The notes under the pieces were generated by a model that worked only from the letters and a program-made list of their open reading frames with translations, was not told the origin of the DNA and did no database searches. From Burkholderiales bacterium (GTDB lineage Bacteria; Pseudomonadota; Gammaproteobacteria; Burkholderiales; SG8-41), in assembly GCA_030684405.1 (NCBI GenBank), contig JAUXYA010000018.1, forward strand, positions 1 through 64,000: a DNA stretch of 64,000 bases. The letters are read 5' to 3'. Position 1 is the first letter of the stretch; each line of letters starts with the position of its first letter. Made by a program: the position numbers and the translations under genes. Shown piece after piece: positions 1-64,000 of this stretch.

Positions 1-430
1 CCCAGTTCGGGCCCCAGACAATCTTGTCCATCTGCTTGCCGGTGATCAGACTGCGCGGCCGTGCGGTCGGTGTGGCCTTCATCTCCGGCGCGCTCTGCAA
101 ATGACCGTAATCGAAGGTGAATGGCTCGTAGTAATCGTCGATCTGCGGCATGTTGGGATTGGCGAAGATCTTCATCAGCAGCTTCCACTTGCCGCCCTGC
201 CGCGGCTCGATTGAGCCGTCAGAGCGACGCACCCAGCCGCCGTTCCACTTGTCCTGGTTTTCCCATTCCTTGGGATAACCGATGCCAGGTTTGGTTTCCA
301 CGTTGTTGAACCACGCGTATTCCATGCCGGGACGGCTGGTCCACACGTTCTTGCAGGTCACGGAACAGGTGTGGCAGCCGATGCATTTGTCCAGATTCAG
401 GACCATGCCGATTTGGGCTCTAATTTTCAT
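1..430 (-). CDS. narH: Respiratory nitrate reductase beta subunit, N-terminal 143 residues (window edge)
   Basis: The frame begins MKIRAQIGMVLNLDKCIGCH and carries the first ferredoxin-type cluster, CIGCHTCSVTCKN, close to the N-terminus, as NarH proteins do. NarH is the iron-sulfur electron-transfer subunit passing electrons from NarI to the molybdenum subunit NarG on the cytoplasmic face of the membrane. Its ATG overlaps the narG stop as ATGA, so the two are probably translationally coupled. The reading frame is open to position 1, so the C-terminal majority and presumably narJ and narI lie beyond the edge. The identification rests on the close match to the NarH N-terminus and the position directly after narG. 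Confidence 0.97.
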   Translation of the reverse strand, partial: MKIRAQIGMVLNLDKCIGCHTCSVTCKNVWTSRPGMEYAWFNNVETKPGIGYPKEWENQDKWNGGWVRRSDGSIEPRQGGKWKLLMKIFANPNMPQIDDYYEPFTFDYGHLQSAPEMKATPTARPRSLITGKQMDKIVWGPNW

Positions 431-3400
431 GCGACTTCTCCATGCGCCTGCACCGGGCGGATCAGTTCATCGGCGACCGGCGTGTCCAACCAGTCGATCT
501 TGACCATCTTGCGCACGACCACAAACTCGTCGCGGTTGGTGCCGATGGTGCCGTAGTAATTGAAACCGTAGCTCTGTTGGGCATAACCGCCGATCATGTG
601 GGTGGGCTTCAACACGATCCGCGTCACCGAGTTGTGGATGCCGCCGCGCGCACCGGTGATTTCAGACCCCGGGGTGTTCACTATTTTTTCCTGCGCGTGG
701 TACATCATCACCATACCGGGATTCACCCGCTGGCTGACAACCGCCCGTGCCGCAATGGCGCCGTTGATATTGAACAGTTCCACCCAGTCGTTGTCGACGA
801 TGCCGGCCCGCTGCGCGTCGTCCTCGGAGAGCCAGATGCACGGCCCGCCGCGGCTCAGCGTGAGCATCATCAGGTTGTCGGTGTAAGTGGAGTGGATGCC
901 CCACTTCTGGTGAGGCGTGATGAAGTTCAGCAGGATTTCCGGGTTGCCGTTGCTTTTCACGCCATGGATGCCGGCGGTGGTCTTCAAATCCACCGGCGGA
1001 CGATAGCTGGCCAGTCCTTCGCCGAACGCCCGCATCCACGGGTGATCGAGGTAGAACTGCTGGCGCCCGGTCAGCGTGCGCCACGGTATCAGCTCATGCA
1101 CATTGGTAAAACCGGCGTTGTAGGAGACAGTCTCGCTCTCGATGCCGCTCCAGGTCGGCGATGAGATGATCTTCCTCGGCTGTGCCTGGATGTCGCGAAA
1201 ACGGATTTTCTCGTCTTCCCGGTGTAGCGCGAGATGGGCATGCTCGCGGCCGGTCTGCTTGCCCAACGCCTGCCACGCCTTGACAGCGACGTGGCCGTTG
1301 GTCTCGGGCGCAAGTTGCAGCACCACCTCGCAGGCGTCGATGTCCGTCTCGATCTTCGGCATGCCGCAACTGGCACCCTCAGCGGTAACCAGCCCGTTGA
1401 GTTCGCCGATCTGCTTCACTTCAGTCTGGGTGTTCCAGCCGATGCCCTTGCCGCCATTGCCCAGCTTGTTCATCAGCGGGCCCAGGGCAGTGAACCGTTT
1501 ATAGACGTTGGGATAATCACGCTCGACCACGGTTATCTGCGGCGCCGTTTTTCCGGGAATTAGCTCGCACTCGCCACGTTTCCAGTCCTTCACGTCAAAA
1601 GCCTGGGCCAATTCGGCGGGGGTGTCGTGCATCAGCGGCGTCAGTACCAGTTCCTTTTCCACGCCGAGGTGGCCGACGCAGACTTCGCTGAATTTTCTGG
1701 CAAAACCCTTGTAGATTTCCCAGTCGCTGCGTGATTGCCAGGCCGGGTCTACAGCGGTCGACAGCGGATGGATGAACGGGTGCATATCGCTGGTATTGAG
1801 ATCGTTTTTCTCATACCAGGTGGCGGTGGGCAGCACGATATCCGAGTACAGGCAGGTGGTGCTCATGCGGAAATCCAGCGTGACCAGCAGGTCGAGCTTC
1901 CCTTCCGGCGCCTGGTCATGCCAAACCACCTCCTCCGGCTTGGCGTCGTCCGCACCCAGATCCTTGCCCTGCACGCCGTGGCTGGTGCCCAGCAGATGCT
2001 TGAGGAAATATTCATGGCCCTTGCCGCTGGAGCCGAGCAGGTTGGAGCGCCAGACGAAGAGGTTGCGCGGCCAGTTGGCCGGATGGTCCGGATCCTGACA
2101 GCTCATTTGCAGTGAGCCGTCCTTCAGCGACTTGACCGCATAGTCCTTGGGATCCATGCCCGAAGCCTGCGCATCGCGCACCACCTGCAGCGGATTGGTC
2201 TGCAGTTGCGGCGCGGAAGGCAGCCAGCCCATGCGCTCCGCGCGCACGTTGTAGTCGATCATGCTGCCGCCGAATTTTTGCTTGTCAGCCAGCGGTGACA
2301 GAACTTCGGCCATGCCGAGCTTCTCGTAGCGCCACTGATCGGTGTGGGCGTAGAAAAAGCTGGTGCTGTTCTGCTGGCGCGGCGGGCGTATCCAGTCAAG
2401 TGCAAATGCCAGCGCGGTCCAGCCGGTTTGTGGCCGCAGTTTTTCCTGGCCGACATAATGCGCCCAGCCGCCGCCGCTTTTGCCGATGCAGCCGCACATC
2501 ATCAGCATGTTGATGATGCCGCGGTAATTCATGTCGCTGTGATACCAGTGATTCATCGCCGCGCCGATGATGACCATCGACCGGCCCTGTGTCTTCTCGG
2601 CATTCTCGGCAAACTGGCGGGCCACGGCGATCACCTGGTCTCGCGGTGTGCCGGTGATGCGCTCCTGCCATGCCGGCGTGTACGGCGTGTCATCGTCATA
2701 GCTGTCTGCCGCCAGTTCACCGGGCAGGCCCCGTGCGACGCCGTAGTTGGCGGCCTGCAGGTCAAACACCGTGGCGACCAGCACCTCGCCTTGCTCACCA
2801 GCCTTGCCCAGCGCGATGCGCTGCACGGGGACCGTGCGCACCAGCACGTCGGCGTTCTCGCCGCTCAGCGCGCTGTTCTGAAAATGTTCGCTGACGATGC
2901 CGCCAAAATAGGGGAACCCGACCCTGGCGGTATCCACGGATGGCGGGCTGCCTTCGAGCAACGACAGCTTGAGCCTGACGTCATTGCCCTGCTGCGCGTC
3001 CTTCGCCTCGAGGTTCCACTGCCCCTGGTCGGCGCGGCCATCGGGGCCCCAGCGAAAACCGATGGCGCCGTTGGGCAGTACCACTGTGCCGTCCTCGCCC
3101 AATGCCACGGTCTTCCATTCGGGATTGTTGGCCTGGCCCAGTTGGCCCTCGAAATCAGAGGCTCGTACATAACGGTCGGGCACCATGACCTTGTCGCCGT
3201 TGGGCAAGGTGTGCGCTTTGAGCATCACCAGCATCGGCAGGTCAGTGTAGCGGCGCGCGTAATCATCAAAGTAGGCGCTGCGTTTCTTAAAATAGAACTC
3301 GGTGAGGATCACATGGCCCATCGCCATCGCCACCGCGGCATCAGTACCCTGCTTGGGATGCAGCCAGATGTCGGCCAGCTTGGCCACTTCGGAGTAGTCC

Positions 3401-4245
3401 GGGGTCACCGCGACGGTCTTGGTCCCCTTGTAACGCACCTCAGTGAAAAAGTGCGCGTCCGGAGTGCGCGTTTGCGGCACATTTGAACCCCAGGCAATGA
3501 TGAAACCGGAGTTGTACCAGTCCGCGGATTCAGGTACGTCTGTCTGCTCGCCCCAGACCTGCGGGCTGGCTGGCGGCAGATCGCAATACCAGTCGTAAAA
3601 ACTCATGCACACGCCGCCGATCAGGCTCAGATAACGGCTGCCGGCGGCATAACTCACCATCGACATCGCCGGGATTGGTGAAAAGCCGATCACCCTATCG
3701 GGCCCGTATTTCTTGATCGTGTAGACATTGGCTGCGGCAACGATTTCGTTGACTTCGTCCCAGTTCGCACGCACAAAACCGCCGAGCCCGCGCACACACT
3801 GGTAGTCACGCCGCGATTCCTCGGACTCAACGATGGCAGCCCAAGCCGCAACAGGCGACTTGCCCAGCCGCGCCTCCCGCCAGCGTTTCAACAGCCGGCC
3901 ACGTACCAGCGGGTGCTTCACGCGATTCGCGCTGTACAGATACCAGCTGTAGCTGGCACCTCGAGAACAACCGCGCGGTTCATGGTTGGGCATGTCCCAA
4001 CGTGTACGCGGGTAATCGGTCTGCTGGGTTTCCCAGGTAACAATGCCGCCTTTGACGTAGATCTTCCATGAACACGACCCGGTGCAGTTCACGCCGTGAG
4101 TGGAACGCACGATCTTGTCGTGCGCCCAACGGTTGCGGTAGGCGTCTTCCCAGGTACGGTCTGCGCCGTTGGCCACGCCGAAACCGTCGGCAAAAGACTC
4201 CCGCGGGCTGGAGAAGTAGGTCAGTCGATCAAGAAAATGGCTCAT
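427..4245 (-). CDS. narG: Respiratory nitrate reductase alpha subunit (molybdopterin catalytic subunit)
   Basis: A protein of 1272 residues, the usual length of membrane-bound NarG. It reduces nitrate to nitrite at a Mo-bis-MGD site facing the cytoplasm. The N-terminal FS0 cluster motif is visible (HDKIVRSTHGVNCTGSCSW, with a later cysteine in EPRGCSRG), as is the DWYCDLPPASPQ segment containing the Mo-ligand aspartate. MSHFLDRLTYF matches the known N-terminus MSKFLDRF. I chose the ATG at 4245 rather than the GTG two codons earlier because GAGG lies at a suitable distance upstream (GAGG-TGCAC-ATG). No twin-arginine signal of the periplasmic Nap/pNar type is seen. It lies downstream of three narK-type genes and overlaps narH by four bases. 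Confidence 0.98.
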   Translation of the reverse strand: MSHFLDRLTYFSSPRESFADGFGVANGADRTWEDAYRNRWAHDKIVRSTHGVNCTGSCSWKIYVKGGIVTWETQQTDYPRTRWDMPNHEPRGCSRGASYSWYLYSANRVKHPLVRGRLLKRWREARLGKSPVAAWAAIVESEESRRDYQCVRGLGGFVRANWDEVNEIVAAANVYTIKKYGPDRVIGFSPIPAMSMVSYAAGSRYLSLIGGVCMSFYDWYCDLPPASPQVWGEQTDVPESADWYNSGFIIAWGSNVPQTRTPDAHFFTEVRYKGTKTVAVTPDYSEVAKLADIWLHPKQGTDAAVAMAMGHVILTEFYFKKRSAYFDDYARRYTDLPMLVMLKAHTLPNGDKVMVPDRYVRASDFEGQLGQANNPEWKTVALGEDGTVVLPNGAIGFRWGPDGRADQGQWNLEAKDAQQGNDVRLKLSLLEGSPPSVDTARVGFPYFGGIVSEHFQNSALSGENADVLVRTVPVQRIALGKAGEQGEVLVATVFDLQAANYGVARGLPGELAADSYDDDTPYTPAWQERITGTPRDQVIAVARQFAENAEKTQGRSMVIIGAAMNHWYHSDMNYRGIINMLMMCGCIGKSGGGWAHYVGQEKLRPQTGWTALAFALDWIRPPRQQNSTSFFYAHTDQWRYEKLGMAEVLSPLADKQKFGGSMIDYNVRAERMGWLPSAPQLQTNPLQVVRDAQASGMDPKDYAVKSLKDGSLQMSCQDPDHPANWPRNLFVWRSNLLGSSGKGHEYFLKHLLGTSHGVQGKDLGADDAKPEEVVWHDQAPEGKLDLLVTLDFRMSTTCLYSDIVLPTATWYEKNDLNTSDMHPFIHPLSTAVDPAWQSRSDWEIYKGFARKFSEVCVGHLGVEKELVLTPLMHDTPAELAQAFDVKDWKRGECELIPGKTAPQITVVERDYPNVYKRFTALGPLMNKLGNGGKGIGWNTQTEVKQIGELNGLVTAEGASCGMPKIETDIDACEVVLQLAPETNGHVAVKAWQALGKQTGREHAHLALHREDEKIRFRDIQAQPRKIISSPTWSGIESETVSYNAGFTNVHELIPWRTLTGRQQFYLDHPWMRAFGEGLASYRPPVDLKTTAGIHGVKSNGNPEILLNFITPHQKWGIHSTYTDNLMMLTLSRGGPCIWLSEDDAQRAGIVDNDWVELFNINGAIAARAVVSQRVNPGMVMMYHAQEKIVNTPGSEITGARGGIHNSVTRIVLKPTHMIGGYAQQSYGFNYYGTIGTNRDEFVVVRKMVKIDWLDTPVADELIRPVQAHGEVA

Positions 4246-4343
4246 GTGCACCTCGTGATTCGTGAATGGTCAGATTTGAAACCCGTGCGACTTGAAGTTG
4301 TATCGCGATTACCCTGCACTATCTGCTGCCTCCATCATTCCCC

Positions 4344-5729
4344 TCAACACGGCATCTCGGCGTTTTTGCGCGAGTAATACCACCAGGTCATCAGGATGCA
4401 GGTGCAGTAAAAAACCATGAACACATAGAGTGCAGCCTCCGGCCCTCCAGTGACTGCTATCGATGTGCCGTAGCTCTTGGGAATGAAAAAACCGCCGTAG
4501 GCGCCAATCGCCGACGTGAAGCCGAGTACTGCCGCAGCCTCCTTGTTTGCATCCCTGACGGCCTGCTCCTCCACCGATGCGTCCTTGCCCTCGGCGGCAC
4601 GCCTGCGCTCGGTGAGAAAAATGACCGGGATCATGCGAAACGTGGAGCCGTTGCCGATACCCGTGGTGAAGAACAGAAGCAGGAATGCCGCCAGAAATCC
4701 GGGCAGGTTTCCGCTGTGATCTGCGGACGGCAGGCTGAACAGCACGGCCGCCACCGCAAGTGCCATGACCAGAAAATTCCAGAAGGTGACCCGCGCCCCG
4801 CCCACGCGGTCGGCCAGCCAGCCACCCACCGGGCGCATCAGCGCACCAACCAGCGGTCCGATGAACACGTACTGCGTAGCCTCGATCGCTGGAAACGCCG
4901 TCTGCAGCAACAATGGAAATCCGGCCGAATGACCGATAAAAGATCCGAAGGTGCCGAGATACAGCCATGACATCAGCCAGTTGTGTTTGCGCACGAAAAT
5001 TACGGACTGTTCGGCAAACGATGCCCGCGCTCCGGGTATGTCGTTCATTCCGAACCAGGCTGCCAGAGTAGCCAGTGCAATGGCCGGAACCCAGACGAAT
5101 CCGGCGTTCTGCAGCCAGATCTCCCTGGTTGCACCCGATCCGCTCCACATTTGCGGTGCGCCGCTGATTGCGCCAAACAGGCCGCTGACGATCACCAGCG
5201 GCACTACAAATTGCGCCACCGACACCCCGAGATTGCCCAGGCCTCCATTCAATCCCAGCGCGACTCCCTTCTGTGTCGCAGGAAAGAAAAAGCTGATGTT
5301 GGCCATGCTGGAGGCAAAATTGCCGCCGCCCAGTCCGCAGAGCAGTGCCAGCAGCAGCAGTGTGGGATAAGTGGTGTCCGGATCCTGTACCGCAAATCCG
5401 ATTCCCAATGCCGGCAGCAGTAGCGACGCAGTGGACAATGTGGTCCACACCCGACCGCCAAACATCGGAACCATGAATGCGTAGAAAATACGCAGCGTCG
5501 CACCGCACAGGGCGGGGAGCGCCGCCAGCCAGAACAACTGATTGGTGGAAAAGCGGAACCCCACATGTGGAAGATTGACCACCACCACGCTCCACATCAT
5601 CCACACTGCGAAGGAAAGCATCAGCGTCAGCACCGAGATCCACAGGTTGCGGCGTGCGATACGCGCCCCTTGCCGAGCCCAAAACTCGGGGTTCTCGGGC
5701 TCCCAGTAGGTCAGGGGTTCGGATTTCAT
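4344..5729 (-). CDS. narK: NarK-family nitrate/nitrite MFS carrier, 461 aa
   Basis: A twelve-helix MFS protein of the nitrate/nitrite porter family. Both nitrate signature motifs are present: GLGGGNFASSMANISFFFP after helix 4-5 and GIGNGSTFRMIPVIF near helix 10-11. The two substrate-binding arginines of NarK have likely equivalents in GATLRIFYAF and MRPVGGWLADR. It would move nitrate in, by proton symport or in exchange for nitrite. It lies 98 bases upstream of narG on the same strand and 38 bases after a second carrier, so it probably belongs to the nar transcript. Which of the carriers is the symporter (NarK1) and which the antiporter (NarK2) cannot be decided from sequence alone. Confidence 0.93.
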   Translation of the reverse strand: MKSEPLTYWEPENPEFWARQGARIARRNLWISVLTLMLSFAVWMMWSVVVVNLPHVGFRFSTNQLFWLAALPALCGATLRIFYAFMVPMFGGRVWTTLSTASLLLPALGIGFAVQDPDTTYPTLLLLALLCGLGGGNFASSMANISFFFPATQKGVALGLNGGLGNLGVSVAQFVVPLVIVSGLFGAISGAPQMWSGSGATREIWLQNAGFVWVPAIALATLAAWFGMNDIPGARASFAEQSVIFVRKHNWLMSWLYLGTFGSFIGHSAGFPLLLQTAFPAIEATQYVFIGPLVGALMRPVGGWLADRVGGARVTFWNFLVMALAVAAVLFSLPSADHSGNLPGFLAAFLLLFFTTGIGNGSTFRMIPVIFLTERRRAAEGKDASVEEQAVRDANKEAAAVLGFTSAIGAYGGFFIPKSYGTSIAVTGGPEAALYVFMVFYCTCILMTWWYYSRKNAEMPC

Positions 5730-5767
5730 GACGCATTACGCATCCGCTTTTCTGTCTTATTCGATGA

Positions 5768-7429
5768 TCAGGGATTTTTGACGTACGCGTTCTTGCGCAG
5801 GTAGAACCACCAGTTCAGCACCAGGCACACAGCGTAGAACACTGCAAATCCGTACATCGAATACTCTGGCGTGCCGGCCTTGACCTGGCTGCCAATCACC
5901 ACCGGTGCGACGAATGCTCCGTAGGCACCAACCGCTGAAGTCCAGCCCAGCACCGGTCCGGCTTGTTGCCGGTCAAAGATCACGCCGATGGTACGGAAGG
6001 TGGAGCCGTTGCCGATGCCGGTGGCCGCGAATAACACGACGAACAACACCATGAACACCAGGAAATACTCTTCCGGCGTCGGAGACTTGTAGGCTAGCAG
6101 CATCACATAACCCACCGCAGCGGAGGCCACTACCATCACTGCCGAAATGATCTGGGTGACGATGGAACCACCGACTCTGTCGGAAACCCAGCCGCCCAAG
6201 GGGCGGATCAGCGCACCGACGAAGGGGCCGATCCAGGCATAAGTCATCGCGGACGGTGCGTTGGGGTTTTTCATGGTGTGCTGCATGACACCGGCAGCAT
6301 CCGGCACATGGCTGACGCCGAAGATCACGGTGATCGACAGCGGCAGTGCCATCGAGAAGCCGATAAACGAGCCGAAAGTAACGATATACAGCGCCGTCAT
6401 CGACCAAGTGTGCTTGTTGCTGAAAATTTCAAACTGCTTGGCAATATTTCCCTTCATTTCGCCAAAGGCGGCAAGCTTCATCGCCAGCAGCGTACCAATC
6501 ATGATCAGCGGCAACGCCACCCACATGTTGAGCAAACCGAGACCGACAGGCTCGGGCAGGTAAAGGTAGAGTCCCAGGCCACCAACTAGGAAGGTAATTC
6601 CCCACAGGTAAATGATTTTGGAAAAAGCAGCCAGCGTGCCGCCATAGTTGGGAGATAACGGCAGCAGGTTATTCATGCCGAACCAGGCCGCAATCACCAG
6701 TGGCGCCAGAATGGCCGCCCAGACGAATCCGGCGTTCTGTATAAACGTGGGCGTCCCGGCAAGGATCTTGCCGAATATCCAGCCACTATCCTTGAGCAGC
6801 GTCATCGGCTCACCCGCAATCGCGCCAAAGACGCCAGCGGTCATCACCAGGGGGATCAGCACCTGCATGGTGGTGACGCCGAAATTGCCCAGCCCCGCGT
6901 TCAGCCCCAGTGCCGTTCCCTGTGCGCGCTTGGGAAAAAAACCACTGATATTGGACATGGAACAGGCGAAATTGCCGCCGCCAATGCCGGACAAAAACGC
7001 CCAGAACTGGAACACATACAGTGGTGTGGTCTTGTCCTGCAGAGCGATGCCCGTGCCGACAGCCGGAATGATCAGAAGCGCGGTGGTCAGGAATATGGTG
7101 TTGCGACCGCCGCAAAGCCGGATGAAAAACGACGCGGGTATGCGCAGGGTCGCGCCCATCAGGCCGGCGATTGCGCTCAGGGTAAACAGCTCTGCCGGCT
7201 TGAAAGGGAAGCCGAGGTTGATCATTTGCACCGTGATCATTCCCCACATCAACCACACGGCAAAACCGCACAGCAGGTTGGGAATCGATATCCACAGATT
7301 GCGGTTGGCAATGCCCTTGCCCTTGGCTTCCCAGAAGGCATTGTCTTCGACATTCCACTCCGCAATGTCTGCGGAATTGTAAACAGTCAGTTTCTCGCTG
7401 CCCGCTGAACCTGATTGTTCTTTTTTCAT
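5768..7429 (-). CDS. narK: NarK-family nitrate/nitrite MFS carrier, 553 aa
   Basis: A second nitrate/nitrite porter with the same two signature motifs (GIGGGNFACSMSNISGFFP and GIGNGSTFRTIGVIF) and conserved arginines (GATLRIPASFF, IRPLGGWVSDR). It is about 90 residues longer than the neighbouring paralogue. The extra length lies between the two halves and holds two additional hydrophobic stretches (around residues 243-310), so the topology may be 14 helices instead of 12. A good ribosome site, GGAG-TTAAC-ATG, supports the start. It lies between the other two carrier genes; a short CGCCG/CGGCG stem followed by AT-rich sequence sits in the 56 bases upstream. Duplicated narK genes upstream of narGHJI are common in denitrifiers. 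Confidence 0.93.
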   Translation of the reverse strand: MKKEQSGSAGSEKLTVYNSADIAEWNVEDNAFWEAKGKGIANRNLWISIPNLLCGFAVWLMWGMITVQMINLGFPFKPAELFTLSAIAGLMGATLRIPASFFIRLCGGRNTIFLTTALLIIPAVGTGIALQDKTTPLYVFQFWAFLSGIGGGNFACSMSNISGFFPKRAQGTALGLNAGLGNFGVTTMQVLIPLVMTAGVFGAIAGEPMTLLKDSGWIFGKILAGTPTFIQNAGFVWAAILAPLVIAAWFGMNNLLPLSPNYGGTLAAFSKIIYLWGITFLVGGLGLYLYLPEPVGLGLLNMWVALPLIMIGTLLAMKLAAFGEMKGNIAKQFEIFSNKHTWSMTALYIVTFGSFIGFSMALPLSITVIFGVSHVPDAAGVMQHTMKNPNAPSAMTYAWIGPFVGALIRPLGGWVSDRVGGSIVTQIISAVMVVASAAVGYVMLLAYKSPTPEEYFLVFMVLFVVLFAATGIGNGSTFRTIGVIFDRQQAGPVLGWTSAVGAYGAFVAPVVIGSQVKAGTPEYSMYGFAVFYAVCLVLNWWFYLRKNAYVKNP

Positions 7430-7485
7430 GTTAACTCCAATGCTCTGATTTTATAAATTCGCCGCAACTCCGGCGTTCGCATATA

Positions 7486-9129
7486 TCAAGTAGCGCCTGA
7501 CTTCTGTAGCCGGAGTCGATCTACCACCTGTTGCAACTCCTTAATGCCACGGAAGCGCGCCGTGAGCTGAAGGCCATCGCCCTGATCGACCAGTTCCACC
7601 TTGTCGCTGCCCTGGAGCAGACTGACCAAATCGGCCTCAGCCTGCTTTTTCTGTTGGGCCTCAAGTGCAATTGCCTTGTCCACCGACGAGATCACGTATT
7701 CATCGCTGAAACCGCCTTCGGGCTCCATCAGCCAGAAGTAGCACACCACCCAGCTGATAAATGCACCGGCCGCGACAATAAAGAAGAACTGCTGCGGCGT
7801 GACCAGTGTGAACACGAACAGGTAGAACACCGCGCCGACGTTACCGTAAGCACCGGCCATACCCGAGATCTGACCCGTCAGGCGACGCTTGATTGAGGGG
7901 ATAATTCCGAAGGTCGCGCCCTCCGCACCCTGCACGAAGAACGAACACCCGATCGTGAAAGCAACAGCCACGACCAGTGGCCAACTCGAGTCGAGCAGAC
8001 CCATCAGCACGAAGCCAATACCGATCCCGAACATGTAAGCCATCATCACGAAGCGGCGGTTGCCGAAACGGTCGGAAACCAAGCCGCCCATCGGCCGGGC
8101 AAACAGGTTCACAAAAGCGAAGCTGGCCGCGATCGCGCCGGCCGCCGCCGCACCCAATCCCCAAGTCTGCTCAAAGAACATCGGCAGCATCGACACCACT
8201 GCAAGTTCGGCACCAAAGTTTGCAAAGTAGGTAACGTTGAGCGCCGCCACCGACTTGAATGGGTATCTGTCATCAGCAGGCACGCCCTTCCTCAGGATCG
8301 GGACATTGATACGAAGCGCCTGCACGATCTGATAAAGCACCACCGCCGCGATGACTGCGTAGAACAGACCCGCCATCATGCTATCGATGTAGCCCATCTT
8401 CTGGACGCGGTAAACCAGGATCGACAGTATTCCAACAAGGGGCACGATAAAGATGCACAGCATTACCAAGTCACGCCAGCTCGACACCTCCAGCGCCGCG
8501 ACTTTGCGCGGCTTCTTTTGCGTGTCGGGCGTGGGCCCGTCGGTGATGGCAAACCAGTAGAACACGCCATAGACCGCCATCACGATGCCCGAGGTCGCAA
8601 TTGCCCAGCGCCAGCCGTCGGCGCCGCCAAAGAACAACAAGGCGATGGTCGGCAACGTCATTGCCGCGCCCGCCGAACCGAAATTTCCCCAGCCGGCATA
8701 GAAGCCTTCGGCGAAGCCGATGTGGCGCGGCTTGAACCATAGTGCAGTCATGTGGATGCCAACCACGAAGCTGGCACCGACCGAGCTCAGCACCAGGCGC
8801 GAGACCAGCAGCTGCGTCTTGTTTTCGCCAAATGCGAATGCCAGCGTCGGCAGCGCCATGATCACCATCAACAAGGAAAAGCAGCGGCGCGGACCCCACT
8901 TGTCAAGCGCCATGCCAATCAGGATGCGCGCCGGGATCGTCAGCGCCACGTTGGCAATGGCGAACAGCCGGATGTCGTCGCGCGTCAACCAACCCTCGCT
9001 GCGCAGCATCGAGGATGCCAGCGGCGCCATGTTGAACCATACGTAGAAGCAAATGAAGAAGGCGATCCACGTCAGGTGGAGCGCCTTTATTTCAGGGTTC
9101 TTGTAACGAAACAGGTCACTAACTTGCAT
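7486..9129 (-). CDS. Third nitrate-transporter-like MFS protein with a C-terminal cytoplasmic tail, 547 aa
   Basis: An MFS protein of a different branch from the two NarK proteins downstream. It begins MQVSDLFRYKNPEIKALHLT and has YVWFNMAPLASSM in helix 1, resembling NRT/NasA-like porters. Helix 4-5 has YAGWGNFGSAGAAMTLP in place of the NarK signature, and the MFS motif is RPMGGLVSDRFGNRR. The last roughly 80 residues, after the final helix (FWLMEPEGG), are soluble and predicted helical with an acidic, then basic, region. That tail could be regulatory. Placement between usp and narK points to nitrate or nitrite; a related anion is possible. The start has GAGA eight bases upstream. Confidence 0.8.
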   Translation of the reverse strand: MQVSDLFRYKNPEIKALHLTWIAFFICFYVWFNMAPLASSMLRSEGWLTRDDIRLFAIANVALTIPARILIGMALDKWGPRRCFSLLMVIMALPTLAFAFGENKTQLLVSRLVLSSVGASFVVGIHMTALWFKPRHIGFAEGFYAGWGNFGSAGAAMTLPTIALLFFGGADGWRWAIATSGIVMAVYGVFYWFAITDGPTPDTQKKPRKVAALEVSSWRDLVMLCIFIVPLVGILSILVYRVQKMGYIDSMMAGLFYAVIAAVVLYQIVQALRINVPILRKGVPADDRYPFKSVAALNVTYFANFGAELAVVSMLPMFFEQTWGLGAAAAGAIAASFAFVNLFARPMGGLVSDRFGNRRFVMMAYMFGIGIGFVLMGLLDSSWPLVVAVAFTIGCSFFVQGAEGATFGIIPSIKRRLTGQISGMAGAYGNVGAVFYLFVFTLVTPQQFFFIVAAGAFISWVVCYFWLMEPEGGFSDEYVISSVDKAIALEAQQKKQAEADLVSLLQGSDKVELVDQGDGLQLTARFRGIKELQQVVDRLRLQKSGAT

Positions 9130-9180
9130 GATTCGTCTCAGTGAAAATAGTTGTGCTCAGCATTTGGCTCGCTCTCCGCT

Positions 9181-9645
9181 TCACTGTGTATGTGTGGGCA
9201 CGATGAGCAACGGACATTGCGCCCGACGTGCCAGAAAGGCACTGACCGAGCCGAAGGTCATGTGGTCGAACTCCTCAACCAGAGCGTCGAGATGACGGGT
9301 GATAAAGTTGCTGTCGGGTTTGTGGGAATGGCGCGCGATCACCAGCAGGTCAGGCCGGCGTTCTTCAGTGGCGCGCAGGATCATCTTGCGCGCGTCGCCT
9401 TCGGCGAACAGCACCTTGGCGGTAAAGCCAGCAGCAACCAACTCGGCCGCCGCCTTTTCGGCGCCGTCCTTCTGCTCCTGGTACTGCTGCCGGAACATCT
9501 CGTCCTCGCTGCTACTGGTGCTGCCGGGCACCTCGATTACCGAAATCAGCGTGACATTCGGTCTTTCGGTGGCAAACAGCCGCTTAACAATATCGAGTGC
9601 GATGCGTGAGTTGCGTGAGTGGTCGTAGGCAAGCATGAGTTCCAT
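9181..9645 (-). CDS. Universal stress protein, UspA family
   Basis: A 154-residue single-domain Usp. It begins MELMLAYDHSRNSRIALDI and ends with the typical FGSVSAFLARRAQCPLLIVP segment, in which G-S-V-S matches the ATP-binding loop region G-2x-G-9x-G(S/T) only loosely. Usp proteins are cytoplasmic stress or energy-state regulators; several are induced by anoxia under FNR/ANR control. I selected the ATG at 9645 because GGGGA lies eight bases upstream, and because a small upstream ORF stops four bases before it. Placed as the first full-size gene ahead of the three nitrate carriers, it may be co-transcribed with them. Its biochemical role cannot be told from the sequence. Confidence 0.88.
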   Translation of the reverse strand: MELMLAYDHSRNSRIALDIVKRLFATERPNVTLISVIEVPGSTSSSEDEMFRQQYQEQKDGAEKAAAELVAAGFTAKVLFAEGDARKMILRATEERRPDLLVIARHSHKPDSNFITRHLDALVEEFDHMTFGSVSAFLARRAQCPLLIVPTHTQ

Positions 9646-9649
9646 GACG

Positions 9650-9715
9650 CTATTCCCCGAACGCGGCAGCATCTAAGCCCGGTGCCAAGCATTGCCTGTA
9701 AGTCTGAGACGCCAT
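9650..9715 (-). CDS. Candidate 21-residue leader peptide upstream of usp
   Basis: A short frame (MASQTYRQCL...AAFGE) with an excellent ribosome site, AAAGGAG seven bases before ATG, better than that of usp itself. Its TAG ends four bases before the usp ATG, so ribosomes could reinitiate on usp. No family is recognised. It could be a real small protein, a coupling or attenuation leader, or the relic of an alternative usp start (it is in a different frame). Conservation in relatives would decide. Confidence 0.45.
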   Translation of the reverse strand: MASQTYRQCLAPGLDAAAFGE

Positions 9716-9733
9716 GGCGCACTCCTTTCGCAG

Positions 9734-9746
9734 TTGATGCGATCAA
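9734..9746 (-). promoter_or_regulatory. TTGAT-3-ATCAA inverted repeat upstream of usp/nar transcript
   Basis: Perfect FNR/CRP-type half sites TTGAT and ATCAA are separated by three bases instead of the four in the FNR consensus. The repeat lies five bases before the ribosome site of the leader ORF. With the non-standard spacer, FNR binding is uncertain; another regulator is possible. Confidence 0.35.
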
Positions 9747-9890
9747 AGTTAGCGCGCGCAAGACAGCGGCGACATTCACTAAACAGATGGGGCCGGTAGC
9801 GCAGAAGACCTAGGAAACCGGCAATGACTCGTTCGAAATAACTAGTCAGACCGCTAGCAGCGGGGCATAACACGTCCTAACTAATTGTTT

Positions 9891-10559
9891 TTATTTATTA
9901 TTTTCAGCCATTCCCTGCTCAACCGCATAAACTGCAGCTTGCACCCGGCTGTTAAGGTTGAGCTTACGCAAAATATTCTGCACATGGATTTTGACCGTGC
10001 TTTCGGCAAGATCAAGTTCACGCGCAAGCTCCTTGTTGCTTGCTCCACGCGCGAGTAACACCAGCACTTCTCGCTCACGCGGACTGATTTTTCCCTTGTC
10101 CGCCGACTGCCGTGCAACAGCTTCGTTACCACCAGCCTGCAAACCGCGCACCAATTTGCTGGTCATTTGCGGCGAAACTACAGACTCGCCATCGGCCGCG
10201 CGACGAATGGCATCCATAAAATAATCCGTATCGATGTTCTTCAGCAGATACCCCGCAGCCCCCGCACGTAGCGTATCCAGAAGGTCTTCAGCATCTTCCG
10301 ATACAGTCAGCATCAACACACGGGTCCCAGGTAACTCTTCGGTCAGAGCACGCACGACCTCTCGCCCACTCACGCCCGGCATATGCAAATCAAGCAGCAC
10401 GATATCCGGTCTCAATTGTCGGGCCTGTTTGACGCCATCGAGTCCATTCGCGGCTTCGCCAACGACTTCGATGTCAGCCTGGCGCGCGAGCAATGCTTTC
10501 ACACCACTGCGAAACAATTCATGATCGTCGACCAGCAAAACCCGAAGCCTCCCACTCAT
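9891..10559 (-). CDS. narL: Nitrate/nitrite response regulator NarL
   Basis: A 222-residue response regulator. The receiver domain has DDHELFR at the N-terminus, the phospho-acceptor in DIVLLDLHMPG, and the conserved threonine in LMLTVSED. The output domain is a LuxR-type HTH (ISPREREVLVLLARGASNKELARELDLAESTVKIHVQNIL). Its ATG overlaps the stop of the histidine kinase gene as ATGA, giving a coupled two-component pair. Phosphorylated NarL binds TAC-rich heptamers and usually activates nar genes in the presence of nitrate. I did not find a convincing 7-2-7 heptamer pair in the 245-base space between narL and usp. An AT-rich element found again near 51.56 kb overlaps its stop codon. Confidence 0.93.
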   Translation of the reverse strand: MSGRLRVLLVDDHELFRSGVKALLARQADIEVVGEAANGLDGVKQARQLRPDIVLLDLHMPGVSGREVVRALTEELPGTRVLMLTVSEDAEDLLDTLRAGAAGYLLKNIDTDYFMDAIRRAADGESVVSPQMTSKLVRGLQAGGNEAVARQSADKGKISPREREVLVLLARGASNKELARELDLAESTVKIHVQNILRKLNLNSRVQAAVYAVEQGMAENNK

Positions 10560-12553
10560 GCATGCACCTCACGCTGAGTCACCTCGCTGCCATCAGTGCC
10601 TTGGCCCTGAGGCAACATTAACGTTACCACGGTGCCACTGCCTGGACGCGACTCGACTTCAAGCTGTGCCCCGATACGCAAAGCTCGCTCCCGCATGATG
10701 CGCAGACCAATATGCATCTCAGATACATCGGGAGCACCCTTTATAACAAAGCCACATCCGTCATCAGTCACCGCAAACCGATACCTGCCATCGCGTTGCA
10801 CTGCAAGATCGACACGTGTTGCACCCGCGTGTTTGCGCACGTTAGACAGCGCCTCCTGCAAGATATGCAGCACCTGTAACTGACTATCTGCCTGCAACGG
10901 CACGCCAGTGCCTGAGTCCGAAAATCCCGTTACAAGTCCGGTCTGTGCGCCAAAACGCACCAGCATCCGCTCCAATGCCACACCAATATCCTCTTCCTGT
11001 TTCACGCGGGCGCGGAAATGAACAAGCAGTTCACGCACATCGTCATAGCTCTCTTGCACGCCTTCGTGAATGCGCTCGACCACTTCGGCAACTTCACTGC
11101 GCGCGTTCCGCGCCAGTGAATCTTCCAGCATCTGCACCTGGATATTCAGGAATGCCAAGGACTGCGCAATCGAATCATGCAATTCCCGGGCCAGCAGGCT
11201 GCGCTCCTCATAAACCGCAAGTTCGCGGTCACGCGAAGCCAGGCGCTGGTTTTCGATGGCGACACCCAGATGCTGCCCCAGGGTTTCGAGTAGCTTTCGA
11301 TCCTCCCGGCTGATGGCAGGCAGACCGGTGAAATACAGGTTGAAGATCCCCAGCAGTTCGCGCTTGAACCGGATCGGGAATGTGGCCACAGTACGGTAAC
11401 CAGCCATGCGGCAATCGACCGCCACGTCAGGCGCAATATTGTCCAGTACGTCCACCGCACTGCGGTTCGTCTGCGCCGCGACGCCGCACAGGCACTCCCC
11501 CATGTGAACGCAGCGCTCTTCGGACGCAAATGCTGCGGACAGCCCCTCGTGCACAAAGAGATGGAGGCTGCGCGTGCCAGTATCAACCAGTCTTACTGCA
11601 CCACCGGCGGCACCGTGCAAAATCATCAGCCGGCGCAAAAAATTGCGGCAAAGCTCTTCGGGCGTGGCCGGCTCATTGAGCAGGCGGGCCACCTCGTACA
11701 GCGTTGCCAGTTCACGGTTGCGCGCGCCCAGATCACGGGTCTGCTCGGCAACCCGTTCCTCAAGCGTGACGTACAGATCCTGCAGCCGGCTGGCCATGCG
11801 ATTGAAGCCCTCCGCCAGTTCACCGAACTCGTCGCGGGTCTCCACCGGCAGCCGCGCGCCGAATTCACCTGCGGCCATGCGCTGCATTCCTTCCGACAAG
11901 CTGGCTACCGGACGAACGACCAGCAGAAGCATCAGATATATCAGCGTTATGGCGCCGACCAGGGATAACGCAATCAGACCGAACTGCATGTAGCGCAGAA
12001 TCGCAATAATACGAGCGTTATTGGCCTCAATAAGCCGCACCACCTGATCGATGATTCCCACAAACACGTCAATCTCGGTACGCAGCTTATTCAGGCTTTC
12101 AGAACGCCCCGTCGTATTTGCATGCACAATCATCGGCTTGATCGTATTGAACCAGTGTTCTTCGATAACATTGAACTCGGCCAGAATTTCACGATCCTGA
12201 GGCAGCAGCAGCGGCCGCACCGGATCACCCGCTTTGAGCACGGCTAACACATCCTCGAAGCGTCGAATTTCGGTTTGCATTTGCTCATGCACTGCCGGAT
12301 CGCCAGTGCGCACGCTCTCTGTTAGCAAATAGGCAATGCGGTAAGAGCGCATGCGTTCGCTGCCCATGTCGTTGATAGCTGCAGCGCCGCCTTCCAGCTT
12401 CCAGGATTCATAAAGCGTGAAGCCGACGGCGGTCAGCGCCACCGCCAAGAAAACAATGGCCATCCAGAACAGCTTTACGCTCAGCTTCGGGCGGGGCAAT
12501 GGGACTGACACCTGAGGCTCCGTGGACGATGTCCAGAGGCTATGGACGCGCAA
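10556..12553 (-). CDS. narX: Nitrate/nitrite sensor histidine kinase NarX
   Basis: A 665-residue membrane sensor. TM1 lies at about residues 29-50 and is followed by a periplasmic PilJ-type domain with a P-box-like segment, MGSERMRSYRIAYLL, the nitrate-binding signature. TM2 is near residue 190-212, then HAMP, a cysteine-containing GAF-like central module (CVHMGECLCGV), a HisKA_3 dimerisation domain with the phospho-histidine in LARELHDSIAQSL, and a C-terminal HATPase (DDGCGFV). The start is a TTG two bases after the ccoS stop, with AGGGG five bases upstream; an in-frame GTG 14 codons later is the alternative. Its partner NarL follows with a four-base overlap. The kinase should signal nitrate across the inner membrane. 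Confidence 0.94.
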   Translation of the reverse strand: MRVHSLWTSSTEPQVSVPLPRPKLSVKLFWMAIVFLAVALTAVGFTLYESWKLEGGAAAINDMGSERMRSYRIAYLLTESVRTGDPAVHEQMQTEIRRFEDVLAVLKAGDPVRPLLLPQDREILAEFNVIEEHWFNTIKPMIVHANTTGRSESLNKLRTEIDVFVGIIDQVVRLIEANNARIIAILRYMQFGLIALSLVGAITLIYLMLLLVVRPVASLSEGMQRMAAGEFGARLPVETRDEFGELAEGFNRMASRLQDLYVTLEERVAEQTRDLGARNRELATLYEVARLLNEPATPEELCRNFLRRLMILHGAAGGAVRLVDTGTRSLHLFVHEGLSAAFASEERCVHMGECLCGVAAQTNRSAVDVLDNIAPDVAVDCRMAGYRTVATFPIRFKRELLGIFNLYFTGLPAISREDRKLLETLGQHLGVAIENQRLASRDRELAVYEERSLLARELHDSIAQSLAFLNIQVQMLEDSLARNARSEVAEVVERIHEGVQESYDDVRELLVHFRARVKQEEDIGVALERMLVRFGAQTGLVTGFSDSGTGVPLQADSQLQVLHILQEALSNVRKHAGATRVDLAVQRDGRYRFAVTDDGCGFVIKGAPDVSEMHIGLRIMRERALRIGAQLEVESRPGSGTVVTLMLPQGQGTDGSEVTQREVHA

Positions 12554-12555
12554 TG

Positions 12556-12708
12556 TTACCCCTTGTGCTCGTCGTCATCCATCAGGATGCGGTGAGCGGG
12601 CCCCTCCATGTCGTCGAACTGCCCGCTCTTCAGCGCCCACCAGAAGACGGCGCCGATGGCGAACACCAGCACCACGCTCAGCGGAATCAGCAAGTAGAGG
12701 ATGTCCAT
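12556..12708 (-). CDS. ccoS: Cytochrome cbb3 oxidase maturation protein CcoS
   Basis: A 50-residue protein, MDILYLLIPLSVVLVFAIGA followed by VFWWALKSGQFDDMEGPAHRI, matching the CcoS family: one N-terminal transmembrane helix, the WALKSGQFDDLEGP signature and an acidic tail. CcoS is needed for insertion of haem/copper cofactors into cbb3 oxidase. It starts twelve bases after ccoI and ends two bases before narX, so ccoI-ccoS-narX-narL look like one transcript. The structural genes ccoNOQP are not in the window. Confidence 0.93.
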   Translation of the reverse strand: MDILYLLIPLSVVLVFAIGAVFWWALKSGQFDDMEGPAHRILMDDDEHKG

Positions 12709-12720
12709 TCCAGTCCCGAC

Positions 12721-15180
12721 CTATCTTTCCGGCGACGCAAGCCGCAACGCATTCAACACCACCAGCAACGAGCTCGTCGACATGCCGACCGCCGCAATGA
12801 GCGGCGTCACCAGGCCCGCCATGGCCAACGGCAGAGCCACTGCATTGTAGGCCATGGTCCAGCCCAGGTTCTGGCGAATCACGCGCAGCGTGCGGCGCGC
12901 TTCCCGCGCGGTTTCGGCCAGCACGTCGAGCCTGTCACTCAGCAGGATGATATCGGCACTGACCTGGGCAAGCTCGGTGCCGCTACCCGGCGCGATCGAC
13001 ACCTGCGCCCGGGCCAGCACCGGCGCGTCATTGACGCCGTCACCGATCATTGCAACCACCGCGCCCTGTGCCTGCAGTTTTTCCACATAAGCCAGCTTGT
13101 CCGCCGGCGTCGCCCCTCCGGCGTAATCCGTGATGCCGAGTTCGAATGCGGTATGTGCAACCCGCTGCCTGCGGTCGCCGGAGAGCAGCGAAACCTGCGC
13201 GCCGCCTGCCATAAGGGCGTGGACCAGACCTGCCGCATCATGACGCACCACGTCGTCGAGGAGGAACAGTGCGATCCAGCCCTTGTCATCGCCGAGCGCG
13301 ACCACGGCGATGGCGTCAGGCACGCATTCCAGATCCGCCGGCAGTGCCTGTCCGTGCAAGGCCGCCACATAAGCGGGGCTGCCGATACGCAGCAAGCGTC
13401 CGCCCACGGATCCTTCGATGCCCTGACCGGTGACGGCGCTCACGCCGCTGGCCACCGGATGCACGCCGTTGGCTGCAGCCACCAGCGCGCGGCCTACCGG
13501 ATGCTCGGACCAGGATTCGAGCGCCGCAGCGAGCGCGAGACATTGCGCGGACGACTCTGCAGCCAGCGTTCTTATTCCGGCAAGCGCCATTCGACCACTG
13601 GTCAGCGTACCCGTCTTGTCGAACACAAAATGGGTCGCACGCGCCAGCGTTTCCAGCGCGGTGCCGCGGGTCACCAGCACCCCCGCGCGGTAGGCCGAAC
13701 CGGTCGCCGCGGTGAGCGCAGCGGGCGTGGCCAGCGACAACGCGCAGGGGCAGGTCACCACCAGCATCGCCACTGCGACCCACAGGGCGCGCTGCGGATC
13801 GATCTGCCACCAGACCACAAAAGTCGTCAACGTCAGCACCAGCAGCACGGTCACGAACCAGCGCGCGACACGATCGGCGAGCTGCGCGATGCGCGGCTTT
13901 TCGGTCTGCGCACGATCCATCAGGCGCACGATGCCGGCCAGCACGGTCTCTTCGCCGATGCGGGTGACCCGCATCGTCACCACGCCGTCAAGATTCATCG
14001 CCCCGCCGGTCAGCGCGTCGCCGGGACGTTTGGCGACCGGCCGCGATTCACCCGTCAGCAGCGCCTCATCCGCCTTGCTGCTGCCCTCGACGACGATGCC
14101 GTCGGCCGGAATCGCCTCGCCCGGGCGCACGCGCAGGAGATCTCCCGGACGCAGTGCTGCGGCGGCCACACGCTCGCCGGAGCCGTCTTTCAAAATCCGC
14201 TCGGCGGTGGCCGGCACCAGGCGCACCAAGCGCTCCTGGGTCCTCACCGCCTTCGCTCTTGCCTCCATTTCGAGGAAGCGCGCGCCAAGCAGCAGGAACA
14301 CGAACATCGATACCGAGTCGAAATAGACGTCTCCGGAAGCCGTCCATGTCGCGTAGACGCTGGCTGCAAAGGCAATCACGATGCCCAGCGTGACTGGTAC
14401 ATCCATGCCGACGCGCCGCCGGCGCAGGTCGCGCCAGGCGCCGTCGTAAAAAGGGATCGCCGACCACAGGGCCACCGGCAGCGTCAACACGAAGCTGGCG
14501 AGGCGCATCAACTGCTCGATATCCGGCGTCATCGCGCCCTTGGCGATGTACACCGGGACCGCATACATCATCACCTGCATCATGCTGAAGCCGGCGATGA
14601 AAAGGCGCCACAGCAGGACGCCGCGCTCGCGGCGCAATCGCTCCTCAGCCCGCCCCGCATCGTAGGGATGCGCGGAATAGCCGAGCCCGGACACCGCGCC
14701 GAGGATCGTGCTCAGCGCAGTAACGCGGGAGTCCCAGCGCACCCGGGCGCGCCGCGTCGCATAGTTCAGAGAAACCGCGGACACGCCAGTGAGGCGCGCG
14801 ATGCTCTGTTCAATCAGCCAGACGCAGGCGGCGCAGGTCACGCCGTCGATCAGCAGCGAGGCTTCCTTCTCATTCTCGTCCGCATCCCTGACGAAGTTGC
14901 GCTGCACCTCGGGCATGTCGTACACGTCCAGTTCCGACGGGACGGCTGTCGCGCCCTGCGCTGACGGCGCCATTGCCGTGCGGTTGCGGTAATACGCGCC
15001 GAGGCCGTTGCCAATGATGGTCTGAGCGACCGCCTGGCAGCCGCGGCAGCAGGTCGGACGTTCGACTTCCTCCACGCGTACCGGAAACGCGGCATTGCCG
15101 ACGGGCAACCCGCAATGGAAACACCCCGCGGCGGAATCCGCCGCGGGGTGTTTCCCGGAAAACGGCGTCATCGCCGTCAT
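12721..15180 (-). CDS. ccoI: Copper-transporting P1B-type ATPase for cbb3 oxidase assembly (CcoI/FixI type)
   Basis: An 819-residue P1B ATPase. The order is: an N-terminal CFHCG...CCRGCQ metal-binding module typical of CcoI/FixI, an HMA domain with GVTCAACVWLIE, the membrane CPC motif in VTCPCALSLATP, the phosphorylation site DKTGTLT, the HP motif SEHPVGRAL, and the hinge GDGVNDAPVL. It exports Cu(I) for loading into cbb3 oxidase. The ATG at 15180 is ten bases after the ompW stop; a second ATG lies three codons in. Codons 9-22 coincide with a perfect 39-bp palindrome that could act as a terminator between ompW and this operon. Downstream ccoS confirms the cbb3 role. Confidence 0.94.
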   Translation of the reverse strand: MTAMTPFSGKHPAADSAAGCFHCGLPVGNAAFPVRVEEVERPTCCRGCQAVAQTIIGNGLGAYYRNRTAMAPSAQGATAVPSELDVYDMPEVQRNFVRDADENEKEASLLIDGVTCAACVWLIEQSIARLTGVSAVSLNYATRRARVRWDSRVTALSTILGAVSGLGYSAHPYDAGRAEERLRRERGVLLWRLFIAGFSMMQVMMYAVPVYIAKGAMTPDIEQLMRLASFVLTLPVALWSAIPFYDGAWRDLRRRRVGMDVPVTLGIVIAFAASVYATWTASGDVYFDSVSMFVFLLLGARFLEMEARAKAVRTQERLVRLVPATAERILKDGSGERVAAAALRPGDLLRVRPGEAIPADGIVVEGSSKADEALLTGESRPVAKRPGDALTGGAMNLDGVVTMRVTRIGEETVLAGIVRLMDRAQTEKPRIAQLADRVARWFVTVLLVLTLTTFVVWWQIDPQRALWVAVAMLVVTCPCALSLATPAALTAATGSAYRAGVLVTRGTALETLARATHFVFDKTGTLTSGRMALAGIRTLAAESSAQCLALAAALESWSEHPVGRALVAAANGVHPVASGVSAVTGQGIEGSVGGRLLRIGSPAYVAALHGQALPADLECVPDAIAVVALGDDKGWIALFLLDDVVRHDAAGLVHALMAGGAQVSLLSGDRRQRVAHTAFELGITDYAGGATPADKLAYVEKLQAQGAVVAMIGDGVNDAPVLARAQVSIAPGSGTELAQVSADIILLSDRLDVLAETAREARRTLRVIRQNLGWTMAYNAVALPLAMAGLVTPLIAAVGMSTSSLLVVLNALRLASPER
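15117..15155. terminator. Perfect 39-bp palindrome at the ompW-ccoI junction
   Basis: Nineteen-base arms around one central base, running from GGAAACACCCCGC to its exact complement. As RNA it would form a very stable hairpin on either strand. Only a short TTT follows within the arm, so it is not a textbook terminator. It lies inside the 5' coding part of ccoI, 36 bases after the ompW stop. Confidence 0.7.
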
Positions 15181-15190
15181 GTATCCGCCA

Positions 15191-15793
15191 TCAGAATTTC
15201 ATCCCTACACCCACCCCGAGTACCAGCGGATTGATCTTGAAGTTCGCTGCAGTGGCGCCGGTCGCGGTCAGTTTGACGTCGGTATCGATCCAGATTTTCT
15301 TCAGGTCGATATTGAGAAAAAACGTCTTGTTGAGCGGTATGTCCACGCCCAACTGCAGCGCACCACCCCAGCTGCTTTTATCGACCGTGGCAGCACCGGC
15401 AAGAAGATTGATGTCATAAAAGCGGGTGTAGTTTATCCCGGCACCCACATAGGGACGGAACGACGCGCTGTCCGGTGCAAAATGGTACTGCAGGGTCAGC
15501 GTTGGCGGCAGCAGCGCCACAGAGCCGATCTTGGTGCCGGCCGAAGTGATCTCGTGTTTCTTCGTGGCGAGGATCAGTTCAAGGCCGATGCTGCGGGTCA
15601 GGAAATAGGTGAAGTCGAGTTCCAGCGTGGTTTCGGTACTGGCATTGAGGTTCAGTGCCGAAGAACTGGCATCCGGATTGATATTGATGATGCGCGCGCG
15701 CGCCAGCCAGTCGCCCTGTGCGGCCTGCACCACACCAGCCACCATGCTGAGTGCCAGCAATGCCGGCAGCCATGACCATCGTTTCATTTGCAT
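15191..15793 (-). CDS. ompW: OmpW-family outer membrane protein
   Basis: A 200-residue precursor with a signal peptide (MKRWSWLPALLALSMVAGVVQA cleaved before AQGDW) and alternating beta-strand sequence ending in GVGVGMKF with the terminal aromatic residue expected for outer-membrane assembly. The family signature segments RARIININPD and PTLTLQYHF...FRPYVGAGINYTRF are clear. OmpW forms an eight-stranded barrel with a narrow hydrophobic channel; in E. coli it is known to be FNR-controlled and linked to anaerobic metabolism. The FNR-type site upstream agrees with that. The second methionine (two codons in) is an equally possible start. The gene leads into ccoI-ccoS-narXL. Confidence 0.92.
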   Translation of the reverse strand: MQMKRWSWLPALLALSMVAGVVQAAQGDWLARARIININPDASSSALNLNASTETTLELDFTYFLTRSIGLELILATKKHEITSAGTKIGSVALLPPTLTLQYHFAPDSASFRPYVGAGINYTRFYDINLLAGAATVDKSSWGGALQLGVDIPLNKTFFLNIDLKKIWIDTDVKLTATGATAANFKINPLVLGVGVGMKF

Positions 15794-15835
15794 CTCCCAG
15801 TTGTAGATAGGTTTGGAACGTGAGTGGATGGTGTG

Positions 15836-15877
15836 ATCCTAAACAGGGCGTCATCCGCACATGTTGACCCATATCAA
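15836..15877 (-). promoter_or_regulatory. FNR/ANR-type class II promoter of ompW
   Basis: On the minus strand TTGATATGGGTCAA (positions 15877-15864) matches TTGAT-N4-ATCAA at 9 of 10 half-site bases. A TAGGAT -10 box lies at 15841-15836. The transcription start implied by that -10 box is near 15829, which puts the FNR-site centre at about -41.5, the classic activator spacing. Confidence 0.8.
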
Positions 15878-15911
15878 ATACCCTGCACGCCGGCAGGGTT
15901 GTCCTTTTAAA

Positions 15912-16619
15912 ATGACTCCCATGATCCCCTGGCTGGAAAACGACGACCCTTTCCCACCGCTGTCACAGGCACTGCATGAGCCCAACGGCCTGCTGGCAGC
16001 CGGCGGCACACTGTCCGAGGAGCGGCTGCTCAGGGCCTATCGCCGCGGCATCTTTCCCTGGTACAGCGAGGGCCAGCCGGTGCTGTGGTGGAGCCCGGAT
16101 CCGCGCATGGTGCTGTTCCCGGAGGAATTCCGTGTGCCGCGCTCGCTCGAGAAGCGACTGCGTCGCCGCGACTTTGAAATCCGCATCGATACCGCCTTTG
16201 ACATCGTGATGCGCGCCTGCGCGGCACCACGCCACGATAGCGCTGGCACCTGGATCACGGAAGACATCATCAGCGCATACTGCGCGCTGCACCGCAGAGG
16301 ACATGCGCATTCGGTCGAAACCTGGATTGACGGAGAACTCGCAGGCGGGCTGTACGGCATCGCGCTGGGCCGGATGTTCTACGGGGAATCCATGTTCACC
16401 CGGGTGGCGGACGCTTCCAAGATTGCGCTTGTCAGCCTGGTTCGCCGGCTTGAAAACCGGCAGTTCGGCATGATTGACTGCCAGATGAACACCGCGCACC
16501 TTGCACGTTTCGGCGCGCGAGAAATCCCGCGGGATGAATTTTCGCGGCGCCTCGCCGAATTGGTAAACTATCCGGCGCCGGCTGGTGCCTGGCTTACTGA
16601 CGAAACACCGATAAAATGA
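15912..16619 (+). CDS. aat: Leucyl/phenylalanyl-tRNA--protein transferase
   Basis: A 235-residue L/F-transferase. Signature segments are [54 protein letters not shown] and the C-terminal [14 protein letters not shown]. It adds Leu or Phe to proteins with N-terminal Arg or Lys, marking them for ClpAP. I chose the ATG at 15912 rather than an upstream in-frame methionine because the protein family begins MIPWLE; the ATG at 15921 is also possible. Its start region faces the ompW promoter, so the FNR site lies between the two genes. It is followed ten bases later by bpt, a common pairing. Confidence 0.96.
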
Positions 16620-16629
16620 TTACGCATCC

Positions 16630-17355
16630 GTGACCTACCTTTCCGAATTTCCCCTATCGGTACTGCAGTTTTATGCGACGGCACCGTACCCGTGCAGCTA
16701 TCTGCCGGAACGCATGGCACGCTCGCAGGTCGCCACGCCCAGCCACCTGATCGACGGCCCGGTCTACAGTGAGCTGGTGCGCGCCGGCTTTCGCCGCAGC
16801 GGCGCCTTCACCTACCGGCCACATTGCGATCATTGCCGGGCCTGTGTGCCGGTGCGGGTGAACGTCGAGGACTTCCGCGCCACCCGTACACAACGGCGCG
16901 CCTGGAAACGCCACGGCAGTCTCGAGGCACGGATACTCGATCTCAAGTACAACCCCGAACACTACGCGCTGTACCTGCGTTACCAGGCCAGTCGCCATGC
17001 CGGAGGCGGCATGGACCAGGACAGCCGCGAGCAGTACCGGCACTTCCTGCTCCAGAGCAATGTCGATTCGCGGCTGGTGGAGTTCCGCGAAAACGGCACA
17101 CTGCGCATCGTCAGCATCATCGACCACCTGCAGGACGGCTTATCCTCGGTCTATACCTTCTTCGATCCGGATGCGGCCGGGGCAAGCTTCGGCACCTACA
17201 ACATTCTCTGGCAGGTCGAGCTGTGTCGGCAACTCGACCTGCCCTTTCTGTATCTCGGATACTGGATCGGACAGAGCAGGAAAATGGCCTACAAGATCCA
17301 GTTCCAGCCGATGGAGGGTCTCATCGAGGGCCGCTGGCAGCCGCTCGCTGACTGA
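16630..17355 (+). CDS. bpt: Aspartate/glutamate leucyltransferase (Bpt/Ate1-related)
   Basis: A 241-residue protein of the arginyl-transferase family with [14 protein letters not shown] at the N-terminus, [23 protein letters not shown] (cysteine cluster), and a C-terminal [27 protein letters not shown] segment. Bacterial Bpt attaches leucine to N-terminal Asp or Glu, complementing Aat in the N-end rule pathway. The start is a GTG ten bases after the aat stop; no in-frame ATG is near. Length and motifs are complete. Transcription is probably shared with aat. Confidence 0.95.
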
Positions 17356-17394
17356 TTTGACGCCAGTCCCCGCCGGGGCCGGTACAATGCCCGC

Positions 17395-18420
17395 ATGTAT
17401 ACACTGCTCAGACCCCTGCTGTTCGCGCTGGACGCCGAATCGGCGCACCACCTGACCCTCGAATCACTGAAGCTCTCCGCGCGCAGCGGTCTTGCCGGCG
17501 TCTGCACGCCGCGAGTCACCCCCTGGCCGCGCAAGGTAATGGGCATCGAATTTCCCAATCCCGTGGGCCTCGCCGCAGGCCTCGACAAGAACGGCGATTA
17601 CATCGATGCGCTGGCGACACTGGGTTTCGGTTTCCTCGAGATCGGTACGGTGACGCCGCGTCCCCAGCCCGGCAATCCGCGACCGCGGATGTTCCGCCTG
17701 CCTGCCGCCCGAGCAGTCATCAACCGCATGGGCTTCAACAACCACGGTGTCGATGCGCTGGTTGCCAACGTCAGGCGTGCGCATTTCCGCGGCGTACTCG
17801 GCATCAACATCGGCAAGAATTTCGATACCCCGATCGAGCGCGCCGCCGAAGATTATCTGGCGTGCCTGCGCAAGGTTTACGAACATGCCAGCTACGTGAC
17901 CGTCAACATCTCCTCACCGAACACCAAGAATCTGCGCCAACTGCAGCAGGGCGACGAACTCGGTCAGCTGCTCTCGGCGCTGCGCGATGAGCGTGAGCGG
18001 CTCACCGATCGTCACGGCAGACGCGTACCGCTGGCGCTGAAAATCGCGCCCGACCTTGAAGCGGCGCAGGTATCTGCCATCGCTGAACTCCTGGTGACCT
18101 ACCGCATCGATGCCGTGATCGCCACCAACACCACCATTGCCCGCGACGCCGTAGCGCAACAGCCGCAAGGTCGCGAAACCGGGGGCCTCAGCGGCGCGCC
18201 GTTGACCGCGCAAGCGCAGAAAATCACCGCCCAGCTCGCCGCAGCGCTTGGCGACGCAGTGCCGGTCATCGGCGTTGGGGGCATCATGTGTGGCGCAGAT
18301 GCGGCGGCGCGGATCGGCGCCGGAGCCAGCCTGGTGCAGCTTTATACCGGACTGGTGTACAGCGGCCCCGCGCTGGTCAGCGACTGTGTCGACACCATCC
18401 GGAAGGAACACCCATGCTGA
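17395..18420 (+). CDS. pyrD: Dihydroorotate dehydrogenase, quinone-dependent (class 2)
   Basis: A 341-residue class 2 enzyme oxidising dihydroorotate to orotate with ubiquinone, peripheral to the inner membrane through the N-terminal helices ([22 protein letters not shown]). FMN-binding and signature segments are [53 protein letters not shown] with the catalytic serine region, and [32 protein letters not shown]. The last seven bases overlap the start of the alanine dehydrogenase gene, suggesting coupling. Length and residues are standard. Confidence 0.96.
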
Positions 18421-19526
18421 TCGGCATCCCGAAAGAGATCAAGAACCACGAATACCGCGTCGGCGCCACGCCGGACGGTGTGCTGGCGCTGGTCGCCGCG
18501 GGCCATGTCGTGCGGGTGCAACGTGCTGCCGGCCTGCGCCTGGGTTTCGGCGACGACGCCTTTCGAGGCGCCGGTGCCGTCATCGTCGATTCGGCAGAAG
18601 ACATCTATGCCGCGGAACTGGTGATCAAGGTCAAGGAAATCCAGCGCAGCGAATTCCCGCTGCTTAGACCGGGGCAGATCGTGTACGGCTACCACCACTT
18701 CGCGCCCGACCGGGAACTGCTCGATGCGATGCTGCAGGCCGGTGTCAGCTGCGTCGCCTATGAAACCATCACCGACGCTGCAGGGCGCCTGCCGCTGCTG
18801 ACGCCGATGTCGCAGATCGCCGGACGCCTTGCGCCGCAGGTCGGCGCCTGGGCACTGCAAATGGCCAACGGCGGCAGCGGTGTGCTGCTCGGCGGCGTGC
18901 CGGGCGTGCTGCCCGCCAACGTTCTGGTCATCGGCGGCGGCACGGTCGGCGAAAACGCTGTGCGCATCGCCATCGGCATGGGTGCCGATGTCACGCTGCT
19001 CGAGCGCAGTGCCGCGCGTCTCGCAGCCCTGGAGTCAGTGTTCGGCAGTCGCCTCAAAACTGCGATATCGACACCGCAGGCGCTGCGCGCACTGCTGCCG
19101 GAGCAGGACCTGGTGGTCGGCGCAGTGCTGCTGCCCGGCGCACGCGCGCCGAAGCTGATCACCCGCGATGACCTGCGGCGCATGCAGCCGGGCTCGGTGA
19201 TCGTGGATGTCGCCATCGATCAGGGCGGCAGCAGCGAAACCTCACGCCCGACCTCGCACACCGAACCGCTGTATGTCGAGGAAAACATCGTCCACTATTG
19301 TGTTCCGAACATGCCCTCTGCGGTGGCACGCACCGCAACGCTGGCGCTGACCCAGGCCACGCTACCCCACGCGCTCGCCATCGCCAGCCAGGGCCTGCGC
19401 GAAGCGGTGCTGCGTGACCCCCATCTCGCCGCCGGGTTGCAGACCTGCTCGGGCCACGTAACCCACCCCGAACTCGCCGGCGACCTCGGCCTGCCCTTCG
19501 TTGCGCCGGCAGAAGTCCTGTCATGA
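18414..19526 (+). CDS. ald: Alanine dehydrogenase
   Basis: A 370-residue NAD-dependent alanine dehydrogenase: [20 protein letters not shown] at the N-terminus with the substrate-binding arginine and lysine, [10 protein letters not shown] with a histidine in the catalytic region, the Rossmann loop [14 protein letters not shown], and [18 protein letters not shown] near the C-terminus. It interconverts alanine and pyruvate plus ammonium. It overlaps pyrD by seven bases and the next gene by ATGA, so three unrelated activities share one transcript. The tight overlap with an RnfB-like ferredoxin is unusual, and I cannot assign a joint function. Confidence 0.94.
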
Positions 19527-20131
19527 ACGCGGTGGTCGATGCCATTGATGAGCTGCTGCCGCAAACCCAGTGCCGGCAGTGCGGCTTCACCGGTTGCAGG
19601 CCTTATGCCGAGGCGATTGCTGCGGGTACGGCTTCGATCAACCGCTGCCCGCCCGGTAGCGCCGACGTCATCACGGAATTGGCCGCACTACTTGAAACAG
19701 ACGCGATGCCGGCGGACGAGACCTGCGGTGTCACCGCTGCGCCTGCGGTCGCCGTAATCGACGAGGCCGAGTGTATCGGCTGCACGCTGTGCATTACCGC
19801 CTGCCCGGTGGACGCAATCGTCGGCGCGCGGCGACTGATGCATACGGTGATCGCCGTGGAATGCACAGGCTGCGGCCTGTGCCTGCCGCCCTGCCCGGTG
19901 GACTGCATCGCCATCGCGCCTACCGGCGCAGCACATGATCGCCAGCGGCAACGGGAAGCGGCCGGGCGACTGCGTCAGCGCTACCTCGCTCGCCAACAAC
20001 GCCTCGCCGGCAAATCGCCGCGCCGCCGGAAAGCGGTCGCAGCAACCGCCACGCCTGCGGCGGCGCGCAAACGCGCAATGCTCGACCGTGCGCTTTCGCG
20101 CGCACGCGCGCGTATCGTTGCAAAACCCTAG
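19523..20131 (+). CDS. RnfB-like iron-sulfur protein lacking the N-terminal membrane helix
   Basis: A 202-residue protein with an N-terminal four-cysteine [4Fe-4S] domain ([17 protein letters not shown]...NRCPPG) and two ferredoxin clusters ([16 protein letters not shown] and [16 protein letters not shown]), the layout of RnfB/RsxB. The usual N-terminal membrane anchor is absent and the protein starts directly at the cysteine domain, so it is probably soluble. The last 60 residues are strongly basic (RRRKAV...ARKRAM). No other rnf genes are in the window, although nth, a frequent rnf neighbour, is 1.6 kb away. RsxB-type role in electron delivery is inferred. The start overlaps the ald stop (ATGA). 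Confidence 0.88.
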
Positions 20132-20140
20132 ACGAAAAGT

Positions 20141-21109
20141 TCAGCGGCCAAAAATTCCGCGCAACAACTGCGCCGGATCGATGCCGATGCCGCCTTTCGG
20201 CGGCTGCGAAGCGGGCGCTACCGGCTGCTCGGCAAGGCCGCGTGCACCGTCCGCAGGCAGCGGTTTGGCCGCGCGCATCGCTCCTGCGGTTGCCGTCACG
20301 CGGCGGATATCGAGTTCACGACCGGCCGGGAGTCTGGCAAGCACCGGTGTCAGCGCCGCGCCCAGCTGTTCAAGGCGTTCGCCTGGCAACGGATGGGTCT
20401 TGAACAACAAGGCAAGGGAGCCGTCGGCGCGGCCGCGCGCGGCCAGCTTGTGCAGCACGTCGACCAGGCCAAAGGGGTTGTAGCCGGCGCGCGCGGCCAG
20501 TACCACCCCCATCGCGTCCGCCTCGTATTCCGCGCTCTTGTCGAGCCCACGGGCGAACACTTCTGCGCCGGTGCCTATCATGTTGTTGAGCAGCGCCGAA
20601 CGGTTGTCACGTTGCGCGAGCTGCGCACCGGCAGACAGCGCGGCGCTCTTCTGCATCACCGTGACGTGGTGACGGCGCACGATGTGCGCGATCTCGTGGG
20701 CGAGCACACCGGCAAGCTGCGCCTCGTTGTCAAGGATTTCATAGAGCCCTCGCGTCAGCATCACATACCCGCCGGGGGCAGCAAATGCATTTATCGACAC
20801 GGCGTCGATCACTGCGAAGCGCCAGGGCAGATCAGGCCGCTCGCTTTGCACCGCAACCCAGCGCCCCACGCGGTTGACATAACTCTGCAGCTCGGTATCG
20901 TTGACCAGCGGCGCGGCGCCCAGCATGCGGCCGGCGATCTCGCGCCCCATGGCCTGTTCCTCCTGCTCGCTGACGCCGGCCACTGCCGTCACCGCGTCGC
21001 GGCCAATGCTGAACAGCCGGTTGAGGTCTATGTTCTGGGCAGGCGCCGCAAGTGCCGCGCCCATCAGGACGACAAATACCGGCATGCGCATAGGGCACAG
21101 CGGGTTCAT
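20141..21109 (-). CDS. Periplasmic M48-family zinc metalloprotease
   Basis: A 322-residue protein with a signal peptide near MRMPVFVVLMGAALAAPAQN. It has the zinc motif LAHEIAHIVRRHH and the third-ligand glutamate in SAEYEADAMGVVLAARAGYNP, as in BepA/LoiP-type peptidases. No TPR repeats follow, so it is shorter than BepA. The family takes part in outer-membrane protein quality control. The start overlaps the stop of the SH3-domain gene (ATGA), implying the two are made together; the methionine six codons later is also possible. It converges on the RnfB-like gene with nine bases between stops. Confidence 0.88.
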   Translation of the reverse strand: MNPLCPMRMPVFVVLMGAALAAPAQNIDLNRLFSIGRDAVTAVAGVSEQEEQAMGREIAGRMLGAAPLVNDTELQSYVNRVGRWVAVQSERPDLPWRFAVIDAVSINAFAAPGGYVMLTRGLYEILDNEAQLAGVLAHEIAHIVRRHHVTVMQKSAALSAGAQLAQRDNRSALLNNMIGTGAEVFARGLDKSAEYEADAMGVVLAARAGYNPFGLVDVLHKLAARGRADGSLALLFKTHPLPGERLEQLGAALTPVLARLPAGRELDIRRVTATAGAMRAAKPLPADGARGLAEQPVAPASQPPKGGIGIDPAQLLRGIFGR

Positions 21110-21663
21110 GGCGCACCGCCCACGGCACCCTGATCCGCAGCAGCAGGTTGCGAGAGGTAATCGACACGGGTCGCCTGCAGTCCGGCCCCTTGGGCATGCG
21201 TTTCGCCCTGCTCGCGACTGGCGGCAAAACCGTCTAGCGCCTGCAGCTGGCCGCCATCGAACCGGGCCTGTTTGAGATCCTCTTCGTCGAGTCCACGGAT
21301 GCCTATCGTCGCGGTGACGTTGACCTTCTGGCGCGGCGCAAAAACACGCCCCAGCACTGAACCCGCGCCAGATCCTTCCGTGGCTGACGCTGGCGCTGCG
21401 CCGAAGCGCACATTGAAGGAGTAAAGCCATCCGGTCGCCGTCGCCGTCCTGACCTGGACCCACGCGCCCTGGCGGGCGAGCGCCTCTCCGGAAGCACCCT
21501 TGGCAAAATTCGCGACTGCCGCCGCATCGGTCCGCGGCTCGGCACGAACCACGCTGTCCCGCTCGATTGTGACCGGCTCGGCCGGCACCGCCTGCGCAAA
21601 CGCCACCAGCAGGCAGGCCGCCAACCACCGCCGGCATGCAGTACCTGTCACCCGTCGAAGCAT
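21106..21663 (-). CDS. Exported SH3-domain protein of unknown function
   Basis: A 185-residue protein with an N-terminal signal peptide (RRWLAACLLVAFAQAVPAEP) and a bacterial SH3-like domain (VVRAEPRTDAAAVANFAKGASGEALARQGAWVQVRTATATGWLYSFNVRF). After this comes a region of about 90 residues containing TATIGIRGLDEEDLKQARFD that I recognise only as conserved next to M48 proteases. SH3b domains often bind peptidoglycan or peptide. I place the start at MLRRVTGTA; a longer in-frame extension to 21741 would run into the nth promoter region. It is coupled to the protease by a four-base overlap, suggesting a partner or targeting role. Confidence 0.75.
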   Translation of the reverse strand: MLRRVTGTACRRWLAACLLVAFAQAVPAEPVTIERDSVVRAEPRTDAAAVANFAKGASGEALARQGAWVQVRTATATGWLYSFNVRFGAAPASATEGSGAGSVLGRVFAPRQKVNVTATIGIRGLDEEDLKQARFDGGQLQALDGFAASREQGETHAQGAGLQATRVDYLSQPAAADQGAVGGAP

Positions 21664-21741
21664 TAAAGCCACCGAGAAGCTCCCGAGGTTCGACGGACCA
21701 TTATAATCACGCTCACCTGTCGAAGCCATGTCCGAATCCAA

Positions 21742-22374
21742 TTGAATCCTTTAAAGCGCCAGGCGATTTTCGAGCGGTTCCGCGCCGCGAATCCCGAGCC
21801 GCGCGGCGAACTCGAATATTCGACGCCGTTCGAACTGCTGGTGGCGGTAATACTGTCAGCGCAAGCCACCGACAAAAGCGTCAACCTCGCGACCCGACAA
21901 CTCTACAAAAAAGCCAATACACCGAAGTCAATGCTGGAACTGGGGGTCGGCGGCCTCGAACCCTTCATCAAGAGCATCGGCCTATACCGCACCAAGGCAA
22001 AGAACATCATCGCCACCTGCGCCATTCTGCTCGATCGTCACGGGAGAGAAGTGCCGCGGGACCGCGAAGCGCTGGAAGCACTGCCGGGTGTCGGCCGCAA
22101 GACCGCGAATGTCGTGCTCAACATCGCCTTCGGCGAGCCGACGATCGCCGTCGATACCCACATTTTCCGCATTGCCAACCGTACAGGCCTCGCACCCGGC
22201 AAAGACCCTCTCGCGGTCGAGAATAAACTGCTGAAAGTGACGCCTGAGGAATTCCGCCTGCATGCTCACCACTGGCTGATCCTGCACGGCCGTTATGTCT
22301 GCACCGCACGCAGCCCGCGCTGTTCCGTGTGCCAAATCCGGGATCTTTGCGATTTTCGTGACAAGACCGGGTAG
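21742..22374 (+). CDS. nth: Endonuclease III (DNA glycosylase/AP lyase)
   Basis: A 210-residue Nth. The helix-hairpin-helix LPGVGRKTANVV contains the catalytic lysine, and VDTHIFRIANR contains the catalytic aspartate. The C-terminal [4Fe-4S] ligands follow the family spacing C-6-C-2-C-5-C (CTARSPRCSVCQIRDLC). It removes oxidised pyrimidines and cleaves the abasic site. The start is TTG, since no ATG gives the expected N-terminus MNPLKRQAIFERF. It is divergent from the SH3 gene and convergent with the cytochrome genes. Confidence 0.96.
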   Translation: MNPLKRQAIFERFRAANPEPRGELEYSTPFELLVAVILSAQATDKSVNLATRQLYKKANTPKSMLELGVGGLEPFIKSIGLYRTKAKNIIATCAILLDRHGREVPRDREALEALPGVGRKTANVVLNIAFGEPTIAVDTHIFRIANRTGLAPGKDPLAVENKLLKVTPEEFRLHAHHWLILHGRYVCTARSPRCSVCQIRDLCDFRDKTG

Positions 22375-22381
22375 GACAGGC

Positions 22382-22412
22382 AAAAAAAACGCGCCGGCGA
22401 TTCCGCGGCGCG
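22382..22412 (-). terminator. Rho-independent terminator of the cytochrome c pair
   Basis: On the minus strand a seven-base stem CGCGCCG/CGGCGCG with a nine-base loop is followed at once by eight T residues. It lies 23 bases after the second cytochrome gene. The plus-strand reading for nth lacks a U-run. Confidence 0.85.
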
Positions 22413-22435
22413 CTTTGTCCGGTGGACGGGTCCGA

Positions 22436-22768
22436 TCAGTACTTGACCGTCAGCCCCTGCTGGCGCGAGTAAAAAGCGGCCAGATCTTCGATGTCGCGCT
22501 TGGACAGGCTGGCGGCAAGTGGCGCCATGATGGCGTTCTTGCGCTCGCCGGACTTGTAGTCGGACAGCGCCTTCACCAGGTAATCGTAGTGCTGCCCGGC
22601 AAGTCGCGGGAAATCCGGAACCGTGCTGTTGCCGTCAGCCCCATGGCAGGCGGCGCAGCTCTTGGACTTTTCCTTGCCTGCAGCCGGATTGCCGGCCTGC
22701 GCAGCAGTGATGCCGGCAAACATTGCCGCGAATCCGGCGACCCACAAAATTCTCTTGCTGATCATCAT
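22436..22768 (-). CDS. Small periplasmic c-type cytochrome (c4/c553-like)
   Basis: A 110-residue precursor with a signal peptide (ISKRILWVAGFAAMFAGITAAQA) and a single haem site, CAACHGADGNSTVPDFPRLAGQHYDYLVKAL, with a distal methionine in NAIMAPLAASL. This pattern is one half of a cytochrome c4 or a c553-type electron carrier. The start follows AGGGACGGA; the next codon is also ATG. It is the second of two tandem paralogues on one transcript. It probably carries electrons between the bc1 complex and a terminal oxidase or nitrogen-oxide reductase, but the partner is not evident. Confidence 0.9.
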   Translation of the reverse strand: MMISKRILWVAGFAAMFAGITAAQAGNPAAGKEKSKSCAACHGADGNSTVPDFPRLAGQHYDYLVKALSDYKSGERKNAIMAPLAASLSKRDIEDLAAFYSRQQGLTVKY

Positions 22769-22776
22769 TCCGTCCC

Positions 22777-23121
22777 TCATTTCGAAGCCGCCTGAACCCC
22801 CGGTGCGGCGTAGTAAGCCGCAACGTCCGCCATGTCCTTTTCGGAGAGGCCGGCCGCAATGGCACGCATCGAGGGATGCGTGCGGTCACCGGTCTTGTAG
22901 GCCTGCAGCGCCTTGACGATGTACGCCGCATGCTGACCGCCCAATTTGGGCACGTTGTAAGTGACGGGAAATGCGGTCTTGTAACCGGGAATGCCGTGAC
23001 AACCGATGCACATCGAAACTTTTTCCCTGCTGACAACCGGATCGGCTTCGGCGGCCTTGGCGAGGATGGGTGACAGCGCGGCCAGCCCCAGACAGAAGCT
23101 GATTGCAGATATCCGTTTCAT
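22777..23121 (-). CDS. Small periplasmic c-type cytochrome, upstream paralogue
   Basis: A 114-residue precursor, MKRISAISFCLGLAALSPILAKA signal, one haem site CIGCHGIPGYKTAFPVTYNVPKLGGQH and distal-methionine region HPSMRAIAAGLSEKDM. It resembles its downstream neighbour in length and in the GGQHAAYIVKALQAYKTGDR segment, so the pair probably arose by duplication and could act like a split diheme cytochrome c4. I chose the ATG at 23121 because the signal peptide begins there; the open frame continues upstream without coding character. The 140-base divergent space to sulP contains a direct repeat. Confidence 0.9.
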   Translation of the reverse strand: MKRISAISFCLGLAALSPILAKAAEADPVVSREKVSMCIGCHGIPGYKTAFPVTYNVPKLGGQHAAYIVKALQAYKTGDRTHPSMRAIAAGLSEKDMADVAAYYAAPGVQAASK

Positions 23122-23174
23122 GAAAGCGCTCTTTCCTGTTTTGGGACGTTGCAGCGCCGGAATTATAGCCCAAA

Positions 23175-23211
23175 AAATTCGCTGATTGCCCATCAAAATT
23201 AGCTGATTGCC
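23175..23211. repeat. Tandem 16-bp direct repeat, 21-bp period, in divergent promoter region
   Basis: Two copies of AAATT(C/A)GCTGATTGCC start at 23175 and 23196, differing at one base. The 21-bp period puts them on the same DNA face, as for adjacent regulator dimers. They lie between the cytochrome pair and the SulP operon. No known regulator consensus is recognised. Confidence 0.65.
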
Positions 23212-23261
23212 GCGCCGGGGCGCTATGTCTGATAATCGAAGCAGTCGCATCGGGAATCCCA

Positions 23262-25094
23262 TTGAAGTTTCCATCACTTTCTGCACCCGAACTGCTGGCG
23301 TTCGCGGTACGGTTTTTTCCGTTCCTGAAATGGTGGCCGATGGTCGACCGCCGGACGCTGCGCGCCGACGCGCTGGCCGGCCTTACCGGTGCAGCGGTCG
23401 TGCTGCCACAGGGCGTCGCCTTTGCGACCATTGCCGGGCTGCCTCCGGAATACGGGCTCTACGCAGCCATGGTGCCTGCGGTCATCGCCGCATTGTTCGG
23501 ATCGAGTTGGCACCTGGTTTCCGGGCCGACCACCGCAATCTCGATCGTCATTTACTCGACGATGAGCGGCATCGCCGTGCCCGGCACGCCTGAATACATC
23601 CAGTTGGTGCTGATGATGACTTTCCTCACCGGTATCTTCCAACTGGCCATGGGGCTGGCACGAATGGGTGCGCTGGTCAACTTCATTTCCCACACTGTCG
23701 TGCTCGGATTCACCGCTGGCGCCGGCCTGCTGATCATGAGCACGCAGCTGCCGCACTTCCTAGGCATCCCGATGCCCCGCGGAATTTCCTTCGCCGAGAC
23801 CCTGCAGCTGACAGTGGCCGGCCTCGACCAGATCAACTGGTACGTGGCCTCGGTCGGCACGCTTACCCTGCTGGTCGGCGTGTTCGTGCGGCGGCGCTAC
23901 AGGCGCCTGCCCTACATGATTGTGGCCATGATTGCCGGCACCCTCTATACCGCTGCACTGGGACTGATCCCACAGCTGGACGCGCGCGGTCAGATCGAGA
24001 CTGTCAAGGCGCTCTCAGGGATTTTTCCGCAGTTTACTGCGCCTGATTTTTCGCTTGAGGCCTTGCGCAAAACCGCGTCCATCGCCGTTGCAATTACCAT
24101 GCTCGGGCTCACCGAGGCCGTGTCCATCGCGCGCGCCATTGCCGTGCGCTCCGAGCAGCGCATCGACGGCAACCAGGAATTCATCGGGCAGGGTCTGTCC
24201 AACATTGCCGGCAGTTTCTTTTCAGCCTATGCCTCCAGCGGATCGTTCAACCGCAGCGGGGTCAACTACGAGGCCGGAGCGCGTACGCCCCTCGCGGCAG
24301 TGCTCGCTTCAGTGTTCCTGCTGCTGATCGTGCTGCTGGTGGCGCCGCTGGTACAGTTTCTGCCGGTGCCGGCCATGGCCGGCATCCTGTTCCTGGTCGC
24401 CGGAGGGCTGATCGACGTTGCGCAGATCCGCAATATCATCCGCACCAGCCTGCCGGAAAGCATAGTCCTCGGCATCACGCTGCTGGCTACGCTGTTTGTG
24501 CAGCTGGAATTCGCCATTTACGCCGGCATCCTGCTGTCGCTGATGCTTTACCTGAAACGCACCTCGCATCCGGTAATACTCGACGTCAAGCCCGACCCCG
24601 AGGAGGGCAGCTACCACTACTCCGCCGACACCGGGTTGCCCGACTGTCCCCAGCTCAAGTGCGTGCGCATCAATGGATCACTGTTCTTTGGCGCGGTGGA
24701 CCATGTGCAGCAAGTGCTGCAACAGTACGGTGAGCGCACGCCGCAGAAACACTTGCTGATCGTTGCCAGCGGCATCAACTTTGTCGATGTTGCCGGCGCC
24801 GAGATGCTGGCCCACGAGGCCAAGCGCCGGCGGCGCGCCGGCGGCGGCCTGTATTTCTACCGCATCAAGGACGAGGTGATACGCCTGCTGCAGCAGGGCG
24901 GCTACATGCGCGACATCGGTGAAGACCACGTCTTTGCCGTCAAGCGCCCGGCTCTTGCAACCATTTACCCTAAACTGGACACGGCGACCTGCCGCGAGTG
25001 CAGGCTGCGCATTTTTCGGGACTGCCAAAACAGCCTGCCTGACGGATCACTCCGCGCAGATGCCGCAAAGCACGACAATAAAGAGACCCCATGA
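23262..25094 (+). CDS. SulP-family anion transporter with STAS domain, 610 aa
   Basis: A SulP/SLC26 transporter: N-terminal LRADALAGLTGAAVVLPQGVAFATIAGLPPEYGLYAAMVPA, a conserved central NQEFIGQGLSNIAGSFFSAYASSGSFNRSGVNYEAGARTPL, then a cytoplasmic STAS domain from about residue 470 (LKCVRINGSLFFGAVDHVQQVL...FVDVAGAEMLA). Candidate substrates are sulfate, bicarbonate or other anions. Beyond the STAS domain, a short cysteine-containing tail (TCRECRLRIFRDCQ) is unusual. The start is TTG with GGGAA upstream; no ATG precedes the first helix. It overlaps the next SulP gene by four bases. Confidence 0.9.
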   Translation: MKFPSLSAPELLAFAVRFFPFLKWWPMVDRRTLRADALAGLTGAAVVLPQGVAFATIAGLPPEYGLYAAMVPAVIAALFGSSWHLVSGPTTAISIVIYSTMSGIAVPGTPEYIQLVLMMTFLTGIFQLAMGLARMGALVNFISHTVVLGFTAGAGLLIMSTQLPHFLGIPMPRGISFAETLQLTVAGLDQINWYVASVGTLTLLVGVFVRRRYRRLPYMIVAMIAGTLYTAALGLIPQLDARGQIETVKALSGIFPQFTAPDFSLEALRKTASIAVAITMLGLTEAVSIARAIAVRSEQRIDGNQEFIGQGLSNIAGSFFSAYASSGSFNRSGVNYEAGARTPLAAVLASVFLLLIVLLVAPLVQFLPVPAMAGILFLVAGGLIDVAQIRNIIRTSLPESIVLGITLLATLFVQLEFAIYAGILLSLMLYLKRTSHPVILDVKPDPEEGSYHYSADTGLPDCPQLKCVRINGSLFFGAVDHVQQVLQQYGERTPQKHLLIVASGINFVDVAGAEMLAHEAKRRRRAGGGLYFYRIKDEVIRLLQQGGYMRDIGEDHVFAVKRPALATIYPKLDTATCRECRLRIFRDCQNSLPDGSLRADAAKHDNKETP

Positions 25095-27235
25095 AACTGT
25101 ACGAACGGATGCTCCCCTTTCTGCGCTGGTTGCCGCTGCGTCGTGAATCCCTGCGCGCGGACGCCATCGCCGGCGCCACCGTGGCCATGGTGCTGATACC
25201 GCAGTCCATGGCTTATGCCCAGCTCGCCGGCCTGCCTGCGTACTACGGACTGTATGCAGCCTTCCTGCCAGTGATCATAGGTGCGATGTGGGGCTCATCA
25301 CACCAGCTGGCCACCGGGCCGGTAGCCTTGGTTGCGCTGCTGACTGGCTCGGCACTTGCCCAGTTCGCGGCACCCGGCACCGAACAGTTCATCGCGCTGG
25401 CCATCCTGCTGGCGTTGATGGTGGGAATCATGGAACTGGCGATGGGCCTGTTCCGGCTTGGTGCGATAGTCAACTTCCTGTCCCATCCGGTCATCGTCGG
25501 ATTCACCAATGCAGCAGCGATCATCATCGCGCTGTCCCAGTTCAACAAGCTGCTGGGAGTGCACAGCGCACGCTCCGACCGCTTCCTCGCCGATGTCTGG
25601 GACGTGCTGCTCCGGGCAGGCGACACCCACCTGCCTACGCTCGCCATGGGCCTGCTCGCGCTGGCAGTGATGCTGCTGGTGCGACGCTACCAGCCGCAAT
25701 GGCCCGGCGTCCTGATCGCGGTAGCGTTGACCACCGCACTGAGTTGGGCAATCGGCTTCGAGCGTAATGCCGATGCCGGACCCGCCGACTTCCGTGACCC
25801 CCAGGTGCGCAACGTGATCGACTCCATGATCGGCCTGTCCGCGCGCAATGGGGTACTGCGCCAGGAAACTGCAGCAAAGACGGGCCAGATAGATGACCTG
25901 GTGGTCAGCAGCGGCCGCGGGCACCCGCGCTTGATTACTCTCAATGCCGACCTCGAATTCCTCAAACTGGAACTGCGCGCGGTCGAAGCCGAGCAGCGCG
26001 TGCGTTTTGCCGAACTGCGGAGGTTGCGCTTCAGCCGCGTCACTGACGACTCGGGCAATATCGCCTATCACCTGGCCGGAACCGCAGAGCCTGGCGTCTT
26101 GACCGACGGCCGGCGCTGGACCATAACCACCCTCGACAACAACGGCATCCGTGTCAAGGGCGGTGGCGAGGTAGTCGGCAGCATCCCCTCGGGCATCCCG
26201 AGCCCGGCTCTGCCGCGGTTCAACTGGGATACCCTCGTCAAGCTGCTGCCGACCGCAATGATCATCGCGCTGATCGGCTTCATGGAAGCCATTTCCATTG
26301 CCAAGTCGATGGCCACGCGCACGAAGCAGCGCATCGATCCCAATCAGGAACTGGTCGGCCAGGGACTGGCCAACGTCGTCGGCAGCATGTTCCAGGCCTT
26401 CCCGGTCAGCGGGTCCTTCTCGAGATCCGCGGTGAATCTTGGGGCAGGCGCGGTCAGCGGCATGTCATCAGTGGTCGCCGGAGCAATTGTGCTGGTGACG
26501 CTGCTGCTGTTTACCCCGGCGCTCTACCACCTGCCGCAGGCCGCCCTCGCGGCAATCATCATGCTGGCCGTGTTCAATCTGGTGAACTTCCCGGCGCTGC
26601 TGCATGCCTGGAAAGCCCACCGGCATGACGGCATCGCCGCCGTTGTGACCTTCCTCGCCACGCTCAGCTTCGCTCCCCACCTCGATACCGGCATTCTGAT
26701 CGGCGCAACGCTGGCAATCGTGCTCTACCTCTACCGCACCATGCGACCGCGGGTTGCCGTGCTGGGCCGCCATCCTGACGGCACGCTGCGCGACGCCCAG
26801 CTGTTCGGATTGCCCACCAGCGAACGCCTGATTGCCATCCGTTTCGACGGTTCCCTGTTCTTCGCCAACGTGCCCTATTTTGAGGATGTCATCCTCGACC
26901 AGGCCGCGAAACACCCGCAGGCGCGTTACATCCTGATCGTGGGCGACTCCATCAACGAGCTCGACGCTTCCGGCGAAGAAATGATCCGGCACCTCGCCCG
27001 GCGCCTGCAGGAAAACGATGTCACGATGGTGTTCAGCGGTTTGAAACGGCAGGTGCTCGGCATCATGGAGAAAACCGGGCTTTATGCGATCATCGGAACC
27101 CAGAATTTTTTTCGCACTGAGGACATGGCGCTGGAAGCCATCTCGCAGTGGCTGCACGATCCCGCCTTCGACGAGAAATTTTTCCCGCTGCAGGCACCGA
27201 CACAGGACGGGGATAAACCCGAAACCGGCAAATAG
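25091..27235 (+). CDS. SulP-family anion transporter with a 130-residue soluble insertion, 714 aa
   Basis: A second SulP protein with the same signature (LRADAIAGATVAMVLIPQSMAYAQLAGLPAYYGLYAAFLP; DPNQELVGQGLANVVGSMFQAFPVSGSFSRSAVNLGAGA) and a C-terminal STAS domain (IAIRFDGSLFFANVPYFEDVI...NELDASGEEMI). Between about residues 226 and 355, where ordinary SulP proteins have a short loop before IPSGIPSP, it carries some 130 hydrophilic residues including a helical, coiled-coil-like stretch. The topology predicts that loop lies between membrane segments. It is coupled to the first SulP gene by ATGA; the two may form a heteromer. Substrate unknown. Confidence 0.88.
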   Translation: MKLYERMLPFLRWLPLRRESLRADAIAGATVAMVLIPQSMAYAQLAGLPAYYGLYAAFLPVIIGAMWGSSHQLATGPVALVALLTGSALAQFAAPGTEQFIALAILLALMVGIMELAMGLFRLGAIVNFLSHPVIVGFTNAAAIIIALSQFNKLLGVHSARSDRFLADVWDVLLRAGDTHLPTLAMGLLALAVMLLVRRYQPQWPGVLIAVALTTALSWAIGFERNADAGPADFRDPQVRNVIDSMIGLSARNGVLRQETAAKTGQIDDLVVSSGRGHPRLITLNADLEFLKLELRAVEAEQRVRFAELRRLRFSRVTDDSGNIAYHLAGTAEPGVLTDGRRWTITTLDNNGIRVKGGGEVVGSIPSGIPSPALPRFNWDTLVKLLPTAMIIALIGFMEAISIAKSMATRTKQRIDPNQELVGQGLANVVGSMFQAFPVSGSFSRSAVNLGAGAVSGMSSVVAGAIVLVTLLLFTPALYHLPQAALAAIIMLAVFNLVNFPALLHAWKAHRHDGIAAVVTFLATLSFAPHLDTGILIGATLAIVLYLYRTMRPRVAVLGRHPDGTLRDAQLFGLPTSERLIAIRFDGSLFFANVPYFEDVILDQAAKHPQARYILIVGDSINELDASGEEMIRHLARRLQENDVTMVFSGLKRQVLGIMEKTGLYAIIGTQNFFRTEDMALEAISQWLHDPAFDEKFFPLQAPTQDGDKPETGK

Positions 27236-27263
27236 CCGCCGGCGATGTCCTGCATCCGGCGGC
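27235..27263 (+). terminator. GC-rich hairpin after the SulP operon
   Basis: An eight-base stem GCCGCCGG/CCGGCGGC with a thirteen-base loop begins at the last base of the sulP stop codon. There is no T-run, so termination would need Rho or another factor. Confidence 0.5.
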
Positions 27264-27271
27264 ACTGCGCC

Positions 27272-27277
27272 TATAAT
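27272..27277 (+). promoter_or_regulatory. Consensus -10 box upstream of the adenosyltransferase gene
   Basis: A perfect TATAAT in otherwise GC-rich sequence, 32 bases before the ATG at 27309. The -35 region is weak. No cobalamin riboswitch can fit in the short leader. Confidence 0.55.
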
Positions 27278-27308
27278 GTGCGCCCACTGCAACCCAGGCG
27301 CGACCATC

Positions 27309-27863
27309 ATGGCAAACCGTCTTTCAAAAATAGTTACCCGGACCGGCGATGACGGCACCACGGGGCTTTCGTCCGGTGAGCGCATCGGCAAGAACAGCGT
27401 GCGCGTGGCTGCGATGGGCGATGTCGACGAGCTTAACAGCGCGATCGGCGTCCTGCTGTGCGAGCAATTGCCCCGGAACATTCGCGACGCACTGACGGAT
27501 ATTCAGCACGACCTCTTTGACCTCGGCGGCGAGCTCAGTCTGCCCGGACACTCCCTGGTCAGCGCAGCGCAGGTTCTACGACTGGAAAGCCTCATCGAAC
27601 TCCTCAACGGCGACCTGCCCTCCCTGCGCGAGTTCGTGCTGCCTGGTGGCACCCGGGCAGCCGCACTGGCCCATGTCGCGCGCACCGTGTGCCGCCGAGC
27701 CGAACGCACGCTGGCAACACTGGCGGATGAGCAAAGCCTGCCTCCCCTGCCGCTGCAGTATCTCAATCGCCTGTCCGACCTGTTGTTCGTGCTGGCCCGC
27801 GTCTGCAACCGCGTGGACGGCAACGGCGACGTCCTGTGGCAGCAGGGGCGCAACCGCAGCTAA
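27309..27863 (+). CDS. Cob(I)alamin adenosyltransferase, PduO type
   Basis: A 184-residue ATP:cob(I)alamin adenosyltransferase. The N-terminus has the ATP-binding KIVTRTGDDGTTGLSSGERIGKNS, then VAAMGDVDELNSAIG, and the C-terminal half has the conserved arginine segment AHVARTVCRRAERTL and LNRLSDLLFVLARVCN. It makes adenosylcobalamin from cob(I)alamin and ATP. The start codon is the ATG of MANRLSK; the upstream open frame has no coding character. The gene converges, three bases apart, on a BtuF-like cobalamin-binding protein, so a vitamin B12 supply function is shared across strands. Confidence 0.95.
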   Translation: MANRLSKIVTRTGDDGTTGLSSGERIGKNSVRVAAMGDVDELNSAIGVLLCEQLPRNIRDALTDIQHDLFDLGGELSLPGHSLVSAAQVLRLESLIELLNGDLPSLREFVLPGGTRAAALAHVARTVCRRAERTLATLADEQSLPPLPLQYLNRLSDLLFVLARVCNRVDGNGDVLWQQGRNRS

Positions 27864-27866
27864 GGC

Positions 27867-28820
27867 TCAGCGCCGCGACGCGCGCACCGATTCGAGATGC
27901 GCGCAGACCTGACGCACGCCATCGAGCAGTCGCGGTGTCGGCCGCTGGATCAGGTCAGGTTCGATGTAATGCGCCGGCAGCGCCGATAATGGCAACGGCC
28001 GCGCAGCCCAGCGCGCCGCGTAGGCAGCGGGGGTTTCCGCTGAGGTTCCGCCAAGCACCACCTCGGGTCGCACGGCAAGCAGGGCCTCAAGAGAAACCTC
28101 AGGCGTCAGCGGCAACAGGCCGCCAAAAACATTGACCCCGCCGCAAAGAGCTATGATTTCACTGATCACATGCTCTTTGCTGACGGTCATCAGCGGGGAA
28201 GGCCAGATTTCATAAAACACCCGCAGCGGCTTACCTTGGTGCCGCGCCGCGTGCAATTCGGTCAGGCCACGCGCAAATGCCGCGCCTGCCCGTGCACCGG
28301 ACTCCTTGGTCCCTGCGAGTGCAGCCACAGCCAGAATGGCGCGCCCGACGTCCTCCAGCCGCTTGGCATCGGACACGAATACCGGCAAGCCTGCGCGCTC
28401 GATCCGCGCCACAGTCTCCAACGGCGTGCCGCTGCGCCAAGCCAGCACAAGGTCGGTTTTCAGCGCCAGCAGGCGCTCGACATCGACATGCAGCGCATCG
28501 CCCACCACGGGCAGCACCCTGGCTTCCGGAGGGTAGTTACTGAATCGTGCCACGCCGGCCAGCCGGTCGCCGGCACCGGCGGCAAAAACCAGCTCGGTAA
28601 GATGCGGGGTCAGGGTAACGATGCGCCGCGCCGGTTGCTGCAGGTGAATGAGCACGCCGCGATCGTCCGTCACGGTAACCGGCTCGCCATGTGCGTGAGC
28701 CGCCACGCCCGTAAAGATGACCAGCACGCAGACCGGCAGCCATTGACCGGACAGGACACCGGCAATCGTCAACGGTCCTGCGCCAGCGCTGCGCCGGGGG
28801 TCGCCCGACTTTCGCTTCAC
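27867..28820 (-). CDS. btuF: Periplasmic cobalamin-binding protein (BtuF-like ABC substrate-binding protein)
   Basis: A 317-residue helical-backbone metal-chelate binding protein. An N-terminal export signal ends near HAHGEP. The segments RIVTLTPHLTELVFAAGAGDRLAGVARFSNYPPEA and VGDALHVDVERLLALKTDLVLAW are typical of BtuF, as are KPLRVFYEIWPSPLMTVSKEHVISEIIALCGGVNVF and LRPEVVL-like AVRPEVVLGG. It would bind cobalamin for a BtuCD importer, which is not in the window; a siderophore is the alternative ligand. The start is GTG. It lies five bases after the cyclic-nucleotide-binding gene and converges on the adenosyltransferase gene. Confidence 0.85.
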   Translation of the reverse strand: MKRKSGDPRRSAGAGPLTIAGVLSGQWLPVCVLVIFTGVAAHAHGEPVTVTDDRGVLIHLQQPARRIVTLTPHLTELVFAAGAGDRLAGVARFSNYPPEARVLPVVGDALHVDVERLLALKTDLVLAWRSGTPLETVARIERAGLPVFVSDAKRLEDVGRAILAVAALAGTKESGARAGAAFARGLTELHAARHQGKPLRVFYEIWPSPLMTVSKEHVISEIIALCGGVNVFGGLLPLTPEVSLEALLAVRPEVVLGGTSAETPAAYAARWAARPLPLSALPAHYIEPDLIQRPTPRLLDGVRQVCAHLESVRASRR

Positions 28821-28825
28821 CGTGT

Positions 28826-29371
28826 CTACTGCCGCGCCTCTTCCATTACCCGCAGCAGGCGGGCACTGGTCTGGCGCAGCCGCAGGGACAGCATGGTGAC
28901 CATTTTCACCAGTATTTTCGAGCCGAGCCCGGAATGGTCGAGAATGATTTTGGCCATGTTGTCGCGTGTCAGAACGGCGAAGGTCGTGAGCTGCGAGGCC
29001 ATGCAGGTCGCAAAGCGCGGTTCGCCATCGATCATCGACATCTCTCCCAGGGTCATGCCGGGCCCGGCGCTGGTCATGTGCTGCTGCTCGGCGCGATGAC
29101 TCCTTTTCAGGATATCGACCTCCCCGTCGACGATCAGCACCATGAAATCGCCCTCGTCGCCCTCGCGGATCAGGATTTCGCCGGGCTGGGCGCGATAGAC
29201 CTCCATATAGCCGGCCAATATGGAAATGTCTTCCTTGGAGAACTCGGCGAAAAACTGCGATTTGCCGACGAGCCCGAAAATTTCATCAGCAATGGCCGAG
29301 CCCGCTCCGACCCGCTCCAGCTTGGCGAGCTTGCCTTGGTCGGTCAGTGTTCCGGGATCATCTTGGGCCAT
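28826..29371 (-). CDS. Stand-alone cyclic-nucleotide-binding domain protein
   Basis: A 181-residue protein with one CRP-type beta-barrel (FFAEFSKEDISILAGYMEVYRAQPGEILIREGDEGDFMVLIVDGEVDILK) and a phosphate-binding cassette GMTLGEMSMIDGEPRFATCMA with the expected glutamate and arginine. The C-terminal helix runs to the end, and no DNA-binding domain follows. It may bind cAMP and act as a receptor or regulatory subunit. The window also encodes an adenylate cyclase and a cAMP phosphodiesterase homologue. The ATG at 29371 is preferred over an upstream TTG. It is followed at five bases by btuF. Confidence 0.82.
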   Translation of the reverse strand: MAQDDPGTLTDQGKLAKLERVGAGSAIADEIFGLVGKSQFFAEFSKEDISILAGYMEVYRAQPGEILIREGDEGDFMVLIVDGEVDILKRSHRAEQQHMTSAGPGMTLGEMSMIDGEPRFATCMASQLTTFAVLTRDNMAKIILDHSGLGSKILVKMVTMLSLRLRQTSARLLRVMEEARQ

Positions 29372-29424
29372 GGTGGCGTCAGCCTGGGGCAAGCTGCCTG
29401 TGGTTTATGTCCCGTACATCACGG

Positions 29425-30495
29425 CTAGTCCGCCGCGACCGCCTTCAGCCGGCGCTTGCGCACGCCATCGGCAAGAGTTTCGAGCAGCGTCCGACTCTCT
29501 TCCCAGCCGATGCAACCATCGGTGATGCTGACACCATAGGTCAGCGGCTTGCCCGGCACCAGGTCCTGCCGTCCGGCCTTCAGGTGGCTTTCCACCATCA
29601 CACCGAAGATGCGGTCATCCCCTCCGGCAACCTGCCGCGCAACATCCTGCCCGACGTCGACCTGTTTCTCCGGCTTCTTGCTGCTGTTGCTGTGACTGAA
29701 ATCGACCATGATGCGCGCCGGAATACCGGCTTCCGCCAGGCCACGACCTGCCGCATCGACGCTGGCAGCGTCATAGTTCGGCGCCTTGCCACCGCGCAGG
29801 ATCAGGTGGCAATCCTCGTTACCGGTGGTCGATACGATCGCCGAGTGGCCTGCCTTGGTCACCGACAGGAAATGGTGTGGCGCCTGCGCCGCACGGATCG
29901 CGTCGATGGCGATCTTGATATTGCCGTCCGTGCCGTTCTTGAACCCGACCGGGCAGGACAGCCCCGATGCCAATTCGCGGTGGATCTGCGATTCGGTCGT
30001 GCGCGCGCCGATCGCACCCCAGGACACGAGGTCAGCAATGTACTGCGGCGTGATCATGTCAAGGAACTCGCAGCCGACCGGCATGCCGCTTGCATTGAGT
30101 TCCAGCAGCAGCTCACGGGCAATCTTCAGTCCGTCGTTGATGCGGAAGCTGCCGTCAAGATTCGGATCATTGATCAGCCCTTTCCAGCCCACCGTGGTGC
30201 GCGGCTTCTCGAAATACACGCGCATCACCACCAGCAGGTCTGCAGCGAGCTTTTTCTTCGCCTCCAGCAGCTTGCCGGCATATTCCTTTGCCGCCTTGAC
30301 GTCGTGCACCGAGCACGGGCCCATGATCACCAGCATGCGGTCGTCGGCGCCATGGAGGATGCGGTGGATGTCCTGGCGTGCCTCGAAGGTCACGTTTGCC
30401 GCCTTTTCGCTAAGCGGAAACTCCCGCAGCAGGTGCGTCGGAGGCGTCAGTTCCTTGATTTCCTTGATCCGCAGATCGTCAGTCTGATGCAGCAT
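29425..30495 (-). CDS. aroG: 3-deoxy-7-phosphoheptulonate synthase (DAHP synthase, class I)
   Basis: A 356-residue AroFGH-type enzyme condensing phosphoenolpyruvate and erythrose 4-phosphate in the first step of aromatic amino acid synthesis. Diagnostic segments are LLREFPLSEKAANVTFEARQDIHRIL, VIMGPCSVHDVKAAKEYAGKL, MRVYFEKPRTTVGWKGLINDP, SWGAIGARTTESQIHRELASGLSCPVGFKNGTDG, and MVDFSHSNSSKKPEKQVDVG. Which amino acid inhibits it cannot be read with confidence; the length fits AroG. SD GGGA precedes the ATG, and a TATAAT box lies upstream. Confidence 0.96.
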   Translation of the reverse strand: MLHQTDDLRIKEIKELTPPTHLLREFPLSEKAANVTFEARQDIHRILHGADDRMLVIMGPCSVHDVKAAKEYAGKLLEAKKKLAADLLVVMRVYFEKPRTTVGWKGLINDPNLDGSFRINDGLKIARELLLELNASGMPVGCEFLDMITPQYIADLVSWGAIGARTTESQIHRELASGLSCPVGFKNGTDGNIKIAIDAIRAAQAPHHFLSVTKAGHSAIVSTTGNEDCHLILRGGKAPNYDAASVDAAGRGLAEAGIPARIMVDFSHSNSSKKPEKQVDVGQDVARQVAGGDDRIFGVMVESHLKAGRQDLVPGKPLTYGVSITDGCIGWEESRTLLETLADGVRKRRLKAVAAD

Positions 30496-30526
30496 TGCTA
30501 TCCCAAGTTTCCATTAAATTCAATGC

Positions 30527-30532
30527 ATTATA
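30527..30532 (-). promoter_or_regulatory. -10 box of aroG
   Basis: TATAAT on the minus strand, 32 bases before the aroG start, in an AT-rich patch between the tldD stop and aroG. No strong -35 is seen at 17 bases. No TyrR or TrpR box was recognised. Confidence 0.55.
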
Positions 30533-30551
30533 AACGAATACCGGTGCCAGC

Positions 30552-32003
30552 CTAGGCCGTGCCGCCGACCGTCAGGCCATCGATGCGCAGTGTCGGCTGG
30601 CCCACGCCCACCGGCACGCTTTGGCCTTCCTTGCCGCAGGTGCCGACACCGGAGTCGAGACGCATGTCGTTGCCGATCATGCTTACCCGCGTCAGCGCGT
30701 CCGGACCGTTTCCGATGAGCGTCGCGCCCTTCACCGGATAGGCCAGCTTGCCGTTCTCGATCATCCAGGCTTCGGATGCCGAGAACACGAACTTGCCGCT
30801 GGTGATGTCGACCTGTCCGCCACCGAAATTGACCGCGTAGAGCCCGTGATCCACCGAAGCAATGATTTCCTGCGGGTCGCGATTTCCGTTGAGCATATAG
30901 GTGTTGGTCATGCGCGGCATCGGCACATGCGCGTAGGACTCGCGCCTGCCGTTGCCGGTCGGCGCCACACCCATCAGGCGCGCGTTCATTGCATCCTGCA
31001 AATAGCCGCGCAGCACACCGTCCTCGATCAGCACGTTTTGCCGTGTTGGATTACCTTCATCATCGACATTCAGCGAGCCACGCCGCCGCGCCATCGTGCC
31101 GTCGTCGACGACGGTGACGCCGGGCGCCGCCACCCGCTCACCTATGCGGCCGCTGAACGCCGAGGTGCCCTTGCGGTTGAAATCGCCCTCCAAACCGTGA
31201 CCCACCGCCTCGTGCAACAACACGCCGGGCCAGCCCGGTCCCAGCACTACAGTCATCGTGCCCGCCGGAGCCGGCCGCGCGTCGAGGTTGACCAGCGCCT
31301 GCTGCACCGCCTTCTGCGCGTATTCGCGCAGAACGTCTTCGGTGAAGTAGCCATAATCGAAGCGGCCACCGCCGCCGGCGCCACCTTGCTCGCGGCGTCC
31401 ATTGGCTTCGACGATGACCTGCAGCGACAACCGCACCAGCGGTCGCACGTCAGCGGCCTGCATGCCGTCACTGCGCGCGACCATCACCACCTCATACTCG
31501 CCGGCGAGGGAGGCCATCACCTGAGTCACCCGTGGATCAAGTCCACGTGCGATGCGTTCCAGACGTTCGAGCAGCGCCACCTTCTCCGGCGCATCGAGGC
31601 TCGCCAGCGGATCCTGCGGCGCATAGAGCGAGAGCGCCGCGCCGCGCCGCGCAATCGCCGTGCTGCCATCACCACCCTGCCTTGCAATCGCACGCGTCGC
31701 CTGCGCCGCCGATTGCAAGGCCTCGAAACTGATGTCGTCGGAATAGGCAAAAGCCGTCCTGTCACCACTCACGGCGCGCACGCCGACGCCCTGGTCGATA
31801 TTGAAACTTCCGGACTTGACGATGCCCTCCTCGAGGCTCCATGACTCACTGCGCGAGTACTGAAAATAAAGGTCTGCGTAGTCGACGCGATGCGCCAGCA
31901 TCTGGCCGAAAACCGCTTGCAGCCTCCCCTCATCCAGCGCATGGGGCGCCAGCAGCAAGGCGCTGGCGGTTTCGAAAATGTTGGCAGCTTGCATATCGAC
32001 CAT
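30552..32003 (-). CDS. tldD: Metalloprotease TldD
   Basis: A 483-residue member of the U62/TldD family, with the zinc motif [13 protein letters not shown] and the conserved [50 protein letters not shown] and [30 protein letters not shown]. TldD pairs with PmbA/TldE in processing of small peptides and antitoxin degradation; the partner is not in this window. Start choice is uncertain: ATG at 32003 is only two bases from GGAG, and the ATG at 31994 (MQAANIF) has a longer spacing. It follows the nitrilase gene after a 41-base AT-rich gap that could hold its own promoter. Confidence 0.95.
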
Positions 32004-32044
32004 TACTCCAATAAAAATATCAATAAAATCATATACTTATATAT

Positions 32045-32857
32045 TCATCTCAGCGTGCGGTGACTGAGCGCCGGCAAACTCCGGCGCAGACGCTGTATAT
32101 GGGTACGGTTCATGCCGGCTACAACCACACCAGAACCACGCGGCAGGCGATCGAGAACCACGCCCCAAGGGTCGACGATCATCGAATCGCCATGGGTTTC
32201 CCGCCCGTTGACATGATAACCGCCCTGCGCCGGCGCCAGCACATAGGCGAGGTTCTCAATGGCGCGGGCGCGAATCAGCGTCTCCCAGTGTGCCTTGCCG
32301 GTGGTCTCGGTGAACGCCGCTGGAATCAGGATCAGGTCGACCTCGCCCATCGCGCGGTAGAGTTCGGGAAAGCGCAGGTCGTAACAGATCGACAGGCCAA
32401 TGCGGCCAAAGGGCGAATCGAAGGCGACGACTTTTTTGCCGTGCTCGATGGTGCGCTCTTCCGAGTACTTCTCCTGGCCCATCTCGAAGCCGAACAGATG
32501 GATTTTGTCGTAACGCGCCACGCATTCGCCCTGGTCGTCATAGACCAGACTGGTGTTGAGCACCTTGTCCTTCGACGAAGCGGCCAGCGGTACCGAGCCG
32601 CCGACTAGCCAGATACCGAGGCTGCGCGCGGTGGCGGAAAGAAAGTCCTGGATCAACCCGCTGCCGAATTCCTCGCGCACGGCGACCTTGTCCGTGTCCT
32701 TCATGCCCATGATGCCGAAATACTCGGGCAGCGCGACCAGGCGTGCGCCTTCCCCGGCGGCGATTTCGATCAGGCGCGCGGCTTCCCGCAGGTTAGCGTC
32801 GACACGCGGACCCGATGCCATCTGCACCGCGGCGATCCGCGTCGTGCCAGCCTCCAT
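32045..32857 (-). CDS. Nitrilase-superfamily amidohydrolase (deaminated glutathione amidase-like, Nit)
   Basis: A 270-residue carbon-nitrogen hydrolase with the catalytic triad visible: Glu in VALPEYFGIMG, Lys in ARYDKIHLFGFEMGQ, Cys in GLSICYDLRFPELYRAMGEVD. The Nit1/YbeM-type sequence and length point to repair of deaminated glutathione; an omega-amidase role is the alternative. I chose MEAGTTRIAAVQMASG as the start because the family begins there and GGAG is near; the ATG at 32887 is possible. It stands between the exported 105-residue protein and tldD in a minus-strand series with yhdP. Confidence 0.9.
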   Translation of the reverse strand: MEAGTTRIAAVQMASGPRVDANLREAARLIEIAAGEGARLVALPEYFGIMGMKDTDKVAVREEFGSGLIQDFLSATARSLGIWLVGGSVPLAASSKDKVLNTSLVYDDQGECVARYDKIHLFGFEMGQEKYSEERTIEHGKKVVAFDSPFGRIGLSICYDLRFPELYRAMGEVDLILIPAAFTETTGKAHWETLIRARAIENLAYVLAPAQGGYHVNGRETHGDSMIVDPWGVVLDRLPRGSGVVVAGMNRTHIQRLRRSLPALSHRTLR

Positions 32858-32939
32858 GCGCTCCGGCTCCCCTCCCTTCTTCTGCATTCTGGTTGATCTC
32901 AGCCTGGTACCCATAGCTCTCCACCCGTTTCCATTCCGT

Positions 32940-33257
32940 TCAATCGACAACCTCGATACGCAAGCCCGCTGCGGCAGACTCGGCTCGCAATGACAGGCGT
33001 TCCGCGTCCACCGCCAGCGCCACCAGCCAGGCCCTGAGCTCCTCGGCCTGCATCTGCGTGGCCTGCCGCCCGTCATGGACTATGACCAGGCGCGAAGCGG
33101 GACGGGCATGGTACTCCGCCACCACCTGGCGGATCGCACCCTGCGCCATTACTGCGGAAGCCGAGCGCGGACGGTCCCACAGTTCGGGCGACAACTCCGC
33201 GGCAGCCGCGCAGCACGGCAGCAGCACTGCCACGGCCAGACGGTGGACACCCCTCAT
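32940..33257 (-). CDS. Small exported protein of unknown function
   Basis: A 105-residue protein with a signal peptide (VHRLAVAVLLPCCAAAAELS), followed by about 85 residues without transmembrane segments. I recognise no family. The mature part contains PASRLVIVHDGRQATQMQAEELRAWLVALAVDAERLSL, suggesting a compact alpha/beta fold. Its ATG overlaps the yhdP stop (ATGA), so its translation depends on yhdP and a role in the cell envelope is plausible by association only. The downstream nitrilase gene begins 82 bases later. Confidence 0.7.
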   Translation of the reverse strand: MRGVHRLAVAVLLPCCAAAAELSPELWDRPRSASAVMAQGAIRQVVAEYHARPASRLVIVHDGRQATQMQAEELRAWLVALAVDAERLSLRAESAAAGLRIEVVD

Positions 33258-36200
33258 GGCGAAGATTCCTGGGGCGGTTGCGGGCGTTCGACCTTTGCGA
33301 CCACCGGATCAGCCCAGGTGCCGGTGACGTCATATTCGTAGCCGGCGATCTGGTCCAGCGGATCCCGCAGCAGTTTCTGTGCGACGAAGGCGGCAAGTCC
33401 GGCGATCGGACCGCCGATCAGCGCACCGGCCACCGAGAAGGTGTCCGACAGCTGCGGGTTGATTTTCACGCGCAGCTGCTGCGTCTCCTTTGCGAGATCG
33501 ACCCGGCCTGACATGTTGATGCGCGCTGCGGGGCCGGTAATGCGCAGGTTGTCGGTGCTGGCAATGCCGTTGGCAACCTTGATCGCGCCGACGATCTCGT
33601 CAAACGCCAGCCCTTCGCTGAATATGTCGCGGAAATCGAGCGAGATGCGCCGCGGCAGCGACTGCAGGCTCAGAATTCCCAACAGCTTGCCGATGCCCGG
33701 ATCGAGCTTGAGGAACTGCCCCTTGCCCGCATCAAGCACGAAATTGCCGTTAAGCGTCGGATAATCCAGGCGTTGCGGACTGCCCGCCCAGGACAGGTTG
33801 CCTTCGAGTTTGGCGAGGCCGCGGCGCACACCCTCGGGATAGCCGAAGCGGGTCAGCAGGCGACCGACGTCGTTGACATCCAGGCGGACGTTGACCTGCA
33901 CCCGGGGTCGCGTCAGCCAGGTTTGCCACAGCCCGTCGAGATTCAATTGGCTCTCGGGTGTGATCAGCGTCAGGCGCTCGATGCGCCAGTCGCGTTGCTG
34001 CGGCACCGCCTGCAGGTCAAGCTTGCCCAGCGATTTCCCCGCGACCAGCAGTTCGTCGACTTGCACATCAAGGCCCGGCAGCTCGGGGGCCTTGGACTCC
34101 GCAGCTGCAGGGGACTGTGCGGGAGCAGCGGACGCCGCAGACTCCGCGGCGGGCAGGTTGAGCCGGCGCAACCGCGCCGTGAGCCGGCCCTTGCCCTGCG
34201 CACGCCAGCCAATACTGCCCTCAATGTCGCGACCGCGAACACTCGCCTGCAGCTGGCCGGCCTGCTGCGCGGCCTTGATGCCGATATCGGCAAAACGCCG
34301 TTCGAAGACCCGCAACTCATCGATGCGCAAGTCCACCGAGGTCAGCGCGAGCCCGCCATTCTGCGCTTCCGTGTCGCCGGAAAGCGCCAGCCACTCACTG
34401 AAATCCAGTGCCTTGATCACCCCCGAAACCGCGATACCCGGCTGTTGCGGGTCTTTCGCAGCACCCTCGCCGAACCTCAGGGTGCCGCGCTCGATACGTG
34501 CATCTCTGCCCTCGCCGCGCCTGTGCAGCACCGCGCTGGCAACATCACCTACCACGGCCGCGATGCGCTCCTCGCGCGGCCCCGTGTAGCGCCGCTCGAT
34601 GCGCAGCGGCATCACCTGCGAAGCGGACTTGGTGAAGGGGGCAGGCAGGTTTACCGCAAGCCCCTGCAGAGTCGATTCGACGAGCAGGTCGACGCGCTTG
34701 TTGCGCATGGTCAGCGTGCCACGCCAGTCGGTGGCGCCACGGACATGACGCAGCCATTCGATACTGCCCGCACGGCGCACGGCATCGGCGTTGATGCGCC
34801 CCTGGAACTGGATGCTGACTGCGGCGTCGCGCTGGCTGCCCGCGGTGATGCTCAGCGGGCCGCCGAGAAAGGTTGCAGTCGCCGCAGGCACGCGGACATT
34901 GTCCTGCGTGAACTCGAGCCGGCCGTTGACCTGCTCCAGGGGCGGAAACCCGGGCTCAGACTCCAGCCGGTTGTTGATGAACTGGTAGCTGCCGCTGACC
35001 TTGCTCTTCTCCAGCGACTGCAAGGGCAGCTGCAGTTTCAGACCGAGCCGGCCCTGCCCCTCGGCGCGCATGCTTTCGGTAAATCCGTCGATCATCGCGC
35101 TGACCGGACTTTCCGCGATGAACTTCAGAAAATCAGCAGTGGCCCCCTCCGCCTCGCCACCTATGATCAACTGTTCTTCGTTGTGCAGCAGGTCCGGGAT
35201 CTGCGCCCGCACCTTGGCCAGGCGCACATTGCCGATTCTCGCCTCGCGCGCATTCACTTCAAGGCGGGATCCACGAAACAGGAAATCGCCCTCGATATCC
35301 GTGATGCGCGGCCAGCTTTCGCCGTAATACACGGTACCGCCACGAACCTTGGCTGCGACTTCGAAAAGTCCGTTGCGCTCGTCGGTGAAGGGAAAATGGC
35401 GCAGGTCTCCCTTCAGGCGAAAACGCACATCGTCGGAACTGCCGGCCGTGAACGCGCGATCCAGCCAGCCGCGCGAACTTTTCGCCACCGTGAGAGGCAG
35501 GTACGCCGTCACCCGCTGCGCCATGCTCCGGCTCAGATGTCCGGTCAGGTCGGCGACACCGGGACCGTCGGCAACAGTCCGGTAAGTACCGAACAGGGTT
35601 CCCGCCAGGTCGGTATTGGCATAGGCAAAGTTGCTGAACCGCAGCTCTGTTCCTCCTGCCACCTGTGACCAGGCAAGCTGGCCGGAGAGGGTATCGAAGC
35701 GCAGACGCTCGCGGAACAGTTGCGGCATCTCCAGCGCGGCCTTCTGGGTTGTCACGTGCAAGGTGCCGCCCTTTTCATTGCCGTCGATGTTGCCGCTGAA
35801 CCCGGAAAAGCCGGGAATCGCCCCTTGTCGGCGCAGCGAAAGTTCGTGGAAGCGGCCGCGCAGGGTATAGGTCGCGGGCCGCGGCCACTGACCATTCCAG
35901 CGCAGCGAGAGGTCATAGAGCGCGCCCGCCGGAGCATATGCCGCAAATGACTTGCGCAGCTGCGGATCCAGGGGCAGGCGGTCCGCCAACTGCAGCAGCG
36001 GCGCGAGCTCCAGCGCATTGGCCTGGAGTTCGCCGTGCGCATAACCCGATTCGCCGGCACCGCCGAGCTTCAGCGAAAGATCCACCGCGGGCAACACCAG
36101 TCCGTCACCGGTGGTGAACGCCAGCTTGCTGGTGCCGATCTCCATCCCGTCTGCCATGCGCTTCCAGGAGAAGCGGCCTCCCAGTTCGCGCATCTCCAGC

Positions 36201-37102
36201 TCCGGCAGGGTGCTGCCGAGGCGGGTCTTGACCTCGCGCAAGAGCGTGTCCGCAATGACCCCTTGCAGTTCGCTGCCGCCAAAGCTGAGCCAGGCCCGCA
36301 GCGCTCCTTGCCCCTGTGGAAATTGCACCGGGAAATCGATCCATTGTCGCCAGGCCGCGATGTCGACCTGGTCGACCTGCACGAACAGCTGGCCATTCTG
36401 CATAGCCGCCAGCGACTTGAAATCCTCTCCCCTGAAATCGGCCCGGACATCGAGCGGCGAAGCCAGCGCGGCCGGCGGTACCGCGCGCAGGCCGATCCGG
36501 TGACGCCTGCCGCTGTTGACGATGCGCAACTGGAGTTGGTCGAGCCGCAATACCGGCGCAGCACGCATTTCGTCATCCCAGATCAGCCTTGCATCATGGA
36601 TTTCGATATCACGCTGCGACAGCAGCCAGCGCGAAAAACCGCCACCGCTGCCCGCTTCGAGATCCATCGCGATGCCCGCCACGGCAATGCCACCCTTGCT
36701 GTCCCGGCGCACCGTCAGCGAAGGCTGGTGAATGTCCAAAGAATGAAAATCCACCTGCAGGCGCAGCGCCGAGCGCCAGGACAACGTCGCATCGACCCGC
36801 GGCAACTCCAGCGCCGGACGTCCTTCTGCATCGTGCACCACCACCTGCGACAGCGCGAGTTGTGGGCGCAGACCGTCCCAGTTGGCGGAAATGGCGCCGA
36901 TGCTTATGCGCTGGCGGGTCGCATCGCTCAGCACCTGTGCAATCGACTCCCGGTGACTGGAAATGTCGGGCAATATCCAGTAACGCAACACCAGCACCGT
37001 CGTGCCGAACAAGAGGCCGGCGGCGAGCACCGCCCAGGTCAGCACCCGGTAAATCAGCAGTGAGCTGCCGAGAATCCAGTTGCGGGTTGCTGCAAGCGCC
37101 AT
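33254..37102 (-). CDS. yhdP: YhdP-family AsmA-like envelope lipid-transport protein
   Basis: A 1282-residue protein with one N-terminal transmembrane helix (LTWAVLAAGLLFGTTVLVLRYWIL) and a long periplasmic region, ending in the AsmA-like C-terminal domain (RINMSGRVDLAKETQQLRVKINPQLSDTFSVAGALIGGPIAGLAAFVAQKLLRDPLDQIAGYEYDVTGTW). YhdP, TamB and YdbH are known in E. coli to move phospholipids between inner and outer membranes. The length is full for the family. It is divergent from glnE across 78 bases and coupled to the next gene by ATGA. An alanine/proline-rich insertion near residue 1000 is probably a linker. Confidence 0.93.
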   Translation of the reverse strand: MALAATRNWILGSSLLIYRVLTWAVLAAGLLFGTTVLVLRYWILPDISSHRESIAQVLSDATRQRISIGAISANWDGLRPQLALSQVVVHDAEGRPALELPRVDATLSWRSALRLQVDFHSLDIHQPSLTVRRDSKGGIAVAGIAMDLEAGSGGGFSRWLLSQRDIEIHDARLIWDDEMRAAPVLRLDQLQLRIVNSGRRHRIGLRAVPPAALASPLDVRADFRGEDFKSLAAMQNGQLFVQVDQVDIAAWRQWIDFPVQFPQGQGALRAWLSFGGSELQGVIADTLLREVKTRLGSTLPELEMRELGGRFSWKRMADGMEIGTSKLAFTTGDGLVLPAVDLSLKLGGAGESGYAHGELQANALELAPLLQLADRLPLDPQLRKSFAAYAPAGALYDLSLRWNGQWPRPATYTLRGRFHELSLRRQGAIPGFSGFSGNIDGNEKGGTLHVTTQKAALEMPQLFRERLRFDTLSGQLAWSQVAGGTELRFSNFAYANTDLAGTLFGTYRTVADGPGVADLTGHLSRSMAQRVTAYLPLTVAKSSRGWLDRAFTAGSSDDVRFRLKGDLRHFPFTDERNGLFEVAAKVRGGTVYYGESWPRITDIEGDFLFRGSRLEVNAREARIGNVRLAKVRAQIPDLLHNEEQLIIGGEAEGATADFLKFIAESPVSAMIDGFTESMRAEGQGRLGLKLQLPLQSLEKSKVSGSYQFINNRLESEPGFPPLEQVNGRLEFTQDNVRVPAATATFLGGPLSITAGSQRDAAVSIQFQGRINADAVRRAGSIEWLRHVRGATDWRGTLTMRNKRVDLLVESTLQGLAVNLPAPFTKSASQVMPLRIERRYTGPREERIAAVVGDVASAVLHRRGEGRDARIERGTLRFGEGAAKDPQQPGIAVSGVIKALDFSEWLALSGDTEAQNGGLALTSVDLRIDELRVFERRFADIGIKAAQQAGQLQASVRGRDIEGSIGWRAQGKGRLTARLRRLNLPAAESAASAAPAQSPAAAESKAPELPGLDVQVDELLVAGKSLGKLDLQAVPQQRDWRIERLTLITPESQLNLDGLWQTWLTRPRVQVNVRLDVNDVGRLLTRFGYPEGVRRGLAKLEGNLSWAGSPQRLDYPTLNGNFVLDAGKGQFLKLDPGIGKLLGILSLQSLPRRISLDFRDIFSEGLAFDEIVGAIKVANGIASTDNLRITGPAARINMSGRVDLAKETQQLRVKINPQLSDTFSVAGALIGGPIAGLAAFVAQKLLRDPLDQIAGYEYDVTGTWADPVVAKVERPQPPQESSP

Positions 37103-37180
37103 GTAGGGCCTAAAAAATATAAAATGCGGATGTGAAACAACAGCTTAGCCATTTTAACGCGAAACTCGTGGGCACCGACC

Positions 37181-39922
37181 ATGATATCCGCTAACAGCAC
37201 CCGGGAGCGCGATGCGGGCGACCCGATCACCCGCGCCGCGCGCTACAGCCGGTATCTGCAGCGACTGCTCGCGGCCAGTCCGAATGTAATTTCGACGCCG
37301 GAACTCGCTCACGCGTTCACTGCCGCCGACATGCAGGCGGAACTCGATCACGGCGGCATCGGAGATGACCGCAGCCTCGGCCGCGCACTGCGGCGACTGC
37401 GCCAGCGGACGCTGGCGCGCCTGATCGCGCGCGACCTCGGCGGCCTCGCCGACCTGCGCGAAGTCGTCGCCACAGTAACCACACTTGCCGAAGTCGTGAT
37501 ACGCAAGGCCGTGACGCAACTGCACCTTGACCTCGCCGCGGTGCACGGCGAACCGCGCGGCGCAACGGACGGCAAAGCCCAGCAACTGCATGTGGTCGGC
37601 ATGGGCAAGCTCGGCGGCGCGGAACTCAATGCCTCTTCGGACATTGATCTGGTACTGGTCTACCCGGAGGAAGGCGAAACCGACGGCGGTCGTCCATTGA
37701 GCAATCATGAATTCTTTACCCGGCTCGCACGCCGCCTGATCGGCGCTCTCAGCGAGTGGACCGAGGACGGCTTCGTGTTCCGCGTCGACACGCGACTGCG
37801 GCCGTACGGCGACAGCGGACCGCTGGTCGTCAGCTTCGACATGCTCGAGAACTACCTGATCACCCAGGGGCGGGCATGGGAGCGTTATGCCTGGATCAAG
37901 GGCCGGCCATTGACCGGCGACCAACAGGACGCCCTGCTCGCTCTGGTGCGGCCCTTCGTCTACCGCCGCCATCTCGATTACGGCGCCTTCGCATCGATGC
38001 GCAGCCTGCACAGCCAGGTCCGGCACGAAGTCAACCGCCGCGACCGCCAGGACAACATCAAGCTCGGGCCGGGCGGCATCCGCGAAATCGAATTCATCGC
38101 ACAAGTGTTCCAGCTGATCCGCGGCGGACACGAACACGCGCTGCAGCAGCAGTCGACGCTGCCGGTGCTCGCGGTGTTGGGAGAACGTGGCTTCATTGCA
38201 CCGGATGCCGTCAGCGAGCTGTCTGCGGCCTATGTATTCCTGCGCAACCTCGAACACCGCCTGCAGTACCGTGACGACCAGCAGACCCAGGACCTGCCGT
38301 GGCAGGATGAGGAACGCGCGCTGCTGGCCGAAAGCATGGGTTTCCCGTGCACGGACGCCTTCCTCGCCGAACTTTCCCGGCACCGTGACGCCGTATCAAG
38401 GCACTTCGAGGCCATTTTCGCCGAGAGCGACGCCGGCGACGAGCATCCCCTTGCGGCACTGTGGCAGGAGCAGCCGGAAAATGGCGAAGCGGACGATGCT
38501 GCCGCGGAACAGTTGGCCGGACTGGGCTTTGCGCGCGGCGGCGAATTGTCGCGCCAACTCGCCCTGTTTCGCAACGGCAGCCGCTACCGTCAGATGCCGG
38601 CAGCCAGCCAGCGCCGGCTCGACCGGCTGGTGCCCGCGGCCATCGCGGCCGCAGCGTCGAGACGCAACCCGGACGATACTGCAGGACGCCTGTTGGCGCT
38701 GTTCGAGAGCATCAGCCGGCGCGAAGCCTATCTCGCACTGCTGCACGAATATCCGCACGCCCTCGACCGCGTTGCCGACCTGATGAGCGCAAGCCCCTGG
38801 GTCGCCCAGTACATCACTCGTCACCCGATCCTGATCGATGAACTACTCGATGCCCGTACGCTGCTCGCCGCACCGGACTGGAAAGTGCTGAAGGCGACGC
38901 TGCACGAGGGGCTGGATTCAGCGCAAGGAGACATCGAACGACAGATGGACCTGCTGCGGCACTTCAAGAACACCCATACGCTACACTTCATTGCCCAGGA
39001 CCTCGCCGGCGAGCTGCCGCTGGAAACGCTGAGCGACCACCTCTCCGACCTCGCCTGCGTGATCCTCGACGCGGTGCTGCGTCTGTCCTGGCTGGGACTA
39101 CGCCAGCGCCACCGCGACGAACCGCTGTTCGCCATCGTCGGTTACGGCAAGCTGGGCGGCAAGGAACTGGGCTACGCGTCGGATCTCGATATCGTGTTCG
39201 TATATGACGATCCCGCGCCGGAAGCCGCCGAAAACTACGCACGACTGGCCCAGCGCATCAACTACTGGCTGACCAGCACCACCACCGCCGGGGTGCTCTA
39301 CGAAACCGATCTTCGGCTGCGTCCGGACGGCGCCGGCGGACTGCTGGTCACGCCGCTGGACAGCCTGCGCCGCTATCAGCTCGAACAGGCCTGGCTGTGG
39401 GAACACCAGGCACTGACCCGGGCCCGCAGCGTGACCGGAGACCCCGGGATCAGCCGTGACTTCGAGGACCTGCGGATCAGCGTGCTGCGCAAGCAGCGGG
39501 AAGATGGCGCACTGCGCGAAGGAATCATTGAAATGCGCAGGAAAATGCTCGAGGCGCATCCCAATGCCAGCGGCCTCTTCGACCTCAAGCACGATCCCGG
39601 CGGAATCATCGACGTCGAGTTCATGGTGCAGTACCTGGTGCTGGGCCATGCTCATGAACACCCCGGACTCTCCGCCAACGCCGGAAATCTCGCGCTGCTG
39701 AAGGCCGCGGGCGGCCTGGGCCTTATCGGCGAAGACGAAGCGGAAGCGGTGCGTTCAGCCTACCGCCAGTTTCGCAAGCTGCAGCACCAGCTGCGACTGG
39801 CCGGAGAGCGTTACGCCAGGGTCGAGCCCGTCACGGTTACCGTAGCGGCGGCGGCTGTCAGGGCGCTATGGAGCAAATTGTTCGGAAACGCCGGGAGACT
39901 GCCCGGGCAGGACCGGGACTAG
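37181..39922 (+). CDS. glnE: Bifunctional glutamine synthetase adenylyltransferase/adenylyl-removing enzyme
   Basis: A 913-residue GlnE with both nucleotidyltransferase domains. The N-terminal deadenylating domain has VVGMGKLGGAELNASSDIDLVLVYPEEGET and FVFRVDTRLRPYGDSGPLV. The C-terminal adenylylating domain has IVGYGKLGGKELGYASDLDIVFVYDDP and LYETDLRLRPDGAGGLLV. It controls glutamine synthetase activity under direction of PII. Key aspartates of both G-G-x-E...D-x-D patterns are present. Its stop overlaps that of the convergent cyclase gene within the sequence CTAG. Confidence 0.97.
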   Translation: MISANSTRERDAGDPITRAARYSRYLQRLLAASPNVISTPELAHAFTAADMQAELDHGGIGDDRSLGRALRRLRQRTLARLIARDLGGLADLREVVATVTTLAEVVIRKAVTQLHLDLAAVHGEPRGATDGKAQQLHVVGMGKLGGAELNASSDIDLVLVYPEEGETDGGRPLSNHEFFTRLARRLIGALSEWTEDGFVFRVDTRLRPYGDSGPLVVSFDMLENYLITQGRAWERYAWIKGRPLTGDQQDALLALVRPFVYRRHLDYGAFASMRSLHSQVRHEVNRRDRQDNIKLGPGGIREIEFIAQVFQLIRGGHEHALQQQSTLPVLAVLGERGFIAPDAVSELSAAYVFLRNLEHRLQYRDDQQTQDLPWQDEERALLAESMGFPCTDAFLAELSRHRDAVSRHFEAIFAESDAGDEHPLAALWQEQPENGEADDAAAEQLAGLGFARGGELSRQLALFRNGSRYRQMPAASQRRLDRLVPAAIAAAASRRNPDDTAGRLLALFESISRREAYLALLHEYPHALDRVADLMSASPWVAQYITRHPILIDELLDARTLLAAPDWKVLKATLHEGLDSAQGDIERQMDLLRHFKNTHTLHFIAQDLAGELPLETLSDHLSDLACVILDAVLRLSWLGLRQRHRDEPLFAIVGYGKLGGKELGYASDLDIVFVYDDPAPEAAENYARLAQRINYWLTSTTTAGVLYETDLRLRPDGAGGLLVTPLDSLRRYQLEQAWLWEHQALTRARSVTGDPGISRDFEDLRISVLRKQREDGALREGIIEMRRKMLEAHPNASGLFDLKHDPGGIIDVEFMVQYLVLGHAHEHPGLSANAGNLALLKAAGGLGLIGEDEAEAVRSAYRQFRKLQHQLRLAGERYARVEPVTVTVAAAAVRALWSKLFGNAGRLPGQDRD

Positions 39923-41226
39923 ACCGTAACGTCGCGCAGGTGCGGCGCGACATCGATCAGGCGGTAGACCTCGATCACACCCTTTCCCTTGCCGGTGATC
40001 TGGATCGGTCCTTCATAATCGAACTGGACGCGGGAGCGGCGATAAGTCATGGTGTCGACGTAGATGATGCCGGACTTGGCCTCCCCGGTAACCCGGCTCG
40101 CGGTGTTCACGGTGTCGCCCCACATGTCGTAGATGAATTTTCGGGTACCGATCACCCCCGCGACTACGGGGCCGGTGCAGATGCCGATATGGATGTTCAG
40201 GCTCATGCCCTTTTTCTCGGACAGCAGCTGCATGTACTGGCGCATTTCGAGGGCCAGCCTGAGCATTGCCACCGTATAGTCGCGTGCATCCACCGCAAAA
40301 TCGACGCCGTCGTGCTCGAGCAACCCGCCGGCCACCATATAAGCATCACCGATGGTCTTGATCTTCTCCACTCGGTGCGCATCAGCCATGGCATCGAACT
40401 TCGAAAACACTTCGTTAAGCAGCTCGACCATCGCCTTCGGTGGCACTTCCTCGGCCAGCCGCGTGAAGTCGATGATGTCGGCAAACATCACGGTGACGTC
40501 CGCAAAACCGTCGGCGATGATGCCCTGCTGCTCCTTCAGCCGCCGCGCGATGGGCGCCGGCAGGATGTTCAGCAGCAGCGACTCGGATTTTTCCTGCTCG
40601 ATGCGCAGCAGCCGGTTCTGCTCGCTGACATCGGCTGCAAGTATGTCGCGCTGGCGCACGAAAAAGCTGATCAGCAGGTACATGATGGTCGACATCGCGG
40701 CAAAATTTAGGGTGAAGAACACCGCAATGCTCTGCATCGTGACGCCCTGCTCAACACCGAAGGTCAGCCAGTAGTCGAAAAATCCTGATACCCCGGTCAG
40801 CACGATATAGGCGGCAAACCAGGGCAGTGACTGCCGGGCGCCCTGGAAGATCATCACGCCTACCGGCGCCAGCAACGCCCACAGCGCGACACCAGAGGAG
40901 CTGACGTAGCTGCCGATGCTCCACTGCATGATGAAGGGCATGAACAGGAACAGGCTGACCTGCAGGGTCCGGAATATCGCGAAATTGAGGGTGTAGACGT
41001 AATAGGCGAGCGAGGTCGCGGACACAGCGAGGTAAGCCAGCGGCACCGTGGTCGAGAACTTGATGCCCATCGCCCAGTACAGTGCGAGCCAGAGCACCGA
41101 GCCAAAGCCCATCAGGCCGCAGGCAAAAATCAGCAGCGTCTTGTTGAGCTTTTCCTGCTCGCTGTCGTGCTCGTTGATAACGCGCTCGCTCAGGCCGTTG
41201 AGCCAGGCGCGCAGCCTTGTCAGCAT
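39919..41226 (-). CDS. Membrane class III adenylate cyclase
   Basis: A 435-residue protein with six hydrophobic segments (about residues 28-210), a short helical linker (EQNRLLRIEQEKSESLLLNILP) and a class III cyclase domain. Metal-binding aspartates are in VTVMFADIIDFTRLA and KTIGDAYMVAGG. The substrate-specifying lysine (EKIKTIGD) and aspartate (YDMWGDTVNTASRV) match adenylate rather than guanylate cyclases, and the transition-state asparagine and arginine are in NTASRV. It should make cAMP in response to a membrane or periplasmic cue; the sensor is not a named domain that I can recognise. It is convergent with glnE. Confidence 0.9.
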   Translation of the reverse strand: MLTRLRAWLNGLSERVINEHDSEQEKLNKTLLIFACGLMGFGSVLWLALYWAMGIKFSTTVPLAYLAVSATSLAYYVYTLNFAIFRTLQVSLFLFMPFIMQWSIGSYVSSSGVALWALLAPVGVMIFQGARQSLPWFAAYIVLTGVSGFFDYWLTFGVEQGVTMQSIAVFFTLNFAAMSTIMYLLISFFVRQRDILAADVSEQNRLLRIEQEKSESLLLNILPAPIARRLKEQQGIIADGFADVTVMFADIIDFTRLAEEVPPKAMVELLNEVFSKFDAMADAHRVEKIKTIGDAYMVAGGLLEHDGVDFAVDARDYTVAMLRLALEMRQYMQLLSEKKGMSLNIHIGICTGPVVAGVIGTRKFIYDMWGDTVNTASRVTGEAKSGIIYVDTMTYRRSRVQFDYEGPIQITGKGKGVIEVYRLIDVAPHLRDVTV

Positions 41227-41512
41227 CTCGTTCCCCGATGGTCCAGCCGGAATCCGGCCGGGCCAACCCCCTTTTTGCTTCGAAGCCTTATTGTATCCGG
41301 TAACGGCTCATGCCCAAACGTTCTCGAGCAGCGTCCACCACGGCAGCGCCGGCATCGGCAGCGTCTGGCAAATCGGCTAAAATGAGCGTCCGGTCACCGC
41401 AGCACTTGGCGAGCGGCTGTTTGGAACTGTCGGAACACGCGACCACCGAACCCCGGGCAACATTCCAGGTCATCTGCTGCATCATCATTGAACCTATTTG
41501 GAGAAATACGGC

Positions 41513-42439
41513 ATGTCCATGGCTGATCGCGACGGGCAAATCTGGCACGACGGGAAACTGGTGCCCTGGCGCGATGCGACGACTCACGTCCTGACCCATT
41601 CCCTGCACTACGGCCTGGCAGTTTTCGAGGGCGTGCGTGCCTACAACACCGACATCGGCACCGCGATCTTCCGCCTGAAGGAGCATACGGACCGACTCTT
41701 CAACTCAGCACACATCTACATGATGAAAATCCCGTATTCGCGGGAAGTGCTGATGGAAGCGCAGAAGGAGGTCGTCCGCGCCAACAAGCTGGAATCCTGC
41801 TACATCCGGCCTATCGCCTTCTACGGCTCGGAAAAAATGGGGGTGTCGCCCAAGGGTGCCAGGGTTCACGTGGCCATTGCGGCCTGGCCCTGGGGGGCAT
41901 ATCTCGGCGCCGAGGCGCTCGAAAAAGGCATACGCGTCAAAACCTCCTCCCACGCCCGTCACCATGTCAACGTCTCGATGTGCCGCGCGAAGTATTCGGG
42001 CACCTACGCCAATTCGATCCTCGCCAATCTGGAGGCCACCGAACACGGCTACGACGAGGGCCTGCTGCTCGATGTCGACGGATTCGTCGCCGAAGGCTCC
42101 GGCGAAAACCTGTTCATGGTCAAGAACGGAAAACTATATGAGCCGGAGCTCACCAGCGCGCTGATCGGCATCACCCGCGACTCGATCATCACACTGGCCC
42201 GCGAGATGGGCTACGAGGTTTCGGCCCGACGCATCACCCGCGACGACCTCTATATCGCCGACGAGGCCTTCTTCACCGGCACTGCAGCAGAAGTGACGCC
42301 GATCCGCGAGGTCGATGGCCGCACCATCGGTGAGGGACGGCGCGGACCGATTACTGAACGCCTGCAGAAGAAATTCTTCGACTGCGTGAATGCCAAAACC
42401 GCGGAGCACCGCGACTGGCTGTCTCCGGTTGCCGCCTGA
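41513..42439 (+). CDS. ilvE: Branched-chain amino acid aminotransferase
   Basis: A 308-residue fold-type IV PLP enzyme: IWHDGKLVPWRDATTHVLTHSLHYGLAVFEGVRAY, IRPIAFYGSEKMGV, the PLP-lysine segment MCRAKYSGTYANSILANLEA, and GYDEGLLLDVDGFVAEGSGENLFMV. It transaminates leucine, isoleucine and valine with 2-oxoglutarate. The ATG at 41513 is eight bases from GGAGA; another lies two codons later. A possible -10 box TAAAAT sits near 41379 in the 286-base intergenic space, which otherwise shows nothing clear. The gene is followed at seven bases by a zinc-finger protein. Confidence 0.95.
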   Translation: MSMADRDGQIWHDGKLVPWRDATTHVLTHSLHYGLAVFEGVRAYNTDIGTAIFRLKEHTDRLFNSAHIYMMKIPYSREVLMEAQKEVVRANKLESCYIRPIAFYGSEKMGVSPKGARVHVAIAAWPWGAYLGAEALEKGIRVKTSSHARHHVNVSMCRAKYSGTYANSILANLEATEHGYDEGLLLDVDGFVAEGSGENLFMVKNGKLYEPELTSALIGITRDSIITLAREMGYEVSARRITRDDLYIADEAFFTGTAAEVTPIREVDGRTIGEGRRGPITERLQKKFFDCVNAKTAEHRDWLSPVAA

Positions 42440-42446
42440 CATTGCC

Positions 42447-42650
42447 ATGACCCAGCCCGCCGAAAACAAGTCGCGCCTGATCGAAGTCACTGCCGCCGAC
42501 CTGCCGCTGCACTGCCCGACGCCGGCGATGCTGCTGTGGAATGCGCACCCCCGCGTTTTCCTGCCGGTGGAGATGACCGGCGAAGCGCTCTGCCCATATT
42601 GCGGCACCCGCTACACCCTGAAGGGTGGCGCGGCGGCCGGCCAGCACTGA
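42447..42650 (+). CDS. Zinc-finger CHCC domain protein
   Basis: A 67-residue protein with the zf-CHCC pattern: a cysteine in LHCPTPAMLLWNAHPRVFLP, a histidine, then CPYCGTRYTL. The same domain occurs in the small complex I accessory subunit NDUFS6 and in bacterial homologues. In betaproteobacteria this small gene commonly follows ilvE and precedes waaF. The role is unknown; the cysteines and histidine should bind zinc. Confidence 0.85.
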   Translation: MTQPAENKSRLIEVTAADLPLHCPTPAMLLWNAHPRVFLPVEMTGEALCPYCGTRYTLKGGAAAGQH

Positions 42651-42693
42651 GCGCGGGCGGCCTGCCGCTTCGCCTGCAGGCCTACCACCGGCA

Positions 42694-43704
42694 ATGAATA
42701 TCCTCGTCGTCGGTCCATCCTGGGTCGGCGACACCATACTCTCGCAGCCTCTCCTGCGCCTGCTGCAGCAGACGCAGGGCGCGCAGATCGATTACCTCGC
42801 ACCGCCGTGGACGCTGCCCCTGCTCGCGCGCATGCCTGAAGTGCGGCAGGGCATCAACAATCCCTTTGGTCACGGCGCATTGCGGATTGTCGAACGCCGC
42901 CGTCTCGGTCTCGCGCTGCGTGCGGCCCGTTACGACCTTGCAGTGGTGCTGCCCAATTCATGGAAATCGGCGCTGATTCCCTGGTTCGCCGGCATCCCGC
43001 AGCGCCGCGGATTTCGCGGTGAAGCGCGCTGGGGGCTGATCAACGACCTGCGCCAGCTCGACGTGCAGGCGCTTCCGCAAATGGTCCAGCGCTTCGCGGC
43101 ACTCGGCCTGCCTTCCGGCAGCCCACTGCCCGAGCCGCTGCCGCGCCCCGAACTGCAGTCGACGGCCGCTGACCGCGAGGCACTGCTGGCGCGGCTGGGT
43201 CTGGATCCGCAGCAACCCGCGGTCGCCTTTTGTCCGGGCGCGGAATACGGCCCGGCAAAACGCTGGCCGGAAGCGCATTTCGCCGCACTGGCCAAAACGC
43301 TGGCTGCACGTGGATTCGCCGTATGGCTGGTCGGCTCCCCGAAGGATGAACCGGTCGCCGAGACAATCAGGCAGCAATCGGGAGATGCCTGCATCAATCT
43401 CTGCGGCCGGACCGACATTGCCGAGGCTGCAGACCTGCTCGCTGCGAGCCGGCTGGTGGTGAGCAATGATTCCGGGCTGATGCATGTCGCGGCTGCCGTC
43501 GGCCGCCCGCTGATTGCGCTCTACGGATCCAGTTCGCCCCGCTTCACGCCGCCGCTGGGCGCGGATGTGCGCGTGCTCTCCCTGAGCCTCGAATGCAGCC
43601 CCTGCTTTGAGCGTGACTGCCCTCTGGGACACCTGCGTTGCCTAAAAGAAATCTCTCCAGACCGTGTTTTCGCCGAAATCGATTTTGCTAAAATCGGTGC
43701 CTGA
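42694..43704 (+). CDS. waaF: ADP-heptose:LPS heptosyltransferase II
   Basis: A 336-residue GT9 glycosyltransferase. N-terminal MNILVVGPSWVGDTILSQPLL, the central LPNSWKSALIPWFAGIPQRRGFRGEARWGLINDLR, and donor-site VVSNDSGLMHVAAAVGRPLIALYGSSSPRFTPPL are characteristic. It adds the second heptose to the lipopolysaccharide inner core. The start is the ATG 43 bases after the zinc-finger gene. The C-terminal CSPCFERDCPLGHLRCLKEISPDRVF is also typical of the family. Confidence 0.95.
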   Translation: MNILVVGPSWVGDTILSQPLLRLLQQTQGAQIDYLAPPWTLPLLARMPEVRQGINNPFGHGALRIVERRRLGLALRAARYDLAVVLPNSWKSALIPWFAGIPQRRGFRGEARWGLINDLRQLDVQALPQMVQRFAALGLPSGSPLPEPLPRPELQSTAADREALLARLGLDPQQPAVAFCPGAEYGPAKRWPEAHFAALAKTLAARGFAVWLVGSPKDEPVAETIRQQSGDACINLCGRTDIAEAADLLAASRLVVSNDSGLMHVAAAVGRPLIALYGSSSPRFTPPLGADVRVLSLSLECSPCFERDCPLGHLRCLKEISPDRVFAEIDFAKIGA

Positions 43705-43723
43705 TTCGCGCAGGAGCACAGCC

Positions 43724-44161
43724 GTGAAGAAAACGCTGTTCGCGACGCCGCAGGACGCCGAAGCGGCCTTCTATGAAGCCTTCGTCAAGCGTGACCTGGA
43801 GACGATGATGGAAGTGTGGTCAGATGACGATGACAGCTACTGCGTCCATCCTGGCGGCGCGCGCATCAGCGGGATCGAAAACATCCGCGAATCCTGGCGC
43901 GGGATTTTCGCCTCCGGCCAGGAACTCCGTTTCAACCTGCGTGAAAGTCAGCACATCCACACAGTAATGTTGGCGGTGCACAGCGTCTACGAGCACATCA
44001 CGGTTGCCGGCCAGTCGCGCACGCCACAGCCGATGATCGCGACCAATGTCTACCAGCGCACCGAGCGCGGCTGGCGCATGGTCGCGCATCATGCCGCTGC
44101 GGCGCCTGCTTCGATGCGCGCCGCTGGCGGTCCCGAACCTGCCACGAAGACACTGCATTAA
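43724..44161 (+). CDS. NTF2-like (SnoaL/DUF4440-type) protein
   Basis: A 145-residue cone-shaped NTF2-fold protein: FATPQDAEAAFYEAFVKRDLETMMEVWSDDDDSYCVHPGGARISGIENIRESWRGIF and a C-terminal MIATNVYQRTERGWRMVAHHAA. Members include isomerases, dehydratases and ligand-binding proteins; no catalytic assignment is safe. The GTG start has AGGAG seven bases upstream and lies nineteen bases after waaF. It is the last gene before a palindrome and a new promoter. Confidence 0.8.
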   Translation: MKKTLFATPQDAEAAFYEAFVKRDLETMMEVWSDDDDSYCVHPGGARISGIENIRESWRGIFASGQELRFNLRESQHIHTVMLAVHSVYEHITVAGQSRTPQPMIATNVYQRTERGWRMVAHHAAAAPASMRAAGGPEPATKTLH

Positions 44162-44168
44162 GGCCTGT

Positions 44169-44191
44169 TTGCACTCATTTCATGAGTGCAA
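44169..44191. promoter_or_regulatory. Perfect 23-bp palindrome between the NTF2 gene and the ComA-like operon
   Basis: Arms TTGCACTCAT and ATGAGTGCAA with a three-base centre, eight bases after the NTF2 stop. There is no T-run, so an operator for a dimeric regulator is at least as likely as a terminator. It lies 41 bases upstream of the -35 box of the next operon. Confidence 0.55.
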
Positions 44192-44231
44192 CGGCGAACG
44201 GTCAATTGCTGTCCGCAGAGCGGACTATTGG

Positions 44232-44260
44232 CTGAATGGTGAAAAGCCATCGGCTATACT
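44232..44260 (+). promoter_or_regulatory. Promoter of the ComA-like operon
   Basis: CTGAAT and TATACT are separated by 17 bases; the -10 box matches 5 of 6 positions. A GTCC/GGAC inverted repeat follows near the expected start of transcription. The leader to the ATG is about 130 bases. Confidence 0.5.
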
Positions 44261-44398
44261 TGCTTAGTCCGATTAGTGGACGATCAGTGGGAATGCTCCC
44301 GAGCTGAGCTCGGCAGGATTTCGTGTTAACGAGTGGCAGCCGCTTCGCTGCCGCGCCCGCGCCCTTGCCGCGGCCAACGACTGCAGGCCAACCAGACC

Positions 44399-45223
44399 AT
44401 GACCGACCGCGATACCGTGATAGAACTCGCCCTGCCCCAACGCAGCACCAAACCGCGCCGCCGCGGCATCACCTCGATGATCGACTTCGGGCCCGATACC
44501 TTCGGTTGGACCGGCGGCGAGCGCGGCATCGCCGACCTCCTCGACGTCGCGGCAGATTACATTGACTACGCCAAGATCTACGCGATGAACGCGCTGCTGA
44601 TCCCCGGCGAGACCGTCAAGCGTACGACGAAGCTTTACCTCGACGCCGGGGTGATGCCCTTTGCCGGCGGCATCCTGTTCGAATACGCCTGGCACCGCAA
44701 CGAACTCGACGGTCTGATCGCGCTGCTCAAGAGGCTGGCCATCCCCGGGCTGGAAATCTCCGAAAACTACGTGACGCTCAGCGAAGACGAGCGCGCGCGG
44801 ATGATCGACCTCTTCCAGAAGGCAGGCATCAAGGTCGTCTATGAATTCGGCCGCAAGAACCCTGAGGATCCGCTGAGCCTCGACTACCTTGAGGGTATCG
44901 TGCGCGCGGTCGCCGCCCAGGGCATCCACCACGTCACTGTCGAGCAATGCGAAATGGACCTGCTCGCCAAGGATGCGCCGCAAAGCCTGAAAACGCTGTC
45001 TGTGCAGGATTGGTTCGATCACGTAGTCATCGAAGCCGACCCCTACTGTTTCCCGCATCAGCACGTGCAGATGCTGCGCGATTTCGGCCGCGACGTGAAC
45101 CTCGCCAACATCGCGCCAGGGCAGATCCTCCGCCTAGAGGGTTTCCGCCAGGGCGTCGGCCGCGCGGTGAACTATTCACTGCTGTCGGGCGATGATTCGC
45201 GTCCTGCCGGCATCGACCACTGA
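44399..45223 (+). CDS. ComA-family (phosphosulfolactate synthase-like) protein
   Basis: A 274-residue TIM-barrel protein of the ComA family: RRRGITSMIDFGPDTFGWTGGERGIADLLDVAADYIDYAKIYAMNALLIP, FAGGILFEYAWHRNELDGLI, GLEISENYVTLSEDERARMI and a central VYEFGRKNPEDP. Archaeal ComA adds sulfite to phosphoenolpyruvate, giving phosphosulfolactate for coenzyme M. The host is not expected to make coenzyme M, and the ComB and ComC partners are not adjacent. So the substrate here is open; the neighbours are a TcuA-like flavoprotein and an aldolase-family protein. The ATG of MTDRD is preferred to an earlier in-frame ATG. Confidence 0.8.
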   Translation: MTDRDTVIELALPQRSTKPRRRGITSMIDFGPDTFGWTGGERGIADLLDVAADYIDYAKIYAMNALLIPGETVKRTTKLYLDAGVMPFAGGILFEYAWHRNELDGLIALLKRLAIPGLEISENYVTLSEDERARMIDLFQKAGIKVVYEFGRKNPEDPLSLDYLEGIVRAVAAQGIHHVTVEQCEMDLLAKDAPQSLKTLSVQDWFDHVVIEADPYCFPHQHVQMLRDFGRDVNLANIAPGQILRLEGFRQGVGRAVNYSLLSGDDSRPAGIDH

Positions 45224-45269
45224 CCTGCAATCCATTGTTTCAACCGACCTTTTACGAGACCACAGACCC

Positions 45270-46772
45270 ATGAGTGATTCGATTTTCGGAAATCCCGACG
45301 TCATCGTTGTCGGCGCCGGCAATGCCGCCGCCTGTGCCGCCCTCGCCGCCCGCGAGTCCGGCGGCAAAGTCATCATGCTGGAAGCCGCGCCGATCGAAGA
45401 ATGCGGCGGCAACAGCCGTTACACCGCAGGCGCGATGCGCGTGCTGTTCAATGGTGTGGACGACCTGAAACAACTGGTGCCCGATCTCACCCAGGCCGAG
45501 ATCGACAGCGCCGACTTCGGCACCTACACCGCAGAACAGTTTTATGACGACATGGGCCGCATCACCCAGTACCGCACCGATCCTGACCTTTGCGAAATCC
45601 TGGTCTCGCGCAGCCTCGAGACGCTGGCGTGGATGCGCAAGAAAGGCGTGAGATTCCAGGCAAGCTTCGGCCGCCAGGCCATGAAAGTCGACGGCAAGTT
45701 CAAGTTTTTCGGCGGCCTCGCCGCGGAAACCTGGGGCGGCGGACCGGGCCTAGTGGAAAACGAGCACAAGGCCTGCGAACGCGAAGGCATTACCATTTTC
45801 TACGAAACCCCGGCCACCGGCCTGATCCAGGATGACGACGGCTGCGTCATAGGCGTAAAAGCGCGGCATAAAGGCAAGAGCGTCGAAATCCGCTGCAAGT
45901 CCGTAGTGCTGGCCTGTGGCGGTTTCGAGTCCAATGCCGAAATGCGCACGCGCTACCTCGGCGCCGGATGGGACCTCGCCAAGGTGCGCGGCACGCGTTT
46001 CAATACCGGCGCCGGCATCCGCATGGCAATGGAGGCCGGCGCGCTGCCCTACGGCCACTGGTCAGGCTGCCACGCCGTGGGCTGGGACCTGAACGCGCCG
46101 CCCTTCGGCGACCTCGCCGTCGGCGACAACTTCCAGAAACACAGCTATCCGATCGGCATCATGATCAACGCCAACGGCGAGCGCTTCGTCGACGAAGGCG
46201 CCGACATCCGTAATTACACCTATGCCAAATATGGCGCAGTGGTGCTCAACCAGCCGGGAATGTTTGCCTGGCAGGTCTTCGACGCGCAGTCGATCCCCCT
46301 GCTGCGCGACGAATACCGCATCAAGCAGGTGACCAAGGTCCGCGCTGACTCCCTCGAGGAACTCGTAAAGAAACTCGAAGGTGTCAACGCCGAAGCCTGC
46401 CTGCGCGAGATCAAGGCCTACAACAAAGCGGTGCGCACCGATATCCCGTTCAACCTGACTGTGAAGGACGGCCGCCGCACCGAAGGCCTGAAGGTCAACA
46501 AGTCGAATTGGGCGCTGACCATCGAACAACCGCCGTTCGAGGCCTATGGCGTGACCTGTGGCGTGACCTTCACCTTCGGCGGAGTCAAGGTCAACGGCGA
46601 CGGCAATGTCGAGGACACCGCCGGCAAACCGATCCCCGGGCTCTACGCCGCGGGCGAGATGGTCGGCGGCCTGTTCTATCACAACTACCCCGGCGGCACC
46701 GGCCTCACCTCCGGCGCCGTGTTCGGCAAACTCGCCGGCGGCAGTGCCGGCGCCCATGCCAAGGCGCTGTGA
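45270..46772 (+). CDS. FAD-dependent oxidoreductase, TcuA-like (fumarate reductase/succinate dehydrogenase flavoprotein family)
   Basis: A 500-residue flavoprotein: FAD-binding DVIVVGAGNAAACAALAARESGGKVIMLEA, GGNSRYTAGAMRV, substrate region HWSGCHAVGWD, and C-terminal GLYAAGEMVGGLFYHNYPGGTGLTSGAVFGKLAGG. The closest named relative that I recognise is tricarballylate dehydrogenase TcuA. It should be cytoplasmic because no export signal is seen. It lies 46 bases after the ComA-like gene. The substrate is probably a small carboxylic acid; the gene's partner TcuB is absent. Confidence 0.8.
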   Translation: MSDSIFGNPDVIVVGAGNAAACAALAARESGGKVIMLEAAPIEECGGNSRYTAGAMRVLFNGVDDLKQLVPDLTQAEIDSADFGTYTAEQFYDDMGRITQYRTDPDLCEILVSRSLETLAWMRKKGVRFQASFGRQAMKVDGKFKFFGGLAAETWGGGPGLVENEHKACEREGITIFYETPATGLIQDDDGCVIGVKARHKGKSVEIRCKSVVLACGGFESNAEMRTRYLGAGWDLAKVRGTRFNTGAGIRMAMEAGALPYGHWSGCHAVGWDLNAPPFGDLAVGDNFQKHSYPIGIMINANGERFVDEGADIRNYTYAKYGAVVLNQPGMFAWQVFDAQSIPLLRDEYRIKQVTKVRADSLEELVKKLEGVNAEACLREIKAYNKAVRTDIPFNLTVKDGRRTEGLKVNKSNWALTIEQPPFEAYGVTCGVTFTFGGVKVNGDGNVEDTAGKPIPGLYAAGEMVGGLFYHNYPGGTGLTSGAVFGKLAGGSAGAHAKAL

Positions 46773-46861
46773 CGGCGGCGCCATTCCAGACTGTGAACGC
46801 ACTCGCTTGCGCCCGTAAGCCCCGGGCGTAAAATTCGGCAAGACCCCATGGAGGAACGACG

Positions 46862-47638
46862 ATGAATGCACCCGCGATCAAGATCAACAAGCCTGTCCGC
46901 GAGCAGGTGAGCAAGGAAGAATGGGAAGCCCGAGTCAACCTCGCCGCCTGCTACCGGCTGATGGCCGAATACGGCATGGTAGAGATGGTGGCCAACCACA
47001 TTTCGGTACGGGTACCGGGCACCCACAATGAGTTCCTGATCAACCCCTACGGCATGCTCTACGAGGAAATGACCGCCTCCTCGATGCTGAAAATCGACCT
47101 CGAGGGTAATGTGCTGTTCAATGCCACCGAATACGGTGTCAACCAGGCCGGCTTCGTGATCCACAGTGCCGTGCACGCGGCCCGCCACGACGTCGAGTGC
47201 ATCATTCACACCCACACGCTTCCTGGAATGGCTGTGTCTGCGATGAAATGCGGGATCATGCCGATCGCGCAGTCATCGATGCGCTTCCTCGACATTGCCT
47301 ACCACGACTACGAAGGCGTCGCCCTGCGCCTCGAGGAGCGGGAGCGCCTGGTTGCCAACCTCGGCAACCGCGAAGCGATGGTTCTGCGCAACCACGGTCT
47401 GCTGACCGTGGGCGCGAGCATTGCAGAGTGCTTCAACAACATGTTCCGCCTCGAGCGTGCCTGCGAACTGCAGGTGATGGCGCTGTCCTGCAACACCGAA
47501 CTGCAACTGCCGCCGCAGGAAGTCACCCAATACACCAACAACATGATGCTCCCCGGCGTGCGCCGCCGCTTCGGCCTGCTCGAATGGCCGGCGCTGTTGC
47601 GCAAGCTCGACCGCATCGATCCCTCGTACCGCGACTGA
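46862..47638 (+). CDS. Class II aldolase/adducin-family protein
   Basis: A 258-residue class II aldolase family protein: RVNLAACYRLMAEYGMVEMVANHISVRVPG, FLINPYGMLYEEMTASSMLKIDLEG, the metal-ligand histidines in CIIHTHTLPGMAVSA and LRNHGLLTVG. Members are aldolases, epimerases or decarboxylases; the animal relative is adducin. A strong GGAGGAACGACG ribosome site supports the start. It is the last gene of the three-gene unit and is followed by an intrinsic terminator, so it should act on the same carbon compound as the two upstream proteins. Confidence 0.85.
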   Translation: MNAPAIKINKPVREQVSKEEWEARVNLAACYRLMAEYGMVEMVANHISVRVPGTHNEFLINPYGMLYEEMTASSMLKIDLEGNVLFNATEYGVNQAGFVIHSAVHAARHDVECIIHTHTLPGMAVSAMKCGIMPIAQSSMRFLDIAYHDYEGVALRLEERERLVANLGNREAMVLRNHGLLTVGASIAECFNNMFRLERACELQVMALSCNTELQLPPQEVTQYTNNMMLPGVRRRFGLLEWPALLRKLDRIDPSYRD

Positions 47639-47718
47639 GCCGCGTGTCGGTGATCCGCCTCAAAACAGGTTTACCGATCAAACAAAACGATTAGCCGATT
47701 GTAGTTGAAGCTGTTGAG

Positions 47719-47747
47719 ACACCCGATGCACCGCATCGGGTGTTTTT
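47719..47747 (+). terminator. Rho-independent terminator of the ComA-TcuA-aldolase unit
   Basis: An eleven-base perfect stem ACACCCGATGC/GCATCGGGTGT with a three-base loop ACC, then TTTTT. The clearest plus-strand terminator in the window. Confidence 0.92.
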
Positions 47748-47763
47748 ATTGAAGTGACCATGT

Positions 47764-48444
47764 TCAGCTGTTGACGAGAAACCACACCACTGCCGCGCAA
47801 AAAGCGAGCAGCGTAGCGGCAAGGCCGAGGCTGCGAATCTGCACATGCGCAGGTACGACACCCTGCGGTAGCTGTTTGCGGCCGGTGAACATCGGCTTGA
47901 TCAGATTTTCAGATTTCCAGAACAGGTAATAAAGTACGGCGGCGACATGCACGCTTGCGAGCACCAGTAACACATCAAAATTGTACTTGTGGATGGTCGT
48001 CAGCCAATCGCTGAGATCCTTGCTGACATGCTTGTAAAGCGGTCCCTCATAAAGGATGTCATCATTGGCAAATAGCCCCGTGCCTGCCTGAACCAGCACG
48101 CAAAGCAGGATCAGCACGACGCTGATGCCGCCCAGCGGGTTGTGCCCGGCGAACTTTGCCGCAGTTCGCGAGGGCAGTGTGCGCAGGTAGGCAATGATGG
48201 CGGAAGGACCGTAGAGGAAATCGCCGAAACGCGCGTGGGTGCTGCCGACGAAGCCCCAGAGTATCCGGAACAGAATCAGCGTCAATGCGGCGTATCCGGA
48301 ATAGAAATGCCAGTCCATCCAGTCCATTTCCGCCGACAGCCATGAGAACCCGAGCAGCAGCACCAGCATCCAGTGGAATACCCTGACCGCGACATCCCAC
48401 ACCAACACCGGCTGCCTGCCGCCATCCTCCTGCATTTGCGCCAT
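47764..48444 (-). CDS. Cytochrome b561-family membrane protein
   Basis: A 226-residue membrane protein with four transmembrane helices of the prokaryotic b561 type: VWDVAVRVFHWMLVLLLGFSWLS, WHFYSGYAALTLILFRILWGFVG, the Ni-hydrogenase b-subunit-like LGGISVVLILLCVLVQAGTGLF, and HKYNFDVLLVLASVHVAAVLYY. Histidines in helices 1, 2 and 4 can ligate haem b. It likely shuttles electrons from quinol to a periplasmic acceptor; the acceptor is not encoded next to it. The ATG at 48444 follows GAGGAGAAACACG. It ends the aas-cpdA-b561 series. Confidence 0.88.
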   Translation of the reverse strand: MAQMQEDGGRQPVLVWDVAVRVFHWMLVLLLGFSWLSAEMDWMDWHFYSGYAALTLILFRILWGFVGSTHARFGDFLYGPSAIIAYLRTLPSRTAAKFAGHNPLGGISVVLILLCVLVQAGTGLFANDDILYEGPLYKHVSKDLSDWLTTIHKYNFDVLLVLASVHVAAVLYYLFWKSENLIKPMFTGRKQLPQGVVPAHVQIRSLGLAATLLAFCAAVVWFLVNS

Positions 48445-48455
48445 CGTGTTTCTCC

Positions 48456-49250
48456 TCAAACAGTAACCGTGTGCGTGACCAGCGCCTGGCCATCCCAGTG
48501 ATGCAACTGGTACGCCGGGGCCTCCTGCAAATCGGCCTCGAAGCGCCCCGCCCCCAGCCGCAGCTTCGCCTGAAACGCGGTGCTCGGACAGACCGACAGC
48601 AACACACCCTGCCACACCCCCTGCACCCCGCGGTGCACATGGCCGCACAACACAGCCTTGACCTGGCGATGACGCGCAACGATGGCACCCAGTTGCCCTG
48701 CGTTTTCCGGAGCCACGGCGATACGATCCATCCGCGAAAAACCGGTGGCCGCCGGTGGATGATGCATGAATATCAGGGCGGGGATTGCCGGCCGATCCGC
48801 CAGCACTCTGTCGAGCCACTGCAACTGGGCCTCGTCAAGGTCGCCGCCCTCCCGCCCTTCGATCACGCTGTCCAGCGCGATTACCCGGAGTCCGCGCACG
48901 TCGCGATAAAAATGCATACGGCCGGAGCTACCCAGATAGTCGTGGTCGGCAAAGACTTGCCGCAGCGGCGCACGACGGTCGTGGTTGCCCGGCATCAGGC
49001 ACAGCGGCACTTCGAGCGCAGACAGCAGATCGCGCAATCTTGCGTATTCACCGGGCTCGCCCTGATCGACGAGGTCGCCACTCGCCACCAGCAGGTCGGG
49101 CGGCCTGTCGAGAGCACGCAGGTGACGGATGCAGCGCTCCAGTCCGCTGACGGTGTCAGTACCGAAACCGTCGCGTGCCCCAGCCACAACATGCAGGTCG
49201 GAGAACTGCGCGATCACCACAGGCCTGCCTGGAGCCGCGGCGACACTCAC
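48456..49250 (-). CDS. cpdA: Calcineurin-like phosphodiesterase (CpdA-type cAMP phosphodiesterase)
   Basis: A 264-residue metallophosphoesterase with the full set of metal motifs: QFSDLHVVAG, VASGDLVDQGEPGEY, LMPGNHDRR, LIFMHHPPAATGF and LCGHVHRGVQG. The C-terminal QGVLLSVCPSTAFQ resembles the Icc/CpdA family, which hydrolyses cAMP. A membrane adenylate cyclase and a cyclic-nucleotide-binding protein are encoded in the same window. The start is GTG, overlapping the stop of the aas-like gene by four bases. A different phosphoester substrate is possible. Confidence 0.82.
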   Translation of the reverse strand: MSVAAAPGRPVVIAQFSDLHVVAGARDGFGTDTVSGLERCIRHLRALDRPPDLLVASGDLVDQGEPGEYARLRDLLSALEVPLCLMPGNHDRRAPLRQVFADHDYLGSSGRMHFYRDVRGLRVIALDSVIEGREGGDLDEAQLQWLDRVLADRPAIPALIFMHHPPAATGFSRMDRIAVAPENAGQLGAIVARHRQVKAVLCGHVHRGVQGVWQGVLLSVCPSTAFQAKLRLGAGRFEADLQEAPAYQLHHWDGQALVTHTVTV

Positions 49251-51367
49251 AGGACCACCATATCCTTCAGGGTCACGTAGTCAATCTTGCCCGAGCCGAG
49301 CAGCGGCAGGTTGTCGACCTTGATCACCCGCCGCGCCACCGCCAGTTCCTGCGCATTGATCTGACGCGCCGCATGCTGCAGCGCGATGCGGTCGAGCGCA
49401 GGATCGGTGGTGAGCAGCACCGTGCTCTCGCCCGAGCGCGTCATTTCGACAACCGCGGCATGCTTGAATCCGGGCGAAGCGTGGTAGGCGATGGTTTCGA
49501 CGCGCTCCAGCGATACCATTTCGCCGGCGATCTTGGCGAAACGCTTGACCCGACCAAGCACGGTGACAAAACCGTCGCCATCGACGCTGACCACGTCGCC
49601 AGTGTTGTACCAGCCCTCGCCGACCTCGGAGCGCGGCGCCTGCAGCACGCCCGGCTGTTCGTGGAAAAAGTAACCCTGCATCAGGTTGGGGCCACGCACA
49701 TGGACCACCCCGCCCTGCTCGATGCCGGGCACTGGCACCACCCGGTATTCGATACCGGGCAGGAAGCGGCCCACCGTCCCTGCGCGATAGGTCAATGGCG
49801 CGTTGAAAGCCATCGCCGGGCCGCACTCGGTGGCACCGTAGCCCTCATGCACACGCAGGCCGAACTTCGAGAACCACTGCTGCGCAACCTCGGGATGCAG
49901 TTTCTCACCCCCGGAAATGACGAAGCGCATGCGGTAAAAATCGTAGGCGTGGGCCTGGCGCGCGTAATTGCCGAGAAAGGTGCTGGTGCCGAAAATATAG
50001 GTGCAATCGCGGGTATAGGCGTACTCCGGAATCACCTTGTAATGCAGCGGATTGGTGTAAAGGAACAGACGCGTCCCGGTCAGCAGCGGCATCAGCGTGC
50101 CGACCACCAGTCCGAATATGTGGTACATCGGCAGCGCATTGAGGTACTTGTCGTCAGGTCCGAAATCGATCACCGCGCGCAGCTGCGCCATCGAAGCCAG
50201 CATGCCGTCCTGCGACAGCGCGACGCCCTTGGGACGTGCCTCTGATCCTGAAGTGAACAGCACCACCGCAGTGGCCGCCGGATCCGTCTCCGGCAAGGCG
50301 CTGCGCGGATGCAGCAGCGCGCGCAGGATCCACAGCTTGTCGGCGAGCCCCATCGTCTCGCGCAGATCCTCGACGTAGACGATGCGACAGGAAGACAGCG
50401 CATCAAGCAGCGGCTGCAGGCGCGCGACCTCGACGAAGCTGCGCGAGGTGATCACCGTACGGATAGTGGCTGCCGCGCAAGCCCCGCGCACCGACTCGGC
50501 GCCGCTGGAGTAATTGAGCATTGCTGCGACACGGCCGCGGGATGCCAGGCCAAAGACCAGACAGACCGTGGCACCGATGTTCGGCATCAGCACGCCGACA
50601 CGTTCCCCCGGCTGCGTGAACTTCGCGGTGAGCCGGCCCAGCGCAAATGATCCCTTGAGCAGGTCGGCATAGGTGGTGAGTTGGCCGCGGACATCCTCGA
50701 AGATGCGGGTGCGGCGCCCGTGCAGCGCGGCGGCGTCCAGCAGCGCCCGGAACAGCGAGCGCCGCGGCTCGGCCGCCGCCATCGCCTGCTGCATGATGCC
50801 CTGCAGATGGTCGTTGATGCGTTGGCGCCGCGACCCTTCACCGGCAGCCGGCGCCGCGAAACGCTTGACGGGTAGCAGTTGCAGCGTCACCCGTGGAAAG
50901 CGCTGCCGCGGCCAGCGCAGGCCGGTTGCCGCCCAGCGCGTGTACAGCGTGCCCTGGATGCGCAGCGGAATGACATCGGCCTCGGCACGCAACGCGATGA
51001 CACCCGCAGCACCATAGACTTTCATCGTGCTGCCCGTGGTGCTTACCCGGTCCTGCGGGAACATCACCACCGGGCGTCCCGCGCGCACCGCCCGCAGCAG
51101 GCGCTTGACCGTAGCACCGCCGGAATCGCCCGGTTCTACACACTCAGTACATCGTCGCACCAATGCAGCGATGCGGTGCCCGGCCAGGGCACGTGGCAAT
51201 ACGATCAAAGGGGCACCGGGCAGGTACAACGCCACCAGCAGGGCGTCGAGCAGGGAATCGTGATTAGCCAGCACCAGCGGCCGTCCGTGGAGTAGCGCAT
51301 CGGCGTGGCCGACGACGCGCACTCGGAACAGGAGGCCCAGCAGCAGCTTCAGGATGGCGCGCAGCAT
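49247..51367 (-). CDS. Acyltransferase-AMP ligase fusion (Aas-like)
   Basis: A 706-residue protein. An N-terminal PlsC-type acyltransferase domain (about 1-190) has NHDSLLDALLVAL (H-x4-D) and PVVMFPQDRVS. It is joined to an acyl-activating AMP-ligase with VVLFTSGSEARPKGVALS, YHIFGLVVGTLMPLL, EGYGATECGPAMAFN and GWYNTGDVVSVDGDGF. E. coli Aas re-acylates lysophosphatidylethanolamine using acyl-ACP made in situ. No MFS domain (as in LplT-Aas fusions) is present. It is divergent from the RpfF gene across 327 bases, so it could activate or recycle fatty acids tied to that signal, an inference from position alone. Confidence 0.85.
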   Translation of the reverse strand: MLRAILKLLLGLLFRVRVVGHADALLHGRPLVLANHDSLLDALLVALYLPGAPLIVLPRALAGHRIAALVRRCTECVEPGDSGGATVKRLLRAVRAGRPVVMFPQDRVSTTGSTMKVYGAAGVIALRAEADVIPLRIQGTLYTRWAATGLRWPRQRFPRVTLQLLPVKRFAAPAAGEGSRRQRINDHLQGIMQQAMAAAEPRRSLFRALLDAAALHGRRTRIFEDVRGQLTTYADLLKGSFALGRLTAKFTQPGERVGVLMPNIGATVCLVFGLASRGRVAAMLNYSSGAESVRGACAAATIRTVITSRSFVEVARLQPLLDALSSCRIVYVEDLRETMGLADKLWILRALLHPRSALPETDPAATAVVLFTSGSEARPKGVALSQDGMLASMAQLRAVIDFGPDDKYLNALPMYHIFGLVVGTLMPLLTGTRLFLYTNPLHYKVIPEYAYTRDCTYIFGTSTFLGNYARQAHAYDFYRMRFVISGGEKLHPEVAQQWFSKFGLRVHEGYGATECGPAMAFNAPLTYRAGTVGRFLPGIEYRVVPVPGIEQGGVVHVRGPNLMQGYFFHEQPGVLQAPRSEVGEGWYNTGDVVSVDGDGFVTVLGRVKRFAKIAGEMVSLERVETIAYHASPGFKHAAVVEMTRSGESTVLLTTDPALDRIALQHAARQINAQELAVARRVIKVDNLPLLGSGKIDYVTLKDMVVL

Positions 51368-51694
51368 TCGTAATAACAGTACGCGTGTCGGGGGGATGTC
51401 CTAACCAGCGCATGGTTTTAACGGCTCATCCCTCGCGAGTCAAACAGTTCGACATGACCGCCACCGCGCGGATCGTCGCGGGGCGGGCCACAAGCCATGG
51501 CGTACAGCGCTGCGCATTGCTGCCATCCATGGCGGTTTGACGCCCCATCATGAATGTAACTATATGTTTTTATTTATTATTTTTAAAATCTCTCACTTTG
51601 TTAGATTTGCCGGCCAATGCATCCTGACCTTTAATCATTCTCGGGAAAGCACCGTGCTTCCCGTTCGATCAACGTCTTAACTAGGAGATACATC
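51368..51694. promoter_or_regulatory. Divergent regulatory region between the aas-like gene and rpfF
   Basis: 327 bases without a credible gene. The aas-proximal half is GC-rich and featureless. The rpfF-proximal part has an AT-rich block (51557-51590), an inverted repeat AAATCT-11-AGATTT at 51586-51608, and a hairpin at 51643-51662 (GGGAA and GCA paired to TGC and TTCCC, one bulged A). A strong ribosome site AGGAGATACATC precedes rpfF. Confidence 0.6.
51557..51583 (+). repeat. 27-bp AT-rich element also found at the narL stop
   Basis: TAACTATA followed by TGTTTTTATTTATTATTTT. The same 27 bases with two differences occur at 9878-9904, overlapping the end of narL. Confidence 0.6.
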
Positions 51695-52621
51695 ATGGAA
51701 ATGCAAGTCCCGGCAGCCGTCATCGACGTCCACCACGCCGCAGTTCGTCCGGATTTCAACGCCCACCTCGAGTTCCGCTTCTCGCCGCAACTGCACGCTC
51801 ATTTCGACCGCCAGACCCGTGCCTTGTGGTCACGCTGGACAGCGGCTCCGCGTCCCTGCTTCAATCCCGGCCTGCTCGCCGACATCCGCGCCTATTACAG
51901 CTTTGTCGCGGAAAGCGGTGGAGCGATCGATTGCGGGGACAGCAGCGAGCCGATCGATTACGTGATCCTCGCCTCCGGCATGCCCGGGGTCTTCAACCTC
52001 GGCGGGGACCTCGACCTGTTCCGCCAGAAAATCGACAACCGCGACCGCAACGCGCTGTCAACTTACGGCCGCGCCTGCATCGACGTGCTTTACCGCAACT
52101 ACGTCGGCCACGATCTACCGGTGACCACCATATCGCTGGTACAAGGCGAATGCCTGGGCGGCGGCTTCGAAGCGGCGCTGTCGAGCGACGTCATCATCGC
52201 CGAGCGGGGCTCGCGCTTCGGCTTCCCGGAAATCCTGTTCAACCTGTTCCCGGGCATGGGCGCCTACTCCTTCCTCGACCGCAAGGTGGGCCAGCGCGCA
52301 GCGGAAGCCATCATCTCCTCCGGAAAGATTTACACCGCCGAGGAAATGCGCGCTCTGGGTGTCATCGACGTGGTGGCCGAGGATGGCGAAGGCGATGCCG
52401 CAGTCAACGCGTTGATCAAGCAGCGCTCCCGTTCGCGCAACGGCATGGCCGCACTTGCCGCAGTGCGCCGCCGCGTGCACCAGATCACCTTCGAGGAGCT
52501 TGAGGACGTCGTCGGCGTCTGGGTCGACGCGGCGCTGCGCCTGACCACCCGCGACCTGAAACTGATGCAGCGGCTGGTATCGCGGCAGAACGGCCTGCAG
52601 GAACCGGCCGTGGTCCATTGA
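51695..52621 (+). CDS. rpfF: RpfF-type DSF (cis-2-unsaturated fatty acid) synthase, crotonase family
   Basis: A 308-residue crotonase-fold protein with the RpfF signature GECLGGGFEAALSSDV and GFPEILFNLFPGMGAYSFLDRKVG. The two glutamates needed for dehydratase and thioesterase action in Xanthomonas RpfF (E141 and E161) correspond to E159 and E179, with the same twenty-residue separation. RpfF converts 3-hydroxyacyl-ACP to cis-2-enoyl-ACP and releases the free acid signal. The N-terminus is about 20 residues longer than Xanthomonas RpfF. It has its own leader with a hairpin and is followed fifteen bases later by the MerR-PAS-GGDEF-EAL gene. A generic enoyl-CoA hydratase role is unlikely given the FNLFPGMGAY segment. 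Confidence 0.9.
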   Translation: MEMQVPAAVIDVHHAAVRPDFNAHLEFRFSPQLHAHFDRQTRALWSRWTAAPRPCFNPGLLADIRAYYSFVAESGGAIDCGDSSEPIDYVILASGMPGVFNLGGDLDLFRQKIDNRDRNALSTYGRACIDVLYRNYVGHDLPVTTISLVQGECLGGGFEAALSSDVIIAERGSRFGFPEILFNLFPGMGAYSFLDRKVGQRAAEAIISSGKIYTAEEMRALGVIDVVAEDGEGDAAVNALIKQRSRSRNGMAALAAVRRRVHQITFEELEDVVGVWVDAALRLTTRDLKLMQRLVSRQNGLQEPAVVH

Positions 52622-52636
52622 GCGGCGGAGAACTGC

Positions 52637-54655
52637 ATGAAAAAGCATCGCCAGAGGGGCTCTGTTACACTGCGGAAAAGGCCATCCCGGGCCCAGGGGC
52701 AAGGCAAGACCGAGGATATGTCCGAACACGAGCACTCCTACACCATGGAGCAGACATCGCGGCTGCTCGGCATCTCGGCGCAGAAGCTCCGGCGCTGGGA
52801 TGAACAGGGCATTCTCGGCGCCCTGCGTACGGAGGGAGGTCATCGCCGCTATCCCCGGGAAGTCATCGACCGTCTGGTCCAGGCCAATGGCGGCGCTTTT
52901 GCCGAGAAAACCTCCCGCGAACTGGCCAGCGTCAAGAAAACGCTAGCCGAAAAACGGCGGATCATCCAGCTTCTGATCGAAAGCGAGGGCCGTTACCGTG
53001 ATCTTGTCGAAACCTCGCACGACCTGATCTGGCAGACCGATGCCGAAGGCCGGTTTACCTATCTGAATGCCGCCGCCCACGAGATCTTCGGTCTGGCACC
53101 AAAGGATCTGATCGGGCGCTGTTTTTTCAACTTCGAGACCAACGGCGCGCATGTGCCGAACCGCCGTTTCCTGTCCACCCTGCGCCGCGGCGGTGAAGTG
53201 CAGAACCACGTCACCCACCTCACCACGGCGCGGGGCGAAGACCGCTGGATCGGCATCAATGCCCGCATTACCCGCGATGAAAGCGGACAAATGCTCGGTA
53301 TTCGGGGCACTGCCCGCGACGTCACCGAGCAGCACCTCGCGATACGGCGCGCCGAGCATGTCGCACTTCACGACGCACTGACCGACCTTCCCAACCGCAG
53401 CGCGTTGCAGCGGCAGGTCGAGGTCGCACTGCAATCCGGGCAACCCGGCGCGATCGTGATGATCGACATGGACCATTTCAAGCGCGTCAATGCGTCCTTC
53501 GGACACGGCGCCGGCGACCAGCTTGTGCTGGGCCTTGCCGGCGTACTGCGCAGCGTCGCCCGCGACCGCCACGGCGAACTGTTCCGCATCGGCGAAGACC
53601 AGTTTGCGCTGCACCTCCCCGATGCGCGCCGGGAGGAAGCCCAGGCTGCGGCGGCGATCGCGCTCGCTGCCGTTCAGAACTACCGGCTTGAATCCTCACA
53701 CAACCGCGTCATATCCAGCATCACCGCGTCAATCGGCGTGGCCCTGCACCCTCTGCACGGCGACAACTGGGCAGGCCTGCTCGCCGCGATGGATGCAGCG
53801 ACCCATCAGGCCAAGGATCAGGGCCGAAACCGTGTCACTCTGTTCAATCCTGCATCCGACGCCTTGCGGGCCAGCCACCGCCGCACCCACTGGTCACGGC
53901 TCATCGCCGAAGCTCTGGATCAGGACGAGATTGCGCTGTATGTGCAACCGGCTGTGCAACTGCGAACCGGCGTTTCCGTGCACCAGGAAATTTTCCTGCG
54001 CATTCGCGACGAGGACGGCCAGTGGGCCGAGGCGCGGCAGTTCATCGGCACCGCGGAATCGATGGGTTACGCGCCTGCGCTTGATCAGCGTGTTCTGACA
54101 CGCGTATTGACGCACATCCATGAGCAGGGCAGCCGGCAGTTGCAGCGCTACTCGATCAACCTTTCGGCAGCGTCGATCTCCGACCGCGCCTGGGTCGGAG
54201 AGTTCGTCGAGATCATGCGGGAATCCGGCGTGTCAGGCGAACGCATGGTTTTCGAACTCAGCGAAAAGGCGGCGATGGAAAACATCGACGCTACGGCGTC
54301 CTTCATCGACCAGCTGCGGCCGCTGGGTTCTCGCTTCGCCCTCGATGACTTCGGCACCGGCTTCAGCTCGTTCTATTACCTGAAGCGCTTCGAAGTCGAT
54401 TACCTCAAGATCAACGCGAGCTTCACCCAAGACCTGCACGAGAACTCGGAAAGCCGCGTGTTCATGAAAGCCGTCAACGGACTGGCCCGCGACCTGAAGC
54501 GCCAGGTAGTCGCCAAGGGCGTCGAAAATGCTGAAACACTGAAATTGCTGAAAGAGGCCGGCACACTGTACGCGCAGGGGCGTTTTCTGCAACCAGTGTC
54601 GCGCCTCGGCGAAGACGTGGCCCGACGCCGCAGCCGCGGCGCGCAGCGCGCCTGA
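52637..54655 (+). CDS. MerR-type HTH / PAS / degenerate GGDEF / degenerate EAL regulator
   Basis: 672 residues. Order: a basic N-terminal arm (1-27), a MerR-type HTH (about 35-82, YTMEQTSRLLGISAQKLRRW and GGHRRYPREVIDRL), a coiled coil (about 88-118), a PAS domain (about 117-235), GGDEF (about 240-402) and EAL (about 415-660). The GGDEF signature reads GEDQF (319-323), so cyclase activity is probably lost. In the EAL domain the signature reads EIF (E451), while N508, E540, D570, D571 and K591 are kept, but the AEGVE general-base glutamate is lysine (K627). It may bind c-di-GMP without cleaving it. The ATG at 52637 has GGAG six bases upstream; MSEHEHSY (52718) is the alternative start. It is co-transcribed with rpfF. 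Confidence 0.9.
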   Translation: MKKHRQRGSVTLRKRPSRAQGQGKTEDMSEHEHSYTMEQTSRLLGISAQKLRRWDEQGILGALRTEGGHRRYPREVIDRLVQANGGAFAEKTSRELASVKKTLAEKRRIIQLLIESEGRYRDLVETSHDLIWQTDAEGRFTYLNAAAHEIFGLAPKDLIGRCFFNFETNGAHVPNRRFLSTLRRGGEVQNHVTHLTTARGEDRWIGINARITRDESGQMLGIRGTARDVTEQHLAIRRAEHVALHDALTDLPNRSALQRQVEVALQSGQPGAIVMIDMDHFKRVNASFGHGAGDQLVLGLAGVLRSVARDRHGELFRIGEDQFALHLPDARREEAQAAAAIALAAVQNYRLESSHNRVISSITASIGVALHPLHGDNWAGLLAAMDAATHQAKDQGRNRVTLFNPASDALRASHRRTHWSRLIAEALDQDEIALYVQPAVQLRTGVSVHQEIFLRIRDEDGQWAEARQFIGTAESMGYAPALDQRVLTRVLTHIHEQGSRQLQRYSINLSAASISDRAWVGEFVEIMRESGVSGERMVFELSEKAAMENIDATASFIDQLRPLGSRFALDDFGTGFSSFYYLKRFEVDYLKINASFTQDLHENSESRVFMKAVNGLARDLKRQVVAKGVENAETLKLLKEAGTLYAQGRFLQPVSRLGEDVARRRSRGAQRA

Positions 54656-54671
54656 CACGGCGGCAGGCGTC

Positions 54672-55238
54672 CTACCACTCCCCCTTGCGTATCTTCTCGG
54701 CCCACAGCAGGCCGGTAACCGCCTTCGCCTCGGTGATGGACCCGTCGCGCACCCATTCCAGCGCTCGCGCCAGCGGCACGGTCATCACCTCCAGAAATTC
54801 ATCCTCATCGAGTGCGGCACCGACATGGTTCAATCCCCGGGCGAGATAGAGTTCAATGCGCTCGTCCGAATAGGAGATGCAGGGGTGCAGCGTCGCAAGA
54901 TGGCGCCAGTCCGTCGCGGCGTAGCCGCATTCCTCGCGCAACTCGCGCTTCGCGGTCGCCAACGGATCCTCGCCGGGATCGATCTTGCCGGCAGGCAGCT
55001 CGATGAAATGCCGCGCCAGCGGGTAGCGGAACTGGCGCTCGAGCACGATGGTATCCGGGTCCGGCATGGCGATGATCATCGCCGCACCGGGATGGCGAAT
55101 ATATTCCCGTGTGGCCCGGGCACCGTTCGGCAACTGCACGGCATCGCGGCGCACGTGCAACAGCACGCCGTCGAACACCGGCTCGGAGTCGAGAGTGGTT
55201 TCGCTGAAATCTCCCCCTCCCTTTCCCTCTTCCGCCAC
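54672..55238 (-). CDS. Nudix hydrolase, ADP-ribose pyrophosphatase-like
   Basis: A 188-residue Nudix protein. The Nudix box is complete: the segment from GKIDPGEDPLATAKRELREE into ECGY matches G-5x-E-7x-REUXEE. The downstream ISYSDERIELYLARGL is typical of ADP-sugar pyrophosphatases such as NudF. It hydrolyses ADP-ribose to AMP and ribose 5-phosphate. The start is GTG with AAGGAG six bases upstream; an upstream extension would overlap the DUF2818 gene. It is last in the nuo-DUF2818 series, as in other betaproteobacteria, where it may control NADH-derived nucleotides. Confidence 0.88.
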   Translation of the reverse strand: MAEEGKGGGDFSETTLDSEPVFDGVLLHVRRDAVQLPNGARATREYIRHPGAAMIIAMPDPDTIVLERQFRYPLARHFIELPAGKIDPGEDPLATAKRELREECGYAATDWRHLATLHPCISYSDERIELYLARGLNHVGAALDEDEFLEVMTVPLARALEWVRDGSITEAKAVTGLLWAEKIRKGEW

Positions 55239-55254
55239 CGGCAACTCCTTCAGC

Positions 55255-55566
55255 TCACAGGCCCGGCTTGCGCCAGAGGTAGCGGTAAACGTAACCGGGA
55301 TAGGCGAACACCAGAAACAGGCAACCGGTAACCGCATAGAACTCCCAGCGCTGGGGATGCACCTGTCCCGCTCTGCTCTCCATCAGCCAGGCTGCGAGGC
55401 CGGCAATAAAATACAGCACGACGAGTTCAAGCAGACGCCAGCCCGGGGACTTGCCCCCGGCAGGCGCCGGCACGGCGAAGAGGATTCGCTCGGTCAGGAA
55501 TGGCAGGTTGGCGAAAACTACGGCCAGCAGCAACAGCGCTGCAGTGCTCCAGTCCATGGTCATCAT
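55255..55566 (-). CDS. DUF2818 membrane protein
   Basis: A 103-residue protein with three transmembrane helices (LLLLAVVFANLPFLTERIL; LLELVVLYFIAGLAAWLM; FYAVTGCLFLVFAYPGYVYRYL). It matches the DUF2818 family, found after nuoN in Betaproteobacteria. The function is unknown; a role as a complex I accessory or assembly factor is inferred from its position. Its ATG follows the nuoN stop without a gap (TAGATG). Confidence 0.88.
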   Translation of the reverse strand: MMTMDWSTAALLLLAVVFANLPFLTERILFAVPAPAGGKSPGWRLLELVVLYFIAGLAAWLMESRAGQVHPQRWEFYAVTGCLFLVFAYPGYVYRYLWRKPGL

Positions 55567-57015
55567 CTAAATCGAAGCGCGGACCGCTTCGATGCACAGC
55601 ACCATCAGCGGCTGCGGCGCAATGCCGAGCACGAGTACCGCGAGTCCATTCACAGAAAGCAGCGCACGCATGTCAGCGCCGGCGCTGAGCGGAGCGGTAT
55701 CCCGGGGAGCATCGAAGTACATCAGCTTGACGACGCGCAGGTAGTAGAACGCGCCGATCAGCGAGAACATCACGGCAATGACAGCCACCCACCACAGGCC
55801 GACCTGCACGACGGCCTGCAGGACTGAGAGCTTGGCGTAGAAACCGACAGTCGGCGGAATGCCCGCCATAGAGAACATCAGCAGCAGCATCAGGAAGGCG
55901 TACCAGGGGCTGCGCTGGTTGAGTCCGCGGTAATCATCCAGATCCTCCGCCTCGAAGCCGCCGCGGCTGAGCAGCAGGATCACGCCGAAAGCGCCCAGCG
56001 TCATCAGAACATAGACCACCACGTAGAACATGCTCGCGCCGTAACCATCGAGGGAGCCGGACAGCACGCCGAGCAGCAGGAAGCCCATGTGCGAAATCGT
56101 CGAATACGCCAGCATGCGCTTCAGATTGGTCTGCATGATGGCCGTCAGGTTACCGATTGCCAGTGACAGCACGGCCATGATCAGCAGCATCTGCCGCCAT
56201 TCCTCGAACAGCGCGTCTGCACCCAGGGCCTGCGCCAGCAGCCGCATGACAATCGCGAAAGCGGCGAACTTCGGCGCCGAAGCGATGAACAGGGTCACCA
56301 CCGTCGGTGCGCCCTGGTAAACATCGGGCACCCACATGTGGAAAGGCACCGCGCCGAGCTTGAAGCCGAGGCCGGCGACAATGAACACCAGCGCGAACAC
56401 CAGCACCGCCTGCGACCGCACGTCCTCCGCAGACAACTGCGCGAGTTGCGTGATTTCCAGCGTACCGGTGGCGCCGTAGAGCATCGACATGCCGTAAAGC
56501 AGCATGCCCGAGGCCAGCGCGCCGAGCACGAAATATTTCATCGCTGCCTCGGTCGCCTTCACCGAATCCCGTTGCAGCGCGACCATCGCATAAAGCGAAA
56601 GCGACAGCAGTTCAAGTCCCAGGTAAAGCGTCAGCAGATGATTGGCCGATATCATGACCATCATTCCCAGAGTCGCGAACAGCACCAGGGCAAAAAACTC
56701 GCCGCGAAACATGCCGCGCGCAACCGTATATGCACGGGCGTAGACCAGAGTGGTGATTACCGCGACACAGGTCAAAAGCTTCAGCGCATCAGCCATCAGG
56801 TCGTCGACGAACATGCCGCTGAAGGTGTAGATCGGTTCGGCGTTGCCGGTGAAAAAGGTCAGCAGCGCGCAGCTGGCCAGAGTCGCCTGGGTCAGGCTGT
56901 AGGTAACGATGCGGTTGTCGTCGCTGATGAAAAGGTCGGCAATCAGGATGATGCAAGCCATCACGAGCAGGAACAACTCGGGATAAGCGGGCCACAGCGG
57001 AGTGATGTATTCCAT
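55567..57015 (-). CDS. nuoN: NADH-quinone oxidoreductase subunit N
   Basis: 482 residues, an antiporter-like membrane subunit of complex I with about fourteen helices. Family segments: [25 protein letters not shown] with the conserved glutamate of helix 5, [59 protein letters not shown] with proton-channel lysines, and [16 protein letters not shown]. It takes part in proton pumping. The ATG at 57015 gives the expected N-terminus [14 protein letters not shown]. It lies twenty bases after nuoM. Confidence 0.96.
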
Positions 57016-57035
57016 CGTTTTTACCTGTACTCGGC

Positions 57036-58529
57036 CTATTGCACCGGCAGTTTGCTGTATGAGACGTGAGTCAGCAGTTCGCTGACGGAGACATGCAGCA
57101 CCTCGGCGAAGGGCTGCGGCCAGACCCCCATCACCAGCACCAGCACGGCAAGCACGCCGAGGATCAGGAATTCGCGGGCATTGATGTCTTTCAGTTCCGC
57201 GACATTGCTGTTGGCGACAGGACCGAACACCACCCGCTTGTACATCCACAGCGTGTAGGCAGCGCCGAAGATCAGCGTGATCGCCGCAGCAAAGGCGAAC
57301 CAGAAGTTGACCTTGACTGCACCCATGATCACCAGGAATTCGCCGACAAAGCCGCTGGTGCCCGGAAGGCCTGCGTTGGCCATCGCGAACAGCATGAACA
57401 GCGCGGCGAACACCGGCATGCGGTTGGCAACGCCGCCGTAGTCGGCAATCTGCCGTGAGTGCATGCGGTCATAAAGCACGCCGACACAAAGGAACAGTGC
57501 GCCGGAGACGAAGCCGTGGGAAATCATCTGGATGATTGCCCCCTCGACGCCCTGGGCGTTGAACAGGAAGATGCCCAGCGTGACGAAACCCATGTGCGAA
57601 ATCGACGAGTAGGCAATCAGCTTCTTCATGTCGGTCTGTACCAGTGCGACGAGCCCGATGTAGACCACCGCGATCAGCGACAGCCCGATCACCACCGGAG
57701 CAAGGAGGATGCTGGCATCGGGCACGATCGGCAGGCTCAAACGCAGAAAACCATACCCGCCAAGCTTCAGCATGATCGCAGCCAGCACCACTGAGCCACC
57801 GGTGGGCGCCTCGACGTGGGCGTCGGGCAGCCAGGTATGCACCGGCCACATCGGCACCTTCACGGCAAATGCCATAAAAAATGCAATAAAAACAAGTACT
57901 TGTATAATAATCGGCAGCGGCGTCGCATAGAGATCGAGGAACGCGAAGCTGCCGCCGGCAGCGTTGTAAAGAACAATCAGCGCAACCAGGGAGAGCAGCG
58001 AGCCGAGCAGTGTGTAGAGAAAGAACTTCATCGCCGCATAGACGCGATTGGGTCCGCCCCAGACGCCGATGATAATGAACATCGGAATCAGCGTCGCCTC
58101 GAAAAACACGTAGAACAGCATCGCGTCGAGGGCGGAAAATACGCCGTTCATCAGCCCCGACAGCACCAGGAACGCTGCCATGTATTGTGCGACGCGGGTC
58201 TGGATCGCCTCCCATGCCGCCAGGACAACAAGGATGGTGGTGAAGCTGTTGAGCAGGATCAGCAGCAGCGAAATGCCGTCGATCCCGAGGTGGTAGTTGA
58301 TGTTGAAGGTCTCGATCCAGGGCTTCAGTTCGCCGAACTGGAAGCTGGCCTGCAGGAGATCGAAACCGGTGTACAGCGGAATCGTGACCGCAAAGCCGAG
58401 AACCGCGCCGATCAGCGCGATCACGCGCGCCGCCTGTGCGTTGCGGTCACCTCCGGTGAACAGCACTGCGAAGCCGGCGATGATCGGCACCCAGATGGCG
58501 AGGCTCAGTAACGGTAATCCCTGCATCAT
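57036..58529 (-). CDS. nuoM: NADH-quinone oxidoreductase subunit M
   Basis: 497 residues, an antiporter-like subunit. Diagnostic segments: the helix-5 glutamate in [69 protein letters not shown], and [16 protein letters not shown]. Around 57870-57912 more than ten consecutive codons are A/T-ending (ATT ATT ATA CAA GTA CTT GTT TTT ATT GCA TTT TTT), unlike the rest of the gene. The tandem ATGATG at 58529 and 58526 offers two equivalent starts. It lies nineteen bases after nuoL. Confidence 0.96.
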
Positions 58530-58548
58530 CAACTCTTCATTCCCGGTT

Positions 58549-60594
58549 TCAGCGGCTGTAAGCCAGTGTGAGCAGCAGCAGCAAGCCAATGATCATCGCG
58601 AAGGCATAGTGGTAGATGTAACCCGACTGCACATGCCGCACTACGGCAGCAACCCAACCAACCAGGCGCGCCGAGCCGTTGACCATCACGTTGTCGATCA
58701 GCGCCACGTCGCCGCCCTTCCACAGGCCCGTGCCGAGCGCACGCGCGCCGCCGGCGAAGAACCAGTCGTTGAAGCGGTCAAGCCCGTATTTTTCCATCAG
58801 TATCGTCACCACCACGCCCCACTTCCGGCGCAGTTTGGCCGGCAGTTCCGGCCGCAGGATATAGAGGAACCAGGCGGTGCCGGCACCGGCCACTGCCAGC
58901 CAGAACGGCAATGTGCCCAGCGCATGGCCCATCATGGCGAAAACACCATTGAAGTTCTGCGCCATCACTGCCATCGCGGTATGCGCCGGATTAACGGTGA
59001 TTGCGCTGCCGAAATAGTCGCCGTAGACGAAGCTGCCGATGAACCAGCCGGCGCAGACCGAGGGAATCGCCAGCAGCACCAGCGGCATCCACACCACCGC
59101 GGGCGATTCGTGCGGCTTGTGCGCCTCGCCATGGTGATCGTCGTGCTCGTCGTGGCCGTGGTCGTCGTGGTGGCCCGCCGCCGCCGCCTCTGCATCCGCC
59201 GCTTTCACGTCCGGATGCTGCGGATCGGCAAAACGCTCCTTGCCGTGGAAGGCGTAGAACACCAGGCGGAAGGAATAGAAAGCGCCGACGAACACCCCGG
59301 CCACAGCCAGCACATAGGCGAATCCGGCACCCGGCACCGTCGCATAACGCAGCGCTTCAACGATGGTTTCCTTGGAAAAGAACCCGGCAAAGGGCGGCAA
59401 GCCGGCGTTGGCGATGGCGCCGATCAGCACAGTCAGATAGGTGATCGGCATGTATTTCGCCAGCCCACCCATCTTGCGCATGTCCTGTTGGTGGTGCATC
59501 GCGATGATCACCGAGCCGGCGCCGAGGAACAGCACCGCCTTGAAGAAGGCATGAGTGAAAAGGTGGAAAATCGCTGCCGAATAGGCCGAGGCGCCCAGTG
59601 CCATGGTCATGTAACCCAGCTGCGACAGTGTTGAGTAAGCCACCACGCGCTTGATGTCGTACTGCACGGTGGCGATCAGCGCCATGAAGAAGGCGGTGAT
59701 CGCCCCGATGATCAGCACGAAGGACAGTGCGGTTTCCGACAGCTCGAACAGCGGCGACATCCGCGCGACCATAAAGATGCCGGCGGTCACCATGGTCGCC
59801 GCATGGATCAGCGCAGAGATCGGCGTCGGGCCCTCCATCGAGTCGGGCAGCCAGACATGAAGCGGAAACTGCGCCGACTTGCCCATCGCGCCGATGAACA
59901 GCAGGATGCAGATCACCGTGATCAGCGACCACTCCACACCCGGGAAAAGTTCGATGCTGTTGCCGGCGAGCCGCCCGGCATTGGCAAACACCGCGGCATA
60001 GTCCAGCGTCCCGAAATACATCAGTATCAGCGCGATGCCGAGCAGGAAACCGAAATCGCCGACACGGTTGACCAGGAAAGCCTTCAGGTTGGCGTAAATC
60101 GCAGTGGGCCGGTTGTACCAGAAGCCGATCAGCAGGTACGACACCAGGCCCACTGCCTCCCAGCCGAAAAAGAGCTGCAGGAAATTGTTGCTCATCACCA
60201 GCATCAGCATCGAGAAGGTGAAAAGCGAGATGTAGGAGAAGAAGCGCTGGTAGCCGGGGTCACCGGCCATGTAGCCGATGGTGTAGATGTGCACCATCAG
60301 CGACACGAAGGACACCACCATCATCATCGTCGCCGACAGCGGATCAATCAGGAAGCCGATTTCGAACCTGATATTGCCCGAGACGAGCCATGTATAGACC
60401 GGCCCGTTGAACAAATTGCCGGCCATCACATCGCGGTAGACCAGGAAGGACGCAACCAGGCACACCACCATGCCGAGGATAGTGACGACATGTGCGGCGC
60501 GGCGGCCAATGGCCCAGCCGAACAGCCCGGCAATGACCGCGCCGGCGAGCGGTGCCAGGGGTACCAGCAGGTAGAGTTTCTGCATTTCGGTCAT
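58549..60594 (-). CDS. nuoL: NADH-quinone oxidoreductase subunit L
   Basis: 681 residues, the distal antiporter-like subunit of complex I with the long lateral helix at the C-terminus. Segments: FFGWEAVGLVSYLLIGFWY with the essential glutamate, IGAMGKSAQFPLHVWLPDSMEGPTPISALIHAATMVTAGIFMVARMSPLF, and VVAYSTLSQLGYMTMALG. A histidine/aspartate-rich insertion (HHDDHGHDEHDDHHGEAHK, near residues 474-492) lies in the loop before a late helix and could bind metal; such insertions occur in some proteobacterial NuoL. The start could be the first or the fourth codon (both ATG). Seven bases separate it from nuoK. Confidence 0.97.
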   Translation of the reverse strand: MTEMQKLYLLVPLAPLAGAVIAGLFGWAIGRRAAHVVTILGMVVCLVASFLVYRDVMAGNLFNGPVYTWLVSGNIRFEIGFLIDPLSATMMMVVSFVSLMVHIYTIGYMAGDPGYQRFFSYISLFTFSMLMLVMSNNFLQLFFGWEAVGLVSYLLIGFWYNRPTAIYANLKAFLVNRVGDFGFLLGIALILMYFGTLDYAAVFANAGRLAGNSIELFPGVEWSLITVICILLFIGAMGKSAQFPLHVWLPDSMEGPTPISALIHAATMVTAGIFMVARMSPLFELSETALSFVLIIGAITAFFMALIATVQYDIKRVVAYSTLSQLGYMTMALGASAYSAAIFHLFTHAFFKAVLFLGAGSVIIAMHHQQDMRKMGGLAKYMPITYLTVLIGAIANAGLPPFAGFFSKETIVEALRYATVPGAGFAYVLAVAGVFVGAFYSFRLVFYAFHGKERFADPQHPDVKAADAEAAAAGHHDDHGHDEHDDHHGEAHKPHESPAVVWMPLVLLAIPSVCAGWFIGSFVYGDYFGSAITVNPAHTAMAVMAQNFNGVFAMMGHALGTLPFWLAVAGAGTAWFLYILRPELPAKLRRKWGVVVTILMEKYGLDRFNDWFFAGGARALGTGLWKGGDVALIDNVMVNGSARLVGWVAAVVRHVQSGYIYHYAFAMIIGLLLLLTLAYSR

Positions 60595-60601
60595 CGCCGC
60601 A

Positions 60602-60910
60602 TCAGCCCTTCATCTGGTTGATGTCTTCGACATGGATGGTGCGCAGGTTGCGGAACAGCACCACCAGGATCGCCAGGCCGATCGCTGATTCGGCGGCAGC
60701 CACGGTCAGGATGAAAAACACAAACACCTGGCCCGCGATATCACCGAGGAAATGCGAGAACGCGATGAAATTCAAATTAACCGCCAGCAGCATCAGCTCA
60801 ATCGCCATCAGCAGCACGATGATGTTCTTGCGATTCAGGAAGATCCCGATCACCGAGATCGAGAACAGGATCGCGCCGAGGATGAGGTAATGCGACAGGG
60901 AGATGCTCAT
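60602..60910 (-). CDS. nuoK: NADH-quinone oxidoreductase subunit K
   Basis: 102 residues with three helices. [30 protein letters not shown] contains the conserved membrane glutamate, and [24 protein letters not shown] contains the second. NuoK is part of the proton path between the quinone site and the antiporter subunits. The start overlaps the nuoJ stop (ATGA), indicating coupled synthesis in equal amounts. Confidence 0.97.
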
Positions 60911-61521
60911 GCCCCGTCCTCCTTCTTCTCGGCCGGCATCGAAACGATGCGCACGCGGTCCTCACGGCGTACGGCCACCTGCTGCGCCGGGTCGATGTGT
61001 TTGGCGTGCTTGCGGCGACGCAGCGTCAGCGCGATCGCGGCAACTATGGCGACCAGCAGTATCACCGCCGCCAGCTCAAAGGGATAAACGTAGTCGGTAT
61101 AAAGCAGTCTGCCCAACTCTTTAGTGTTGCTGTAACCCGAGGGGGCGGATTCGGGACGGGGTGCCTCGGCCAGTCCGAAATACGGCCCGGCCAGCACCAG
61201 CGCCATCTCGATGACCAGCAGCAGGGCAACCACCGCCCCCACCGGCAGATAGCTCCAGAAACCCTCGCGCAGCCGCGTCAGGTTGATGTCGAGCATCATC
61301 ACCACGAACAGGAACAACACCATCACCGCCCCGACATAGACCAGGATCAGCACAATGCCGAGGAATTCCGCCTCGAGCTGGATCCAGATGCCGGCGGAAG
61401 TGCAGAAAGCGAGCACCAGGAACAGCGCGGCGTGCACCGGGTTCCTTGCGGTAATCACGCGCAGCGCGGCAAATATCAGCACCGCCGCGAAGAACCAGAA
61501 GATGAATTCTTGGAAAGTCAT
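60907..61521 (-). CDS. nuoJ: NADH-quinone oxidoreductase subunit J
   Basis: 204 residues with five helices, starting [44 protein letters not shown]. The conserved helix-3 segment [22 protein letters not shown] carries the hinge glycine. The C-terminal tail ([22 protein letters not shown]) is a little longer than in E. coli. No Shine-Dalgarno is clear upstream, and the 103-base gap to nuoI is the longest within this operon. Confidence 0.96.
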
Positions 61522-61624
61522 TGTTGTGCGTGAGGAGTGAGGTGTGAGGCGTCAACCTGCGATACGCGCAAGGTTTCCGCTTTCGGCTTTTTACTCTTCA
61601 CTCCTGTCTCTTTACTGTTCACGT
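61522..61624. repeat. Low-complexity intergenic sequence between nuoI and nuoJ
   Basis: Contains degenerate repeats of GTGAGGAGT/GTGAAGAGT-like units (GTGAGGAGTGAGGTGTGAGG on the plus strand; AGGAGTGAAGAGT on the minus strand) in an operon whose other gaps are at most about twenty bases. It looks like a dispersed intergenic repeat. No terminator or clear promoter is seen. Confidence 0.5.
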
Positions 61625-62119
61625 TTACCGGTATTTTGCGTCTGTAGCACGGTCCTTGGCGATCTGCTCTTCACAGGCGTCACCAATCGCCAGCAGCATC
61701 GGCTTGGTGTAGATCAGGTCGCCGCGCTTCTCGCCGTGGTACTCAAAAATCCGTGTTTCGACAATCGAATCCACCGGGCAGGACTCTTCGCAGAAGCCGC
61801 AGAAGATGCACTTGGTGAGATCTATGTCGTAACGCGTGGTACGGCGCGTACCGTCCTCGCGCTGCTCGGATTCGATGGTGATCGCCAGCGCCGGGCATAC
61901 CGCTTCGCAGAGCTTGCAGGCGATGCAACGCTCTTCGCCGTTCGGGTAACGACGCAGCGCGTGCAGCCCGCGGAAGCGCGGGCTCTGCGGAGTTTTTTCC
62001 TCCGGGAACTGCACGGTAATCTTGCGCGCGAAGAAATAGCGCCCGGTGAGCGCCATGCCCTTAAGCAGCTCAAAGAGCAGGAAAGTGCTGAAAAATTTGC
62101 GGATGGCCGTCATCCTCAT
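61625..62119 (-). CDS. nuoI: NADH-quinone oxidoreductase subunit I
   Basis: 164 residues with two [4Fe-4S] ferredoxin motifs, [16 protein letters not shown] and [19 protein letters not shown], which carry clusters N6a and N6b close to the quinone site. The amphipathic N-terminus [22 protein letters not shown] fits the family. Two starts, two codons apart (62119 and 62113), are possible; I give the upstream one because the inner ATG has no spacing for a ribosome site. It lies seven bases after nuoH. Confidence 0.97.
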
Positions 62120-62126
62120 CACCGTC

Positions 62127-63197
62127 TCATTTCCACCATATCCACAGGGGGGTCTGCATCCAGGCGCCGAGCACGACAATCCACACCAGTGTCACCGGGA
62201 TGAAGATCTTCCAGCCCAGGCGCATGATCTGGTCATAGCGGTAACGCGGGAAGGTGGCGCGGAACCAGATAAAGGTGGACACCACGAGGAAGGCCTTCAG
62301 GATCAGCCAGCCAAAACTGGACGCGCCAAGCACACCCCAGGACGCAGGGAACGGCGACAACCAGCCGCCAAGGAACAGGATCGCGGTCAGCATCGAGATC
62401 AGAATCATGTTCGCGTATTCGGCAAGGAAGAACACCGCGAAGGTCATGCCGGAATACTCGACATGGAATCCGGCGACAATCTCCGACTCGCCCTCGGCGA
62501 CATCGAAAGGCGCGCGGTTGATTTCGGCCACTCCGGAAATCAGGTAAGTCAGGAACAGCGGGAACAGCGGCAGCCAGAACCAGCTGAGGAAACCCGCCCC
62601 GCCCTGCTGCGCCATGACAATTTCCCCGAGATTCAGGCTCTGCGCCGCCATCAACACGCCGACCAGCGCAAAACCCATCGCAATCTCGTAGGAGACGATC
62701 TGCGCGGCGGAACGCATTGCGCCAAGGAAGGCGTACTTCGAATTCGAGGCCCAGCCGGCAATGATCACGCCGTAGACGCCAAGCGAAGTCATCGCCAGCA
62801 GATAGAGCAGGCCTGCATCAATGTTTGACAGCACCAGTTCCGGCGAGAACGGCACCACCGCCCAGGCCGCCAGTGCCGGCATTATTGCCATGATCGGCGC
62901 CAGCACGAACAGGAACTTGTTGGCGCCGGTCGGCACGATGATTTCCTTGAGCAGCAGCTTCAGGCCGTCGGCGACCGGTTGCGCCAGGCCGCCGAGCCAG
63001 CGGATGCCGAAGAAGGTCGTGCGGTTCGGGCCAATGCGAATCTGCATGAAACCGATCAACTTGCGCTCCCACAGCGTCAGATAGGCCACGCACAGCATCA
63101 ACGGCACCACGATCATCAGGATTTTCGCGAGCGTCCACAGCACCGGCCACAGCGGGCCCAGCAGCGATTGCGGATAGGCGAGCAGTGAATCGATCAT
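62127..63197 (-). CDS. nuoH: NADH-quinone oxidoreductase subunit H
   Basis: 356 residues with about eight helices, forming the quinone chamber entrance. Signatures: [45 protein letters not shown] and [39 protein letters not shown]. The expected N-terminus [11 protein letters not shown] starts at ATG 63197, which overlaps the nuoG stop by one base; the GTG just before it (63200) is the alternative. Confidence 0.97.
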
Positions 63198-64000
63198 CAC
63201 GCGGTCGCCTTCTGCGCCTGTGCGACGCGTTCGAGGGTCAGCGGCGCCGCCGCATCACCGAGCTGCGCGGTCTCCGCGCGTGCCAGCGCGATGCGCACGC
63301 AGTCAGCCGGCAATCCGTCAGCAACCATGTACGGCAGCAGTGCTTCGCCGCCGTCCTGGGAAACGCGGACCAGATCGCCATCGCCCAGGCCCAGGCGATC
63401 GACCAGCGTGCGGTTCATCAGCGCCAGCGGCGGCAGCGCATCACGGGCCCTCTGCAGGCTGGGCGCGCGCCGCACCAGTGCATCAGCCGCGTAAATCGGC
63501 ACCTCGGCAATCCGCGCAACGCCGGTCTCGGGATTCGGCAATGCTCCGACAGTTAATTTCAATTCATTGTTTTTATTGAATATTTCTGATTTTCCGTGGA
63601 GAGCTTCGCGCTGCGCGTCGTCGGCACCATCGTGCTCGAAGCCATCCAGTCCGAGCAGGTTGCCGAGCACTCGCAGCACCTTCCACGCCGGACGCGTCTC
63701 ACCCAGCGGCTTGACCACGCCGTTGAAGGTCTGCACGCGGCCTTCGGTGCTGACGAAAGTACCGGCTGTCTCTGTGAACGTCGCGATCGGCAGCATTACA
63801 TGAGCGTATTCGATGGCACCATGTTGAAACGGGCTCAGCGCAACCACCAGTTCCGCCTGTTTCATCGCTGCGATCGCCTGGCGCGGATTGGCCATATCGA
63901 GTTCCGGTTCGGCGCCCAGCAGCAGGTAAGCCTTCAGCGGTGTCTCAGTCATCTGCCGCGCGTTCTTGCCGTTTACCCTCATCCCCGCCCCTTCTCCCGG
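63197..64000 (-). CDS. nuoG: NADH-quinone oxidoreductase subunit G, C-terminal 267 residues (window edge)
   Basis: The C-terminal part of the molybdopterin-oxidoreductase-like region of Nuo[96 protein letters not shown] is typical. NuoG carries iron-sulfur clusters in its N-terminal part, beyond the window. The frame is open to 64000. Codons near 63548-63590 (encoding [14 protein letters not shown]) are A/T-rich, unlike the neighbours. The first residues visible ([12 protein letters not shown]) are unusual for NuoG and come from a purine-rich stretch. Confidence 0.93.

Follow-up and report, generated by a model that had tools for sequence, protein, structure and literature searches.

A possible one-component DSF circuit in Burkholderiales: an RpfF-type synthase paired with a MerR-PAS-GGDEF-EAL protein and a candidate operator

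Two classes of DSF receptor, RpfC and RpfR, reach transcription through partner proteins. In a 64,000-nucleotide stretch of Burkholderiales DNA (the window), an rpfF-type gene is followed by a gene for a single protein whose domains would suit it for signal sensing as well as for gene control, raising the question of whether receptor and transcription factor could here be one and the same. The features of the locus are as follows.

49247–51367, minus strand: aas, acyl-ACP synthetase/acyltransferase, divergent from rpfF with a common control region
51586–51608: 23-bp inverted repeat AAATCTCTCACTTTGTTAGATTT, candidate operator of the regulator
51607–51635, plus strand: putative rpfF promoter, read by eye from the sequence
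51695–52621, plus strand: rpfF, DSF-synthase-type crotonase of 308 residues, with Glu159 and Glu179 kept
52637 or 52718–54655, plus strand: MerR-coiled coil-PAS-GGDEF-EAL regulator, 672 residues (from M1) or 645 (from M28)
52739–52879, plus strand: MerR-type DNA-binding domain (residues 35–81, Pfam MerR/MerR_1)
52991–53323, plus strand: PAS domain (residues 119–229)
53363–53833, plus strand: GGDEF domain with the degenerate active-site motif GEDQF
53903–54592, plus strand: EAL domain, in which the Asp of KID and the first Glu of AEGVE are replaced (KIN, AKGVE)

Proteins Encoded at the Locus

The rpfF product is a full-length crotonase match scoring 358 bits against PRK08788 (NCBIfam cut-off 177), with PDB RpfF chains among its best matches, those from RpfR-linked systems slightly ahead of the Xanthomonas type (188 versus 178–182 bits). 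The two catalytic glutamates reported in a first-pass annotation of this DNA, Glu159 and Glu179, are present and align with glutamates of the PDB RpfF chains shown. As its score against the RpfF equivalog NF053515 (212 bits) falls under the cut-off of 550, the protein is labeled RpfF-type here and its product is a predicted one. For Aas, the best NCBIfam match is PRK08043 (771 bits, 886 needed).

Both open reading frames of the two-gene operon described earlier were found in place, but its 15-bp gap holds only if the regulator starts at M1 (52637), which is preceded by a plausible ribosome-binding site as judged by eye. In three relatives (L040, L042, and L043) the earliest start is at the M28 position (52718), giving a gap of 96 bp after rpfF. 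The annotated domain order of the partner was borne out, with MerR (35–81), PAS (119–229), GGDEF (243–399), and EAL (423–652) all scoring over their Pfam cut-offs. The helix-turn-helix (HTH) exceeds both MerR thresholds (PF00376, 38.3 over 28.2; PF13411, 36.7 over 21.6), and its nearest PDB sequences are MerR-type regulators, including a cobalamin-binding protein and CarH.

Within the regulator, conservation is highest in the PAS domain, with a mean identity to the window protein of 73% among 23 relatives, followed by the HTH (66%), GGDEF (56%), and EAL (51%); mean column identity in a PAS alignment of 20 sequences was 76%. The window protein has neither the GG(D/E)EF motif of an active diguanylate cyclase (GEDQF for GGDEF) nor the complete set of DDFG, KID, and AE..E expected of an active EAL phosphodiesterase (KIN for KID and AKGVE for AEGVE), a set whose residues have catalytic roles. 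The GGDEF motif is degenerate (GEDQF or GEDRF) in 7/7 members compared of the window's group, all of which have lost the GGDEF/EAL motifs despite conservation of the HTH and PAS. Of the remaining 17 rows in the alignment, 13 carry GGDEF, three GGDEY, and one GGDTF, and 11 have complete EAL residues. Enzymatic turnover of c-di-GMP by the window's own protein is thus unlikely.

Linkage of rpfF, the Regulator, and aas

The distribution of the genes was assessed in 200 genomes of the order, using E<1e-100 for the RpfF clade and E<1e-50 for the HTH-PAS part of the regulator. The former was found in 27 genomes and the latter in 30, with the regulator present in 27/27 RpfF-clade genomes compared with 3/173 others, so that the pairing is far above chance and the conserved linkage that the first-pass annotation had proposed to look for is present. 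The hosts are mostly uncultured Burkholderiales.

The regulator HTH lies downstream of rpfF on the same strand at 26/26 and 27/28 loci in two locus sets that share at least five genomes, and a divergent aas is a frequent third partner (21/26 and 27/28). RpfF sequences from the regulator context form one supported clade (100/99), with those of L123 and L067 at its base; the L123 operon also includes a FadL-type fatty acid porin. No DNA-binding domain was found in the recurring neighbor families scanned at the locus, one of which has no Pfam match. Three genomes (G029, G075, and G084) keep the regulator with no rpfF match, their PAS domains being 62, 58, and 46% identical to that of the window.

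A Candidate Operator Upstream of rpfF

Between aas and rpfF lies an inverted repeat, overlooked in the first-pass annotation, with the consensus AAAYCTAWCA-nnn-TGWTAGRTTT. It was found in 48 of 51 non-redundant rpfF upstream regions, above the best of 1020 shuffles, where the regions being scored had also served to train the weight matrix and the shuffles preserved base but not dinucleotide content. Genome-wide, at least two sites were present in 16/30 regulator-positive genomes versus 0/170 regulator-negative ones (Fisher p ∼9e-16). Covariation between the arms is weak, with 36 of 5000 partner shuffles of the 48 sites reaching the observed match, a figure inflated by related sequences.

By eye, a -35-like TTGCCG (51607–51612) overlaps the repeat and is followed by a -10-like TTTAAT (51630–51635). 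The spacing from repeat to -10-like box is similar in relatives, and a -10 pattern, loose and composed after the sequences had been inspected, is present at 33 of 43 sites scoring at least 20. At classical MerR promoters the inverted repeat sits between -35 and -10, whereas the rpfF repeat ends at the inferred -35 and so lies upstream.

The repeat might instead belong to another transcription factor, with the MerR protein acting elsewhere. This is improbable given the co-distribution of sites and regulator, the fit of an inverted repeat to a dimeric MerR protein, and the lack of a DNA-binding domain in the other recurring neighbors scanned. In addition, the draft genome of L049, which has rpfF and aas, gave no regulator match at E<1e-12 and no repeat site at ≤1 mismatch, although this comparison of regulator loss is a single case in a draft of unstated completeness; in G169, of the same genus, neither rpfF nor the regulator was matched and the site count is zero. 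What would favor another factor is that the three regulator-positive, rpfF-negative genomes hold no good site, so that the occurrence of sites tracks the pair and not just the regulator, and that at L025 (5.5 bits) and L028 (0.6 bits) the regulator frame is open but no good repeat lies upstream. Although G057, G164, and G193 carry both genes, these three genomes have no site at ≤1 mismatch; their rpfF sites (L031, L033, and L032, respectively) score 21–26 by the matrix. There is no repeat near the regulators without rpfF at L118–L120, and hence no support for a regulator that controls its own gene independently of rpfF. An apparent decay of the repeat alongside broken regulators at L060 and L061 was not relied upon, as these are draft assemblies and the frameshifts may be errors.

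The suggestion that this protein could control promoters directly, possibly that of rpfF, has accordingly gained a strong candidate operator, present at rpfF and at some c-di-GMP genes. Direct promoter control by the regulator appears the most economical reading of the sequences.

Sites Elsewhere in the Genomes

Away from rpfF, 45 of 51 strong sites are intergenic and the next gene encodes a c-di-GMP enzyme at seven of the 51. For the 67 adjacent genes, called with a simple in-house gene caller, enrichment of c-di-GMP genes gives a binomial p of 8e-7 if these make up 0.75% of genes and 7e-5 at 1.5%, both shares being assumptions informed by a count of 130 GGDEF matches across six genomes of ∼26 Mb. 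Among the seven, moreover, those of L224 and L227 are orthologues and those of L173 and L243 are related. For all these reasons the p-values are overstated. Other next genes that could be named include those for type I secretion-like ATPases, an MshEN ATPase, a pilin-like protein, and a LuxR-type regulator, and members of an orphan family of 126 residues also have site-bearing promoters.

These candidate targets bear on the possibility that RpfF is not a signal synthase but serves, with Aas, in acyl-ACP/free fatty acid homeostasis under a lipid-stress regulator. The frequent divergent aas, the low equivalog score of RpfF, and the FadL-type porin of L123 are all compatible with this proposal. 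However, the nameable site-bearing promoters include those of the c-di-GMP, secretion-like, pilin-like, and regulatory genes above, and no lipid synthesis enzyme was found among the scanned proteins next to sites, although these do include a patatin-like phospholipase (at L190, where the site scores 22.6) and an iron enzyme of the UndA superfamily. Moreover, Xanthomonas too has an acyl ligase, RpfB, encoded next to rpfF. We therefore consider a purely lipid-homeostatic role to be quite unlikely. Together with the linkage and the motif decay, the distribution of sites supports a one-component transcription factor that would control the signal-synthase operon in which it is encoded, along with a small regulon.

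Comparison with RpfR

The RpfF/RpfR systems of Burkholderia and Cronobacter resemble this locus in that a DSF synthase adjoins a PAS-GGDEF-EAL protein, and the partner was initially described as an RpfR-like body. In RpfR, RpfF is bound by an FI domain and the PAS contains a defined pocket for DSF; the two genes are convergent (PMC6361424). Here there is a MerR head, no FI domain, a same-strand gene pair, and other pocket residues. Loci of the RpfF/RpfR type were seen at L121, L122, and L131 (the protein being checked for L121) and served as controls.

By family membership the RpfR-like description does not hold, failing on score, FI domain, and DSF-contact residues. PRK10060 is the second-best NCBIfam match of the regulator, but the match begins at model position 116 and reaches 238 bits against a cut-off of 782 (1079 for the L121 control), and the MerR domain stands where RpfR has its N-terminal FI domain. 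Four of the five DSF-contact residues are replaced, with Ser169, Asn172, Tyr183, and Arg187 of RpfR corresponding to Asn175, Phe178, Gln189, and Thr193 in the window protein and to Asn, Phe, Gln/Lys/Arg, and Thr/Ser across the regulator family. The fifth, Asn202, aligns with the invariant Asn208 in MAFFT and is off by one in the profile alignment. The L121 and L122 controls keep all five residues and L131 keeps three. Descent of the regulator from RpfR as an orthologue with an acquired DNA-binding head, as first proposed, is highly improbable: the shared PAS-GGDEF-EAL order, the PRK10060 match, a PAS profile-profile alignment to RpfR with a probability of 92%, and the slightly better scores of RpfR-linked RpfF chains speak for it, but the regulator differs as above and the window-type RpfF is distant from RpfR-linked RpfF (branch 2.35 in an unrooted tree).

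The same residues raise the possibility that the regulator acts at the repeat while its PAS senses a non-DSF input (redox, light, or another metabolite), with rpfF and aas being just targets. Consistent with this, the PAS profile of the regulator did not retrieve the RpfR structures 6dgg/6dgj at E<0.01, whereas that of the RpfR PAS did. A fold search with the PAS model returned many LOV, heme, and flavin PAS domains and no RpfR-named entry among the 50 matches listed of 1329 (E up to 10), although such a search is uninformative as to ligand. The three genomes that retain the regulator without rpfF point the same way. Conversely, no domain of the regulator is better conserved than the PAS, a DSF-synthase-type gene accompanies the regulator almost without exception, and DSF systems usually have the synthase next to its receptor, making a non-DSF input rather unlikely. 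A heme cofactor was considered, but no heme-ligand His is found at the position compared by eye with FixL and DosP.

Proposed Mechanism

Next to RpfC/RpfG and RpfR, the locus probably represents a third type of DSF circuit, built on a one-component, repeat-binding, PAS-sensing regulator. Encoded behind rpfF, with the acyl-ACP synthetase Aas encoded opposite across the control region, would be a transcription factor composed of a MerR head, coiled coil, PAS sensor, and GGDEF-EAL tail. A dimer would bind the 23-bp repeat ending at the rpfF -35 region and a few similar sites elsewhere, including promoters of c-di-GMP enzymes. The PAS would respond to a small molecule, for which the RpfF product or a related fatty acid is the likeliest candidate, and the helix would relay the ligand state to the DNA-binding head. 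Where the repeat lies suggests activation, and thus a signal-fed autoinduction. In the many members with consensus motifs the GGDEF-EAL tail could provide a further input from c-di-GMP, in the way that trigger enzymes do, and in the window's own group the decayed tail may only bind ligand or hold structure. Gene order, conservation, the repeat and the way its distribution matches that of the rpfF-regulator pair, the neighboring genes, and motif decay are observed; repeat binding by this protein, the direction of control, and the ligand are inferred. The persistence of the regulator in the three genomes lacking its presumed target rpfF counts against the mechanism.

Our fullest version, tentative and given somewhat less than even confidence, is one-component DSF quorum sensing in which the receptor is the transcription factor, autoregulates the synthase operon by way of its own dedicated operator, and directly drives c-di-GMP turnover genes, with the GGDEF-EAL input lost in one lineage to leave a LuxR-like switch from fatty-acid signal to promoter. 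If true, a co-inherited synthase and DNA-binding receptor would be a fatty-acid counterpart of LuxI/LuxR, and the series with decaying c-di-GMP domains and retained DNA binding would bear on the evolution of trigger enzymes into pure effectors. The candidate operator, the promoter list, and the natural cases of gene loss make the system directly testable.

Comparison with Known Systems

RpfF relatives of 42–54% identity adjoin a HisKA-HATPase-REC-Hpt protein and, in most cases, also a REC-HD-GYP protein (domains checked at L105 and L129 only). RpfF/RpfC/RpfG is a phosphorelay to an HD-GYP enzyme, in contrast to the single DNA-binding protein found here, and no DNA-binding domain was present in the RpfC and RpfR representatives scanned.

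PdeR is the Gmr/YciR relative of RpfR. In Escherichia coli this GGDEF-EAL protein controls a MerR-like transcription factor within a PdeR-MlrA-DgcM trigger complex (PMC5052742). Those are separate polypeptides with no DSF synthase, whereas here the sensor, c-di-GMP-type domains, and MerR head form one chain. PdeL does combine a DNA-binding head, of another type, and an EAL domain on one chain, but is not known to have a PAS, a GGDEF, or a signal synthase. It is named a trigger phosphodiesterase and effector in PMC5052742. In E. coli BluF-BluR, a degenerate EAL protein acts on a MerR-like repressor (PMC3509220); that system differs in having two proteins and a light input without a DSF link.

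To our knowledge, VirF of Shigella has no PAS or c-di-GMP-type domains. DSF-family signals act directly on this transcription factor (PMC10425336), a precedent for direct action, yet VirF is another species' regulator and is not paired with a DSF synthase. RpfR-BerB, in which a DSF receptor reaches transcription through protein contact (PMC9684580), employs a separate and RpoN-dependent transcription factor, BerB, whereas here the candidate receptor would itself be the DNA-binding protein.

The rpfF Gene Pair

In the window, a gene for an RpfF-type protein is followed on the same strand by a regulator gene whose product combines a MerR-type DNA-binding head, a coiled coil, and PAS, GGDEF, and EAL domains, and the pair is preceded by a 23-bp inverted repeat.

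51586-51608, inverted repeat, candidate operator, in the rpfF upstream region
51695-52621, + strand, rpfF (RpfF-type)
52637-54655, + strand, regulator gene, 672 codons

Both catalytic glutamates are kept in the window RpfF, as the first-pass annotation had claimed, and RpfF structures match the protein in a PDB search. It is named RpfF-type because it passes the PRK08788 model (358 bits against a cut-off of 177) but misses the cut-off of the stricter RpfF equivalog model (212 bits of 550). The two-gene operon with a 15-bp gap stands as a same-strand pair, but its gap depends on a regulator start at 52637; it widens to 96 bp with a start at 52718 (M28), the position equivalent to the earliest start in three relatives (L040, L042, and L043). 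The genome comprises 3.74 Mb in 37 contigs. Downstream of aas, the acyl-ACP synthetase/acyltransferase gene divergent from rpfF, an ORF on the minus strand (48456-49250) reads like a calcineurin-type phosphoesterase, and a neighbor in a similar place at locus L048 (4685-5455) has a calcineurin-type phosphoesterase Pfam match.

Linkage of rpfF, the Regulator, and aas

Searches of 200 genomes of the order Burkholderiales found RpfF in 42 at E<1e-40, of which 27 hold the near group at E<1e-100, and the HTH-PAS part of the regulator in 30 at E<1e-50. All 27 near-group genomes sit within the 30 regulator-bearing ones, a conserved linkage of the two genes that the first-pass annotation had singled out. 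The HTH protein lies downstream of rpfF on the same strand at 26 of 26 loci from this sample and 27 of 28 from a named genome collection, the two sets having at least five genomes in common. At the one exception, L049, a NUDIX gene comes directly after rpfF, and no regulator match was found in its 5.0-Mb draft genome. A divergent aas gene precedes rpfF at 21/26 and 27/28 loci, some of the misses being short or cut loci. Three genomes keep the regulator with no RpfF match (G029, G075, and G084); in G029 and G075 it occupies the same place, adjoining NUDIX and nuo genes, with rpfF and aas gone. Regulators that outlast rpfF and aas are seen at loci L118-L120, two of which (L118 and L120) show them at that nuo-NUDIX position. 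Searching beyond the order yielded no regulator: at E<1e-30 the single match in a class-level set of 369 genomes (at least four of them from the order, including the window's genome) was the window's own.

At locus L047 an additional 549-aa gene (5646-7292), for which Pfam gave no match, stands between rpfF and the regulator gene. Genome G065 has two RpfF systems (L027 and L132), one with the regulator and the other with RpfC/RpfG-like genes as judged by protein cluster. The record titles Bordetella parapertussis (L043, L049) and Mycobacterium sp. KBS0706 (L113) look wrong; these loci are of this or a related RpfF kind.

The RpfF tree (116 rows, midpoint root, some rows being one gene fetched twice, e.g. 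L035 and L123) places the window's context in a single 52-row clade with support of 100/99. The regulator label applies to 47 of these and also caught L113, outside the clade, which has a response-regulator-like neighbor without MerR by sequence. The other five are L011, L049, and L090, where the regulator is cut off or lost; L067, RpfC-type on a long basal branch within the clade; and L123, an early branch with a weak HTH_17 match in the regulator (E 0.006). The L123 operon (2921-9382) is a possible intermediate, encoding RpfF, an 83-aa ORF, a questionable HTH joined to PAS-GGDEF-EAL and, additionally, an Aas limited to the ligase part and a porin of the FadL type. Outside the clade, 47 of 64 rows are labeled RpfC-like by protein cluster, labels resting on two representatives, L105 (HisKA-HATPase-REC-Hpt and REC-HD-GYP proteins adjoin rpfF) and L129 (a HisKA-HATPase-REC-Hpt protein). 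A PAS-GGDEF-EAL protein adjoins rpfF at L121, L122, and L131, that of L121 passing PRK10060 with 1079 bits. The window RpfF is 37-44% identical to these three RpfR-linked RpfF and about 42-54% to RpfC-linked ones; among PDB chains, RpfR-linked RpfF scores slightly above the others (188 versus 178-182 bits).

Conservation and Decay within the Regulator

Mean identity to the window regulator over 23 relatives is highest in the PAS domain (73%), followed by HTH (66%), GGDEF (56%), and EAL (51%). Many columns are invariant among 20 aligned PAS sequences, which have in common a signature around RYRDLVETSHDL and NRRF. In the window's group as compared (seven members: the window, L038, L040, L041, L042, L044, and L058), the GGDEF motif has become GEDQF or GEDRF, KID has become KIN/S/H/G, and AEGVE has become AKGVE. 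The remaining 17 aligned rows read GGDEF (13), GGDEY (3), or GGDTF (1); DDFG, KID, and the first Glu of the last EAL motif are all kept in 11 of them, with at least one missing in six. These motifs, and GGDEF, hold residues with enzymatic roles. Because both enzymatic motifs decayed in one lineage while HTH, PAS, and candidate operator were kept, the sequences say that DNA binding and PAS input would be the core function. AlphaFold gave the whole regulator a mean pLDDT of 82.5 and a pTM of 0.44, so the domain arrangement is not predicted; the corresponding values for the PAS domain are 78.4 and 0.71.

The ligand contacts of RpfR are S169, N172, Y183, R187, and N202 (PMC6361424). The L121 RpfR has all five with identical numbering, L122 has the same five letters, and L131 keeps three. 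The window regulator has N175, F178, Q189, and T193 at the first four positions, and N208 at that of N202 by one alignment, which a profile alignment moves by one; the Y183 position is Lys or Arg in relatives outside the window's group. As these contact residues differ, the window PAS pocket, judged by its residues, is not that of RpfR, and the comparison with its DSF-binding PAS put forward earlier fails at four contact positions. The domain may bind a fatty acid in a different way.

A Candidate Operator and Its Distribution

The inverted repeat AAAYCTAWCA-nnn-TGWTAGRTTT is common to rpfF upstream regions. With a symmetric weight matrix trained on the same 51 non-redundant regions as were scored, 48 of the 51 beat the best of 1020 shuffled regions; the repeat was not above shuffles by this matrix at L049 (without regulator), L028, and L025. 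A loose −10-like pattern follows 33 of 43 sites and starts 20-22 bp past the repeat in 31 of the 33, a spacing that sets the repeat against the −35 region, with its center estimated near −45 of the rpfF promoter. Activators usually bind near −45, against the −35 region.

The window's genome contains four sites at ≤2 mismatches and none of the reversed control pattern. At ≤1 mismatch, at least one site is present in 25/30 regulator-bearing versus 19/170 other genomes, and at least two in 16/30 versus 0/170 (counted by hand; Fisher p about 9e-16); the reversed pattern gave one match in 9 of the 200. The 19 have one site each; of the ones listed, the sole zero-mismatch site, in G107, falls within a gene according to our own gene caller. 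Eleven other genomes reached through loci hold one to five sites each, and the L049 genome none. In G169, of the same genus as the window's genome, neither rpfF nor the regulator was matched, and sites are absent as well. Six genomes count against co-distribution of site and regulator: G029 and G075 (regulator present, no site), G084 (one poor site, within a gene), and G057, G164, and G193 (both genes present, no site at ≤1 mismatch).

Flanks were examined for 64 sites, one at rpfF and 63 others, 51 of which score ≥24. Of these 51, 45 are intergenic by our own simple gene caller and seven precede c-di-GMP enzymes.

Candidate targets of the repeat sites, by genome
Window's genome (C35:262663): GGDEF-EAL protein
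G203: relative of that protein, with a separate EAL gene
G132: Cache-GAF-GGDEF-EAL protein; PAS-GAF-HD-GYP protein
G036: REC-PAS-GAF-GGDEF-EAL protein
G207, G210: GGDEF proteins related to each other
G000, G046, G204, G205: recurring orphan family of 121-137 aa
G148, G126, G201 (Pfam), G114 (similarity): heme-oxygenase-like iron enzyme
G118 (twice), G157, G206: pilin-like protein (three of four sites score <24; Pfam on one)
G132, G065: ABC transporter ATPases, type I secretion look
Single cases: LuxR-type autoinducer receptor and Cys/Met metabolism enzyme (G132); MshEN-type ATPase and RsaL-like HTH protein (G170); sigma-54 activator (G092); FAA hydrolase (G039); RHS-repeat protein (G046)

Many further sites precede genes without an assigned name, and C30:93458, one of the four in the window's genome, is without a clear target. 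Three orphan-family members scanned had no Pfam match; the members behind a repeat are G000:C6:6567 (L171:5085-5462), L175, L225, and L229, and in the window's genome the family's gene comes after an ORF with the look of a thiolase gene. The heme-oxygenase-like enzymes (loci L193, L199, L200, and L211) have a Haem_oxygenas_2 Pfam match in three cases and similarity in L199. UndA acts on fatty acids, and by analogy these iron enzymes could do so.

Proposed Mechanism and Relation to Known Systems

Most simply, the regulator would be a dimeric factor of the MerR type that sits beside the rpfF −35 box and is switched by a ligand of its PAS domain. The position of the repeat against −35 suggests positive feedback on rpfF, and the pairing of the two genes with the conservation of the PAS domain points to the RpfF product as the probable ligand. 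The earlier idea that the regulator controls promoters directly, perhaps that of rpfF itself, gains a candidate operator at rpfF and at some c-di-GMP genes, to which the protein would bind.

Among the matches listed, no open-access paper describes, by title or opening lines, a pairing of RpfF with a MerR-PAS-GGDEF-EAL protein; subscription papers and preprints were outside the scope. Related arrangements appear in four papers: Escherichia coli PdeR controls the MerR-like MlrA (PMC5052742), a degenerate EAL protein acts on the MerR-like BluR (PMC3509220), RpfR has the activator BerB as a binding partner (PMC9684580), and VirF is a transcription factor to which DSFs bind (PMC10425336). At the present locus the sensor, the c-di-GMP-type domains, and the DNA-binding head are fused in one protein, and that protein is tied to a DSF synthase.
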